This document shows, one piece after another, positions 1-64,000 of a stretch of DNA of 64,000 nt. The stretch comes from Brachionus plicatilis (lineage: Eukaryota; Rotifera; Eurotatoria; Ploima; Brachionidae). Every line of letters starts with the position of its first letter. Within the stretch, counting starts at the first letter, position 1. The stretch covers positions 65,188 through 129,187 of the forward strand of contig QEOQ01000626.1 of the NCBI GenBank assembly GCA_010279815.1, given 5' to 3'. The translations under genes were made by a program, and so were the position numbers. The notes beneath the pieces are model-generated. The model searched no databases. It was given only the letters and a program-made list of their open reading frames with translations, and was not told where the DNA came from.

Positions 1-3000
1 GAATAAATTAATCACCGAGCTGGGATGCACTTTCAGCGAAACATTTGACTTTAGGTGTCTGTAGTCTCCAGAATAGTGAGCCGTGGCTGCATTGGCAAAA
101 AAGGCCGTGCAAAGACATCGCAGAATCGGCTCGGTTCTGTCACCACACGAAGATGACATGTCTATTTTAAATTTTCTCAAAATCATTCTCAATTGTTCCC
201 TGATTTGGCTGGCCCGTACCAAAGACTTGAAGTTCAAAAAATTTGACTGGCACCAATTGGCCAGAGATTTTTTATTCTTGGACAACTTGTCAGTAAAACT
301 TTTGTACACATTTAATAAAGTAATGTGATCGCCTTCAGTGCAGGTGAATTTTAGCTTTGATTTGTCAGCTTGTATCTTCCTGCCCGATGGAGTAATGAAC
401 ACATGTTGGACTTGGAGCATGGCTATTATGCTGAGCATTTCTTGGGCGCAGCCGAATTTTTCCGCGTTTATCAACGCTTTGGAATAAGTTGGATGCAGGG
501 GAAATTCGGCCATTTGAAAGCCGAGTGGATTGGTGAGCTTGGAGTTGTGGTCGAGAGCTTCCAGAGCGTGCAGCAACTCAAGAGTGTTTACCAGGTTTTT
601 GGAAGGTGGTGCGGACAAAAAGTCAAATCTGCATATGTTGTCGATTCCGAGGGCTTTTAGCTGAATAACAACCGAGGCCAGGTCGCAGCGTTGCATCTCT
701 GGTGGAGTGTGCTGCTTCATGTTCTGGAATTCGGTCTCGGGAAAGAGGCGAAAAGCTTTGCCAGAGCGATATCGGCCCGCTCTGCCCGCTCTCTGGTTGG
801 CACTTGACTTTGAGCATGGCACAGTTATCAAGCTCTCGCTGCCCAAGCGAGAGTCATATGCTTTTAGCTTCATGAAGCCTGAGTCTATGACATAAACTAT
901 TCCGTTTATGGTCAAACTTGTCTCGGCTATGTTTGTAGAAACAATTATTTTGCGACACGATTTTGGTGTCCTTTCGAATACTTTTAGTTGTTCAGAAACT
1001 GGCAGTGAGCCGTACAGTGCCAGTATCCATAGTTTTTTGAAATTTTTCTTCTTTAGAGATTTGAGTTCAGTGGCTTTTTCGATTAGTTTTGACACTGCTT
1101 CGTCAACTTCGTCCTGTCCTAAACAATACTTAATTAATTTTTTTTTTAATTTATCAAGGAATTAAAAAATTTGATTAGATATTTTGGTTGATCACCACTG
1201 GCAGAAGTAATTTTCTTTTTCTATTTAAGAATTTTTTTAATTTTTTAAAAATTTATTAGATTAATTAACACTTTTATTTAATTTGTCTTTTTCTAAATAT
1301 TTTTTATCTCCTTTTTGCTTTTATTATTTTTTTTCTAACAAAATAAATAAATAATAGTAATTGTTTGCTTTTTACCTTATTTATAATTTTTATTGAATTG
1401 ATAATAATAACAAATCAAATTCTTATTCAATTTCTGGAGCTTTTTTTTGCTTCAAATAGTTAATAAGATAATTTTTATTCGAAAAATAGCAATATCAAAA
1501 AATTATTTGCCATATACTTAGCCTATAATCGATAAGTATTATTTTATAGTCAAAATCAGAGTTGTATAAAAGTCACAAGTCACTAGTCACAAGTCAAGTG
1601 CAAGTCAGGACTTTGACTTGTTACAAAAATTTTAATTACAAGTCAGAATTTTAACTTATTTTAAGAATAGAATTAAAATATATAAAGAAATTATAATTAT
1701 TGAATTTTTTTATCCAGGAAAAAATAAAATTTTTTGTTTAAATTTCTTTTTTAATGTAAATATTGAAATATGATTTTTTAAACAATTCACATAATTGTGC
1801 TATTCTTTTTAAGTGAATTTATTAATAAAAAACATAAATATTTGCGCTTAAAAAAATTTTAGAAATACATTAAACAAGATGAGAATATTAAAAAATATAT
1901 AAAAAATATAAAAAATCAAGATATAAAAAAATTTATGACTTGTTATTTTTAAAAAATATATCTTCAAGTCCAAGTCATACTTTGACTTGTTTTTGACTTG
2001 TTAAGACTTTTTTTCCTGACTTTTTTACAAGTCTGGTCAAAATTTAAATAAAATTTACTTTTACAAAGAGAAAATTGAAATTCAATTAGCAGCAGAATTT
2101 TTGTGAAAATTCGGCGGCCACTAGATCAATTAACTATTTTTTTCTTTATTATATATTATGTTTTAACTATTCAAATAAAAAAATTGAGAATATTTTACTT
2201 TTACTTTTAACAAACAAAAATACTATTAGCTGTACAAAAAAAGGTCATGTCCAGAATGTGATTAGAAAAGCCTCTAATTTATGAAAAAATAAAAACAAAT
2301 TTTTTTTCTGATCAGGAAATTTTTTACAATATATTAAACTTTATTACCATCTTTCAAAGAAAAAATTTAAGTCTCAATTTTTAAAATAAAATAAAACAAT
2401 ATCTAAATTATTCTTTGTGTTTTTTTTGACATGTGCAATTTAACACCCTTTTCATTTTTCATAAATTTACCACAAATGCTACATGCTACCGGATTTGAAA
2501 GTGGATTGTAATTCTTTTTTTGCATTTCTACTGGGGCCAAAGCCATTTCTTTGTATTTATTAATATATATTTCAAAAACTTGTAGTTTATTATGGTGAGT
2601 TACAATTTTTTTTGTTTTTTTTTTTATTTCATTCAATATTAACATAATTTTAAAATTTTGAAATTTCTCGAAAAAAATTTTATGTGATCAAAAAAAATGT
2701 TGGTGATTAAAATGATCACATTCTGGACATGACCCGAAAAAAAAATAGCTGCAAATAAATTTATTTAGAATATTCAGAGTTATCTAAAAGTCCCAAAAAA
2801 AAGTCCATGTCCAGACTATTTTTCTAAATTTAATTAAGATCAGGCTTCAAATAAAAAAACATTTATACTCTTGGGTTGTCTAATGCAAATAGATTTGCCA
2901 TATATCAGAATTTTCTTGCAATTTTAGCACAAAAGTCTTGACAATTCTTCTTCAGTATTCAAAATTTTAAGGTCTTTGACTCGGACTTTTGAAAAAAAAA

Positions 3001-4135
3001 AAAAAGTTCGGACTTGGACTTGAGACTTGTGACTTTTAAAAAACTCTGCGAATATTTTTTTTAAATTTTTTAATAAAAAAATTAGCTGATAAAAAGAAAT
3101 ACTTCTCATATACTATATTCCGAAAAAAAAGCATTCTCACTAAAGTCACCAAGCAATTTTTAATTTTTTTTTTATATTTTTTCTGATTTGATTAAAATAA
3201 ATTAAAGAATAAAGAAAACCTAATTTAACCTATTTTAACATTTAAAAATGTAATTAAAAAAACTCAAATTAAATAAAAAAAAATCCAAATTTACCTGTTA
3301 AAAAAATAAGTATGTCTCCGTCATTATCCTGCTGATCAAAATGCACAGCCATAGCTGTGGTCACACTAGCTTTGACATAATTATCACATGGCTCGGTCAA
3401 ATAGGATATCTCAATGGGATAATAGCGTCCCTCGACCGAAACAATACAAGTGGACAAGTTGTTGGAATTTTTGCTCTTTTCCCCTTCATCAAAATAGAGC
3501 TTGATTTCCTCGGCATCCACTGTTGCCGAGCACACAATTAACTTTAGGTCGTGGCGCTTTCTCATAATTTTCTTAAGCAACCCGATCACTATATCTGTGT
3601 TGGTATTTCTCTCATGAACCTCATCCAGAATGACCACACTGTACTGAGGCAATAGAGGATTTTGCATTAGCTCGCGAATTAAAAGGCCATCTGTGACAAA
3701 CTTGACTTTGGTGCGACCAGGCGTGAAGCAGTCCTCGAACCTGATGGCATAGCCGACCTCGTCGCCCAGAATGCATGACTTCTCGTCACAAATTCTCTTG
3801 GCCAGGTTGATTGTGGCGATGCGCCTGGGCTCGGTCACACAAATAGAGTGCTTCGAGTCCGTCCACCCACTTTCCCACAAGTACTGCGGCAATTGTGTTG
3901 ACTTGCCCGAGCCGGTCTCGCCCACCACCACCACCACTCTGTGCGTCTCCAGCGCGTACAGCATTTGACTGCGGTGCTTGAATATGGGCAGTTGTTGGCG
4001 CTGCACGTCCAGCGACAATTCGCTGTGTCCATTGAACCTGGCCAGCTCTTGCTCGCTCTCCAGCTCGTTCAGACGCTCTGTGTCTATGCAACTGTCCACA
4101 TTGGGACGAATAAATTTGGGACGATAAAGAGACAT
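1..4135 (-). CDS. DHX35: DHX35-type DEAH-box RNA helicase, 3' end cut by window edge
   Basis: Two exons on the minus strand: exon 1 is 4135-3295 and exon 2 is 1118-1 (open to the window edge). The junction uses GT at 3294-3293 and AG at 1120-1119, and restores an in-frame FLTGQDE (motif IV). Visible helicase motifs are I GETGSGKS (residues 72-79), Ia TEPRRIA (101-107), II DEVH (171-174), III SAT (203-205), V STNIAETS and VI QRAGRAGR. Exon 2 continues through the winged-helix/ratchet region to the OB-fold, with FFANAA and KVHPSSVI near the edge. Motif order and the N-terminal start match DHX35 better than other DEAH helicases I know. Roughly the last 80-100 residues are missing off the window. 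Family role: ATP-dependent RNA unwinding linked to the spliceosome (known for the family, not shown here). Motif II is DEVH instead of DEAH. Confidence 0.9.
1557..2035. mobile_element. hAT-type MITE, copy A (479 bp)
   Basis: Begins CAGAGTTGTATAAAAGTC and ends GACTTTTTTACAAGTCTG, and is flanked by a perfect 8-bp duplication GTCAAAAT (1549-1556 and 2036-2043). Termini of the CAGRG type with 8-bp target duplications are the hallmark of hAT elements. The inside is rich in AAGTC/GACTT motifs and shows no ORF, so it is non-autonomous. Confidence 0.85.
2242..2735 (-). mobile_element. Small TIR element carrying one C2H2 finger ORF (element Z1)
   Basis: Ends are inverted copies of GGTCATGTCCAGAATGTGAT (left 2243, right to 2735, where the outermost base is G on the right and A on the left). 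Flanks are A-rich (acaaaaaa / cgaaaaaa), so an 8-bp duplication is only suggested. The element contains one minus-strand ORF with a C2H2-type motif. It resembles element Z2 at 14289-14855, which has the same layout and the same GGGTC start. Confidence 0.7.
2403..2645 (-). CDS. Mini single-C2H2-finger protein in TIR element Z1
   Basis: 80-residue ORF: a basic, lysine-rich N-terminal part, then NPVACSICGKFMKNEKGVKL followed by a histidine. This gives C-x2-C-x12-H, and the final zinc ligand is lost in this frame (T in place of H). Removing one A from the A-run after that histidine would give SKKH and a nearby stop, so this copy probably has a 1-base homopolymer frameshift at its very end. It is clearly related to the finger in element Z2 (NPVPCEICGELMKNFKRVKL then H-x4-H). 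A DNA-binding role is plausible but inferred. I do not recognise the family. Confidence 0.5.
   Translation of the reverse strand: MLILNEIKKKTKKIVTHHNKLQVFEIYINKYKEMALAPVEMQKKNYNPLSNPVACSICGKFMKNEKGVKLHMSKKTQRII
2775..3048. mobile_element. hAT-type MITE, copy B (274 bp)
   Basis: Begins CAGAGTTATCTAAAAGTC and ends GACTTTTAAAAAACTCTG. Flanks are AGAATATT (2767-2774) and CGAATATT (3049-3056), a 7/8 match as expected for an aged 8-bp duplication. Same family as copies A and C; no ORF of its own. Confidence 0.75.
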
Positions 4136-4148
4136 TTCAAAATTTTTA

Positions 4149-4403
4149 TTAAATATTCAAGTTTTTATTAAATTTAGAAAGAGTTTGTTTAAAATAGGAC
4201 AATTTTTTAGTCATTTGAGCCTCGTATTCTTCAATGTAGGCAGCCAAACTAGTCAAATCGTCAAGAAATTTTTGTTCAGCCTGCTCGGACTGGGTGTAGA
4301 TTTCGAGAAAGCGCTTGTGCAGAAGCATGGTCTCGTTCTCGAACTCGCTAAATACTTGGTTCAAGCTGGCTGGCTCCGAATCGCTCTGGGAAGTCATGCT
4401 CAA
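4149..4403 (-). CDS. Small acidic coiled-coil protein just upstream of DHX35
   Basis: 84-residue ORF with codon use like the helicase and a mostly helical, heptad-like composition (repeated L/F with E/Q/K), so a small coiled-coil protein is likely. I do not recognise the family. Its stop is 13 bp before the DHX35 ATG and the stop itself lies in a TTTAATAAAA run, so a poly(A) signal overlaps the junction. A good 3' splice site, TTTTTTTAG at about 4424, precedes its ATG; no AG acceptor exists between this stop and the helicase ATG. The two ORFs are therefore either dicistronic or this is a long upstream ORF. Not a shadow: the reading frame has coding-like composition on this strand only. Confidence 0.6.
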   Translation of the reverse strand: MSMTSQSDSEPASLNQVFSEFENETMLLHKRFLEIYTQSEQAEQKFLDDLTSLAAYIEEYEAQMTKKLSYFKQTLSKFNKNLNI

Positions 4404-4497
4404 ATGGATTTTTTTTTGTCTCTAAAAAAATTAAAACAAAAAAACTCTAAAGAGTTTTTAAGAGTTTTTTCTGTTTAAATTGGGACCGCTAACACGT

Positions 4498-4523
4498 GTC
4501 CTTGACTGTGTTGGCGCCAAATT
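4498..4523. promoter_or_regulatory. E2F-like motif, copy 1 (upstream of the DHX35 unit)
   Basis: A 26-bp block starting GTCCTTGACTG and containing the palindrome TTGGCGCCAA, the E2F/DP consensus core. It matches 24 of 26 bases with the block at 7467-7492. It lies about 95 bp upstream of the 84-residue ORF. Regulatory use is inferred from the match and location. Confidence 0.4.
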
Positions 4524-4600
4524 CATCTAATGTTTAAATAAAGCAATTAATTTTAATATCTTCTTAATTAATTAAAATATTTTTAAAAGGCCGATAGTAA

Positions 4601-5426
4601 AAGTTCACCACAAATTTATTAAATCTAGAACAAATATAATATTATTGAATTATAACAAAAATATTAAAAACAACACAAATGATGAATATCGAGAACAAAT
4701 TTAATATTTTATTAACAGAAAATAAAAAAGTTGCACATAAATGAAAAAAATGTAACAGATATATTAGAGTAATCACTAATCAATTAAACAATTAACTATC
4801 TGAGTTAATTAATAATTAATTGAGTGATTTAATTAACTAATTTAAATAACTGATTTAAATAACTTATCAGTATAAAACAGATAGAAATGTGGATGAGATG
4901 CAACTTAATCATATAATGAATTCAGAAAGCGTAGAACCAAAAACTCAAGTGGCATGGATTTACCGTTGACAAATAAAAGAAAAGCTGGTGGTTCTTTAAA
5001 AAATAAATCAGCATTGATTACTCAAACATCTGATCTAATCGAAACAATCGAGGCTGGTATTGAAGAAGAAGACGAAGAAGAAGAATTAATTCAGCCACCA
5101 ACTAAAAGAATTAATAGGGCTAGCTCACAAAACGTTGCTCATGAAAAAGTTACATGTAAAACATGCGGCGGTGAATTAAAAAAAAGGAAATATTTTTATT
5201 GTGTTAACAAATGTAAACAAGATAATTAGCACTCTAATTATTATTTTTTTCTTCAATTTGTGATGAGAATTAAAAAAAAATTATTAGTTTAATGAATTTG
5301 TTTGAATTTTTCTTTTGACTTCTTTCTAATAAAAATTCTATTTTCTTAATATGTGTTCATTATTTCTTTAAATTGTTCTTATTCTAATAGTTCTTATTTT
5401 ATTAAATTTGTGGTATATTTTACAAT
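4601..5426. mobile_element. Possible TIR-bounded element around a mini Cys-rich ORF
   Basis: The left segment CACCACAAATTTATTAAAT (from about 4607) is matched in inverted orientation near 5395-5413 (ACCACAAATTTAATAAAA when reversed). The match is about 80% over some 26 bases, in AT-rich sequence, so this is tentative. The only ORF inside is at 4954-5229. No target duplication was found. Confidence 0.3.
4954..5229 (+). CDS. Mini acidic/Cys-rich putative zinc-binding protein
   Basis: 91 residues. A basic start is followed by a strongly acidic run (EEEDEEEE) and then a C-terminal CKTCGGELKKRKYFYCVNKC block, with Cys spacing C-x2-C-x11-C-x3-C that could hold one zinc. A TATA-like TATAAAACAG lies at about 4871. 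The acidic patch, CxxC and closing F-x-C-x2-K-C resemble the small ORF in the arms of the giant inverted repeat (53913-54143). It may be the product of a small DNA transposon. Function unknown. Confidence 0.4.
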   Translation: MDLPLTNKRKAGGSLKNKSALITQTSDLIETIEAGIEEEDEEEELIQPPTKRINRASSQNVAHEKVTCKTCGGELKKRKYFYCVNKCKQDN

Positions 5427-5852
5427 TTTTGTGGTTGAAAAATATTCATCGTCTTTTTAAAATAATAAAATTCCTTCTTTTTTATTAAACACAAAATCTT
5501 TTTTAATTTAAAATTATCTAATATAAAATAAGTTTTATATGTTTGCCTTTAAGACGTTAAATTAAATAAATAATAATAATAATATAACTTAAATTTAATC
5601 AATAGACAATCAACAATTTTATTAGATCAACACTTATTTTAATAATTAAGCTTCTTTTTTAATAGATAATTGTCTAATTTGATAATTAAAAATAAATTTT
5701 AATAATTTTTGATTTTTTTTTATAATCAAATATTTTTTAAAAAAAGGATAATGTTCTGTTACTTTCTTTTTCAAAATGTCTTTTTAAAACTTTATTTTTA
5801 TTTCATTTTTTTTTTAAACAGTTTAACCTGAAGGAGCTTTATTTCGGTACAG

Positions 5853-5885
5853 ATAAACAAATAAATAAATGAAATAAGAATGTTC
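5853..5885 (+). repeat. Probable 3' tail of a non-LTR retrotransposon
   Basis: GGTACAGATAAACAAATAAA followed by TAAATGAAATAAG. The same 20-mer with a similar (AAATA)n tail recurs at about 20458-20484, while the sequences upstream differ. Shared 3' ends running into a short-period A-rich tail are typical of truncated non-LTR insertions or SINEs. Confidence 0.4.
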
Positions 5886-7466
5886 TCATAATAAATATTT
5901 AAAAGAATATATTGGTATTGCAAAATCACATGTTAATTACTCTACTATAATTAATTAAAAGTAATTATCTTTTTTTGAGCGTTTTTTTTTTAAAAATTCT
6001 TTTTTTGTTGGTTGTTTATTATAAATAATTAATACTAATAATTTTATTGAATTAAAATAAAAATAAAATAATAAATAATTAGTTCAATAAAAAAGATGCT
6101 GTCCTTATTAAAATTTTTTTTTAGTAAAAAAGAGTAGGATATTATAAAGTCCGTTTTAAATATTTAAAAGATGTGGTTGATTATTTCTACATTCATTTAA
6201 TCTAAGAATGTCATTAAATTTTGTCAAATGGTCACAAAATTAAAATAAAATTTGTTTATCTCAACAGTCAGTTTATTTCTATTTATTTTATTTTTAATTG
6301 TGATTTCAAAATTCAAAAAAGATTTCAAAGTTTTTAAAATTTTTTTCAAATAAATTATAATATTGATTTTTTTACGAAATATAATGTGAGCTTACGTAAA
6401 ATAATGTAAAATTACGTTATTTCAAGTAAAACCTACAAAAATTCTGACGACCAAAAAAGTCCAATTTTTCGGACAAAAATTTGATTTTTATTAGTTTTTT
6501 CGCAACTTTAAATTTTTCATTTTTAAAATTTTATTTCATATTTTTACACAAAATAAAGCTATACACTGTAAAAATTCAGTGAAAATCACTTGTTATGATG
6601 TTTCTTGTTACATTTTAAATAATAAAACTGTATCTTTGTTTTAATTTAATTTAAAAGATAATTTCATGTTTTCAAAGGGTTCAATAGTATCAACGGAAAA
6701 TGTTGTTTATGTTGGCAAAATTTTATGTTTATCATTATGAAGTTTAAAAAAAACTAAAAATTTGCTTTTTTGGCCTTTATTTTATTTTATTGAATTTGTT
6801 ATTTGGTAAATTAAAAAGCTATGAGTTAAATTTTTTTTATTCTACTCTGTAATATTTTTTTAAGTAAAAAAGTAAGTAAAATAACTGATAGAGCTTCCTC
6901 GCAAAAAAAAAACAAATAAAAATAAAAAATAACTGATTTAAAATGCTCGAAAAATTAATAAAATAAATTTAAAAAAAAATTTTTTTTTGAAAATAATTAA
7001 ATTTTAATTAGGTCTATTTTTGACTTAGTTTCAACTTTTTTTGCCATTTTTTAATGGAGAAAAATGTGATTTTACGTACAATTGTTGAACAGAAAAATTA
7101 CCTCTTTTTATCGAACAAAATTGAAAAAATTCTAAAATTCTTCGAAAATTAAAAAAAAAACGATAATTTTTGGCCGATTAAAAAGTAGAAATTTGGGTAA
7201 TTTTACGTAAATTTTCGAATTTTTCAGATAAATTTCGTAAATTTTCTTTTGTAAATTTACGTAAAATTACATAAATTTCTACTTTTTTACATGTCAAATC
7301 AATACTGTATTTTATTTTATTTTATTTCATTTCATTTTAAATTTTTTTAATATGTTCAATTGATCAAATAAATAAATAGAAAAAAAAAAAATTTTTTGTT
7401 CTCCACTTCATTTTAATAAAATAATTTTGTTTAAATTATTTATGATGGTTGTGACCACCAACAAAT

Positions 7467-7492
7467 GTCCTTGACTGGGTGGGCGCCAAATT
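7467..7492. promoter_or_regulatory. E2F-like motif, copy 2 (upstream of the CEP126-like gene)
   Basis: Starts GTCCTTGACTG and contains GGGCGCCAAATTT. It differs from the copy at 4498-4523 at two of 26 bases. It lies 530 bp upstream of the first coding exon at 8020. Both copies are in the same orientation although the genes they precede diverge. Confidence 0.4.
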
Positions 7493-8019
7493 TAACTCGC
7501 TATGCAAGTAGAAATGCACACACAAGCGAACAAACAAATAAAGCTTCAAGCCTAGCAGAGATTCTTGTCGTCATTGGCAACAAAAATTTAAAAAAAAAAT
7601 ATTCCAAATGTAATTTTTAACATATCTAATTAGAAAATAGAAATGAAAAGAAAATAGCAAAAAAAGTGATATTACGAACCCGAAAGCCGTATACAAACTA
7701 ATTTAATCAATCAAACACCATTTCGCTCTCTAGACCCAAATTAAATCGAAAAAAAAAAAAAAAAAAAAAATTTTTAAATTTATTTTTCTTTCCAAGTCCC
7801 TTGACGGGCTTTTCGCTCATTATTCACCTTAAAGAAACAACTCCAAACACTTGGAAAGAAAGAAAAAAACAAGCATTCTCAATTTCGACTAAAAACACCG
7901 ACTTTTTCTTTTCTTTTTTTTTTGTAAATACCAATTTCTAAAAATTTAAATAATTTAAATAATTTAAATAAAAATTCCTATTTTCTGGCTGGCACCTGTA
8001 GATGAACGAATAAGCGGAG

Positions 8020-11000
8020 ATGGACGCGGAAAATTTGCAAAAGTGGAAAGAACAATTTCAGACCGAGAGAAAAAAGCAGGTGTCGCGAGTGCGCGGCCTG
8101 CAAAAAGAAACAGTGATGCGACGCAAGTAGGTAGCAGGGGGCCACACTCGCTCCAGTCATAACTAAGCTAATAATTGTCTAGGGCCATGGAGATGAAGGC
8201 GCAGGTGGAGGCGGCCAAGGAGGAGAAGCGGCGCAAGGAGGCGCTGGCGGCGCGCAAGGCCCAGCACATGGAGGCCACCATGCGCTTCCAAAAGGGCATC
8301 AAAAATTTCAAGATGAAAAAAGGTTTTTTTGTCCCCATCTCTTTAATAAAGAATAAATCTTCTAGGCTTTGCAGAAAAAATATCGCTGGACGACGTGCTG
8401 AAGCAGATGAGCCCGGCGCGCACTCGCCTAAACTCGGCGGACTCGGACCGCTCTCGGCCCCAGCACAGCGAGCTCGCCGGCTTCTACTGCGTGAACAGGC
8501 GGCCCGGGGCCGGCGGCGTCAGGCGCAGCTCTTCATTTGACTCAATCAAGCCCGGCACCCAGCCATTCAGCAAATTCAACCTTGACCAGTTCGGCAGCAC
8601 GGCGCCCAGCCACTTGGCGCCCCATTTTCGCCACGCCATCACCCACAACCAGCAGCAAATACACGAAATGAACAGAGAGGCGCTGAGAGAATTTCAGAAT
8701 GTGGTCCAAAGTGAGCTCGCCAAACATTCTGGTTCCTATGCTAGCAATTTTGTGTACCCAATGCACCAGAAATTTAGCAGCGTGCTGGCTGAGAGTGAGC
8801 TGGTGAAAAAAGAGAGCGAGACTTATTCAGAAGTGGGCACAATACTGACTGTGGATGATGAGGACGAGCGGGACTCGCTGGACACCGACTCGCTGCTAAA
8901 TGCCCGGGTCGACTCGCCGGACTTTGGCAAGGCGACCAGTGATAAGCAGAGTGGGCAAGAGGATGTGGTGATTGCTGTCAAGGCCGAGACTAAATTCAAC
9001 AATTATTTCAATCTGGTGGCTAAGCCGGAGAGTGGGCCAGTGGGCCGCCAGGCCGTGGCGTCTCAGTCAAGTGGTAATTTGGCCAGGAAAACAGGCAAGG
9101 AAATAAAGGGTATTTTGAAGCGCTCGTCCTCTCTGGACAACGCCAGTTTGGTCATTAGTGGCGTGGCCAAGACGGCTAGTTGCTTCAAGTCGGACAAAGT
9201 AATCAAGGATAGCATTGAGCTGGCTAACTCTAGGCTCAATGGGTCTAGTGGAGAGTCCGACAGCAGTAGGAAAAAGTCGGTCAGATTTGCGCATGACCAA
9301 GAGAGTGGTCTAGTGGAGACTTATCAGCAAAATACATCTCAGACAACTGCTGCGTCAAATGTTAATTGTAAGAACTTTTTTTTAGATTTTAAAATTTTTG
9401 AAAAATTTTTTTTTCTCAATTGCTTCAAGACATTTTTTTATTTAATTTAGAAAAAATTTTATTTAAATTGGTAGGTTTTTTTTTTGCTGCTGAAATGTTC
9501 TACTTTAGTTTTATTTTTTTGTTTGGCAAAAAAGACTGGATTTTTTTTAACTTTTTACACAGAAAAAAATTTTCAAGTCAAGTTTTAACTTTGACGTAAA
9601 TTTTTGGCACCAAGACTTAAAACTGTGACTTCGGGACTTGGAATTTAATTTTAGTGACTTTGGGTTTAACTAGGCCGCCACATTAACTACCTGGAACGGT
9701 AAAAAATTCATGTTGTTCCGAATTTTTTTTTTAAATTTAAAAGTCTTTGGCTCGGACTTTTAAGAAAAAAATTTTAAAAAATAAGTCCGGACTTGAATTT
9801 TTTTTTTAATGACTTGGACTTTATTTTGGGACTTTTAGACAAATCTAAACAAGATTTTTAATGTGTAAAAATTGAAACATATTAAATCCTGAAAAAACCA
9901 AGATAAAATTTTTAATTGATTATCGTTAAGAATCTTTTTGGTTTCTTATTTGATTCTTATATTAGTTTTTAATTAATTTTTCAAGTATTTTCTTGTGATA
10001 AAAATTATGAGGACAGAACCTAGCATAAGCAACATCACTAGATTAAAATAGATATATGATTTAAGGAACAAAAAAAATAATAATTATTGACTAAAATTAG
10101 TGGCAAAAATTAAAAATAATTAAATTAACTAATTAATATTTATATATTGATCATCAAATTATTGATTTGGTTAGCCTTTTTTTGGCTTAGAATTTTTCTA
10201 TCATTTTTCTCAAATTTTTATCTGCATTCTAAAAATCCTCTTGTAATATTAAAATACTTTTTTTTTTCTAATAATACACAGGTAATATTTAAATGCTCTT
10301 TTTTATAAAAACATTCTTAAATTTTTCGTTTTTAAGAATTTAATTAATATTAAGAATAAACTTAATTTTATTCTTAGTAAAAATAAAATTTGATTATTAT
10401 TTAATTGCGAATCTTTTTTTTTTCAATACTTTTTTTCAAGACGGCCTCATTGTTTATTGAGTTGCCGATTTGACTTTCAATTTCAATGCCTTTTTCATTA
10501 GCACTCTTATCTTCGGCCAATGATTCATTCAATGTTTCTTCGAGATCAATCATTTTTTTATAAAGTAACTTTATATTCAAAAAGTCATTTTTTCTAATGC
10601 AAGTAATTTTTTTTCAAAAAAGTATATCTATAAAAGTAAAGTAAGATTCAATTTGGTGACAAAAAAAGTATAATTCCTATTCGATGTTTTTGGTGTAATA
10701 AACAAAATTAAGTTCCAAAAATATTTTATTATTTTTTTTTCGAATTAATAATTGGACAAATATATTAGAAAATTTGGTTTTGTGAAGTTCAGTACAAAAG
10801 AACAGAAAAAAGTGCAAAAAATTTAAATAACTTTTTTCTAAAAGTTTAAAATTAACTCTGTGAATGCAGAATGGTGCAACATTCAAAGTTGCATCAACTG
10901 TAAAAGTCTGCTAATGATGTGCAAAATCTCTGCAAAATGCACTTTGCTCGATTTTATTGAAATTTAATTTCTGCTAAACTCTGCATATTTAGCAGACCTT

Positions 11001-14000
11001 GATATTTTATGCAACTTTGAATGTTGCACTATGTTGCATTTGCAGAATTAAGTTTAAACCTTTAGAAAAAAAGTTATTCAATTTTTTTTTCATTTTTTTC
11101 TGTTCTTTTTATCATTTTGTACTGAATTTAACAAAACTAGATAATTTTTTTAAAATTCTATTGCTGTTTATTCTCTTTTTTAAAATAAATTAAAAAGTAT
11201 TTAATTAAAAAAAATTATACTTTATTACAGAAGTTTAGCAAGTTTTAATTTTTATTAAATTTTTAAGTTTAGACTAGTCTAGTTTATTTTTATGTAGAAT
11301 AAAGGCAATCTGGTTTTTGTTCACAATATTTAGCTAAATAATAAAATTTAATCAAAAATAAATTAATTAAATAATAAAATTGATAAAAACTCCAATAAAA
11401 TGTTGAAATCTAAACTGATTTCTTTAAAGATAAATGAAAAAATAATCAAATGTCGTTCAAATATTTAATGTATAATTTAGATGCAAGCATGCTCAAGCTA
11501 TTAAAACATTTTTTTTCAGATTTAATTTTGATTGAAATTAATTTATTTTTTTTGGGGGGGCAAAAACAAATTTCCAAAATTAATTTCTCTTCAAATTGCA
11601 GTTTACTTTTTTTTAAACTTTAATTAGGCAAAATAAATAAAAATATTCAAAAAGTATTCGGTTTATTTAGTTTAATTTTTGCTCGTACAAATATTTTAAG
11701 TCTTTTCTTAATTCATTAATATTACTTTGAAAAAAATTTAAATCTCGATTAGAAAACTTTCAAAGTAATTGCTTGTTTTGAAGAAAACATATGACTTAAT
11801 CGTTTAGTTTTGAGAGTTGAATTAATAAAAAAAATGCTTATTAAATATATTTATTCAAATAGAATCACTTAATATAGTCTAAAAATGACTAAATAAAAAA
11901 AAAAAAAAATTTAAATTGTTAATTTTTTTTAAACTTTAAAAATTTAATTTTTTAATTCAAAAAATAATTAAATTTTTTTTTAATAATAAGTTTATAATTG
12001 TTAAGTTTTTTGGTAAGAGTTCGAATTTAGTTTCTGAATTTTTGAACTCTAAAAAGTTATGTATTTTTAGATTATATCTAGTGACTCTATTTAAATAAAT
12101 ATATTTAATAAACATTTTTGGTTTTCGTGTAAAATAAAAAGAAAAATTTTAAATCATTAATTTTATTAATTAAAAGATCTATTTTTTAATAAATTTATCT
12201 AATTACATTTATAAAAAAAATTCTAAATACAATTTTTTGGTTTGAAATAGAAAAATAAAGAGATAAAGCCTATTCTTTTTTATTTATTCTTTTAATTAAT
12301 AAAAATTAATGATTTGAAATTTTTCTTTTGATTTTTTTTTCTATTTTTAAAAATTAAAAGCAATTAAATTTTTTTGCTGTCGAAAAAATATAATTACATT
12401 TTTTGACTATTAAAATATTTTTCAATTTAAAATCAAAAAAAAAAAAGAATAAATTTTAAAATTTTTAAAAACTTAATCTTTATATAAAGTAAACGAAACA
12501 AGCACTCGTATATCTAGCACCAATTCGATACGCAGACCGATAATCAAACCCCGCAATACATCTCAGATAAAACAGCAACCAGTCGATTCCACAATAGACC
12601 AAAAAAATTTAATCAATGAAAATTCCAAACCTCCTTTGCCAAATGGTCAAAGTGGCTATTCAACTTTAAATCAAAAAAGACGCGAATTTTTCCAACGAAA
12701 TCGTCTTCTGAGCGATAACAAAGTGATTAAAAGCCCCAAATCTTCTCCATCACCGGTACCAAATCAAGACCAGAACTCAAATTTTGTTTTCAACAAACCC
12801 GAAGAGTCCAAGAACAACTCGCTAAATGACCGCATATTCCGACAGGTGGTTTACAACTTTCAAGACGGCCGCGCAAAGCAAACCCCATCGTCAACCAATT
12901 CATCAAATAATCCAGGTAAAGAATTGCAGATAAATGTGGCAAAAAATGAGCCAGAAAAAGACTTAAACTACAATGATTTACGGCATGGAAATTTTACAAT
13001 ACCCAAAAGTGTAAATCAAAGCATGGCTCAACAATTTGTTCCAAAAAACCAAGAAAAAGTGCTCATGTTAAATGTCAATGACCAATATGGTTTTAAAAAG
13101 CATTTTGGCTACAGTCCGAATAGTCGGCCAGTTCAAGACAACTCGGCCATGCGACTTGCCTATTTGAACAATTCTGTTCAACAGCAAAGACAATCACAGT
13201 ACAATACAGCACCAAGGATCCTATCAGCCGACAGTCAAAGCAAAAATCAAAAGTAGCATTTTAAATAAATTTTTCAAAATTTTTTTATTTTAATTTTTTA
13301 ATTATTTTTAGCCAAGCAATTCAACTCGATTTTAAATATCCTTTGTACTCTAATTTTCAAAATCAAAATAACCAATTTAATGCTAGACCGGTCAGGCCTA
13401 ATATTAGTCAAGAACAACCTAATTCGGCTAAAGAAGGTAAATAGTACCGATGAATCCCATTAGCCTTTTTTTAGACATCTTTTTATTCTAAAAAACTTTT
13501 TTATGTATTTTCTTGAAAAAATTTTTTAAGAATGTTTTTATGTAATTAACGTTTAACAAATTTTAAAGACTAGTTTTGTTATTTAGTTCAAAAAATTTTA
13601 ATCATTTATTTTCAACTAATTGAATTTTTTTTTAAATTAAGTAAGACAAAAAATTAGTTGCGTAGTTTTTATTTTTTTAAGTGAAAATTTCTCCCCAAAT
13701 TTACATTCATAAAAAAAAATATAATAATTGTAAATTTGTCAAATATTTTTAAAATTTATTAAAAAAAAATTTTATTTGCTTGACGGGGTTTAAAACAAAT
13801 TGTTTTCTAGCTCTCATTCTAATTTTTAAAATAACTTTTTGAATTAACTTTAAAAAAAAGCCAGTTTGACGATTTCTTCAGTATCAGAAAATGCAGGATT
13901 AGAGCTTAATCAGAGAAATTTGAGGTTGTGTTTTAGACCTTCCTGAATTTTTACCCTCTTTAGTTTTAGAATACTTTCAATTTTTGTTTAATAAAATATT

Positions 14001-15595
14001 TTGGCATATCAGTTTGAAGATAAGACTTCATCTTTCAATAAACATTTTTATAATTTTTTTTTAAATTTAATTTTAAAAATTTTAATTGCTTTTTTGTCAA
14101 TTGCTTTAGGAAATTTTTTAATTTGATTTCGTAGTTTTTTTTGGCAAAAAAAGCTGGAGATATTTTATAGAAAAAATTGAAAATAAAAATAAAAAACAGT
14201 TTTATTTTCAAAATATAATCGAAGTTAATTTTCAGCAAATTTTTAATTGTTTATTGGATTTAGAGCAATATTTTGTTAATAATTTAGGGGGTCTTGCGGA
14301 AAATGTGAACAGAAGTTCACCAAAAAATGAAACCATGAGTATCTTGCCTAAAATGTGAACTTTATGTTCACCAAATTTCTGTTTACAAATTTTTTTACCA
14401 AAGTAGTTCACATAAAATAAAAAATGTTCACCAAATTTTTAATTTAAAATTTAGACAAAATTAAAAATCTTCATGCTGCAATATCAACTTCACAAGAGAC
14501 TTTGAATGTAGTAAAAAAAGCACTCAGCAAACATACCAATCCAGTGCCATGTGAGATTTGTGGAGAATTAATGAAAAATTTTAAAAGAGTAAAATTGCAT
14601 ATAGAAAAAAAACATTAAACTTAAAAAATAATTTTTGACAATTTATTTTATTTTTTTTTTAAATCAAAATTTAAATTTAAATTAATGTTCACCTAAAAAA
14701 AATTAGTTCATGAAAAATTAAATTTTTTTTTTTAAATTTACTTTGGTCACAAAATTTGTGAACAGAAATTTGGTGAACATAAAGTTCACATTTTAGGCAA
14801 GATACTCATGGTAACATTTTTTGGTGATCTTCTGTTCACATTCTCCGCAAGACCCAATTTAGGATCAAGGCAAAAAAACAGCCTTCGTGAATTTATATCC
14901 TTTATGGGTTTAAAAAAAAGTATTCTTTAAAAAAATCATGTTTAAAGGTTTTTTATTTTTTATCCGAGGAGACTTGTCAAAAAAAAACAAATGGTTTTCA
15001 TCTATGTCCGAAATTCCGCGTTTTTACAAATTCATTACAATGTTTTTTTTTTTTTATTTTAGTGCTTGATAGTATGGCTCTGTTTTTAAAAGCCGAAGAC
15101 ATGTCAAATAAGAATTACAGTGAATCGCAGATAATTAACACTGTTCAAGCACCCATGCCCAAAAATGGAACAAGTAATTTGGTGCCATTGACTGAGAATT
15201 GTTAATTGAAAATTATTTTAAAAGATTATTTAGAGCAAAATATGACAAGTTTGTCTCTTGAAGAGCAACGAATAAAAAGTTCACTGATGCGACTGGACGA
15301 AAGATACAACTGTAAGAATTGGAATTAAATTAAATAAATCTTATTTTTGTTAATGAAACATTTTTTTCAAGTCTTAAAAACACATAATCAGACACGATAC
15401 AATAATGAAGAAATGGTAAGCTTTTTGAGCCAGTTTTTAGTCATTTAAATTTTAGTTTAAAAAAAAACCAAACGGTTAGTTCAGATCATAGCAGGATGAA
15501 TTAAGACATTTTATTTTAAGAATGGTAGACGCTTTAATGTAATGAACAAGTATCAGCGACCCATGTCTACAAATGTCATTCGTTACAGAAAATGA
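8020..15595 (+). CDS. CEP126-like centrosomal/ciliary protein, nine exons
   Basis: Spliced by hand: exons 8020-8126, 8183-8322, 8366-9367, about 12490-13252, 13312-13436, 15063-15173, 15234-15311, 15372-15415 and 15521-15595 (stop TGA 15593-15595). All introns are GT-AG with consistent phases; the exon 4 acceptor is the least certain. The N-terminus is a charged helix: a WKEQFQTERKKQ segment, an R-R-K block, then a KEEKRRKE/ARKAQ run and ISLDDVLKQM. This matches my memory of CEP126 (KIAA1377), including its 'LEEALKQ' end. The middle is long, Ser/Asn/Gln-rich and probably disordered; the C-terminus has SLSLEEQRIK...LMRLDERYN, then a short basic tail ending IRYRK. A three-codon upstream ORF (8002-8013) precedes the start. 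Expected role is at the centrosome and ciliary base (inference from similarity). Confidence 0.65.
9570..9850. repeat. Decayed relative of the AAGTC-rich hAT MITE family
   Basis: Repeated CAAGTC, GACTT and GGACTTTTA motifs in both orientations, as in copies A-C, but the CAGAGTTG termini and target duplication are not recognisable. Confidence 0.35.
10401..10553 (-). CDS. Possible 50-residue acidic ORF, antisense in an intron
   Basis: ATG at 10553, stop at 10401-10403. The peptide begins MIDLEETLNESLAEDK and is acidic, then basic at the C-terminus, with more balanced codon use than the AT-rich surroundings. It lacks any domain I recognise. It could be a relic exon, a transposon ORF, or chance. 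Confidence 0.25.
   Translation of the reverse strand: MIDLEETLNESLAEDKSANEKGIEIESQIGNSINNEAVLKKSIEKKKIRN
10776..11140. mobile_element. Palindromic MITE, copy P1
   Basis: The two halves are inverted copies over about 130 bp each. The left reads GGTTTTGTGAAGTTCAGTAC..., the right ends ...GTACTGAATTTAACAAAAC. Both halves include TGCAACATTCAAAGTTGCA-type motifs near the centre. A second copy, lacking the outer right end, is at 38955-39278. No ORF and no clear target duplication. Confidence 0.7.
14289..14855 (+). mobile_element. Small TIR element carrying one C2H2 finger ORF (element Z2)
   Basis: 567 bp. Both ends start GGGTCTTGCGGA and the inverted match runs for more than 100 bp with few differences, including ATGAGTATCTTGCCTAAAAT. 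It is flanked by a perfect 8-bp duplication AATTTAGG (14281-14288 and 14856-14863). It contains a single-finger ORF. The 8-bp duplication and GGG start fit hAT or Mutator-like groups; I cannot assign the superfamily. Confidence 0.85.
14448..14618 (+). CDS. Mini single-C2H2-finger protein in TIR element Z2
   Basis: The open frame from 14448 to the stop at 14616-14618 encodes a short helical leader and then NPVPCEICGELMKNFKRVKL-H-x4-H, ending right after the last histidine. The finger is complete: C-x2-C-x12-H-x4-H. The frame has no early ATG, but TTTAG at about 14450-14454 could be a splice acceptor, so the start is probably in an upstream exon. Compare the related finger at 2403-2645. The full transposase is absent, so this may be an accessory or a relic DNA-binding domain. 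Confidence 0.5.
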   Translation, partial: NLDKIKNLHAAISTSQETLNVVKKALSKHTNPVPCEICGELMKNFKRVKLHIEKKH

Positions 15596-16902
15596 GGCCA
15601 TTATTCTAAAACAAAACCATTTTTACACACTTTTTTATAAATATTTTAAATTTTGTTTGTAATTTAATTTGAAAGTTAATTTTTGAATTTTTTTCTTCTC
15701 TTTTTTTTTTTAAATGAAATGCTTTATGGAATTTTTAAGAATAAATTTTAGTTTGATTTAAAAAAAAATATTTTTTCAGAATCAATTTTTTAAAATGTCT
15801 AGCAATAATTTTATTTAGATTGATTAAAGAGATTATGGCTTTGATGAAAAAAGAGAAGCTAATCGACAATTATTTTCCTTTATAGATAAGAGCAAATAAT
15901 CCATTCCAGGACCATTTGCAAATGAATTTGATTTTTTGATAATTTTTTTCAAAAAAGAACAATAATAATTTTGCAATAGAATAAAATAGATTTAGTAAAA
16001 ATTCTAAAACAATTAAAATATTTGACAATTTTTCGTCTTAATTAGTGCCATAATAGCGAAAATGAATCCAAAAAATAATCATTAAAATTTGATTATTTAA
16101 AATCAAAATATGCAATTAGATTTTCTCAGTTAAAGATATTTGAAAATATATATTTTTTTAATTAAAAATAATACAGGATCATTCAAAAAATCAATTTATT
16201 TTAAAAATTTTAGCTCAAATTTAAAATCAGCTATGGCTATCGATAAATGGTTTTGATGCTTTTAATTTTATTTCTCCTACCAAAATTATGATCATCTATC
16301 ACATTCAATAATTATTGAAATTTGAATCAAAAAAAAATTTCTTTAAAATCAATTTTTACAATTAAATTAAATAAATTTCATATAAAATTTTAAGGAATAT
16401 TATCAATCCCTCTTTACGCAGTTGACATTTATATCAAATTTTGTAATGATAATAATCTGACAGACCAATTTGATATGTCAAATGAGAAAAAATAATAATT
16501 AAATTTTTTTGAAATGATCAATTCATTTTTACAACGTTAAGTAAAATCTTAATTTTTATTTTTTATTTTTATGTGTGTGTTAAAAACTATTCAAAAAGTA
16601 TTTAAATTCAAAATCAACAATCATGATCCTTTTTGGATAAAAATAGTCACAAATTAAAACAAACAATAACAAAATATAATAATAATAAATAATTTGATTT
16701 TTAACATTTAATTTTTGATTTAAAAAGTCTACTTTATTTCTTACAAATTATTTTTTTTTTTTTATCACATTTACTGCCAATTTCTCATTTGAAATTCTCA
16801 TCAATTCTAAAAAATTTTAGCCCTTCATTAAAAAAACATAAAAAATAAAACTTCAAATTAATTAAAAATCTTTATTGCTTTAATTTATTAAAAAAAAATA
16901 AA
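15596..16902. other. AT-rich intergenic spacer
   Basis: Holds the 3' UTR of the CEP126-like gene and the 3' flank of the GPCR (convergent genes). No ORF, RNA gene or clear repeat is seen. Confidence 0.6.
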
Positions 16903-17967
16903 TTATTTTAAAACTGATTTTAAAACCGAACTGGGATAGAATAGAGTGATAAGCGGAATTAGTGAAGTGGTGAAAATATTGACAATTCGAAATATTTGTA
17001 TCCAATGGTACCAACCAGCATTGAAATCAGAGAGCAAATTTCTCACACTCGCCACCGACAAAGCAACAAAACCAATAATTAAAAAAAAATTAATAGCCAA
17101 AAATTGGTTGGCAAATTTGGTCTGGGTTCGCTTACAAGTCCTAAATGTGGTTCTGGAGCTATTTTTTTGCGAATAGCTGCCATTTGTTTGTGTGTCCGAC
17201 TTGGTCAGCGGTTCGAAATTTTTCAAAATGGTGCAATTCGAGCTCGGATAGTCCCTGTTCGTGACAACACTTTCACTTTCCTCCACATTTCTCTTCCTGC
17301 TGGATCGAGTTTTTTTCCTAAAAAATTTAGATGACATATAACGAAGTCTCTTGTAAATAAGGATATAAATGACAATTACACTGAATGTTGGTGCAGCCAT
17401 GCCCAGTATGACGGTCACCATGTAATAGTACAGCGATTTGGAGAAGGTTTCCGAGTAGCCATCGAAACAATTGTTTGTGCCGTAGCTGGTCTGGAATACA
17501 AAGCGGCTGAAAAAGGCAATTACCGTGGATATCAGCCAAACAAGTGCTATTGAATAGACCATAAAAAATTTTGACTTGTTTATTCTTTTGAACAGGCTGA
17601 TGTGATAAACAGCGATAAATCGGTGTATTGAGACCAACAAAATGGAATAGTAGCGCAAAAATTTGAACACAGCCCAGCAAAAAGAGGCGCTCAGACAAAC
17701 AAAATGGTTTATTCTGCTGGTGGAAAAGGCCGGCATTTCGCTTTTTATAAAAAATAGATAAATAGCACAGTACAAAAAGTTGGCTAACATAAAATGGTTT
17801 ATGAAAATGTAGGACTTGTAGCGAAGCTTTTTGTAGCGTATGACCAGGATAAAATACATCAGATGGGTGATTAGAGAGAAAACACGCTGACTGGCGTCCA
17901 GATAGTTCAAGAAATTTGTCAAATTTTCTGGTATTCGGACAGACCGATTGCTTATTGATTCATGCAT
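16903..17967 (-). CDS. Divergent class A (rhodopsin-like) GPCR, intronless
   Basis: 354 residues with seven hydrophobic spans: about 28-48, 53-74, 93-120, 134-156, 180-206, 287-308 and 322-344. Supporting features: N-glycosylation sites at N7 and N15, a likely disulphide C91-C167 between TM3 and the second extracellular loop, a conserved proline in TM5 (P193), and a long Ser/Lys/Arg-rich third cytoplasmic loop (about 208-286). The TM3 end reads HRF (115-117) in place of DRY and TM7 ends LFYPSS instead of NPxxY, so the receptor is divergent. A peptide receptor is most likely by loop structure, but the ligand cannot be told. Plasma-membrane location is inferred. Confidence 0.8.
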   Translation of the reverse strand: MHESISNRSVRIPENLTNFLNYLDASQRVFSLITHLMYFILVIRYKKLRYKSYIFINHFMLANFLYCAIYLFFIKSEMPAFSTSRINHFVCLSASFCWAVFKFLRYYSILLVSIHRFIAVYHISLFKRINKSKFFMVYSIALVWLISTVIAFFSRFVFQTSYGTNNCFDGYSETFSKSLYYYMVTVILGMAAPTFSVIVIYILIYKRLRYMSSKFFRKKTRSSRKRNVEESESVVTNRDYPSSNCTILKNFEPLTKSDTQTNGSYSQKNSSRTTFRTCKRTQTKFANQFLAINFFLIIGFVALSVASVRNLLSDFNAGWYHWIQIFRIVNIFTTSLIPLITLFYPSSVLKSVLK

Positions 17968-20457
17968 CTAAAATTTAAAAAAAATTGGTTTTGATGATTT
18001 ATTTTTAATTTATTTTTTTTTAAATAAAAATATCAATTAGGTAAAAGCTCGGATTTCATGAAATTGGATATATTTTTTATTTTTTTTTAAATTGACAACC
18101 TTTTTGAAATTTGCGAGAAAATTTTAAAATTAACAAAATTAAAGTTCATAAATCTAAAATTATATTTATTTTAAATTAAAAAGCTAATCGATTTTTTAAT
18201 TTTTTAATCAAACAAAAGCGAAATTTAAAATTTTTCTAGGCTAGAAAAACTATAATTTTTTTGACTCTCGCTAATTTGCACTAGCATTTACCTATTTGAC
18301 ATAAATTACGCAGATCGACTTTTATCAGATAGACTTTATCAGATTATACGGCTGAAACACGAGGTGACTCAACTAAAATTAATTATTTCTAAAGAATTGA
18401 ACATTTTTTTGTTAATTTAAGAGATAATGGAAATTGTTTATGGTTCGGTTTGAGAAAAAAACTAGTTCCGTTCTTTAAAGTAAGGAAGTTGTTTAGCAAA
18501 TACGCCTTTCTAATCAAGGCAATAACTTTACTCATGAGATTTTTTGAACAATAATTTTATCTTAATTTAATAAAAAATTATTTAAATTCTTTTAGTTATT
18601 TTAGAGTTTATTGATTTATTTTCTTCGAAGATAGACAGGAAAAGCCTGAATATTAATCTTAAGAATAAAAAAAAGGTAAAACTTAAATTATCAAAAAATG
18701 ATTGACACTTTTGTTTTAGCATTGAATTGATTGAGTTGATTAAAACTGAATAGAATATTAATTAGAATTGATTTTGCAGCAGCTTTGCAGAGGCTTTAAG
18801 ACGCAAAACAATTTTTAAAAATAAATTCAAAACCTGAATACTCAAAGCTCATAAATTTTAATGTCATTTCTAATATTCTGTTTTGATTCAAAAATTTTGT
18901 TTTCTTTTTCCAATAAATGGCTTATTAAAATTCAAAAATTAAAAGAAAAAAATCTACAGTAAAACGACCAATATTTCACATTATGGGCTGCCGCTGGAGA
19001 AAATCAAATGCTTATAACCAAAAATTTAATTTAAAACCAATTTTCATTAGTTTAAAATCAAGTTTTGCACTTAGTTAAAAAATTAATCTAATTATATATT
19101 AATAATTAGGTGTGTACTTAATTCGATTTTATTTTTTAGTTTTTCTTCCCTAAAATTGTTTATTAAATAATTTTCTGTACTAAACAACTTTTTCAGCAAT
19201 TTTGCTTAGTCTTTCAAAAATTGAAAAAAAAAATACCAATTTTAACCAAAATCAATATTTATTAATTATCTGCGATAAATATTTGTAGTGACTGAAAAAT
19301 TCAATTATTTTTACATAACTAGTCTTTCTTAAAAATAAAATTACCGAAACAATCAGATAGAAGAAGAAATGTAAGCAAAAATATATAATTTAATTGAAAC
19401 CAATAATTACTAAAAAGATTAAATTGATAAAAAATTTAAACCATTAGTTTGCTTCTTTTAAGTGAAAGTGATGCTTTGTATTTTTAGAATTAATTTTAGT
19501 AAAATGTCTCAATGATTATGGTATTATTAAAATGATACTTGAAATTACATGCAATTTGAAAAAAGAATCTAATTGGAATTGAATCAAAATAGACGAAAAC
19601 TTCATAAATAATAATTAACTCACTTGGCAACAAAATAAAGAGAAAATTATTAGTTTGCCATGATGCTTATTATATGTTTTTTAAGATGGACATGATGTAA
19701 TTATTTTTTAATATTTTTTAATCTTTAAATTTAAGGTTTAATTTTTTTTTCAATTTTCTATTCCTGGAAATTCCAAAAGTGAATATGGGACAAAAGAAAA
19801 TTAAAAAGAAATATTCTTATTTTAAATATTAAAAAAAATTTTAAACTATAAGTTTTATTAAAGTTTTTCGGGTCGATTAGGTGATTTTGCTTCATCTTTA
19901 ATAAAAATCTTTAATAATTTTAGTGTTTTTAGTTGTTCTTCTTCTTGTTGCTAGATTTAAGTAGAGAGGGCATTTGGGTATTTTTGATTGTTGAAAGAGT
20001 AATACCAGGTCAACTAGATCAGAGCAAATGCTTTTTCTAGAGCTCCTTCAGATTAAAAAAAAAACAAAAAATTATTAACTTCAATTGTTTATTTTTATAT
20101 CAGTATCGAGAATTATGCATTCTATTAAATAGTAATTTTATTCAATTTATTCTCATAATCTTAAAGTTTTTCATCTAATTTGGGATTTGATCACCTAATT
20201 CAATAAAAAAAATTAGGTGAACTTATAATTCACAAACCCATGAGCAAAAATTGATCGCAAAATATGTGAACTATGGTTCACCAAACCGACTAGATCGAGT
20301 TTTTCAACGATTAAAAAAAAATATTAATTTAAATCTAAATGAATTATTTATTTTTTTTTCATTTTATTTTATCTTATTTTACTTTATTTTTAATTTTTTT
20401 GTTTCACTTTTTTTGTTTTACTTTTTTGTTTCATTTTTTTATTTTGAAGGTTGGTAA

Positions 20458-20484
20458 AGGTACAGATAAACAAATAAATAAATA
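20458..20484 (+). repeat. Second copy of the non-LTR-type 3' tail
   Basis: GGTACAGATAAACAAATAAA followed by TAAATAA. The 20-mer is identical to that at 5853; the sequences upstream are unrelated. Confidence 0.4.
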
Positions 20485-21416
20485 ATTTAAAAGTTAAAAA
20501 AAGAAATCTCAACATTTTTTTCAAATTTCTATATGACAATTATACTCTTTCTATTTCACTTAAGTGTTTAATTTCAAATATGAAAATGTTTGCAATATTA
20601 ACTTAAAATTAACCCTTTAACGACGACTTTCTGAAAATCAATGTGTCTAAAAAAAGGGAAAAAAAAAAAAAGAAAAAAAATAAACAAACAAACAAATATA
20701 ATAAGTTGAAAATGAAATTATTTTTAATTGTAAAAATAGAAATTATGTAATTTTTTTTTTTAAGAATTTAATCTTGAAGTCTAAAAAGAGACAAAAAAAT
20801 AATCTTTATTTTCATAAAATTTCTCTTTTTTAATATTTTTCTTTTATATTTAATTTTTTTTATCATCGCCAAATCTGGCGAAATTTTTGAAATAAATAAA
20901 TAAAAAATAAAATTAACTTAAAATTATTTTTTTATTTGTAACTGAAAAAATTTTTTGAAACATGGCTCTTTTTTAATGTTATTTCAACATTGGATACATT
21001 TTGTGATTCAAGCACTTTTGAATTTCTCCGAAGAAGGTGTCAGTAGAAAAAAATTGGGGGTCGTTAGGTGGTCAGGTTTTTACAAATATGAAAAAATAAA
21101 TTTAAAAAAAAAGAAAATTTAAGAGAAAAAAGCTAATTTAATTTTCAATTAGTCTTGTTAAAACTTTTAAAGATTTTTTTTCTTTGTAACATAAGTCAGG
21201 AAAGTTTCAAAATTTGAAGTCCAGTAAAAATATTGCAAAATAAAAAATTTTTCAAACAATTGGTAATTAAATAATTAAAAAAAAAAAAAATTCAAAACTT
21301 AAGTGTTATCTGAATTTCTAATTTTGACATTAAATTCGTGAACTATGTCCTTTGAAACCCTAAATTTCTTTTTTTCTGTGAGTCTCAAAAATAAAATTTT
21401 TATATTTAGGGGTCTA

Positions 21417-22073
21417 ATAACACTCGAAAGCCCTATATTTTTTATACCTCTAAAGACCGGCGGTGTCAAATTGACACTTTTTACAAAAACATGAAAAATA
21501 CTAGACAAATTTAGGTTCTTTGAAGTTAAAAAGACAAAACATGATAAAATAAATAAGTATTTTATTCTGAATAAATTTCAAGTCTATTGAAAATGAATTG
21601 GATATATCAAAAGTCATCATCAAACGCTGATAACTTGCTATTGTTTTTGTTCCTTGTCACGTTGAAATTAATTTTCTTTCTTAGTGGTAAATCTTCTCCA
21701 TTCTTTAACTTAGTCCAAAAAACTCCAATTTTACTTGTCTTGTCAAGATTCTGGTCCCCGTTTATGCTATTGTTTTTACTTTCAATCGAATCAATGATAT
21801 GTTGGTTTGTATCATTCAATTATTCTTCTTCTTCTCCCTCTTCTTCTTCAAAAAGAATATCTCTTTTATTAGAATCCTCATCAACATCAGCATCAACTTC
21901 ATCAAATTCATCCAAAAAAATCAAACTTCATCAAAATTTCAATTTTATCTTTTTTTTTTTGATACCAAATAAAGTTTTTGAAATAGAATTACCAAAAACT
22001 TTTTCCAAAAAAAAGATTTAAATATTTATACTCAAAAAGTGTCAAATTGACACTGCAGTCCTTTGAGTGTTAA
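21417..22073 (-). mobile_element. piggyBac-like non-autonomous remnant
   Basis: The right end reads TTAACACTCAAAGGAC inward from 22073, with TTAA at 22070-22073. The left end reads ATAACACTCGAAAG from 21417. Both ends carry the same internal palindrome GTGTCAAATTGACAC (21463-21477 and about 22039-22053). TTAA targets and such ends are typical of piggyBac elements. Between them the minus strand holds a decayed acidic frame (DEDSNKRDILFEEEEGEEEE, then a stop, then about 70 residues), compatible with a piggyBac N-terminal region but too short to prove it. Confidence 0.5.
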
Positions 22074-23704
22074 GACGCACAAATTTTTTTTTTTAAATAA
22101 ATAAACTAGACAAATCTATGATTTTACCTTTTTGAATTTTAGCTCTATTTTATATAAATCGAGTCTCAAAAACATATAATTTGATTTAAATTTTAAATAG
22201 AATAATTATATTGATAATTTTTGAATAGTTTAATTAAATTTTAAACTCAATCTCATTAATAATTATCATTATTTCATCAGGGTCTAAATTTATCAGTTCT
22301 CGCGCTAATAACCTTGGGGTATTTTGCCAAAAAAACATCATTGAGATGGAAACTGAAGAACAAATTGAAGTTTATGTTGAACCTGGTATTAGCTAAAATT
22401 ATCATAAATTTCACCTTTAAGATGATAAGCAAATATCAAACAAAAACAAGATTTTTATTCTACAGACCCTATATATAATTATTCAAAAAGTTGAATAACA
22501 TATGATGTTAAGCAAATTCAAACACTTTTCAATAGTTTTCACCTGGTTTCCACATTAAATAATTGTCCCACGTTTCAATATAGAAATTAAGTAAAAATAA
22601 ATCAATAAATAAATTATTTTCGGTTAGGTACGGACTATTTAATTTTCAAAATGAATTACCTCTGTCTGTTGGGAGTCAAGTAGTCAAATGAAACTATATT
22701 TCAAAAAAGAAAATTCTAAACTAAAGTAAATTAAAGTAAACTTTTGCATTTAATATTTTTCAAATAAATAAAAAATTGTTTCTATAAATAAAAGTTGATA
22801 TTTTAAGTTATTTAATATTTTATTTTGATATTTTAATTTTCCAAATTAAGATACTTAATTCCATTCCATAGTAGGCGATACTTTTTTCCTTCCACAAATC
22901 AAAAATCAATTAACTAATTTCTTAACAATAATGAATATAGACAAATATTTTTTTGAATTATTCATATAGGTTTCATACAATGCCAAAAATATCCTCTCAA
23001 CGTTATATCGTTTTGTTTTATTCAAAATTATTCAAAATTAAATTACCAAGAAACCAATGAATTTAAAAATAATTCTACATTTATTAAATTTTTGCAGTGT
23101 AATTCCGGTTTTAAAAAATAGAATTCAGGCATCGAATAATCACTTGAAAATATTTTATAATTTAAAACTAATTTAAAGCTTTTTTATTAATTACTTTTAG
23201 CATGAAAATTAAATTTTGATTATAAATTCAATTTATCTAAAAAAACCTCAAAGCGTTTTAAGACATTGTTAATAAATTGAATTTATTTTAAATTAAATCA
23301 AAAATCTTAAAATACCAACGTCAGAATAAAAGGGCAATACAGTCTAATTTATGTTTGTCAAAATAAAAATACAACACTTAAAGAGCCCTTAGATCAAAAC
23401 CATCCAAATCAAAAATCCAAATTAACTTCTAAACCCTTGCCAACTGTGACAAAAACTGTTAATATTAAAAAAATATATCTAAGTAATATTATTTACTTGG
23501 CTTTAAAATCTTGTTTAAAAAAGTGAATTATAATCAAGCTTGTTTTCAGGACCTCTTGGGAAACTTTTTCAATGTATTAGTATTTGAGAAAATTAGAAAT
23601 ATACAAAAATAAATGTTGTTAAAGTCGGGAATATATGGTAATATAAACAAAAAAAATGTATCCATGTATTTTAGAAGACATAATTTTTTTTTTTAATTTA
23701 CAAG

Positions 23705-24003
23705 TTGGTCAAAAGTCTAAGTCAAAAAGTCAAAGTCATATTTGACATAAAACATTTTACTGAAAGTCAAAGTTTAACTTTAACTTTTAGTTATTTTTTT
23801 TAATTCAAAGTAAATTTCGTTTTATTTTTTTTATTCTTTAAGTAAAGAATAAGTTTATTTTGATTTATTAAATAAAAAAATAAATATTCTTGTTTAAAAA
23901 TCTAAATCTAAAAAGTAAATTAATTCATTAATAAAAATTTTCAAAAGTCAAAGTCAACTATGCATTTTGCAGACTTTTAAATATATTTTTAACTTTTGAC
24001 CAA
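23705..24003. repeat. Inverted-repeat element rich in AAAGTC motifs
   Basis: Left end TTGGTCAAAAGTC and right end ACTTTTGACCAA are inverted copies, with many GTCAAAGTC motifs inside. Probably a MITE. No clear target duplication. Confidence 0.45.
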
Positions 24004-24099
24004 ATAAGTTAACAACATGAATACCATTAAAACAAAAATTTTATTAAATCTAAAAATTCTTTAATATCATTCAAAATAAATGAATTATAAAGATCCAAT

Positions 24100-24485
24100 A
24101 ATTGAAATATTGGCGGTGTAAATTTCAAATGCAAATTTAAAAAAAATTCCTCATTTATTGATAGATTAAAATTAAAGTTAATAAAAATTTTAAAACATAC
24201 TGCAACTTAGTGCAACATAATTTTTTGCACCTTTTTAGCCTATAACAAAATTTTTATTTTATATTTTTTAGTAAATCAAATAAATAATCAATTAAATTCT
24301 TGTTGAATTTGTATTTTTTGTCTTTTTTTACATTAGAAAAATTACTTTAGGTAAAAAAGGTGCAAAAAAGTATGTTGTACTCTGTTGCAGTATATTTTAA
24401 AATTTTTATTACTCTAATTTAAATCTATCAATACATGAAGAATTTTTGTTCAATTTGTATTTGATTATCACAATATCTAAAATAT
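24100..24485. mobile_element. Palindromic MITE with ~110-bp terminal inverted repeats
   Basis: The left arm contains ATTGATAGATTAAAATTAAAG and AAAACATACTGCAACTTAGTG (read as separate words) followed by GCACCTTTTTAGCC. The right arm is the inverted counterpart with about 15% differences. The spacer is about 150 bp with no ORF. Confidence 0.6.
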
Positions 24486-24639
24486 TAATATTTTATTATT
24501 GTGAAGCTTGAATTCTAAATATTCTCGTTAAAATTTATTTTATCTGAAAAGTAAGCTAAAAAAATTCCTCTTTTCCTTTTAGGAATTTCAGTCTGAGCTG
24601 TATTTACATTCTCTACATTTTATTCAACTTCATTTTTAA

Positions 24640-24870
24640 CTTGGTCCTAAATTTCATTTTCTCGATAAAATTGTTCTTGAGCTTCAATTCCATCATAATC
24701 ATCAGCTTGACATAAAATTGAATTAACAACAGCTTCTGAAAATTTTTTGGTTGGCGCAAATAATTTATTTGCAGCTCGGTTAGTTGTATCAATCAAGTCT
24801 TTTTTGTTTTTTCTGGTTCACCACGTTTTCTGTTTTCACCCAACAGAAAATCTTTAGCATTTTTACTCCA
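24640..24870 (-). pseudogene. Decayed coding fragment, family unknown
   Basis: On the minus strand a frame with WSKNAKDFLLGENRKRGEPE runs into a +1 shift and continues as LIDTTNRAANKLFAPTKKFS and beyond to a stop. Composition is protein-like and unlike its AT-rich surroundings. Possibly from a transposon; not recognised. Confidence 0.35.
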
Positions 24871-27590
24871 TTTCGATCATATACACCAGATTATTTAAAT
24901 TAATTGTTAAAAAAAAGTTTCCACGAGGTGAATTTACAATAATTTACAATTTTTATGTGTCAACTAGATACTGTAATATTTCCTGGTCTGCTGATAGGCT
25001 TTTACTCTCCAGTCAGACTTCTCAAGTCCTATTCTGGACTCGATGGTTTCGGATCAAACACAATAAGGTTTTTTAATAACTTTATTGGGACACGAGGTCC
25101 AAATCCAAAACCAAATATATAACTGAAATAATAATACAAAAACTAAAAAATATGAAAAACTAATAACTAAACTAAAAACTTAAACTGAAAAACTTATATA
25201 TAATAAATTGTGCATGTGAATACAAGCTTCTAGTTGTGCAAAACAAACTTCTTTTTTGAGACGTCTACAATACTTAACAAATTTAATTTTGATACAAAAA
25301 ATTGTACTACATAAAACAAAAAAACAAACAGCTTTTACTTAATAAATAAAATATTAGACACTAAGATTATATATGACAAATAAAAATTGAAAGCTTCTAA
25401 AATAGGAGCCTTTTGAAGACGCTTTGCAAATTTTTTACCAGAGATACATGTCCAAAAATTGTTTTTCTGAAATAAACTGTCCCTTAATATCATCATTTTC
25501 ATATTTGATATTTCAATTCAATCGAAGAGACTAGTGTCAAGCCCATTTGCAGGATCGATTGAATTAATTTTTTAATTTAAATTGAAAATAAATCAAAAAT
25601 TGAGAAAATAAAATTTAAAAATTTAAATTTAAATTAAATAATGGGAAAAACTTTTAAAATTTTAAAAAATTAAGATTAATTTTATTTTCAATTTTTCTAG
25701 GAAAATGATTAAATTGTATCATGTAATTGAAAAAAAATATTCATAAGTACATTTCATATAATCATTTAAAATTTTGATTTAATAGAATTTAAAAAAAAAT
25801 TGTTATTTCTAAGTTCAAAATAAATATTTATTTTACTTCTTTAGATATAATTGTTATAATTATTTTTTTAAAATTAATATGTTTAGCTGCTAAATTAATA
25901 TTTTGTTAGCAATATCAACTAAACTGTTTTAAATAAGCTACAGTTTAGATTAAATCATTTGGCTATCTCTTTAAATGGCTTAAAAAATTTCTGTCTTTTA
26001 TCTTTGATAACATAATTTTATTTTATCGATAAAATCAGTATTTGTTAAAAATTAAAAAGACATTCAAAATGTTCCAGAGATACTAATTTTTCCAAAAAAG
26101 AATACGTTTTTTTTTCTATTTTAAAAATAATTTTTGTTGCTTTATCAAAATTAAAAAAAATCCTTTATAATTTTCAAAAATCTAATTACTATTGTGTTAA
26201 CTAAAAGCATTCAAAAATAAATTTTTTATAAAAATTCCTAATTATATCAAATAAGTTTTTCAACTCGACACTGAAATTTATTTACTTAGGAAGAATTAAT
26301 TTAAATACACATTTTAAAGCATTTATTTTTAAAAAAAACTTTGATCATCAAATTTAAAATGCATTAGTTTATACTGAATTAAAAAATTGAGAACTTTAAT
26401 TGAAGTCAAAGCGGAAACCAAAAGCTTACGAGAATTTAGTCATTATTTTAGTAACTGTAATGAACACATAAAAGATTTTATCAAAATAAAGAATACATTT
26501 TCAAATAATTAAACAAATCGCACACAAATCTTGTTAAAAATAAAATTTGTAAAATTAAATTGAGATTTTTTATATCATCATATCAAGATAAAATAAGTTA
26601 AAATAAAAGCTAGCATTAAAAAATATTAAATTTGAAAGAATCTAGGGAAATAACAACCGGAATTATTGGTTTTTTTAACAAAATTCTTTTTATCAAATTC
26701 AAATATTTAAGGTAAATAGCTTTTATTCCAAAATTTTCGATACTTTTCTCATTAACATATTTTTTCAATCATTTTTTTTCCCAAACTATTTTTAATCGAC
26801 TTTAATTTTACTTCATTTATATTTTGTGTGATTCTAAGTAAGCTAAGAAATCTTCTAAGGATAAAAATTACCTTATTTTACAAGACAGGCAAATTTAATT
26901 TTTTTAGGTAATATTTTATAAAATATCTTTTATTGTTAAGTTCAAATGAACATTTCAATAGATTGATTTAGGACTTTTGGTCGAATATTAATCTTTGTAA
27001 TAATATACAAAATTACTATTTAAAAATTTGAATTAAATCCTTAGTAAATATTAGCTAAAAGCGATAATAATCAAATAAGATAAAACTACAAAGAAAAAAA
27101 AACTAATTTAAAAAAATCTTTCGCATTTAATTAAGAAAAAAATTCAAATAATTTATTTTTTTTTTTTCAATTAGATAAATAAAGATAATTAATTATTTAT
27201 TCTTATAATTTTTGTTATTTATTCACCCGAGCAAATAAAGAGAGAAAAACCCTTAAAAAAACATAATCTTGTTTTTTACTTTTTATTTTTAAGAAGCATA
27301 ATTTTTTATTCTAGATATTTTTTCTTAACAAAAAGGGCGCTCTATTAAAAATTTTGACTATTAGCTTCACAGAATTTTGACATAATTGTCTACTATAATA
27401 TTCATTCATCAGCCACAATATTTAAGAGTTTATTTTATTTTCTTTTTCAGCAAAATACGGAACGGCATCTGATTATAATAATTTCGTTTAAGATAAACTC
27501 TTCTCATCTTCAAAATTTAATTAAATTTTCAATTAATAAATTTTCTTAGTAGAATTTTAAATTTTCTACAATGGATTTAGTCTAAAAAAA

Positions 27591-28964
27591 ATGTACAAGA
27601 AAAATTTTTTATTTTACCGAAACTTTGGCCTTAAGCGGCATCGCCTCACCACTTGTTCCTTTTTAATTGTGGTGTTTCTCACATTCATGGCATTAAACCG
27701 CTTCATATTCATATTCACCAGACCCTACTACCAAATAGATTATCCAAAGTACACATTTATACTGGAAGATGACAGACCCACTCTGAACATGTGCAGTCCA
27801 TTTAATGAAAACTACACTGAGTTTAAAGTTGTTATAGATGGTGAGCCCTATCCGCAAATAGTTCCACTTTTTTTCAACCAAAGCATTAATTTTAGTTGTT
27901 TGAACTCGAACCCCAAGCGGAAAACAATTTTGTTATGGAACAAATTTATAGGCCTGCCTAATATTCCTGTCAACAGTAGAGACCTGCATAATTTGCTGCT
28001 CAAATCCAACTGTCCAGTGACCAACTGTGATTTGACCACGGACAAAAACAAACTTAACTCGAGTGACATGGTTTTGTTTCACATGAGAAGCCGGATTCAA
28101 AAATTTCCCAAGTTCAGATTCTCGAACCAAAAATGGGTCTACGCTGTCTACGAATCCCAGCAACACTGTCCAATGTGTAGCAAATTGGATAACTTGTTTA
28201 ATCTTTCTTCAACATTTAGCTCCACATCAGACATAACTAGTATCTATTACTCTGAGTCACGGCTAAAATGGACTACCTCAAACCCCAGCTACAACGAATC
28301 AAACTTTTTGCTCAGCTCAAAGCCCGGCTTCGCTGTCATTCTCATCAGTGATTGCAATGAACATTTGAACAGACTTAAGATAGTGAAAATTTTGCGTAGA
28401 TACATACCGGTGGATATTTACGGGAAATGCTCGGATCAAGGCCTAAAATGTCCAGACATGGGAGATTGTAGGCAATATCTAGCCAAGAGATATAAATTTT
28501 TTTTTACTTTTGAAAACTCTTTTTGCAAAGAGTATGTGACAGAGAAATTTTTTAGCACCCTAAATTATGATACAGTGCCAGTGGTGCTAGGCGCAGGAGA
28601 ATACACAAAATTTGCGCCCAAGTCAGCATTCATAAATCTAATGAATTATGCAAGTCTAAATGAACTGGCCGAGTATTTGAAGCATTTAAGCAAAAATCAG
28701 ACCGCTTACCTGGAGTATTTTAAATGGAAACAGTTTATTCAAGTTGATGAGAATGAGCGAGCTTTTACGCATTATTGTGAAATGTGTATTGGTCTTCAGA
28801 TGGAAGAATTTACTGGCATTAGACACAGTGTGTTTGGAAATCATTCTAGATTGTTTACGATGCGCGACAATTGCCGCGGAATTAAAATAGAAAGTGTTTT
28901 TGGAACCATGTTTTTGAAATTGGATGATCATGATGTTAAAATGAAATATTTGGAGAGTTATTAA
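27591..28964 (+). CDS. Alpha-1,3-fucosyltransferase (GT10), copy 1
   Basis: 457 residues, single exon, type II Golgi topology: a basic N-terminus, one membrane span at about 21-43, then a stem with several N-glycosylation sites and a catalytic domain. The GT10 signature FFFTFENSFCKEYVTEKFF lies at about 303-321, followed by DTVPVVLGAGEY. It transfers fucose from GDP-fucose to N-acetylglucosamine or glucose on glycans (family knowledge; acceptor unknown). The 3' UTR has AATAAA at 29038-29043. An almost identical copy lies inverted at 48049-49422. The two share sequence only from about the ATG to about 115 bp after the stop, and differ mainly in one patch at 28340-28412 (residues about 257-272). 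Confidence 0.92.
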   Translation: MYKKNFLFYRNFGLKRHRLTTCSFLIVVFLTFMALNRFIFIFTRPYYQIDYPKYTFILEDDRPTLNMCSPFNENYTEFKVVIDGEPYPQIVPLFFNQSINFSCLNSNPKRKTILLWNKFIGLPNIPVNSRDLHNLLLKSNCPVTNCDLTTDKNKLNSSDMVLFHMRSRIQKFPKFRFSNQKWVYAVYESQQHCPMCSKLDNLFNLSSTFSSTSDITSIYYSESRLKWTTSNPSYNESNFLLSSKPGFAVILISDCNEHLNRLKIVKILRRYIPVDIYGKCSDQGLKCPDMGDCRQYLAKRYKFFFTFENSFCKEYVTEKFFSTLNYDTVPVVLGAGEYTKFAPKSAFINLMNYASLNELAEYLKHLSKNQTAYLEYFKWKQFIQVDENERAFTHYCEMCIGLQMEEFTGIRHSVFGNHSRLFTMRDNCRGIKIESVFGTMFLKLDDHDVKMKYLESY

Positions 28965-31620
28965 TATAATTTTTTGATTGTTTTATTCATAAATTTTTAG
29001 GTTATGGTGCAAATAAATTTTGGAAAATATTTATTAAAATAAAGTTTAATCACGAATAATATTTATTTAAAGGTCTTGTTATTAATTAAATATTTTACTG
29101 TAATATTTTTTACTCATTTGTGGAAATTTTCCCTATTTTTGTGGCAAGGTTTACTGACGTTCTTAGAAAATTTTTTAATTATTTTCGCTTCTATTCTTGT
29201 GAGCATTTTTAACCAAAAATTTTTGAGATTTATTCTTTAAAATTAATTTAATTTTTTTCGTTCAATTCGTAGATTTTTTTTCTCGTATTATTTCATAGAA
29301 TCATTTTCACAGAGTTATTTTCATATAATTTTTTTAAGGGATTAGATATAGAAGAATAATTTAAAAAAGTTCATCATTTTTTTACCAGAATAATAATTTC
29401 TTTTAATTTTTCATTGACATCAAATTGAAAAAATTATTTTCCTTAAAAAATTTTTCTTTGAACAAATATTAATCTACAAAAAACGAAAATCTTAATTGAC
29501 AAAAAAATAAAATTTATTTTAATAAGAGTTAATAAAGCGTATATACATTTAAAATTTGTTCATAAAAATATTTTTAAATTAATCTTTAAATTTTTCTATT
29601 AAAGTTTTGAACATAATTTCTATAACAAAAAAATTCTATGAGTATATTTCTATGAAATTTTTTTCTAACAAAATTTATTCTATTAGTTTTGTTTAATTTT
29701 ATTGATTTTCTATGAATTAGTTTTTCGATGAATTGATACATCATCGGAAATATATTTTTAATATCCCGATGATTTTTATCCAAATTGGAGATTGAATTAT
29801 CTGAAATCCACTATTTAAAAATATTATGAAAATAAAAAAAAAATTTGAAAAAATTTATTTTCTTTATACATATTCTGGGATCCAAATAAAATTTAATTTT
29901 AAATGGAAAACAAGTCACGGAGGGGGCTGCGCCCCCTCCGTACCTCCCCAGCTTTGAAATTTTAAAATATATTTTACAGACACTTGATTTTACATTTGAG
30001 GTTTTTTGACATGTCATTAAGATGTTGTCTGCTTTTGAAAGTTATTTTTAAAAAAAAAATATATATATATACGAACGTTTAGTTTAAAATATAAAATAAT
30101 TATTCACGAGTTTAAATTCTAGGCTTTTAAAGTGGTGGGGAATAACGCAGTGTAGTATTAATTTTCTTTATAGAACAAATTTCAAAAGAGACTGTGAATT
30201 TGTATATTTAGAGATGTACAATAACGCTAACCTATTATATTGAATATATCTTTTAAGGTTTTTTATTTGTGGAGGAATAGCATTTATTTCCGCGAAAACA
30301 ATAACGGTTTATTTCCTTGAAACGCTATGCTATGATTCAACAAAACGAATCCTTCTTTGTTGAGGTGAAAACACCGATGAGATTTGAGCATTTGATCCAT
30401 ATTTTTCGTCTATTGTCTTTAACATCATGCCAAGTTAAATTGTTTGCGTAAATTACTTTTAAACAGTAATTACATAAAAAAAGAATACAAAAGTTATTTA
30501 TTCAAATTTGGAATAAATAACCTTATTTTAAATTTATTAAAAATTAAAAATACTATAATTTACTCTAAAACAATCATTAAAAAACTGAGAAGTATTTTAT
30601 ATGTATAGTTGATAGCCCTTCTTAATTTGTGGCCAAAGTTGAAATTAATCTCAAATTTTTGTTTGTAAAATATTCCAAAAAAAATCCTACTTGAGATTGG
30701 ATTTTTTCCCATCTTATTAAAAAAGTTTAGAAAATTTTAATTCCAATTTTTTTTTATTAAATTGCTTAAATTTTATTAATTTATCAGTTTAAATAATAAG
30801 CTCTCTAGAGTGCTTGAGAATTTAATATTGATATATTTTTAATATTTTATAATGTTAGAATATTTCTTCAACTTTCTTGTTTGCTATTTCATTCTTTAGT
30901 TAAGCTTACCATACTAATGACTTTTTTAAGAGATATACTTCCAAAGTTGTTCCGATATAAACCTTTGATTATTTAATTTTTTTGTTAACTTTCTTTTTTT
31001 AATAAACAAATTAAAATAAGTTAGTTAAGTTAAAATGCGAATAAATTTGAGGTCACGCGAGAATAATTAAGCTATAAATTAATGGTTCATAGAATGTGGC
31101 CAATTATTTTATAAGAAAACTTTAAAGGGTACCATTTTGAGTAGGCAAGTTTTTTTGCATTTTTCATGAATAGTATCTAGAATAAATTTAGTAAGCAATT
31201 GACTATTTTAGAGTTGGAAAGAAATTATTGAGTTTTTTCTAAGATCGTTTCTTCAATTTTACTCAAAAACTACAATATCAATTTAATTTATATTACCCTT
31301 AATATTGTGCGCTTTTTGATAAAAAATTTTCAAAAAATTAATCAAATTAAATTCGCACTTTTTTTTAATTAATCAACTACTAAGCAATAGATTAATTTTA
31401 AATAATTCGACAAAAAAACACAGACTCCTCCCAACCTCGTATACCCATCTTTTAACATTGCCAAAAAATTTTCAATTCAAGTTAATAGGAAAACGAAATA
31501 TTAATTTTATATTGTTGTAGTGAATAAAATTTAAGAAATAAATTTAGTTCATATTTTTTGTATAAAAAAAATAATTTTAGTGTTCAAGGAGTTTTAAAAT
31601 AATTTAAAATCTTGAGTATG
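28965..31620. other. AT-rich spacer with a GC hairpin
   Basis: Holds the fucosyltransferase 3' UTR (to about 29078) and a GC-rich hairpin at 29917-29941. No coding sequence is seen. Confidence 0.55.
29917..29941. repeat. Strong GC-rich hairpin
   Basis: A perfect 11-bp stem (ACGGAGGGGGC / GCCCCCTCCGT) around a TGC loop in otherwise very AT-rich DNA. It is followed by ACCTCCCCAGC. Helitron 3' ends have such hairpins, but the expected CTRR terminus does not follow on either strand, so the origin is open. Confidence 0.7.
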
Positions 31621-31632
31621 TAGTTAAAATTG

Positions 31633-31800
31633 GGCGACCTTACTTAAAGAAAGACTCAAACGCCATCGCAGCCGCTAACACGAGCAACAAAGCTTGTGCC
31701 TGAAATCAAGAGAATATCCTATGAAAAAAGAATGCAAACACTAAATTTGCAACACTCAAAATTAGAATACTTAGAGGTGATTCTGATGAGATCTTCTGGT
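31633..31800 (+). pseudogene. Decayed non-LTR reverse transcriptase, C-terminal fragment
   Basis: In shifting frames it reads RPYLKKDSNAI, then ATKLVPEIKRISYEKRMQTL and LNLQHSKLEYLE. This matches the conserved region after the polymerase in CR1/Jockey-like elements (RATKLVP...L.YEERL..L.L..LE.RR). At least one frameshift and several stops. Confidence 0.65.
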
Positions 31801-32239
31801 TTAATAAAATTGTGTTTTAAAATGAACAGTCGTTTCAATCGACTCATCAACTAAGATTTCACTACTTTTTCCCTATTTTGAGCATAACCAGAAAATATTC
31901 GAATTCAAAATTTTCTTCTTTTTTCCTTTAAATTTCATATACAGAACTGCTATGATTTTCTGTATTTACGTAGTTTCAGGTAAAATTACCAAAGTAAAAA
32001 AAAGTAAATTTATCGGATTTTACTAGAATTAACGTAAAATTACCGGAAATTACGTAAATTTTGTAAAAAGTAAAAATTCCAAAAAAGACTAACTTTTTCA
32101 GAATTTTGACTTTTTTAAAATCTCTTGGGCTTGAACTCGAAAAAAAAAATCTCGAAGGAGCTCGAAATTGGACAAGGCTTGAATTACGTTCAAAATGGCT
32201 TATTGATTCAACAGAACGTTTTGTGTAACAAGTAACCAA

Positions 32240-33121
32240 GTGGAGAGATTACTAACGTAGTACCAAAGCACTTGACGCAACAAATTTGCAAAGTTTACCA
32301 CGATTCAATTACCGCTGGACATCTAGGCTTAGGGAAAACCTACAAGGCTATAAGCAGCATATTCTTTTGGTTGAAGATGAAAGAAACGATTAACGATTAT
32401 TGTCAAACTTGCGACAAATGTCAAAAACTTGAGCCAAAGAACACCACTAACACAGTTCAATGGTCACTATAAAAGTCGACAATCCATGGGATCTGCTTGA
32501 TGTTGACGGCGCCGGCCCGTTGAAACTGACATCAAGAAAATAAGGACCACTTGTTACCATCCTCAATGCAATGGTCTGGCCGAGCGCAGAATAAAACAAT
32601 CAAGCAAATGCTTTGTTCATACGTGAACAAAGAGCACAATAATTGGGATCAACTGCTGGAGACAGTCACCTTCTCTTTAAAATAACGCAGTACATGCATC
32701 AACTGGTTTTAGCCCGAACTAAGTTATTTTCGGTACGAATCTCCCGACTTTTTCCGACAGGAAAATGCTACTGGAAGCCCAATACGAGACCAAATCACGC
32801 AAACAAATCGCGGAAAAGTTAAAAAAGAACATTGAGAGAGTTCAAGCCGTCTAGAAAAAGCAATACGATAAAAACCTTAAATAAATTGAGCACAAAATCG
32901 ACGTCCTTCTATTGTTATCTAATTCAAGACAGACTGTGGGGCAAGTAAAAAGTTTAACTCCTAAATTTTTAGGTTCTTTTGAATTAATAAGAAAAATTTC
33001 CGATGTGAATTTCGAGCTTAAAGACATAAAAAATAGCAAGCAAACCGTTGAGCTCGTGGCGCAGAGGCGTCTCTATATAGAGAACGCCGATCTTGCCGAG
33101 TTGCTGACTGAAGAGGGCTAG
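32240..33121 (+). pseudogene. Decayed Ty3/gypsy integrase
   Basis: The frame at 32272-32472 has the integrase zinc domain (H-x-H then CQTCDKCQK). At about 32555-32600, in another frame, YHPQCNGLAE surrounds the catalytic glutamate of the DDE triad. 32912-33121 reads like the integrase C-terminal region (FLGSFELIRKI), ending at a stop. Multiple stops and shifts make it non-functional; the aspartates of the triad are lost or unreadable. Confidence 0.75.
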
Positions 33122-33267
33122 CAAGTAACCGCGACACAACAGCCACAAAGTCAACACCCACAACCACAGCAGCAACAACCGCAATTGCAACAGCAGCAAC
33201 AAACTTATTCAGAGCTCGGGCAGGTCTCCAAAGAGGATTACGATGACGCATTCTAGCGCCTGAGGGA

Positions 33268-33386
33268 TGTAAGCTGTAAGCCTTCCGACTATAAATTGTC
33301 AAAACTCATTTTTAAATAAAGTTAGTATAAACCAATCAAAAATTCTTTTATTCGATAGTCCCTACCCCAACCCCTTAAGACTTACA
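33268..33386 (+). repeat. Possible short LTR of the decayed gypsy element
   Basis: TGTAAG...CTTACA ends, preceded by a purine run (TGAGGGA) that could be the polypurine tract, with ACTATAAATTG and AAATAAAG as TATA- and poly(A)-like signals. No second copy is found in the window, so the 5' part is missing. Confidence 0.4.
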
Positions 33387-34055
33387 CTACCTGCAACTTA
33401 TTTAACAGAAACCAACGAACAACTGAAAATGATTAAAGCAAATAAAATCAAGTATAAAAGAACAACTAAATTATTATGCATTAAATGGGTGTAATAGTTG
33501 GAGACAAGCTCCGAACTTCTAGACAGCGTCCTCTATTGTCTGGTTTCGACTTCATAACTTAACAATACATGCAATTTCGACAACTTTCCTTTCCTCTTCC
33601 TCTTCCTTTCCTCTTCCTCTCTTGAAAGAAGAAAAAGTAAAGATGCTAATTTATAATTTACAATCTCCAATATCTAAATGAAACTATTCAATACGGCAAG
33701 CAACTTACGTTCGAATCTTTAATAAATTATTTTATTTAATGTTATTTGCCTGTTGTAACAAAAATTTTCATCTTAATATATAGTTATATAGTTAATTAGA
33801 ATAATTTATTATTTTCTTCAATTTTTCTTCATCCAAGTGAGGAAAGGGAAGAAGAAGTGGAAAGAAAGAAGTGAGGAAGAAGAGAGAAAGAGGAAAGGAA
33901 AAAAAAACGATGGTTTCAGTTAGTTTCAGTTTGTAGTGCATATTGCAGAGTTTTTGCAGACTTATATTTTCAGATTAAGCAAAGTTGGTTAAACATTAAG
34001 CATTTTATAGAACTAAATTATTCAAAATTTTCTGAATTTAAACGATCGAATTGAA
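33387..34055. other. Spacer with inverted pyrimidine/purine tracts
   Basis: A pyrimidine tract at 33582-33622 (TTTCCTTTCCTCTTCC repeated) and a purine tract at 33839-33908 (GAGGAAAGGGAAGAAGAAG) face each other across about 216 bp, so the strand could fold back. A similar but adjacent pair lies at 54229-54365 in the giant inverted repeat. No gene seen. Confidence 0.5.
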
Positions 34056-34468
34056 ATGAACTTCACAACCTCAGTGCGTCGAGACTTTAGAGTTACATTT
34101 CTCGAACAGGTTAAGGCAGACCGAACATGGTACGTGAGTGAAACGATAGTTTTTGTTTGTTGAATGATTTGGTAGCTGCCGAATTGAAATATGCCGACGT
34201 TTCGGCTGGGCTGGCAGTTCGTTTACAAGTTCTCTGTTCTCTTCAAGTTGAGTAACAGTTCTTTGATTTTAGGTATTCAGCTCTCCAGCCACATGACCTA
34301 GCAGATCATTACCCGTTTATTGCGACTCTTAAAGTGGCTGTTAAAGTCGCTCTTACTGCTTTCAGTTTAATATCCGTTCTTGCTCGAGTTGGTTTAAAAT
34401 CCTGTCAACTTCTGGCTCTACTGGCTCTTCCTTTCAAAATTGGTTTGCGTATGTCGGCTTACGGCTAA
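34056..34468 (+). CDS. Possible two-exon small gene
   Basis: ATG at 34056. Exon 1 is 34056-34129 with donor GTACGT; exon 2 is 34273-34468 after TTTGATTTTAG, with stop TAA at 34466-34468. Joined it gives 89 residues in frame (270 nt). The region is clearly less AT-rich than its surroundings and codon use is balanced. The C-terminal half is hydrophobic (VAVKVALTAFSLISVLARVG), possibly one or two membrane helices. No family recognised; it could be part of an old retroelement. It is not listed as a long ORF because the intron splits it. Confidence 0.35.
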
Positions 34469-35394
34469 TTTGAGACCATTTTTCCAAGTCTGGGATGCCG
34501 ACTCGATTCAGAAAGTTTGTTTCATCTAAGTGGCTCGAGGCGTTTACAAAAAGCAGGAAGAAATAATGTGTTTTAAGAGGCAAATAGAAATTTCAGATAA
34601 AATTTTATGACCAAAACGATCATTTAAAATTTAAAATTTATTTTAAAAGACAATGAATGCTCCAGACGATACAAGCAGCATTTTATGCCTAGAGAGGGAA
34701 GGTCGGTAAGCAATACCTGCAGAGCACAGAACAGGACATTGTTAAAAATTAGGATGCCCTAGGATGCAAGCCTGATGGAAAAAATAAGAAGGGAGAAACA
34801 GACTTTGAAATGAAAAGAAGAAAAAAGAATGAAAACTAAATTATTTTTTTTGAAAAAAAAATTAAAATTGAAAATTTAGAAGGTAACAATAATGGTGCGA
34901 CATGTTGTCAAGTCTTAAAAGAATATTTTTTCAAGAAATTCGAAAAAAACAGTAGTTAAGCACCTAATAATATCGAATTCTTAAGTTAAATCTAAAAATT
35001 CTAATAAAAGAATTCAAATTTGATAAAAATCACATGATTTAAAGAGATTTTTATAAGAAAAATAAAGCAATAAAATAAAAAAGTAAAACCATAGATTTTT
35101 TCAGAATTTTTTCTAGATTTAAAAAAAAAAATCGGGTCATATTTGATCTCTCGGATGAGATACGATTTAAACCAGAAAAAACACATATATTCCCTTTTTT
35201 AGCCAACAAAAACCGCCAAAACCTTTTTTTTTAAATTACATTTAGAGAATTTAATGCTCTTTCAGTATATATATAATTTTTTAATATAATTAAGTTTTAT
35301 CTTTGAGATTTTGAGTCTTAAAGAACAACAACTTTTTAAAGGGTTTGCTATTTTTGGAACCCTGTGTGTAAAAAATTTTTTTTTCCCCCTTCAA
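34469..35394. other. AT-rich spacer, nothing recognised
   Basis: No supported ORF or RNA. The segment 34640-34800 is less AT-rich but not coding in any frame I can defend. Confidence 0.45.
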
Positions 35395-35559
35395 AAAAAT
35401 TTTCTTTTAAAATGTTCTTAATTACTTTAACGTTGTCTTCACAGGGCAACTGACCATTTCGATTTATAACATGTCCCAAATATATTACTTCATCTTTCAT
35501 AGGAAGCATTTCTCTTTGTTTAATCTTAACGTTGTAGCTTTCAATTTCTCAAAGATTAT

Positions 35560-35945
35560 TTTGAGGTGAATAAAATGATCGTCTACGGTTTTAGAAAAAA
35601 CAATTTTGTCATCCAGGTATACTAAGCAAAATTTTCCAATAATATCCTTTAGAACTTAATCAATCACTTTATGAAAAGCTGCTGGTACGTTTGTCAATCC
35701 AAATGGCATCCTTGTAAAATAGTAAAGTCCTAATGGAGTCGTAATGGCCGTTTTTTCTTATCGTTTCGATTCAATTTTATTTGATAGTATCCACTAGCCA
35801 TATCCAAGAAACTGAAACATTTAATTCCAAAAAATTTGTCTGTTGTTTCATCTAGGCTTGGGATTGGAAAGCTGTCCCTCTTTGAAACTTTATTCAGTTG
35901 TCCGTAATTAATGCATAATCTTATCTTGCCGTTTTTCTTTTTCAC
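35560..35945 (-). pseudogene. Reverse transcriptase fragment of the decayed gypsy element
   Basis: 35945-35730 encodes GKIRLCINYGQLNKVSKRDS and SFLDMASGYYQIKL, both conserved Ty3/gypsy RT blocks. After a frameshift near 35755 the next frame reads MPFGLTN and a YLDD catalytic box at about 35610-35640. Broken by a shift and stops. Confidence 0.8.
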
Positions 35946-36251
35946 AGGAACAAGGGGTGCAGCCCAGTCTGAATTATTGGTTCTATGATGTTAGTTTCCA
36001 CGAGTTCATCTAATTGTTTTTTAATTTATATTTTTAAGTGATGCGGAATTCTTCTGGAAGACTCTCGTATCAGTTCATTTCCTTGTGTGTTGATCTGATG
36101 CATCGTAAAATTGCAACAACAAAGTTAGTTAGCAAATATATCCTGGTTCTCAGATAAAAATATGTTCTTTTTGAGAAAAATCTACTCGGTTGACTACTTT
36201 GTTTTTTTCTGTCTTTAACAACTTTTCCCTACCAAGAGAACTATAAATTTC

Positions 36252-36869
36252 TTAAAATTTATCCCTAGTTCTTTGTACTTTTCCAATATAGTCAAGACCA
36301 ACTAAGCAATCATGTTGTAGGTCAACTGCCACAAAAAAATCAAGTTTCACTTCATTAGTACCAATTCTTAGAGTGAAAGCCGTGAAAGATCCAATAACGT
36401 TCAACGGTTGACCATTCGCAGTCGTAAAGGAACCTTTCGTTTTTTGTAATTCTTTACATCCTAGTTTTCTCCAGATATTTTGACTAATCAACATCTTAAC
36501 ACTTCCAGTGTCTAATAAGCATTCTATCCATTCTCCGTTTAAAAATATGTAGACATATTTTAAGCCATAATTATCTGATTCTTCATTTATATTATTTGTG
36601 TTGGTAGTGAATTGGTTTCTTTGATCATTTCCTATTGTGGTCATTGGCGTCGATCTATTTAATGAACTATTTAATGAATATTGACTATCATAACCCAATC
36701 GATTATATTGATAGTTCATGTTTTTAATTCCATTAGGACGATTCCTCTTTTTATGTCCTTCCTGATTACACAAAAAGCATTCCATTATTGATTTATGAAC
36801 TGGGTAATTTGGCATATAATACCTACTTGTTGAATTAAGATACGATCGATCGTTTGAATTATTTAGCAA
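36252..36869 (-). pseudogene. Nucleocapsid/protease fragment of the decayed gypsy element
   Basis: 205 codons. CFLCNQEGHKKRNR is a CCHC knuckle whose final cysteine is now arginine; WIECLLDTGSVKMLIS carries the DTGS aspartic-protease motif, and DCLVGLDYIG is the second protease block. The frame is open but its neighbours are broken. Confidence 0.75.
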
Positions 36870-36931
36870 TTTTTAATAATTGGACATTTTTGACTAGTTA
36901 GCATTAATCAAACTATTTTCATAGATATTTC

Positions 36932-37650
36932 TTATTGTCTCAAAGTTTTTTTGTGAATTTCCATAATATTTTTCTGGTTTTGAAACATTATATTCGATTC
37001 TAATTTTGGTGTAATTAAGTTTCTGATTTCTCCTTCTGTTATCTGTTTTCTTGTTCCTTGATTAAACATATTTCTGCTTCGTTCTCTAATCCCACTAAAA
37101 CCAAAAGGTAAACATTCGTGTTCTCTAGCCCTGAACATTAACCTCTCTAATTTTTCGTGATCCAATACAGCTAATATTTCAGCCATTTCTCTGTCACGGA
37201 CTCTTGCTAGGAATCGGCCTCGAAGATAAATATCTAGTTCCCTAAGATTTAAATCTGGAAAAACTTTTCGTCCTATTTCCTGCATTACAGCCACATACTG
37301 AACTAGGCTTTAATTTAGCTCTTGGCCTCTTCCAACAAAGGTTTGAAGGTACTAAATAGAGCTCTGAATTTAGTTTTAACTTCATCATATGACTGTTCGT
37401 TTATCAAACTATCGACTAATTTAAAAGTTGTATCATCCAAAAAAGATGCTTACACATTTATCTTATCTCTATCTCCAAAAATTCTATTTAATTCTAGATA
37501 ATTATATAACCTTGTTAGCCATACATTCACATTTGTATCTAAAGTAAAAACTGATGGGGCTCTTAAGCTTAGGTTTGCCATTATTAAACTCTTTTGGCTT
37601 TTGCTATTTCCGTTCAAACACTTTGTTGTTTCAGCTTCTTTATTCTCCAA
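36932..37650 (-). pseudogene. Gag fragment of the decayed gypsy element
   Basis: Two open stretches (37294-36932 and 37650-37450) separated by stops. They fit a retrotransposon capsid by position, upstream of the zinc knuckle, and by content (LRAPSVFTLDTNVNVWLTRL; VFPDLNLRELDIYLRGRF). Confidence 0.6.
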
Positions 37651-38407
37651 CTGGAAAAATTTGATGTTTCCAAATATTGCTAAATGAAATATTTTTCTTA
37701 TTAACGAATGAAATTGTATTCTTCAATTTTCCAATTTATTCGCTCATATTTAAAACTAAACTTTCGGCTTTATATTTTAAGAAATCAAGCGTTGAAACAT
37801 CACTCCACGATCTTTCCAAAAATCGCTTGTCTCGTTTTAGTTTTCACTGCTAAATAAGTTAGATTGAACCAATGAATTATTCGGTGACCCTGCTGAAACA
37901 TCTTGTGCTAGACTATTCTCTTCATTATTGTTCAAAATCGATTGAAACAATGAATAACTAGAAGCTTTTACACTTGATACCAAGTTTTAATTTTATTTCA
38001 GAAATCAATCTAATAGCTTAACCGCTGCCACCAATGTAGTACAGGCCGAGTGGGTGAATAATAAGCTTAGTTTTTAGTTAAACACTTTTTTTAAAATAAG
38101 TTTAGAAATTACAAATACTGAACAACTTTTGAAATAACAAGTAATATTTAGAGTCTGATTACGTCACCATACTATAAAACTGTTAATAATGAATAAAAAA
38201 ATATTAATAGTGATTACTTGATAATATCAAATTTTAAAAATATAAATATTCTAAAAATAATATTTTATATTTTAATATTTCTTCAGCTTTATGTTTGCTA
38301 TTTTATTATTAAGTTTACTTTACAAATGACTTTTGAAGCACACAAGCTAAACAATCGTTCAATATAAACACTCGATCTTATTACGTAAATTTTTTTTGCT
38401 ACATGAT

Positions 38408-38683
38408 TTAAAATTCGGAATTTATAGGAATTCTCATTCCAAAAAGCCTTTCCAAACTCTTGGATATTAGTTTCATCTCGAATTCAAAAGAAATTTTTCT
38501 AAGAATCGAATTTCTTTGAGTATCAATAGGTGTTTCATTTGCTCTTGACTTAATTGGGCTACTCAATACACGATTTTCGGCACAATTAAAAGCAGGATTT
38601 GATCTTTGAATTTGATTTTTTCGATCTTTGAATTTGATTTTTTTCGACCATTTTGGGAACATGACACTAACCGAATAAAGCAA
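38408..38683 (-). CDS. Unrecognised 91-residue ORF
   Basis: Balanced composition with a duplicated 24-bp stretch near the start (encoding FK-D-R-K-NQI, twice). No domain seen. It may be a relic of the adjacent retroelement or a pseudogene. Confidence 0.25.
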   Translation of the reverse strand: MLYSVSVMFPKWSKKIKFKDRKNQIQRSNPAFNCAENRVLSSPIKSRANETPIDTQRNSILRKISFEFEMKLISKSLERLFGMRIPINSEF

Positions 38684-38954
38684 AAATTGGAAAAATCATT
38701 ATTTTATCTTTTATTTTTTGTTAAAAATCTGAAGCTTTAATGGTGCATTTGAAATAGATTTTAATGTGAACCCAAAGCATATCTTTGGAGTATACTGTGT
38801 AAGTAGAAGGTATCTTGGCATTCGCGAAATGGTGTTTATTGCTTGCCCAAAAGTTGTGTTTGGGTTTTTGAAGCTGCAACATCGAGCAAGAGAAATGTGG
38901 TATATCTTTTTGTTAAATTTTTTGGTTTTAATTATTTGCTAGATAGAGTGTATC

Positions 38955-39278
38955 GGTTTTGTGAAGTTCATTACCAAAGAACAGAACAAACTGAAAAAAA
39001 ATTAAATAACTTTTTACAAAAAGTTTAAAATTAATTCTGTGAATGCAGAATGATGCAACATTCAAAGTTGCATCAACTGTAAAAGTCTGCTAATGATGTG
39101 CAAAATCTCTGCAAAATGCACTACGCTCGATTATATTGAAATTTAATTTATGTTAAACTCTGCAAAATTAGCAGATCTTGATATTTGATGCAACTTTGAA
39201 TGTTGCACTATGTTGCATTTACAGAATTAAGTTTAAACACTTAGAAAAAAAGTTAATCAACTTTTTTACATTTTTTTA
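38955..39278. mobile_element. Palindromic MITE, copy P2 (right end missing)
   Basis: Begins GGTTTTGTGAAGTTCATTAC and carries the same central GCAACATTCAAAGTTGCATC and inverted GATGCAACTTTGAATGTTGC as copy P1 (10776-11140). It is about 90% alike up to about 39278, where it stops short of the outer right repeat. Confidence 0.7.
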
Positions 39279-39736
39279 GTGTTGGATGCGACAAAGACAA
39301 ACCGGTCCATTAATGGGACGGTTTTTTGCGGCCATTTGGCGGCCTAATACCTATTTTTTATTACCTAAATAAAATAGTTTTTTGGGTTTTTTATTAACCT
39401 TTGATAAACGACTAATATAAAATTTATAATTTTTTAAAGGGTTTAATATTTAATAATTTTATTCAGAGAAAATTGTTGTTTGATCATTGACAATATAAAG
39501 TTTTAGGCTTAATGAGATTCAGTACAAAAGAGAAGAACAAACCGTATAAATTGAATTTCTAATATTTTATATTTAAAAAATTAAATAAAAATTATTTCAG
39601 ATATTATCATCTAGTCTTTTACTTTGTGATAAATGCTTTAAAATTCCGGATTAAATCATAGAGAAAACTAATAAAAATGAAAAGAATTTGATATTTTTTT
39701 AATCAATGATTAACCTGATTTATTTGAAACATCTCC

Positions 39737-39982
39737 AAATTATATGCAGATGATACTAATATAATTTCAAAAATGAATTCTAGATGCTGCGTATCAATAA
39801 ATAAATGACTAGCTTTTAAAGTTAAATGTTTCGAAATGTGCTGTTATACATTATGGTTCCAGCATCAACAAAAAAATCGTTTTAAATCCATAGTTCCAAA
39901 TAGTTAAATCTTAATCGGAAAGAGATTTGGGCATGTTTTCAGTACTAACTTGAAATGGAGGAACCACATCCTTGTGTGTATT
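39737..39982 (+). pseudogene. Non-LTR reverse transcriptase fragment, 5' part (split by the LTR element)
   Basis: KLYADDTNIIS at 39737 holds the YADD catalytic box. Further on, in shifting frames, come LNVSKCAVIHYGS and SERDLGMF. This is the order seen in CR1/L2-like reverse transcriptases. The reading continues at 47663, across the intact LTR element. Confidence 0.75.
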
Positions 39983-40186
39983 TGTAAAGTCTCAACTTAG
40001 AAGTGACTTTAGGGTGGGAACAATAAGAAGGAACAAATGTAAAATTAAGTGAATAGTTTATTAAATGGAATCCCCAAAATTATACAAGTAGTTAGTGGTT
40101 TATATAGTAGCTAGAACATGTGCTCTAGCTGCAGTTAATTCAAGATTAAATCATAAGTAAGACATGTCAAGATTTGGGTCTTAACA
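39983..40186 (-). repeat. 3' LTR of the intact gypsy element
   Basis: 204 bp, identical to the other LTR by my reading. Element-strand start TGTTAAGACCC, end CTTTACA. Confidence 0.95.
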
Positions 40187-40200
40187 TACCTTCCCCTCAG
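40187..40200 (-). other. Polypurine tract of the intact gypsy element
   Basis: On the minus strand CTGAGGGGAAGGTA directly precedes the 3' LTR; this is the normal site and composition for plus-strand priming. Confidence 0.75.
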
Positions 40201-40305
40201 TAAAGAGTGGCTTGTGTGCCAAAATAACACAAAAACAAAAAAGAGAAAGGTTGACAACAACTACAAAAAATAAAATAAAAAAAGAAAATGAATAGCTCCA
40301 TGACG

Positions 40306-41241
40306 TCAGTAATGGAGTCGGCTGTAGTAATTTCGGCCCAGCCGCGTGCGACATTGTGGGCAACTGCGTTGTTCTGCTTTAACCCATCGCCTCAAGCAGG
40401 GCTCGCAAAAGAGGTGTCCACATTGCGTGCTTACCACGCTTATAACGTTGCTAAAATCATCCATGCATACCACGCAACTGCCAGCCGAGAAGTTATGACT
40501 TTTCGCTTTTGGTAGAGGGCTGAGCTCTGCTATCGGGATAAACTCGGCTTCCCGGGGCCTCTCATTCTGGGCTTCCCCCATTTGTTGCCTGATCGGCAGC
40601 GGTATCCATGCCCGAGTGGCTACTGCGTCTAAGGTGGGTGTTGAGTCGCGGCTGGGAGCCCTAGCTTGAGGTTCGAGAAGCAGCTGGGTAATCTCTTGAA
40701 GACTCCTCACCTGTTCAGTCAGTCCTTGAACCTGGCCGACCAACACTTGGTTTGCTTCCCTCGCCGCTTCTAGTTCTTGCTGTTGCAGCGTCGTCTGCTG
40801 TTGTGACGATTGAACCTGCCTCTCTAATTGGCGGTTCGCTTCCTTTAGGCGGTCTAGCTCGGTTAACTGTTCTCGGTGTTGAGCCGTAAGCTCGCGTTTG
40901 AGCTGCTCTATTTGTTCGAGTTGATTGGCGACTCGTGGTGTTGCTGGCGTGTCTTGTAGCATGTGGTGGGGTTGAGTTGGTTTCTTATTTAGCTCAAACC
41001 AAATCTCGGTACCTGGTACACCCTGCCCGTTTAGAAATTTGACGGCTTCCTGATGGATGGCCGGGTTTTCGTACCGTACAAATGCAAAGTTTGTCTTATG
41101 GAAGTTGCGGGACGGACCAAGTACAACGGTTCTTATCGGACCTAACCTTCCCGAATACTTATTGAGCTCTTCAATTAGTATTCGCTTTGAATTGGGCACG
41201 TTGGGTATGCCGTGTACCATTATATCTGGCATGGTGTCCAT
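40306..41241 (-). CDS. Extra retrotransposon ORF: RRM + coiled coil + RING finger protein
   Basis: 311 residues, intact, downstream of pol in the place where env would sit. Residues 6-88 form an RNA-recognition motif (RNP2 IMVHGIP 7-13; RNP1-like KTNFAFVRY 49-57). Residues 105-190 are a long Gln/Glu/Leu-rich coiled coil. Residues 256-297 are a C3HC4 RING: C256, C259, C274, H276, C279, C282, C294, C297, with all eight ligands present. RING plus coiled coil suggests an oligomeric E3 ubiquitin ligase, and the RRM suggests RNA binding; both are inferences from domain type. There is no signal peptide or membrane span, so it is not an envelope protein. GC content and codon use are like gag-pol. It starts 360 bp after the pol stop, just after a 25-base A run (element strand). 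Confidence 0.9.
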   Translation of the reverse strand: MDTMPDIMVHGIPNVPNSKRILIEELNKYSGRLGPIRTVVLGPSRNFHKTNFAFVRYENPAIHQEAVKFLNGQGVPGTEIWFELNKKPTQPHHMLQDTPATPRVANQLEQIEQLKRELTAQHREQLTELDRLKEANRQLERQVQSSQQQTTLQQQELEAAREANQVLVGQVQGLTEQVRSLQEITQLLLEPQARAPSRDSTPTLDAVATRAWIPLPIRQQMGEAQNERPREAEFIPIAELSPLPKAKSHNFSAGSCVVCMDDFSNVISVVSTQCGHLFCEPCLRRWVKAEQRSCPQCRTRLGRNYYSRLHY

Positions 41242-41248
41242 TCTTTAA

Positions 41249-41273
41249 TTTTTTTTTTTTTTTTTTTTTTTTT
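41249..41273 (-). repeat. 25-nt homopolymer (A on element strand) before the RRM-RING ORF
   Basis: Uninterrupted T run on the plus strand, hence A25 in the element RNA, ending 7 nt before the ORF start codon. Such a run is unusual inside an otherwise GC-balanced element. Confidence 0.9.
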
Positions 41274-41602
41274 GAAACAACTACTTTAAAAATAATTAGA
41301 AAAAGTTGAATAACATTACAAAATGAAAATTGAGAAATTTTATTATTTAGCTAGTCACATAAAAGTGTCTTTTGAATATTTATTTACAATTGCAAATGTA
41401 CTTTGCATCGAATTGGGGTTGACAAAGATTTAGATTTTGGGGCACTGACTAGGGCCAATTTAACCCCATTAAGTGAGTGAAAGAGTAAGGTTTGGGCTAT
41501 TTAGGCTGACCAATTCGACCTTAGAAAAACAATAGAAGGAAAAATAAAAAGAGTAAAGATTATCGATGCTGCAAATGTACATTGGCTTAACGTTGGATCG
41601 TA

Positions 41603-44600
41603 TCAAAGTTTAAGCCGGTCAACTGGCTTTCGCACACGTTGACTTCTCCGGGTTCCAGGTGAGCGAGCTTCATTTAGCCGCTTCTTAAGGTACTTGCTGG
41701 GTTTGTAAGTTTCGTCTTCATCTGTTGATTCCAAAACAGCTGTTGGCGATACTTCAAGAGTCTTCGTATTCGACACTCTTTCACTCCGTGTTGCTCCTGC
41801 CCTTCCCTTACCACGTGCTGAAACCGGTAAACTACTTCTTAATTTCTTGTTTTTCTTAGAGGTTTTAGCTTTGATTTCTACGACATCATCGTCATTTAAT
41901 GGTGCTGAAGTTGAGCCAAAGAACTTTTTAAGCCTGTTGTGGTGTATTAGTTTTATTTTTGAGTTCTTTTGTTGGTACTTTTTAATTTTATAGTTGACTG
42001 GTCCAATTTTCTCTAAGATACAATACGGTCCTTCCCATTTTGGGGCTAGTTTCTTTGATTGGCCAGTTTTGACCGATGGCTTATTAAGCATTACCAATTC
42101 ACCGACTTGGTATTCCATCGGCTTAATGTTCCTATCATAGTAGATCTTTGACTTTTCCACTTTACAATCACGGTTGGTTTCCACCACTTTGTAAACTGCT
42201 CGCAAATGCTCTTTCAGCTCTTTTACGTATTGGGTCACCATGAACATTTCCGTGTTCTGCTCGCTAACAACTACTAACTCGCCCTCTTCATCCTGGGCTT
42301 GGTTCATCTCCATGACCAGATCTAATGGGATTTTCGGTTTCCTTCCGTAGACGACTTCATAAGGCGTACAATTGGTTGTTGCGTGCGTCGATGTGTTGTA
42401 GGCGTATGCAAGATACGGTAACAGCTCGTCCCAATTGTTCTGGTTGTCATCTACAAAGCAGGACAACATAGTTTTTAATGTCCGATTGAACCGTTCGGTT
42501 AAGCCGTCACACTCCGGGTGGTATGGGGAGGTTTTCAATTGGTGGATGTCTAACATCTCGTAAACGCGTCTGAGTAGTTCCGATTGGAAATTCTTAGCCC
42601 CGTCTGTTAAGATGTTTACACATAACCCATGGCTCATCATAAATTGCATTAACCGGTTTGCTACACTCTCTGCCGTCATGTTCTCCAGCGCAAATAACGC
42701 TACCCATTTAGAGAAATGGCAGCAAATGACTAGGATGTAAAGGAAACCATTTTTAGATACTGGGAGTTGGCAGGTAATATCGCATGTGATTAGTTGTAGT
42801 GGTTTTGTCGGAATTAGTGGCTGGAGACGTGCTCTTTGAACCCATTTAGGATTTTTAACTTTTTGGCAGACAGGGCACTCTCTTACCAGTTGAATTACTT
42901 TCGCCTTCAGACCTGTTCTGAAGAATCTGTCTTGGATTTTATCCAATGTTTTTTTAACTCCGAGATGACCGTGAAACACTGAGCAATGTATAAATTGGAA
43001 GATGCTTGTAACCATATGGGTTGGTAGCAGAGTGAGCTTTCTCCGTTCGCCATTTTCACTTTCTCTATACAAAAACAAAGTCTCGTCAACAAGTCTGAGA
43101 TGCTCNNNNNNNNNNNNNNNNNNNNNNNNNNNNNNNNNNNNNNNNNNNNNNNNNNNNNNNNNNNNNNNNNNNNNNNNNNNNNNNNNNNNNNNNNNNNNNN
43201 NNNNNNNNNNNNNNNNNNNNNNNNNNNNNNNNNNNNNNNNNNNNNNNNNNNNNNNNNNNNNNNNNNNNNNNNNNNNNNNNNNNNNNNNNNNNNNNNNNNN
43301 NNNNNNNNNNNNNNNNNNNNNNNNNNNNNNNNNNNNNNNNNNNNNNNNNNNNNNNNNNNNNNNNNNNNNNNNNNNNNNNNNNNNNNNNNNNNNNNNNNNN
43401 NNNNNNNNNNNNNNNNNNNNNNNNNNNNNNNNNNNNNNNNNNNNNNNNNNNNNNNNNNNNNNNNNNNNNNNNNNNNNNNNNNNNNNNNNNNNNNNNNNNN
43501 NNNNNNNNNNNNNNNNNNNNNNNNNNNNNNNNNNNNNNNNNNNNNNNNNNNNTGGCAGACAGGGCACTCTCTTACCAGTTGAATTACTTTCGCCTTCAGA
43601 CCTGTTCTGAAGAATCTGTCTTGGATTTTATCCAATGTTTTTTTAACTCCGAGATGACCGTGAAACACTGAGCAATGTATAAATTGGAAGATGCTTGTAA
43701 CCATATGGGTTGGTAGCAGAGTGAGCTTTCTCCGTTCGCCATTTTCACTTTCTCTATACAAAAACAAAGTCTCGTCAACAAGTCTGAGATGCTCATAGTT
43801 GTGGTAAACCGCTCGTTTGAAGTGCGAATCCAGCTCTATCTTCTTGAGTGTTGGTTGTTCGTCTCCATGTATTCGAACTAAATTTTTGGCCCAAAGGATA
43901 TCTTCGTCTCTGTCTTGTTCCTCGGCGGTAACTACTACTCTTTGGGTTGGGTCAGTGGCCTCACACTCTATTCTATTGCTAATGACATTGACGTGTTTGT
44001 GAGCGCCGTCCGAGTCATCGTCCTTACTAATAACAACTACGCTAAAGTCGGTGTCCCCTGTTTCTGATCGCTTGATAACACAATTAACTACCTTTTGATT
44101 ATTGTCTGAGTCCATATTCCCTTCTTCATCATCTGATCTTGTACCAAGTGGCCAACGTGATAATGCATCGGCGTTTGTGTGCACCTTTCCATTTCTGTAC
44201 ATGATTTTGAAGGCGTATACATTTATTCTAATGATCCATCGTGAGAGTCTAGCGTTGGGGTTCGCACATGATAGAAGCCAGGAAAGGGGTTGGTGGTCTG
44301 TGACGACGTCAAACTCTCTCCCAAAAAGGTATTGGTGAAAATGTTCCATGGATAGGACTATGGCGAGCAACTCTTTTTCGGTAGTGGAGTAGTTGCGTTG
44401 TGCTTTTGATAGGGCCTTGCTGAAGTAGGCTATGGGCCGAACCGCTCCATTCTTTTCTTGAGACAAGACTGCTCCAATTCCGATGTTGCTTGCGTCTGTT
44501 TCGAGAATGAACCTTTTTGATAGGTCTGGCAGGATAAGGATGGCAAGGCTTGACAGATAAGTACGTAACCTCTGGAAGGCATGTTCGCACGCGTCGTCCC

Positions 44601-45234
44601 AATTCAGGTTCTTATGGCCTATTGCTTCTTCTTTGGTGGTCAGTTTGTAAAGCGGGCTGGCGATTCCTGCGAAATTCTCGATGAATCTTCGGTAATACTG
44701 TGCCAATCCGAGAAAGCTTTGTAATTGTCTTAAAGTCTGCGGACGTTCGTATTTGTAAAGGGCTTCACACTTCTTCTCGTCTGGTTTGATTTCTCCATTC
44801 GAAACAACATGGCCTAAGAATGTAATTTCTTGTTTCGCTACCTCACACTTCTTCAGTTTTATGGAAAGTTGATGAAGTCGGAGTTCATTTATTACCATTT
44901 GAATGTGATTTAAGTGTTCGATTAAGTTGGCTGAGTGAATTAAAATGTCGTCCAAGAAAACAACTACGAAGCCTGCTTCAATGAACCTTTTTAATACTTT
45001 GTTCATTGAGCGCTGAAAAGTTGCTGGGGCATTGGTTAAACCCATGGGCATTACTAGGTATTCAAAGAGACCCCATTCACAAATGAATGCTGTGTACTGG
45101 CGGCTTGTGGCGTCCATTAGAATTTGGAAATAACCTGTAAATAAGTCCAACTTGGTGTACCATCTTGACTTGGCCAACAGTGTGTAGAGTTCCTCGCAGT
45201 TTGGTAACGGGTAGGCATCCTTCCAGGTCTCATT
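41603..45234 (-). CDS. Pol of the intact gypsy element: RT, RNase H, integrase
   Basis: Continues the gag-protease frame after one TAA (45238-45240). RT blocks WYTKLDLFTGYFQI, MPMGLTNAPATFQ and FLDD (about 44947-44958). RNase H starts at ETDASNIGIGAVLSQ and includes the STTEKELLA and TDHQPL blocks. The integrase zinc domain is H-x5-H...CPVC; the DDE core shows TCDIT, ILTDGAKNF and YHPECDGLTE; then a GPY-type block (WEGPYCILEKIG) and a basic tail. An N gap (43106-43552) splits it, and the 242 bp on each side of the gap are duplicates (42864-43105 = 43553-43794). Collapsing the duplicate keeps one continuous frame. It reverse-transcribes and integrates the element. Confidence 0.93.
43106..43552. 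other. Assembly gap (447 N) between duplicated flanks
   Basis: The sequence just left (42864-43105) is repeated exactly just right (43553-43794). This pattern arises when two overlapping contigs are scaffolded without merging, so the gap probably represents no real sequence. Confidence 0.9.
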
Positions 45235-45237
45235 GTT

Positions 45238-47082
45238 TTAGAGTCGATAGTCCACCGTTATTCTTAGGGATCCGTCTGGCTTGGTGACTAACATGAGGGG
45301 TGAAGCCCACGGCGAATTGCTTGGCTGGATGAGCTTAGCGTCTAACATTTCGTCCAACATTTTTTTAAATTCCTCTCGCGCGCTGTATGGTATCCGCCTT
45401 GTTTTTTGCCTTATTGGTTCAATGTTCGGGTTCATCAACTGAATGGTGTGCTCAAAGCATTGTGACGGTTTAAGTTCTCTAAGGGATGATGCAGCTATGC
45501 TTTTGATTGACTCCTGTATTTTGTTCATATATTTGTCTATATTGGTGTCCGTGACGCTGCGTATGTACCTTGAAGAGTTGTACACGTTCATCAAATAAAA
45601 CCTGGGTTCAATCGTCACTTGTTTACTCATTTGCACTACGACCTTTCTTAATTCGTCTATTGGTTTTTTGAAAAATGGGAATTGTTGGAGCAGGTCCATT
45701 CCTAGTAGGCAATCCACCACCAGATCTTTGATAACAACTAAAAACGTGAATATCGAGACTTCTCCAATGGTAATTTGGGCGTATGTTCTACCTAGAACGG
45801 TTAAGCCGCTACCACCTGCGCTTGCAATTAGATTAGGCACTGGCTCTAAAATTGTCGGGTGTTTTAAACTTGAGTATGCGCGATCACTGATTACTGTAAT
45901 CTCAGCACCTGTATCAAGTGTATATTTGATCGGTAGCTCATTTAATAGGCATACTCCCTCAATTTCATCGTGTTTGTATACCGGTATTCGTTGGGCTGCG
46001 CTTTGGTCCGGTTCTGATCTGTTGTAGCATGCTCGAACCCTGGTAGTTGTCATGCAGTTGGAAGGTCGACTCGCTCGGTAGTTTCTAAGGCAGTCCTTGG
46101 CGAGATGCTTGTGATGTGTACAGTTAGTGCACCAGTCTTGATTTGGTTTAGTAGTAAAATTTGCTCGATGTTGTGGAATATCGTTATTGTATTGACCACT
46201 CTGGAGTCCGTTTATCCCTTGACTCTCGGCATTGCATCGACTAAATGCCTTCTCCAGCTCAGATGCCTTCTTGAGCGTCTCGTTGATCGAGCCAATTGGA
46301 GATGACTTGCATAGTTCTTGTTTTATTTTAACGTCATGAATTCCTCTAATAAAGCGGTCAAGGATCATTGGCTCTAGAAGTGCTTGTCTTTGGTCAGGGT
46401 GAGCTGCTCTCGCTAAGCTTTCGAGTTCGCTCAGGTAGTTGTAGACGTTCTCATTGGGTCGTTGCCTCCGAGATACGAATTCCCTCAGAGGGTCGTGATA
46501 TTGCGCATCCTTTCCATACAAATTTGTGAGTACTTCTATGATTTCTTCGTAACTAGCGTTTGGTTTTCGTTGTAGCAGCCTTTGTTCCAGTTTTATAAGA
46601 CAGCTCTCTTCGATTAGCGTTAGTAGGGCTCCGGTCTTATCTTTCAGTCGTGAGGCATACCGTTCAAAGGTGCGTAGCCAGTGGTTGAAATCTCGGTCTT
46701 CTGTGAACCTGGGTGGAATGTAGGATGGGACACTCATGATTGGTACTGGATAGTGAACTTTTGTCTTGGTTAACCATTGGATTGGTGAGTACACTATTGT
46801 TAACCCTACGTTGAATAAGTCAGCTGCTGTTTTGAATCTGATGTGGCTGTAAACAACTATAATAACGACCAGGAGTGATGCACAATATAGAAGTTGAATG
46901 TAGTTGTTTTGGTATTGGTTAAGCATTTGAGCGTACATGCTTCCCATTAACACCTTGAATAGTTCTCCGATTGTCGCTTGTGGGGTTGGTGTTGGATTCT
47001 TCATGTTTTCCTTGTCATTTGTGTCGTAGAGTCCGAAAAACCACTTCGTCATTATGTCTTTTAATTTATCTACCTGTTTCAT
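45238..47082 (-). CDS. Gag-protease (to start of RT) of the intact gypsy element
   Basis: 614 codons ending at an in-frame TAA inside RT. Residues 62-79 form a hydrophobic, probably membrane-spanning helix (IQLLYCASLLVVIIVVYS), unusual for Gag. Residues about 115-270 are a retrotransposon capsid domain (FNHWLRTFERYAS; the YNYLSELESLAR region). 308-321 is a CCHC knuckle (CTNCTHHKHLAKDC). 380-383 is the protease DTGA, with the second block DCLLGMDLL later. About 545-614 is the first RT block (SNSPWASPLMLVTKPDGS). The stop falls right after the DYRL motif. Gag packages the RNA; the protease cuts the polyprotein. Confidence 0.9.
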   Translation of the reverse strand: MKQVDKLKDIMTKWFFGLYDTNDKENMKNPTPTPQATIGELFKVLMGSMYAQMLNQYQNNYIQLLYCASLLVVIIVVYSHIRFKTAADLFNVGLTIVYSPIQWLTKTKVHYPVPIMSVPSYIPPRFTEDRDFNHWLRTFERYASRLKDKTGALLTLIEESCLIKLEQRLLQRKPNASYEEIIEVLTNLYGKDAQYHDPLREFVSRRQRPNENVYNYLSELESLARAAHPDQRQALLEPMILDRFIRGIHDVKIKQELCKSSPIGSINETLKKASELEKAFSRCNAESQGINGLQSGQYNNDIPQHRANFTTKPNQDWCTNCTHHKHLAKDCLRNYRASRPSNCMTTTRVRACYNRSEPDQSAAQRIPVYKHDEIEGVCLLNELPIKYTLDTGAEITVISDRAYSSLKHPTILEPVPNLIASAGGSGLTVLGRTYAQITIGEVSIFTFLVVIKDLVVDCLLGMDLLQQFPFFKKPIDELRKVVVQMSKQVTIEPRFYLMNVYNSSRYIRSVTDTNIDKYMNKIQESIKSIAASSLRELKPSQCFEHTIQLMNPNIEPIRQKTRRIPYSAREEFKKMLDEMLDAKLIQPSNSPWASPLMLVTKPDGSLRITVDYRL

Positions 47083-47155
47083 GGCTAGATTCTACGTGGG
47101 TACCTAGTTTCTCCTTTTATAATCCGTTTTCTTGAACGTGATTACCGAGTGCTGG

Positions 47156-47398
47156 GGTACTATCTGTGCGAACGTACTGTTGGTATAGCGTCGTATTCAC
47201 GAGTGTATACCGGTATGATCTATTCACCAGATGGGTCGCGTAGCGTCTAGTAGATTTTGCACGTGGGTACCGTTTGTTTTGCTTGGTTGCAACTGCGTGG
47301 GCTGCTATATGTGGTACTATCTGTGCGAACGTACTTTTGGTATAGCGTCGTTTTCACGAGTGTATACCGGTATTATCTATTCACCAGATGGGTCGCGT
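47156..47398 (-). repeat. Two 86-bp repeats in the leader of the gypsy element
   Basis: 47156-47241 and 47313-47398 are about 95% identical (GGTACTATCTGTGCGAACGT to ATGGGTCGCGT), 157 bp apart, lying between the 5' LTR and gag. They may be part of the packaging or translation leader. Confidence 0.85.
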
Positions 47399-47439
47399 GA
47401 GTCTAATCTTGAGAATCCTACTAAAATATATAATAGAAT

Positions 47440-47458
47440 CCTCCCGTTGGGCACCAAA
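47440..47458 (-). other. Primer-binding site of the intact gypsy element
   Basis: Directly after the 5' LTR the element strand reads TTTGGTGCCCAACGGGAGG. A TGG start implies pairing with a tRNA CCA end. I cannot name the tRNA with certainty. Confidence 0.7.
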
Positions 47459-47662
47459 TGTAAAGTCTCAACTTAGAAGTGACTTTAGGGTGGGAACAAT
47501 AAGAAGGAACAAATGTAAAATTAAGTGAATAGTTTATTAAATGGAATCCCCAAAATTATACAAGTAGTTAGTGGTTTATATAGTAGCTAGAACATGTGCT
47601 CTAGCTGCAGTTAATTCAAGATTAAATCATAAGTAAGACATGTCAAGATTTGGGTCTTAACA
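47459..47662 (-). repeat. 5' LTR of the intact gypsy element
   Basis: 204 bp, identical to 39983-40186. Confidence 0.95.
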
Positions 47663-47800
47663 TATTAATAAAGCAAATCAAATGCTTGAGAGAATCAAAA
47701 AATCGTTTGCTAGATTTGATATTAAGTGAATGAGGTTACTTTATTCCACCTTTGTACGTCCACTTTTGAAGTTTGCAGTTAGTCGAGACTTAGAAAATTT
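47663..47800 (+). pseudogene. Non-LTR reverse transcriptase fragment, 3' part
   Basis: Reads NKANQMLERIKKSFARFDIK, a stop, then LLYSTFVRPLLKFAVS. This is the block that follows 'LKW.NHI' in CR1/L2-like RTs, and it continues in frame from the part at 39737-39982 once the LTR element and its TATT duplication are set aside. Confidence 0.75.
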
Positions 47801-48048
47801 AATTTCCAAAAATTGAAAAAAAATTCAATTAATTTTAAAGATTTTTTTAATCAATAAATATAAAATATTTCTGATCAAATATGCCCACTAGTAAAGGAGC
47901 AAAAACAATTTAATAATTTTCTAAATAACAACAGCAAGACCTTTGAATAAATATTATTTGTGATTAAACTTTATTTTAATAAATATTTTCCAAAATTTAT
48001 TTGCACCATAACCTAAAAATTTATGAATAAAACAATCAAAAAATTATA

Positions 48049-49422
48049 TTAATAACTCTCCAAATATTTCATTTTAACATCATGATCATCCAATTTCAAA
48101 AACATGGTTCCAAAAACACTTTCTATTTTAATTCCGCGGCAATTGTCGCGCATCGTAAACAATCTAGAATGATTTCCAAACACACTGTGTCTAATGCCAG
48201 TAAATTCTTCCATCTGAAGACCAATACACATTTCACAATAGTGCGTAAAAGCTCGCTCATTCTCATCAACTTGAATAAACTGTTTCCATTTAAAATACTC
48301 CAGGTAAGCGGTCTGATTTTTGCTTAAATGCTTCAAATACTCGGCCAGTTCATTTAGACTTGCATAATTCATTAGATTTATGAATGCTGACTTGGGCGCA
48401 AATTTTGTGTATTCTCCTGCGCCTAGCACCACTGGCACTGTATCATAATTAAGGGTGCTAAAAAATTTCTCTGTCACATACTCTTTGCAAAAAGAGTTTT
48501 CAAAAGTAAAAAAAAATTTATATCTCTTGGCTAGATATTGCCTACAATCTCCCATGTCTGGACATTTTAGGCCTTGATCCGAGCATTTCCCGTAAATATC
48601 AACTGGTATGTATTTTCGTAAAGCTCCTACTATCTTACGATTGTTCAAATATTCATTGCAGTCACTGATGAGGATGACAGCGAAGCCGGGCTTTGAGCTG
48701 AGCAAAAAGTTTGATTCGTTGTAGCTGGGGTTTGAGGTAGTCCATTTTAGCCGAGACTCAGAGTAATAGATACTAGTTATGTCTGATGTGGAGCTAAATG
48801 TTGAAGAAAGATTAAACAAGTTATCCAATTTGCTACACATTGGACAGTGTTGCTGGGATTCGTAGACAGCGTAGACCCATTTTTGGTTCGAGAATCTGAA
48901 CTTGGGAAATTTTTGAATCCGGCTTCTCATGTGAAACAAAACCATGTCACTCGAGTTAAGTTTGTTTTTGTCCGTAGTCAAATCACAGTTGGTCACTGGA
49001 CAGTTGGATTTGAGCAGCAAATTATGCAGGTCTCTACTGTTGACAGGAATATTAGGCAGGCCTATAAATTTGTTCCATAACAAAATTGTTTTCCGCTTGG
49101 GGTTCGAGTTCAAACAACTAAAATTAATGCTTTGGTTGAAAAAAAGTGGAACTATTTGCGGATAGGGCTCACCATCTATAACAACTTTAAACTCAGTGTA
49201 GTTTTCATTAAATGGACTGCACATGTTCAGAATGGGTCTGTCATCTTCCAGTATAAATGTGTACTTTGGATAATCTATTTGGTAGTAGGGTCTGGTGAAT
49301 ATGAATATGAAGCGGTTTAATGCCATAAATGTGAGAAAAACTACAATTAAAAAGGAACAAGTGGTAAGGCGATGTCGCTTAAGGCCAAAGTTTCGGTAAT
49401 ATAAAAAATTTTTCTTATACAT
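48049..49422 (-). CDS. Alpha-1,3-fucosyltransferase (GT10), copy 2
   Basis: 457 residues, single exon, same architecture as copy 1 (27591-28964): membrane span at 21-43, GT10 signature at 303-321. Outside residues 257-272 it differs from copy 1 at only two residues (F/Y at 8, T/I at 64). In that patch, where copy 1 has NEHLNRLKIVKILRRYIP, copy 2 has NEYLNNRKIVGALRKYIP. The transcript-like block 47935-49432 is shared and the flanks are unrelated. Both copies look functional. Confidence 0.92.
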   Translation of the reverse strand: MYKKNFLYYRNFGLKRHRLTTCSFLIVVFLTFMALNRFIFIFTRPYYQIDYPKYTFILEDDRPILNMCSPFNENYTEFKVVIDGEPYPQIVPLFFNQSINFSCLNSNPKRKTILLWNKFIGLPNIPVNSRDLHNLLLKSNCPVTNCDLTTDKNKLNSSDMVLFHMRSRIQKFPKFRFSNQKWVYAVYESQQHCPMCSKLDNLFNLSSTFSSTSDITSIYYSESRLKWTTSNPSYNESNFLLSSKPGFAVILISDCNEYLNNRKIVGALRKYIPVDIYGKCSDQGLKCPDMGDCRQYLAKRYKFFFTFENSFCKEYVTEKFFSTLNYDTVPVVLGAGEYTKFAPKSAFINLMNYASLNELAEYLKHLSKNQTAYLEYFKWKQFIQVDENERAFTHYCEMCIGLQMEEFTGIRHSVFGNHSRLFTMRDNCRGIKIESVFGTMFLKLDDHDVKMKYLESY

Positions 49423-49432
49423 ATTTTTAGAT

Positions 49433-51742
49433 CAATACCAAATGGTAGAAAAATAAAAATACTACAAAGGAAATTTTTTAATTGAAAAATAAGTTTTGGC
49501 GATGAAAAAAGTTAATCTTTCTCGAATATAATCATGTGCATTTCAGTTTTATACTAAGAATGAAAAAAACTTTATTCAATAGCTATTTTTTAAATCTGAA
49601 TTAAAAAAAAAGCTTTTAATATTATTGCTCATAAATGAGTATTATTTTTAGAAAATTATCCCTTTTTGAGGCGAGTTTATCTTAAAATTTCTTTTACTTA
49701 CGGCCGTAGATTACTGATTTGTGTTTTTTGAAATTAAAAAAACTTAAACCTAAAACTTTTTATATTATAATAATTAGAAAAAAAATTTTATAACTTAAAT
49801 AATTTAATTAGTTGTTAAAGCAATTTGTCATTTTCAAATGAAAATAACTGCAGAAAATTGTCATTCATAAATTGGTCTTTTTAAAAAAGGCTAATTAATT
49901 CAAATGATAATAGAAAGATGATGAAAGATGTTGTAAATGATTTTATTTAGGTAATCAAAAATTTGGATATTAATAAATATTAAATTAGTTTTTATTAAAT
50001 GATTGTCATATAACAAAGGTTAATTGAAAAAATAAAACAAAATGATATGCATTTACATATATCTTCTTTCGAATGTTTTTAATTAAAACATTATTTTTTA
50101 ATATTTCAATATTTACTTTATAAAAAATTACAGAGTTGTTTAAAAGTCCTAAAATAAAGTCCAAGTCATTAAAAAAAAATTCCGGACTTGCGACTTTTAA
50201 ACAACTCTGAAAAATTATGAATAAATTTTAAAAATCTTCATCTAAATTAGAAAATATAAAATAATATAAAATATAAAATAATTAAAGAATAGGTTGTAAA
50301 ATTGTGAAATAGATAATTTATTTTTCTATCTAATATACTAAAAATAAATGGTAATCGAACAAAATTTTTTTGTTTATAAATACACATAATTGAATATAAT
50401 GAACAAGTAGTGATTTTCTCAATAAATTTTCTTCCGCTAGAATCTTTAAATTATTTGTGATCATTTATGATAATTTGGAGAAAATTTGTTAAAAGAAACT
50501 CAAATGAAAAATATTAAACGATCTCAATTCTCTGAGATTACTATCAGAACTCAATTCTTTGAAAAAAATATTTAGTTTTGAAAATCGAATGTTTGCTTTA
50601 ATTTTGTATTTAGGTATTTTAAAATTGATATTTATTTTAATTTTATATTATATTTAATTTATTTTTTTTTAATTTAATTTTACTTTTAATAAATATTCTA
50701 TAAATAGTTATTTTCGCTCAACTTATTAATTCCTTGACAAAAATCAAAAATTAATTTTTAGACAAATTTTAAAAAAGTATTTAATTTTTTCTTTATTTCG
50801 ATTTCTAACTTTGATTTCAAATAAATAAAATTTATATTGCAATTTTGAAGTTATGTTAATTTTAAATTTAGCCACTTTATAAATAATAATTTCCTTCCCG
50901 CTTAACTATTCGCTGATTTTAATAAAAAACACTGCTATTTAAATAAAATAATAGCTATTTAAAAAAATATTTAACTTAATTAATTTATTATTTTTTTGAG
51001 TTGCATCTTGAACAAAAAATTTTTCTTTTTAATTATTTTGAATATTTTAAATTGAACACAATCTATTTTCTTCTTTTTTGAGTGCCATATTGAGTAAAAA
51101 CTACAAATAGCACTGTAACGTTTACAGTGGTATATTTAATAGAATTTTACATTACCATATTTTACATTTTTTCTATTTTTATTTTATCAAATTTTAATTG
51201 AGATATATTTTTAATTAATTAAGATGAGATTCTTTTAATGTAGTTGAGTTTAAAAAAGCGATTTTTTTTTACTAAAAAAAAATTTTGTCTGCTTGTTGTA
51301 GCTTATTAATATTGTAATTTTTATTATTATTATTAGATTTTTACTCGCTTTTTATTAAAAAATACCATAAAATGGTTGAATTGGCATTAAACATAGGACT
51401 GAATTTTCGGAATTTAATGCAGTATTTATCAAGAAAGAGACAAAGTAAATTTAATTGACTTTAATAAGAATTTATTACAAAAACAATTTTAAATGCTTGA
51501 AACCTAAAAGTTAACAATTCTATACTTGTAATATAAAGTTCTGAATCATGTTTCTTATTAATATTTAATTTGAACAGATATGTTAGGAGAAGAAACTTGG
51601 AAGGCCAAAAGATTTGTATAAGTATTTAGAAGATTCAAATCATCTTTAAAAAAATTATAGAATGGTCATGCATTTATTTAAAAAAATTTATTTTTTATTC
51701 ATTTAGAGAAAAATTAAAATAAGATTTCTTTACGTCATACTT
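49433..51742. other. AT-rich spacer
   Basis: Contains the upstream region of fucosyltransferase copy 2, the 79-bp hAT MITE copy C and the 3' flank of the GT32 gene. Nothing else is supported. Confidence 0.55.
50131..50209. mobile_element. hAT-type MITE, copy C (79 bp, minimal)
   Basis: CAGAGTTGTTTAAAAGTC at the left and its perfect inverted copy GACTTTTAAACAACTCTG at the right. Perfect 8-bp duplication AAAAATTA (50123-50130, 50210-50217). Smallest member of the family with copies A and B. Confidence 0.9.
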
Positions 51743-52939
51743 TTAAATTTTTTTAAATTTTCCATCAAGAAGGTATTTATATGTAAAGGGACAATTTTTT
51801 GAAATAAAATACTCGTAAATACTGTTATCATTTAGTCGAATATCTAAATTACTGGTAATTTTATTATAGAAATGAATGCCATATGAATCTTTGAAATCTC
51901 GAATAAACAGCGAAGAATTTTTTTGAAATAATGATGTTGCTTTAGTCCAGTGTACAGGATAGAAAAAATTTTTATGAAATAGTACCATGTCACATTTGGT
52001 GTACAGCTGTGTCAAATTCCATAATTTGTATTCTTGATTTTGGTCAAAAACCAAATCTTTGTAAATATTTTGTGTTTTACAGTAAATTTTCAAAGCTCGA
52101 TACATCAATTGAGGACCATTATAGCCCCAAATATTAGTTTTATAATTTTTAATTAAATCCTCCATTGCAGCAAGCAGAAATCCATGTTTTTTTTCAAACA
52201 GAAGAATTGCATTGTTAATTTCAATTGAGTTTTCGTCTTTTGAATAACAAACACCATTTAAATTTTTTAGAGGTTGGATGTTCTTTAGATTCAAAATATC
52301 TAAATCTAAATAGAGACCGCCATATTTGTAAACCAGGGCTATTCGAAAAGTGTTTGACAAATCGTTTATTTTAAATTTGCCTTTTTCAAGTTGGTTTTTC
52401 TCAGATTTCCACCAATCTTTAAGTGGTGTTTCTTCATAAACTTCCTCTGGGGTGGTCAATACTAATTCAATATTTTTATATTTCTTCAAAATGACATCAG
52501 CTATTCTTGCCTTTAAAGAAAATAAATAAATTCTGGCTTTTGGATTGTGAAATGCTGCTGATTCAATCGAACACATTTGTCTGTGAGTAATTTTATCACG
52601 GTTAATGTTTGTTTCAATAAAGAAAATTTTCAATTCATCCGTAAAATTATCAGCTTTTATTGAAAGTATTTCACTTTTAACTATCTCTTTATCATTGCCA
52701 TTCATAATATTTAATAAAAATACTACTAAGTTTATGAAGACTAATATCCACTTTGTTTTTCCACTTAATAGTTTAAAACATTTTTTAATAAAAATTAAAA
52801 TGATAGTTAATTTAAGAATAAATATTTCTAAATTAAAGCTCATCACCAAACTAAAGGTAAAAAAAAAATACAAACATATTAAAAATTGATAAAAATAAAA
52901 AATTCCATTGAAATTTTCTTTAACTGAATGTCTTTTCAT
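51743..52939 (-). CDS. GT32 glycosyltransferase, alpha-1,4-galactosyl/GlcNAc-transferase type
   Basis: 398 residues, single exon. The N-terminal 80 residues are hydrophobic with several possible spans; the span at about 62-79 next to the stem is the likely Golgi anchor. The catalytic domain has the GT32 hallmark FRIALVYKYGGLYLDLDIL with the DxD metal/nucleotide-sugar site at 212-214, and WGYNGPQLMYRA (271-282), the block conserved in A4GALT/A4GNT relatives. The start is uncertain because several in-frame ATGs lie in the hydrophobic N-terminus. A splice-acceptor-like TTTTTTTTTAG lies about 50 nt upstream and is shared with the GT92 gene. Donor and acceptor sugars are unknown. Confidence 0.85.
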   Translation of the reverse strand: MKRHSVKENFNGIFYFYQFLICLYFFFTFSLVMSFNLEIFILKLTIILIFIKKCFKLLSGKTKWILVFINLVVFLLNIMNGNDKEIVKSEILSIKADNFTDELKIFFIETNINRDKITHRQMCSIESAAFHNPKARIYLFSLKARIADVILKKYKNIELVLTTPEEVYEETPLKDWWKSEKNQLEKGKFKINDLSNTFRIALVYKYGGLYLDLDILNLKNIQPLKNLNGVCYSKDENSIEINNAILLFEKKHGFLLAAMEDLIKNYKTNIWGYNGPQLMYRALKIYCKTQNIYKDLVFDQNQEYKLWNLTQLYTKCDMVLFHKNFFYPVHWTKATSLFQKNSSLFIRDFKDSYGIHFYNKITSNLDIRLNDNSIYEYFISKNCPFTYKYLLDGKFKKI

Positions 52940-52964
52940 TTGAATATTTTATTGATCGGTTCAA

Positions 52965-53004
52965 AAAATGTAATGATGAAATGATATTCTAAAAAAAAAA
53001 ATAG
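52965..53004 (-). promoter_or_regulatory. Shared acceptor/5' UTR block, GT32 copy
   Basis: Minus strand: CTATTTTTTTTTTTAG followed by AATATCATTTCATCATTA, about 45-65 nt before the GT32 ATG. The same block is at about 58478-58512 in front of the GT92 gene. The AG after a pyrimidine run looks like a cis- or trans-splice acceptor. Confidence 0.5.
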
Positions 53005-53912
53005 ATTGGAATGAGCTGAATAGAAGAAAATGAGTCAGGTAGAACTAAGCATGTAAAAAGATAAAAAACATAAATAAAGAAAATGAAAAATAAAGAAAAA
53101 TTTTGATTTAATTGATAAGAAAAAAAAACATATAACAAATTTTATAAAAAGATAAAAAAACATATATTTAAAATCCAATTTTTTTGATATTTTCAGTTTA
53201 ATAAAAAAGTTTTAGTTTAAAAAAACATTTAATCAATTTAAAATTAAAGATAAAATCAAAATTCAAATCCTTTGCGCTAAAAGACGAATTATTTTTTTCA
53301 CGTAAATTTAAAGGTATTTTAACACATTTTTTATCATTATTAGTTGAAAAATTAAAATTGAAATTAATTTTTCTAAAAAACTTATAAATTTTTCAAACTG
53401 GAGGGTTTAAACTATATCTATAGCAATTCAAGGTTTGACCGTTAATGGGGTAAAACCGTGAAATATACTTTGAATGACTTTAACTTTTCTTTGGAATAAA
53501 AATTTACTATTAAATGTAAAAAAGCATGTAAAGAACGCTTCGTTAATAAAACTTGCCAATTAAATTTTAATTAAAATTTTTTTTATTTAATTTAAACGAC
53601 TAATCTTCGCTACTAAAAAGAAAATGCCGATCTTCAAAACAATTTCTTGATAATTGGTAAAAATTTGAACATGAAACACTATTTTATGTCATTTTTGATG
53701 CTTATTATATTCTTAGTGAAAAATTCAAAAACTTTTTTCTGTTATTTGAAAATAAAATAAGTTTGAGAAAAAAATGTGATTTGGTTTAAACAGTTAATTT
53801 CATTTATTGCAATAAATAAGGTCGATTTTCAATTTGATCGATATTTAAAAATGCGAGTTTTGAAACAATTAGAAGATGAAAGGGTAAAAATGTTGAAAAA
53901 AAGAGGAAAAAA

Positions 53913-54143
53913 ATGACAATAATCAGTGATAAAGAAGATGAAGAAGAGTTTTAAATTGAAATATCTCAACTGAACGACCAAAAAAGTTGTTTAAAATGTA
54001 AAACAGTATTTGGAAAAGTCAAAACAAATCAAAACAAACAGATTTCTTGTGAGAAATGTAACAATTGGTCTTGTGGGAAATTCCTTCCAAGAGGCTTTGA
54101 TTTAACTATGGAATTTTTTTGTTCAAAAAAGTGTTCTAAATAG
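53913..54143 (+). pseudogene. Mini acidic/Cys-rich ORF in the left arm (one in-frame stop)
   Basis: The frame begins MTIISDKEDEEEF, meets TAA at 53952-53954, then reads on as a Cys-rich peptide: SCLKCKTVFGK...ISCEKCNNWSCGK...MEFFCSKKCSK, stop. Three CxxC/CxxxC-type pairs suggest one or two bound zincs. The acidic start and closing FFCSKKC resemble the 91-residue ORF at 4954-5229. The real start may be spliced in from upstream (MRVLKQLEDERVKM at about 53849). Confidence 0.4.
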
Positions 54144-56040
54144 ATAAATTTTGTTTTAAAATAGGATACATATATTTTCTTATACTTTTTTGTAATTTAA
54201 TTGCTTTATGTAATTCACGAATATATTCCTCAACTCTTCCTCTTCCTTTTCTCGGCCCTTTCTCAACTCTACCTCGATTTCTCCTCTTCCTCAACTTTTC
54301 CTTTCCTTTCCTAAGAGTTGAAGAAAGAAATAGCCGAAGAAAGGAAAAGCCGAGGAAGAGTCGAAAAACTTTAAAAATATTATTACTATTAATAGATGAT
54401 GATTTTTTGGATTAGAGCTTCAAATTCAGAAAGGAATTTCTCTCTCCATTGTAAATGAGCAATGCATTTTAAAGAAATTCTAAATCTAAATGATCTGAAG
54501 TAAAAAATATTACAATTAAGAAATTAAAAAAAAAAAAATATATCATAATGGATCATAAGTTTTAAAAAATATAAAAGTTTAGAAATTCAATACTAATTAA
54601 AAATATTTTTCTATTTAAATTTATTAATTTCAATTACTTTTGAATGATATTATTATAATTTCTCCTAAAAAAATAAAAAACTTTTAATGTTTTTTGTTAA
54701 GAAATTTTCAATTTTATATCAGTGAAAGGTTAATTAATACAAATGATAATTAAAATTTTCCCGAAAATTGTTTTATTTAAGTAATAAAACGGTATTAATT
54801 TGAAATTTAAAAATTTGTAATCAAATATTATTATTATAATTTTAAAAAGGTTAATTAAAACATTTATCATAAAGATAAATTTGAAAATTATTTAATTAAG
54901 AAAACAAAAATTCAAATTTAATTTTTTTTGATCGTTGAAATAGAATTTAATTTAATAATTCAAAGAAAATAATTTACACTAGCATCGAATTTGCAACAAG
55001 TACCTCAAATAGAATTTGCATTCTAGCCTGGTGCCCTTAACCCAAAAAAGAACGTCTTTTTTTGAATTTTTTTTAGTATGTTTGTGCCATAAATACACTA
55101 GAAAAAATTCAGCATAGAGCCACATAATTTGATTTGCTGTAAATTAATGTCAAAATAATGTAATATCAAAAAAATAATGTCAGTGAATTTAATGTCAAAA
55201 TCAAAATTTAAAAACATTTGAAAACTAATAGGAAGGTAAAAGAGCTAAGTTCAAGCATTTTTAAAAAATTAATAAACTATTGAAACTATTGAAACTTAAT
55301 ACCTGAAACTTTTTTTTTAAATTGTTTATTTAAATTTGAAATACCTGAAACTCAAAAAAAGTTTACTTAAATTGGGAGCTAAAAAAGCTAAATCGGCGAA
55401 ATGAATGAAATTGGAAATATTGTCAACTTTGAAAGTAACTTTGGTATCTCCAAGATTAAAACAATCGATCTATGTTTTTAAAAATGATTTTTGGTGATTT
55501 TTTTTGACCGGTGGAATGACCGCTAGTCAGCTGGTTTTATTAAATTAAAATAGGAATGAAGTTCGATAGCTGTCGATTCATTCGGAGCATGTTGAGACCC
55601 TAATTTTTACTAATAATTGGCACCCACGACTAACTGTCGAAGATGTTGAAATTCAAAAGCATAAAATATTAAACAAATTGTATATCTCTTAATAAAAAAA
55701 TAATTCTATCTCATAAAAAGTATTTTTATTTTCAACAAACCGTACAATCATAAAAATCTAAAGATTCAAACATTTGCTGTAAAAAAGAACAAAAATCAAA
55801 TTAAAGTTTAGTAATTAGTTATTGATAGAAGATCTCTTTTCAATTTTGCACGAACTTAACTTACTATTAACATTATCTTCTTTTACTTTTTGAGTACTTT
55901 TTTTGGTTAAGGTTTTTTTTTGAACAAGAGTTGGCAAACCGTGTGACGGTGTTATTAGCAGTGTTATCTTGAAAGTGTACAAAATAATTTTTATTAATTT
56001 TGTAATTATTTGATTAAATCAATAAGATTCTTTATTACAG
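54144..56040. other. Non-coding part of the left arm
   Basis: AT-rich. It includes the segment at about 54577-55145 that recurs a third time in the central spacer (58525-58937). TTGGCACCCACGACTAACT occurs at about 55618 and again in the same orientation at about 56319. No gene seen before 56041. Confidence 0.6.
54229..54365. repeat. Pyrimidine/purine palindrome in the left arm
   Basis: A long C/T run (CTCAACTCTTCCTCTTCC onward) is followed at once by a G/A run (AAGAGTTGAAGAAAG onward) that can pair with it. Mirrored at about 62893-63029 in the right arm. Confidence 0.7.
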
Positions 56041-56211
56041 AAACAGAAAAAAATACTCCGAAGATATCATTGACAATTCGTTTCCCAACACTATTTTGAA
56101 TTCTACAGAACATACGGAGAAAGATTTGGCTGCCAAGTCATCGGATGAAATCAATTGGCCTTATTTAAATTTTTTTTTATGTTTGAGATATTTTTTTAAG
56201 TCAACTATCTG
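56041..56211 (+). pseudogene. Possible captured exon in the arm
   Basis: After TTTATTACAG an open frame of about 57 codons has protein-like composition (KKYSEDIIDNSFPNTILNS; TEHTEKDLAAKSSDEINWP) and ends at TGA. A less certain upstream piece with EQELANRVTVLLAVL lies at about 55923-55970. An identical mirrored copy is in the right arm (about 61047-61217). Not recognised. Confidence 0.3.
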
Positions 56212-56378
56212 ACGGTTTTGAAAACTAATCAGTCCTGATAATTAAAATCTGTCTTAATTACATTTTTTTAGTAAAAGAAAAAATTATAGCAAAAAATTTG
56301 AGATGCAATGATCGAATTGGCACCCACGACTAACTTTAACTGGCCTGAAATTGCATCCGGAAAGGCTTACAACATTTT

Positions 56379-56766
56379 TGATGAAAATTGATTAAAAATT
56401 ACAGATATTTGCGTTAATTCAGTAAAAATAGCAAAATTAATTTTTGTGAAAGAAAAAAAATTGTTTTTTTCATTATTTTGACGTTAATGTAAATACCTAA
56501 AAATAAGTTTTGGTGAATTCACACTAATTAAAAACAAGTTTTATTCCAAGAGTCAAAAGCATGAAGTCAAAGTAAAGTGTTAATACTGCATATAAATTTT
56601 AGATTAAAATTATTTTATTTATTGGTAAAAAAATAGAATTTTATTTAAATATTTATTTTTTCATAGTTCTTTTATTCAATGAAAACTAAAAATCGACTTG
56701 GATCAAAGTTAAGGCCGTAATTTTTCTTTTTGATTTTTGAAGAAGGAAATAAAAATTTTAAAAAGA
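56379..56766. other. Left edge of the central spacer, nothing recognised
   Basis: Downstream flank of the GT92 gene; AT-rich, no ORF. Confidence 0.5.
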
Positions 56767-58533
56767 TCAATCAGAAAAATTTGTTAATAGAAATTTATAA
56801 TATTCAAAATCTAAGAAGAGATTTTGAATTGAATATTCTATGTTGAGACCCAAATCGCTATCTCTAAAGTGGCTAACATAGCCAATTTTTAAAGGAACAC
56901 TGACTTTTCTGCTTTCTTTTGTAATCGTCCAAGCAAAATGCTGATTATACGAAAGAGTGTAGTCGGTATTATAAATAGATTTTCCCGCTCGATTATTAAC
57001 TAAAGCACCAATATAGTTATTCCATTTAGGATCCAAATCGCCATTTTGAACAATTGATTTATTCATACAATCGAATAACCAGATACTTTGTTTGAATGAA
57101 TTGAGTAAATTCTGATCATTTGAGTTTTTGCTTGTAAATCTCAATCGAATTCCGGGAGAAAAGTACTCTAAATTTTGCGTCTCATTTGATTTCAAAGTAT
57201 TTCTAATAATTTCGTGTTTGATAAGCATATTCACGTTTTCAAATTGAAAATATGCCACTTTATTCCCATATTTTTTTTCCAAATTTTCAATATAATCATG
57301 AATTTTAAGAAATTTTAAATCAACATTTTTTTCACACATTTTTGATTTATTGACATTCTTAACGTGATCGGTTTCAAAGGACCTCGGAAAAATAAATTCG
57401 TCAAAGTCATAATTACTAATGTATTGATATTCATGGTGATTTTTCATTAAGCAATCATTGGAATTTAGACGCTCATGTGTATTTTTAATATAAAGATCTC
57501 GAAGATCAAAATTTATCTTCATTGACAACAAACATGAATCCAGAAGTGTCTTGTATTTTGAATTTTGAGGAAATTCGTTCACTTTTTGCTTGTGCCATTT
57601 ACAAATTTTATTCTCGGTAATTTCGTGACCAATTATTTGAATGAAAGATCCAAATTTCTTATCTAACAATTCAAAATAATCTTCTGGATTATCTAAAAAA
57701 TACAAAAAAATTTTTTCATATCCGATTTTTTTCTGAATATCCAGCCAATTTATTAGCTTTAATTTTTTGGAAAAATCCAAATTGTTGATCGTATGAACAC
57801 AATTGATAATTTTTTTTTTCTTGGTTTCATTCTTGTTTAAAATAATAGGTTTTTGATATATAACAAATTTTTTTTCGAAATTTTTTTGATCAAAATCACG
57901 CATATCAATCAATGCGACCAATATTTCATCCAAGTTTTGAATATTCTTTTCCAATTTGCAGCTAATTTTGTACAACTTGTTAATTTTATATTTTGTTTGC
58001 ATTAAGCTAATAGTTAAAGTATTAGAAACTGCTATTAAATAAAAATTATCCTGATTAGTTACAAGGCATCTTAAATATTCAGATTTATAATCCTGAATAT
58101 AATTTAAAGTTTCTATTTGAATCCTAGTATTGCTTGAATCTGAATTAACTACACTAGAGTATTGACTAATTTTTCCATTAACAATAAAATTATTTGAATT
58201 GAAAATATTTCCATCAAATGAATTGAAAACATTTCCATCAAATGAATAGTTAAGGTAAACAAAATTTCTTGATGGAATTTTTACATTAGTCCAGGTAAAA
58301 TAAAGTACTGGGATTAAAATTAAACAAAAAAAGAGGAATATTTCTTTTTTTTTACCATAATACCAATGCGAATTTATCATTCTAATCAATTCGGTTTTTT
58401 CGATTTTACTTAACACTTTTCTTTTGCTTACGTAAGCTTTTCTTTTCGAAATTTTTCTTTTAATTCTTTTTTTTTTAATGATGAAATGATATTCTAAAAA
58501 AATAAAAATAGAGTGTTTAGTTAAGAAATTCAA
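56767..58533 (-). CDS. GT92-family glycosyltransferase in the centre of the inverted repeat
   Basis: Open for 588 codons, but the likely start is the ATG at 58380 (residue 52), giving about 537 residues with a short cytoplasmic tail (INSHWYYGKKKE) and one membrane span (IFLFFCLILIPVLYFTW); the earlier part reads like 5' UTR. The catalytic domain begins at CVHTINN and has the GT92 (DUF23) site YDFDEFIFP (DFDEF at 376-380), then QFENVNM and a late H-F-R block. The family includes C. elegans GALT-1-type beta-galactosyltransferases. A small in-frame tandem repeat (SFDGN-x-FN, twice) lies in the stem. Expected in the Golgi; acceptor unknown. Confidence 0.85.
   Translation of the reverse strand: MNFLTKHSIFIFLEYHFIIKKKRIKRKISKRKAYVSKRKVLSKIEKTELIRMINSHWYYGKKKEIFLFFCLILIPVLYFTWTNVKIPSRNFVYLNYSFDGNVFNSFDGNIFNSNNFIVNGKISQYSSVVNSDSSNTRIQIETLNYIQDYKSEYLRCLVTNQDNFYLIAVSNTLTISLMQTKYKINKLYKISCKLEKNIQNLDEILVALIDMRDFDQKNFEKKFVIYQKPIILNKNETKKKKIINCVHTINNLDFSKKLKLINWLDIQKKIGYEKIFLYFLDNPEDYFELLDKKFGSFIQIIGHEITENKICKWHKQKVNEFPQNSKYKTLLDSCLLSMKINFDLRDLYIKNTHERLNSNDCLMKNHHEYQYISNYDFDEFIFPRSFETDHVKNVNKSKMCEKNVDLKFLKIHDYIENLEKKYGNKVAYFQFENVNMLIKHEIIRNTLKSNETQNLEYFSPGIRLRFTSKNSNDQNLLNSFKQSIWLFDCMNKSIVQNGDLDPKWNNYIGALVNNRAGKSIYNTDYTLSYNQHFAWTITKESRKVSVPLKIGYVSHFRDSDLGLNIEYSIQNLFLDFEYYKFLLTNFSD
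58478..58512 (-). promoter_or_regulatory. Shared acceptor/5' UTR block, GT92 copy
   Basis: Minus strand: CTATTTTTATTTTTTTAG then AATATCATTTCATCATTA, matching the block upstream of GT32 (52965-53004). After it the two genes diverge. Confidence 0.5.
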
Positions 58534-58937
58534 TACTAATTAAAAATATTTTTCTATTTAATTTTATTAATTTCAATTACTTTTTATATCAGTGAAAGGT
58601 TAATTAATACAAATGATAATTAAAATTTTCCCGAAAATTGTTTTATTTAAGTAATAAAACGGTATTAATTTGAAATTTAAAAATTTGTAATCAAATATTA
58701 TTATTATAATTTTAAAAAGGTTAATTAAAACATTTATCATAAAGATAAATTTGAAAAATATTTAATTAAGAAAACAAAAATTCAAATTTAATTTTTTTTG
58801 ATCGTTGAAATAGAAAAAAATTTACACTAGCATTGAATTTGCATCGAATACCTCAAATAGAATTTGCATTCTAGCCTGGGTCCCTTAACCCAAAAAAGGC
58901 ATAAATACACTTCAGCCCAGAGCCACAAAATTATCTC
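58525..58937 (+). repeat. Third, partial copy of an arm segment in the central spacer
   Basis: Matches about 54577-55145 of the left arm in the same orientation with internal deletions: AGAAATTCAATACTAATT, TATATCAGTGAAAGGTTAAT, AATTTGCATTCTAGCCTGG and CAGAGCCACA are all present in order. It is more diverged than the two arms are from each other. Confidence 0.85.
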
Positions 58938-59656
58938 ATTAACTCAAAGACAATGAGAATAAGAGGAGACCTCATTCAAAAATACAAACAAATTAATTTT
59001 GTATTTATTATAAATAATAGTTATATATAATTAATCGGTGTATCTCCAAAATGTGTCTTTTCAACTAAGAAACAATGTGAAGAGACTGGTTCTGGCTCTG
59101 ATCGAAACCGTTCTGGGATACCTCGGAAGCTGATTTTTAGGGATGAAAATTACATTTTTAGAGAGATTAGAAAATATCCTACATCTTGTTATCAATAACT
59201 CGCTACTGTATATAATTTTTAGATTCAAGGGGTTAGGATAAGTAAGTGTACTATAATGAGATGGCTCCAAAAAAAAGGTTTAGAGTCTCGTCCAGCGGTC
59301 AGAAAACCGCTTCTTAACATAAAAGATAGATAAAAAAGATATAAGTGGTGTAAACAGGAACTTAATTGGACAGTTAATGATTGGTCCAGAGTTATTTTCA
59401 GTGACAAGTCCAATTTTGAGGTCTTTCATCGTAAATCAAGAGTAATAAAAAGGTTAAAAAATGAAAAGTTTCACCCGAAGTTGTGTAAACCAAGGGTACA
59501 AAACGGTTGAGGGTCAGCTGGTATCTGGGGATGCATTTCTTACAAAGTCACTGGTATATGCAACATTTATACAGAACGAATTAATCAATTTGTCTACATT
59601 AACACCTCGGAAATCTGCTTAACTCCTCTTTGAACCAATTGACCCTTTGGTTTTTC

Positions 59657-60387
59657 GGGTTTGTTGTTTTAACATACATCAAAATCTTCTCAACATACAT
59701 TCATATCTTTTCAGCATACACAAAATTTTTCAAAACATACATTAACTTAAAAACATACAAACATGCTAAAAAACATGCATACTAGCTTAAAACCATACAC
59801 ACATACTTAAAAGCATACAAAAATTGGCATATTAAAAAATAAAAAATTGAAATTTAAAATTATTTTCAAAAAATTTAATAAAATGAATAGACGGACAAAA
59901 CAAACAATTAATTATAAATATAAAATATGTGATCATTTATTAGCACTAGAATCATTATTAAATGCACGTGAATTTGTAAATAAGCCAAAAAAAGGAGGTC
60001 AATAAAAGTCTACTAAATCATTAGAAAAAGATTAGTTAATTATTAATTTTTGACTTATATTATTAAATTTAATTAAATCGAATAAAACATTTTTTTTAAT
60101 AGTTTATTACTAAATTTTTGTATTTTGAAAATTAAAATAAATCGCCTCTTTTATTTAAAAATAATTCTTTTATTTATCTGCTAAAATTAAACAGGACTAA
60201 ATTTAAAAGTGATTTTTTTAAAAAACCAGTATGTTTGTTAGCAATCTGTATGTTTTTCAGTCCTATGTATATTTTTAAGAATTTTGTATGATTTTCAGCA
60301 AATGTATGTTTTGATAAAAACTACGTATGGTGAAAAGATTTGAATGTATGGTGAAAAGATTTTTATGTATGTTGGTCAGCTAGACCC
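59657..60387. mobile_element. MULE-like 731-bp TIR element inserted in the Tc1 relic
   Basis: Starts GGGTTTGTTG and ends CAGCTAGACCC, flanked by a perfect 9-bp duplication TGGTTTTTC (59648-59656, 60388-60396). Removing one copy restores the Tc1 reading PLVFQQDG. Subterminal regions carry many AACATACAT words on the left and TGTATGTT words on the right, with aligned AAATCTTTTCA spacers. GGG ends plus 9-bp duplications fit Mutator-like elements. Confidence 0.85.
59883..60005 (+). CDS. 40-residue basic ORF inside the MULE-like element
   Basis: ATG at 59883, stop TAA at 60003-60005. It begins MNRRTKQTINYKYK and ends NKPKKGGQ, with a helical middle (HLLALESLLNAREF). It is the only ORF of the element. 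Function unknown; it may be a relic or a DNA-binding mini-protein. Confidence 0.3.
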   Translation: MNRRTKQTINYKYKICDHLLALESLLNAREFVNKPKKGGQ

Positions 60388-60879
60388 TGGTTTTTCAACA
60401 AGATGGGGATCAGCCCATACCGCTCAATCAGTGAGCGACTGGTCAAAAGAACAGAACATTGAGGTTCTTTCATGGTATGCCCGTTCACCAGATCTCAACC
60501 CAATCGAGAACTTATAGTTATACATGGATTTCAAAATGGTAAACACTAAAGTAACCCCTATTGAGCATTTAAAAAAGTTTTTACATAAAGATTGGTTACA
60601 GATTCCGACTGAGTATGTACAAAAAAAGATTGAATCAATGCCAAAAAGAGTTTTAGCTTGTTATAAGGCCAAAGGCGATCATTTCAATTATTAAATTGTA
60701 AAAATTTCTAAACTTTTGAACCGATTTTATTTTTTATTAATTGTATAGCTTTTCTATTTTGTATTTTTTCTGTAATTCTAATTAATTCATTTTTTTTTGG
60801 TTTTATGTTTTTGGATTGATGACAGATTAAAATTTTTTAAAGCCGCTTTTCTGGCAAATTGAAGTTTGAGATCAAGATC

Positions 60880-63800
60880 AAAATGTTGTAAGCCTTTCCG
60901 GATGCAATTTCAGGCCAGTTAAAGTTAGTCGTGGGTGCCAATTCGATCATTGCATCTCAAATTTTTTGCTATAATTTTTTCTTTTACTAAAAAAATGTAA
61001 TTAAGACAGATTTTAATTATCAGGACTGATTAGTTTTCAAAACCGTCAGATAGTTGACTTAAAAAAATATCTCAAACATAAAAAAAAATTTAAATAAGGC
61101 CAATTGATTTCATCCGATGACTTGGCAGCCAAATCTTTCTCCGTATGTTCTGTAGAATTCAAAATAGTGTTGGGAAACGAATTGTCAATGATATCTTCGG
61201 AGTATTTTTTTCTGTTTCTGTAATAAAGAATCTTATTGATTTAATCAAATAATTACAAAATTAATAAAAATTATTTTGTACACTTTCAAGATAACACTGC
61301 TAATAACACCGTCACACGGTTTGCCAACTCTTGTTCAAAAAAATACCTTAACCAAAAAAAGTACTCAAAAAGTAAAAGAAGATAATGTTAATAGTAAGTT
61401 AAGTTCGTGCAAAATTGAAAAGAGATCTTCTATCAATAACTAATTACTAAACTTTAATTTGATTTTTGTTCTTTTTTACAGCAAATGTTTGAATCTTTAG
61501 ATTTTTATGATTGTACGGTTTGTTGAAAATAAAAATACTTTTTATGAGATAGAATTATTTTTTTATTAAGAGATATACAATTTGTTTAATATTTTATGCT
61601 TTTGAATTTCAACATCTTCGACAGTTAGTCGTGGGTGCCAATTATTAGTAAAAATTAGGGTCTCAACATGCTCCGAATGAATCGACAGCTATCGAACTTC
61701 ATTCCTATTTTAATTTAATAAAACCAGCTGACTAGCGGTCATTCCACCGGTCAAAAAAAATCACCAAAAATCATTTTTAAAAACATAGATCGATTGTTTT
61801 AATCTTGGAGATACCAAAGTTACTTTCAAAGTTGACAATATTTCCAATTTCATTCATTTCGCCGATTTAGCTTTTTTAGCTCCCAATTTAAGTAAACTTT
61901 TTTTGAGTTTCAGGTATTTCAAATTTAAATAAACAATTTAAAAAAAAAGTTTCAGGTATTAAGTTTCAATAGTTTCAATAGTTTATTAATTTTTTAAAAA
62001 TGCTTGAACTTAGCTCTTTTACCTTCCTATTAGTTTTCAAATGTTTTTAAATTTTGATTTTGACATTAAATTCACTGACATTATTTTTTTGATATTACAT
62101 TATTTTGACATTAATTTACAGCAAATCAAATTATGTGGCTCTATGCTGAATTTTTTCTAGTGTATTTATGGCACAAACATACTAAAAAAAATTCAAAAAA
62201 AGACGTTCTTTTTTGGGTTAAGGGCACCAGGCTAGAATGCAAATTCTATTTGAGGTACTTGTTGCAAATTCGATGCTAGTGTAAATTATTTTCTTTGAAT
62301 TATTAAATTAAATTCTATTTCAACGATCAAAAAAAATTAAATTTGAATTTTTGTTTTCTTAATTAAATAATTTTCAAATTTATCTTTATGATAAATGTTT
62401 TAATTAACCTTTTTAAAATTATAATAATAATATTTGATTACAAATTTTTAAATTTCAAATTAATACCGTTTTATTACTTAAATAAAACAATTTTCGGGAA
62501 AATTTTAATTATCATTTGTATTAATTAACCTTTCACTGATATAAAATTGAAAATTTCTTAACAAAAAACATTAAAAGTTTTTTATTTTTTTAGGAGAAAT
62601 TATAATAATATCATTCAAAAGTAATTGAAATTAATAAATTTAAATAGAAAAATATTTTTAATTAGTATTGAATTTCTAAACTTTTATATTTTTTAAAACT
62701 TATGATCCATTATGATATATTTTTTTTTTTTTAATTTCTTAATTGTAATATTTTTTACTTCAGATCATTTAGATTTAGAATTTCTTTAAAATGCATTGCT
62801 CATTTACAATGGAGAGAGAAATTCCTTTCTGAATTTGAAGCTCTAATCCAAAAAATCATCATCTATTAATAGTAATAATATTTTTAAAGTTTTTCGACTC
62901 TTCCTCGGCTTTTCCTTTCTTCGGCTATTTCTTTCTTCAACTCTTAGGAAAGGAAAGGAAAAGTTGAGGAAGAGGAGAAATCGAGGTAGAGTTGAGAAAG
63001 GGCCGAGAAAAGGAAGAGGAAGAGTTGAGGAATATATTCGTGAATTACATAAAGCAATTAAATTACAAAAAAGTATAAGAAAATATATGTATCCTATTTT
63101 AAAACAAAATTTATCTATTTAGAACACTTTTTTGAACAAAAAAATTCCATAGTTAAATCAAAGCCTCTTGGAAGGAATTTCCCACAAGACCAATTGTTAC
63201 ATTTCTCACAAGAAATCTGTTTGTTTTGATTTGTTTTGACTTTTCCAAATACTGTTTTACATTTTAAACAACTTTTTTGGTCGTTCAGTTGAGATATTTC
63301 AATTTAAAACTCTTCTTCATCTTCTTTATCACTGATTATTGTCATTTTTTTCCTCTTTTTTTCAACATTTTTACCCTTTCATCTTCTAATTGTTTCAAAA
63401 CTCGCATTTTTAAATATCGATCAAATTGAAAATCGACCTTATTTATTGCAATAAATGAAATTAACTGTTTAAACCAAATCACATTTTTTTCTCAAACTTA
63501 TTTTATTTTCAAATAACAGAAAAAAGTTTTTGAATTTTTCACTAAGAATATAATAAGCATCAAAAATGACATAAAATAGTGTTTCATGTTCAAATTTTTA
63601 CCAATTATCAAGAAATTGTTTTGAAGATCGGCATTTTCTTTTTAGTAGCGAAGATTAGTCGTTTAAATTAAATAAAAAAAATTTTAATTAAAATTTAATT
63701 GGCAAGTTTTATTAACGAAGCGTTCTTTACATGCTTTTTTACATTTAATAGTAAATTTTTATTCCAAAGAAAAGTTAAAGTCATTCAAAGTATATTTCAC

Positions 63801-64000
63801 GGTTTTACCCCATTAACGGTCAAACCTTGAATTGCTATAGATATAGTTTAAACCCTCCAGTTTGAAAAATTTATAAGTTTTTTAGAAAAATTAATTTCAA
63901 TTTTAATTTTTCAACTAATAATGATAAAAAATGTGTTAAAATACCTTTAAATTTACGTGAAAAAAATAATTCGTCTTTTAGCGCAAAGGATTTGAATTTT
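60880..64000 (-). repeat. Right arm of the giant inverted repeat, runs off the window
   Basis: Inverted copy of 53258-56378 at near-complete identity, beginning TGTTGTAAGCCTTTCCGG near 60884. The last bases of the window (GGATTTGAATTTT) still match, so the arm is longer than 3.12 kb. Confidence 0.95.
63115..63345 (-). pseudogene. Mini acidic/Cys-rich ORF in the right arm
   Basis: Mirror copy of 53913-54143: start codon at 63345, stop at 63117-63115, the same in-frame TAA and the same Cys pairs. The shared stop means it pre-dates the arm duplication or is not a sequencing error. Confidence 0.4.

What the first reader, a model, noticed from the sequence alone, without database searches (positions are those of the whole stretch)
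40306..41241. LTR retrotransposon carrying an RRM-coiled coil-RING protein in the env position
Seen: an intact 311-codon ORF with an RRM, a long coiled coil and a complete C3HC4 RING lies between pol and the 3' LTR of a very young gypsy element. Known: extra ORFs in this position are usually env-like or small accessory proteins. Inference: the element encodes its own putative RNA-binding E3 ubiquitin ligase, perhaps to bind its RNA, to tag host restriction factors, or to control Gag. The TRIM-like RING/coiled-coil logic, with an RNA-binding head in place of a B-box/SPRY, would be a new type of retroelement accessory gene as far as I know.
Basis: partly seen in the sequence, partly recalled or inferred. 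Interest (0 to 1): 0.88.

Follow-up and report, generated by a model that had tools for sequence, protein, structure and literature searches.

The report
Retrotransposon-encoded RNA-binding ubiquitin ligase
In what is likely a Brachionus rotifer genome, a lineage of virus-like jumping genes carries, where a retrovirus would keep its envelope gene, an old gene kept by natural selection that is predicted to make an RNA-binding ubiquitin ligase, which would likely let the element tag host defence proteins sitting on its own RNA.

Summary
Window 40306-41241 (minus strand) is an open 311-codon frame between pol and the 3' LTR of a Ty3/gypsy element whose LTRs agree at 206 of 206 bases. Profiles and an AlphaFold2 model support RRM, coiled coil and C3HC4 RING; all eight zinc ligands and the linchpin arginine are invariant in the 10 full-length proteins aligned, though some diverged copies have lost one of them. 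It is not a one-off: 14 of 90 gypsy RT elements found in the genome have a homologous ORF3 on the same strand within 6 kb (12 of 23 with RT at least 50% identical, 2 of 67 below; one of the 14 is probably a neighbour). ORF3 divergence tracks RT divergence, and in 7 of 7 pairs the coding frame is the most constrained of three. A pol-less derivative with gag and ORF3 exists in two copies. Predicted mechanism: an RNA-tethered RING E3 acting on proteins bound to element RNA; host silencing factors are the favoured target, Gag the main rival. Expression, RNA binding, E3 activity and targets are untested. Closest known kind: LTR elements with captured ORF3s; open-access searches showed no RRM-RING ORF3.

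The parts
39983..47664 (-). whole Ty3/gypsy element as bounded by its repeats (LTR proper TG...CA 39983-40186 and 47459-47662; TATT duplication 39979-39982 and 47663-47666)
   Evidence: direct repeat 206 of 206 identical; flanks
47459..47664 (-). 5' LTR
47439..47458 (-). primer-binding-site-like sequence directly inside the 5' LTR; cognate tRNA not identified
   Evidence: sequence; the same or a similar stretch stands at the LTR edge in other copies
45238..47082 (-). gag, aspartic protease and start of RT, 614 aa; hydrophobic segment at aa 61-79; CX2CX4HX4C knuckle at aa 318
43797..45177 (-). RT and RNase H
   Evidence: Pfam RVT_1, RT_RNaseH; separated from gag-PR by an in-frame stop
43106..43552 (.). 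run of N inside pol, flanked by identical 242-bp stretches 42864-43105 and 43553-43794: probable assembly gap
41603..43102 (-). integrase (H2C2, rve, p58_C/GPY-type end)
   Evidence: Pfam
41242..41602 (-). spacer between pol stop and ORF3 start, stops in all frames, so ORF3 is not a plain read-through product; poly-A run length varies between copies; a pyrimidine-rich AG stretch near its end is a possible 3' splice site (untested)
40306..41241 (-). ORF3: RRM - conserved linker - coiled coil - RING, 311 aa
40978..41226 (-). ORF3 RRM (aa 6-88); RNP1-like TNFAFVRY at aa 50-57, RNP2-like IMVHGI at aa 7-12 without the usual aromatic (motif consensus recalled)
40675..40938 (-). ORF3 coiled coil (aa 102-189)
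   Evidence: one long helix in the model; heptad-like periodicity of the window protein p=0.002, weak or absent in some relatives
40348..40479 (-). ORF3 C3HC4 RING (aa 255-298), followed by a conserved tail
40189..40198 (-). purine-rich (polypurine-tract-like) stretch before the 3' LTR
   Evidence: sequence
39983..40188 (-). 3' LTR
34068..34574 (-). older, broken ORF3 relic in the same window
   Evidence: genome search hits C19:99255-99761; frames with stops

Best explanation
ORF3 is an old accessory gene of a Ty3/gypsy lineage, kept under purifying selection, that is predicted to encode an RNA-tethered RING ubiquitin ligase and would likely ubiquitinate host silencing or restriction proteins bound to the element's own RNA. 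Shown here: the gene, its domains by profile and predicted fold, its recurrence in the same place in many related elements, its co-divergence with RT and the constraint on its coding frame. Inferred: the RRM binds element RNA, the coiled coil oligomerises the protein so that RINGs pair as in RNF4, and the RING recruits a host E2; the RRM then takes the place of a substrate-recognition domain, so that what is ubiquitinated is whatever sits on the bound RNA. Also inferred: ORF3 is made from its own start codon, on a spliced or otherwise subgenomic RNA, since the spacer has stops in all frames.
For: Domains. All 8 zinc ligands and the residue after the last cysteine (R298, linchpin position in RNF4-type RINGs; that role is recalled) are invariant in the 10 full-length proteins of A3; RRM residues and a linker IWFELN..PT..LQ..PA..RV..QL are also conserved. 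A3 holds 10 of the 17 proteins then at hand; 7 truncated or fused ones were left out. Best PDB sequence match of the RING is RNF4 (43-46 bits per RING; profile). Recurrence: 14 of 90 merged RT elements have ORF3 on the same strand within 6 kb downstream, 12 of 23 with RT at least 50% identical and 2 of 67 below (Fisher p=3.4e-7); 2 placements lie on the wrong side or strand. Co-divergence with RT: Mantel rho 0.69, p=0.006, 9 elements. Constraint: the coding frame has the lowest pN/pS in 7 of 7 pairs (0.27-0.54, bootstrap upper bounds all below 1, against 0.59-2.04 in the other frames). A pol-less derivative with gag and ORF3 is present in two copies of the same layout. No transmembrane segment in 10 of 10, against an env role.
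Confidence: 0.45

Rival explanations
1. The ligase acts on the element's own Gag: RNA-bound ORF3 ubiquitinates Gag and so supplies the ubiquitin signal for ESCRT-driven release or trafficking of Gag particles, standing in for recruitment of a host E3 in an element without env.
For: Gag of this lineage has an N-terminal hydrophobic segment in 10 of 10 gag reads (KD19 maximum 1.49-2.95; three reads are partial), predicted to anchor it in membrane; no PPxY or P(T/S)AP was matched in the first 520 residues of any. The pol-less derivative carries gag and ORF3 together.
Against: No interaction data. YPxnL-like strings were matched in 3 of 10 gags (L011, L016, L018), so a host route may exist. The RRM suggests an RNA-defined rather than Gag-defined substrate. 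Membrane anchoring of Gag is itself a hydropathy prediction.
Confidence: 0.27
2. ORF3 is chiefly an RNA chaperone or packaging protein, like ORF1p of LINEs (comparison recalled); the RING is a structural or dimerisation module without ligase activity.
For: Profile comparison of two distant groups aligned 115 columns of RRM and linker and not the RING. Single RING ligands are lost in L018 and L020, and the linchpin in L046.
Against: The linchpin arginine and all zinc ligands are kept in the 10 proteins of A3, and a RING is present, though diverged, in distant families. The losses are in single genomic copies and may be decay.
Confidence: 0.15
3. ORF3 limits the element: it tags its own RNP for decay, so holding copy number down.
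For: Few copies were seen: 23 merged RT elements at 50% identity or more, but that search scored 92 of 417 candidates, so this is a lower bound and weak.
Against: Self-limiting elements would be expected to be out-competed (argument in PMC5408684, Discussion); the coding frame is nevertheless conserved.
Confidence: 0.08
4. A chance capture of a host gene fragment in one copy, without function.
For: Random host captures in LTR elements are known (two cases mentioned in PMC5408684).
Against: Many copies in several LTR families, co-divergence with RT and coding constraint. Of the other hits only those at C68 and C33 exceed 54% identity, and both lie beside integrase.
Confidence: 0.02

Closest known systems
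Bdelloid rotifer LTR retrotransposons with captured ORF3 (Vesta, Juno, TelKA; Rodriguez et al. 2017, PMC5408684; abstract, sections 3.1, 3.6 and Discussion read, passages of the rest)
   Same: Rotifer LTR elements with a non-pol ORF3; a non-autonomous family there (TelKA2n) also kept its ORF3 after losing most of pol.
   Different: Their ORF3s are env-like, GDSL esterase or DEDDy exonuclease; the words RING, RRM and ubiquitin do not occur in that main text. Juno, Vesta and TelKA carry a dUTPase, not seen here. They found intragenomic ORF3 variation mostly neutral; here the coding frame is constrained.
Orchid Ty3/gypsy elements with an m6A demethylase-like domain (PMC9289625, passages)
   Same: A gypsy lineage that captured an RNA-directed enzyme as an extra ORF.
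   Different: AlkB-type 2-ODD domain with activity shown in vitro; the word RING does not occur in its main text.
CNOT4/Not4 (PMC7692201, passages)
   Same: RING, coiled coil and RRM in one RNA-linked E3; its RRM is among the fold matches (2cpi).
   Different: Domain order RING-coiled coil-RRM-C3H1, with the RING at the N-terminus; here RRM-coiled coil-RING.
RNF4
   Same: Closest RING in the PDB by sequence, including the position of the linchpin arginine; a B. plicatilis copy of ORF3 is annotated 'RNF4'.
   Different: Only the RING matches.
TRIM proteins
   Same: RING plus coiled coil (TRIM21 and TRIM25 RINGs are among the matches).
   Different: RING C-terminal here; no B-box or SPRY at E up to 0.01.
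LINE ORF1p (RRM plus coiled coil; recalled, not tested)
   Same: Retroelement RNA-binding protein with RRM and coiled coil.
   Different: No RING, other domain order, upstream of pol (recalled).

Membership tests
Ty3/gypsy LTR retrotransposon | paired LTRs ending TG...CA with a 4-6 bp target-site duplication | tested here: met
   206 of 206 identical repeats; of 9 elements whose flanks were printed, 4-bp duplications were read in 7 (WIN, L009, L013, L018, L026, L027, L028); L016 (repeat ends inside the LTRs) and L024 (cut at the locus edge) were not testable
Ty3/gypsy LTR retrotransposon | gag, PR, RT-RNase H, integrase in that order | tested here: met
   Pfam on three pieces
Ty3/gypsy LTR retrotransposon | tRNA primer-binding site | tested here: inconclusive
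   conserved sequence at the LTR edge, no tRNA gene in the window to compare
env-carrying retrovirus/errantivirus | ORF3 with transmembrane segment | tested here: not met
   KD19 maximum 0.54-1.42 in 10 of 10 ORF3 proteins
RING-type protein | C3HC4 zinc ligands and profile above curated cut-off | tested here: met
   45.2 bits against 27.3; ligands in 10 of 10 proteins of A3; one ligand lost in the genomic copies L018 and L020
RING E3 ubiquitin ligase | ubiquitin transfer with an E2 | not testable with these tools
   only linchpin arginine conservation seen
RRM protein | RRM profile and beta-alpha-beta-beta-alpha-beta fold | tested here: met
   RRM_1 23.4 bits against 20.7, fold, RRM chains lead the Foldseek and VIA-align lists, the latter with some aspartate kinase rows; marginal or missing by sequence in relatives
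TRIM family | N-terminal RING, B-box, coiled coil | tested here: not met
   RING C-terminal; no B-box at E up to 0.01
CNOT4/Not4 | RING-coiled coil-RRM-C3H1 order | tested here: not met
   order reversed, no C3H1 at E up to 0.01; definition from PMC7692201
bdelloid Juno/Vesta/TelKA lineages | dUTPase between PR and RT | tested here: not met
   no dUTPase at E up to 0.001 in the pieces scanned; definition from PMC5408684
bdelloid ORF3 types | GDSL, DEDDy or paramyxovirus-like env profile | tested here: not met
   none among the 14 families matched by P0001 at E up to 0.01
LINE ORF1p | homologous RRM and coiled coil upstream of pol | not tested
   comparison recalled only

The most novel reading that the evidence does not exclude
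A retroelement lineage carries its own RNA-guided ubiquitin ligase: an RRM that reads element RNA, a coiled coil that clusters it and a RING that tags whatever binds that RNA, giving an LTR retrotransposon an ICP0-like weapon against host silencing in place of an envelope gene, old enough to have split into several families and to be carried by a pol-less derivative.
Probability: 0.4. Interest if true: 0.9.

Novelty: new variant of a known kind. Interest (0 to 1): 0.74.

Why it matters
LTR retrotransposons often gain an extra ORF, but many such ORFs have no known domain or no sign of selection. Here a lineage keeps a recognisable regulatory machine with both an RNA-reading and a ubiquitin-transfer domain, and the coding constraint says that it pays. 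If the mechanism holds, a mobile element targets proteins by the RNA that they bind, a mode of counter-defence that would be directly testable with one protein of about 300 residues in a laboratory rotifer, and the RRM-RING pair would be a natural template for RNA-directed protein degradation.

Tried and rejected
One-off host capture: rejected by the recurrence in 14 of 90 RT elements and the coding constraint. Env: rejected, no transmembrane segment. TRIM or CNOT4 member: rejected on domain order and missing domains. Poly-A run before ORF3 as a retrocopy mark: rejected, it is short in the sister copies L009 and L010. Viral origin: no relative in IMG/VR (29 pattern matches, none confirmed) and no BFVD match at E up to 0.001. 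Origin outside Brachionus: undecided; 6 of 16 hits and 5 of 5 are named Brachionus plicatilis, the other 10 are unnamed contigs.

Rows not used or weak: the L011-L016 ORF3 row (frameshifted stretch aligned) and the 8 comparisons with saturated dS. One search takes codons from tblastn matches, which leans towards low pN in diverged pairs; one search aligned DNA instead. In one search the coding frame of L013/L014 is frame 1, because the stretch started upstream. In one search the integrase query was read in a wrong frame for part of its length (35 stops removed); one search used the right frame. Of the 14 RT-ORF3 pairs, C40:662698 is probably not one element: ORF3 lies outside that element's LTR pair. 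The RT search scored 92 of 417 first candidates, so 90 elements is a lower bound. The 40 merged ORF3 places include RING-only hits that may be host genes. The tree leaves 9 of 18 inner branches open and the L046 row is too long to place. No search of GTDB genomes, metagenome contigs, phages or plasmids was made.

Literature: ten searches of the open-access PMC library; eight bear on this ORF (24 was on Brachionus repeats, 126 on CNOT4). Their listings (one search showed 15 of 54) gave no title on an RRM-RING ORF in a retroelement; subscription papers were not searched.

Full report
What is there. It sits inside an element bounded by repeats at 39983-40188 and 47459-47664 that agree at 206 of 206 positions, with LTRs ending TG...CA and a 4-bp duplication TATT. 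Gag with a CX2CX4HX4C knuckle, aspartic protease, RT, RNase H and integrase follow in gypsy order. A 361-bp spacer with stops in all frames separates pol from ORF3. The copy is not perfect: pol contains a run of N with duplicated edges, probably an assembly gap, and an in-frame stop at the gag-pol frame boundary, absent from the sister copy L009.

The organism. The genome held as G000 has 102.9 Mb in 173 contigs. A B. plicatilis protein annotated 'E3 ubiquitin-ligase RNF4' (P0002) is nearly the same protein without the coiled coil, and the named relatives found are all from B. plicatilis: 6 of 16 hits and 5 of 5; the other 10 have no name. I infer a member of the B. plicatilis group; no tool named the genome.

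Spread in the genome. Searching the genome with ORF3 of three families (I, V, II) gave 92 hit rows in 40 merged places. A search with the window's RT gave 94 rows, 90 merged elements, from 92 scored of 417 candidates. Fourteen of the 90 have ORF3 on the same strand within 6 kb downstream: 12 of 23 with RT identity of 50% or more and 2 of 67 below; one of the latter two (C40:662698) is likely a neighbour rather than part of the element. Placements on the opposite strand or upstream within the same distance numbered two. Families: I (window, L009, L010), II (L011, L016), III (L012-L015, L017), IV (L018, L020, L028) and V (L024, L026, L027 and loci among L033-L042), plus L046, each with diverged ORF3. 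Two distant groups still align over 115 columns of RRM and linker at 98.7% probability, and RINGs are found in the distant ones too. RT and ORF3 identities rise and fall together over nine elements (Mantel rho 0.69, p=0.006), so ORF3 has largely travelled with pol.

Selection. Nei-Gojobori counts over 27 ORF3 comparisons gave a bootstrap upper bound of pN/pS below 1 in 22. Eight of the 27 are saturated at synonymous sites and one (L011-L016) is spoiled by a frameshift; of the other 18, 13 lie below 1, for example window-L010 0.47 (0.28-0.86), L012-L014 0.26 (0.16-0.40), L018-L020 0.34 (0.24-0.52), L034-L039 0.29 (0.22-0.37). Five do not exclude 1: L009-L010, L012-L013, L014-L015, L014-L017, L018-L028. 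The comparisons share sequences and are not independent, and codons were taken from tblastn matches, which leans towards low pN when sequences are far apart. As a control, DNA alignments of seven pairs were read in all three frames: in 7 of 7 the coding frame had the lowest ratio, 0.27-0.54 with upper bounds below 1, against 0.59-2.04 in the 14 others. Between families ORF3 evolves faster than gag, RT or integrase.

Broken and shortened copies. Only the window copy and C95 (L011) gave an ORF3 match that is both near full length and without stops inside. L013 and L012 are two copies of a pol-less element, about 3.35 kb in L013, with gag and ORF3, 94.9% alike over 3111 columns; L013 has LTRs 95.8% alike and a 4-bp duplication. 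In L012 the gag frame is open and ORF3 is broken before the RING; in L013 gag is broken and ORF3 is open from about residue 34 on. So the derivative multiplied after pol was lost, but neither copy is intact, and the two ORF3s do not exclude neutral change between them (0.73, 0.34-1.84). L028 is a shorter deletion derivative of family IV. A non-autonomous bdelloid family that kept its ORF3, TelKA2n, is a precedent (PMC5408684, section 3.6).

Where ORF3 is missing. Eleven of 23 related RT elements show no ORF3 hit. C27, whose RT is nearly that of the window, is N where ORF3 would stand. In C55 (with 268 N) and C51 the expected stretch holds no ORF3 by profile. C37 holds another 203-aa ORF in this place, without any Pfam match and without similarity to ORF3; by eye its order of strands and helices could be RRM-like, which is a lead only. 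The other seven were not read. So the ORF3 slot is variable.

How it may work. The shown facts are the architecture, its recurrence and its constraint. The rest is inference: RRM for element RNA, coiled coil for oligomers, RING for E2 and ubiquitin transfer. With no other substrate domain seen, the bound RNA would choose the target. I favour host silencing or restriction proteins, as with RING proteins of DNA viruses such as ICP0 (recalled). Gag is the main rival: in this lineage Gag has a hydrophobic N-terminal segment in 10 of 10 reads, no PPxY or P(T/S)AP in the first 520 residues, but YPxnL-like strings in 3 of 10, so an own ligase could supply the ubiquitin for release. Nothing here decides between them.

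What is known. Captured ORF3s in rotifer LTR elements are known, of env, GDSL and DEDDy type (PMC5408684: abstract and sections 3.1, 3.6 and Discussion read, other passages seen; term search), and that paper found ORF3 variation mostly neutral. Other elements captured RNA enzymes (PMC9289625, passages). In term searches the bdelloid TE survey PMC7943196 did not contain the words RING, RRM or ubiquitin, nor did PMC6338049; the Brachionus repeat paper PMC6555955 did not use ORF or ubiquitin; PMC8195603 (passages) is on TRADD-N immunity proteins and names no such ORF in the passages shown. Eight searches of the open-access library bearing on this ORF listed no paper on an RRM-RING ORF in a retroelement. 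The kind (gypsy with captured ORF3) is known; this cargo appears to be new.

Noticed in passing
window 45238-47082 (aa 61-79 of gag) and gag of L009, L011-L013, L016, L018, L024, L026, L027: Gag has a hydrophobic N-terminal segment in 10 of 10 reads (KD19 maximum 1.49-2.95), predicted to anchor it in membrane; as far as I recall unusual for a gypsy Gag.
   Followed up: partly
window 42864-43794: Identical 242-bp stretches flank a 447-bp run of N inside pol: assembly gap with overlapping ends.
   Followed up: partly
window 34068-37294 (minus): An older, broken relic: a degenerate ORF3 with frames at 36252-36869 and 36932-37294 that look gag/protease-like by eye.
   Followed up: partly
window 53258-56378 and 60880-64000: Perfect 3121-bp inverted repeat with 4501 bp between the arms; the second arm runs to the window edge. 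Palindrome or assembly artefact.
   Followed up: no
window 27585-29083 and 47930-49428: 98% alike inverted copies of a gene with a 457-aa frame, the second just outside the element's 5' LTR; looks like a glycosyltransferase by eye, not searched.
   Followed up: no
L047/L048 (C37:96700-99900): A gypsy element with RT 54% identical to the window's carries another 203-aa ORF in the ORF3 place; no Pfam match, possibly RRM-like by eye.
   Followed up: partly
L012 and L013: Pol-less derivative with gag and ORF3 present in at least two copies.
   Followed up: partly
L018 2113-8597: Family IV element with LTRs 229 of 229 alike whose ORF3 RING lacks the first cysteine and whose RRM part falls partly in N.
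   Followed up: partly
P0004, P0006, P0009, P0010, P0012: Several unnamed database contigs of 1.02-1.07 kb hold an ORF3 and little else; they could be subgenomic ORF3 transcripts or just short contigs.
   Followed up: no
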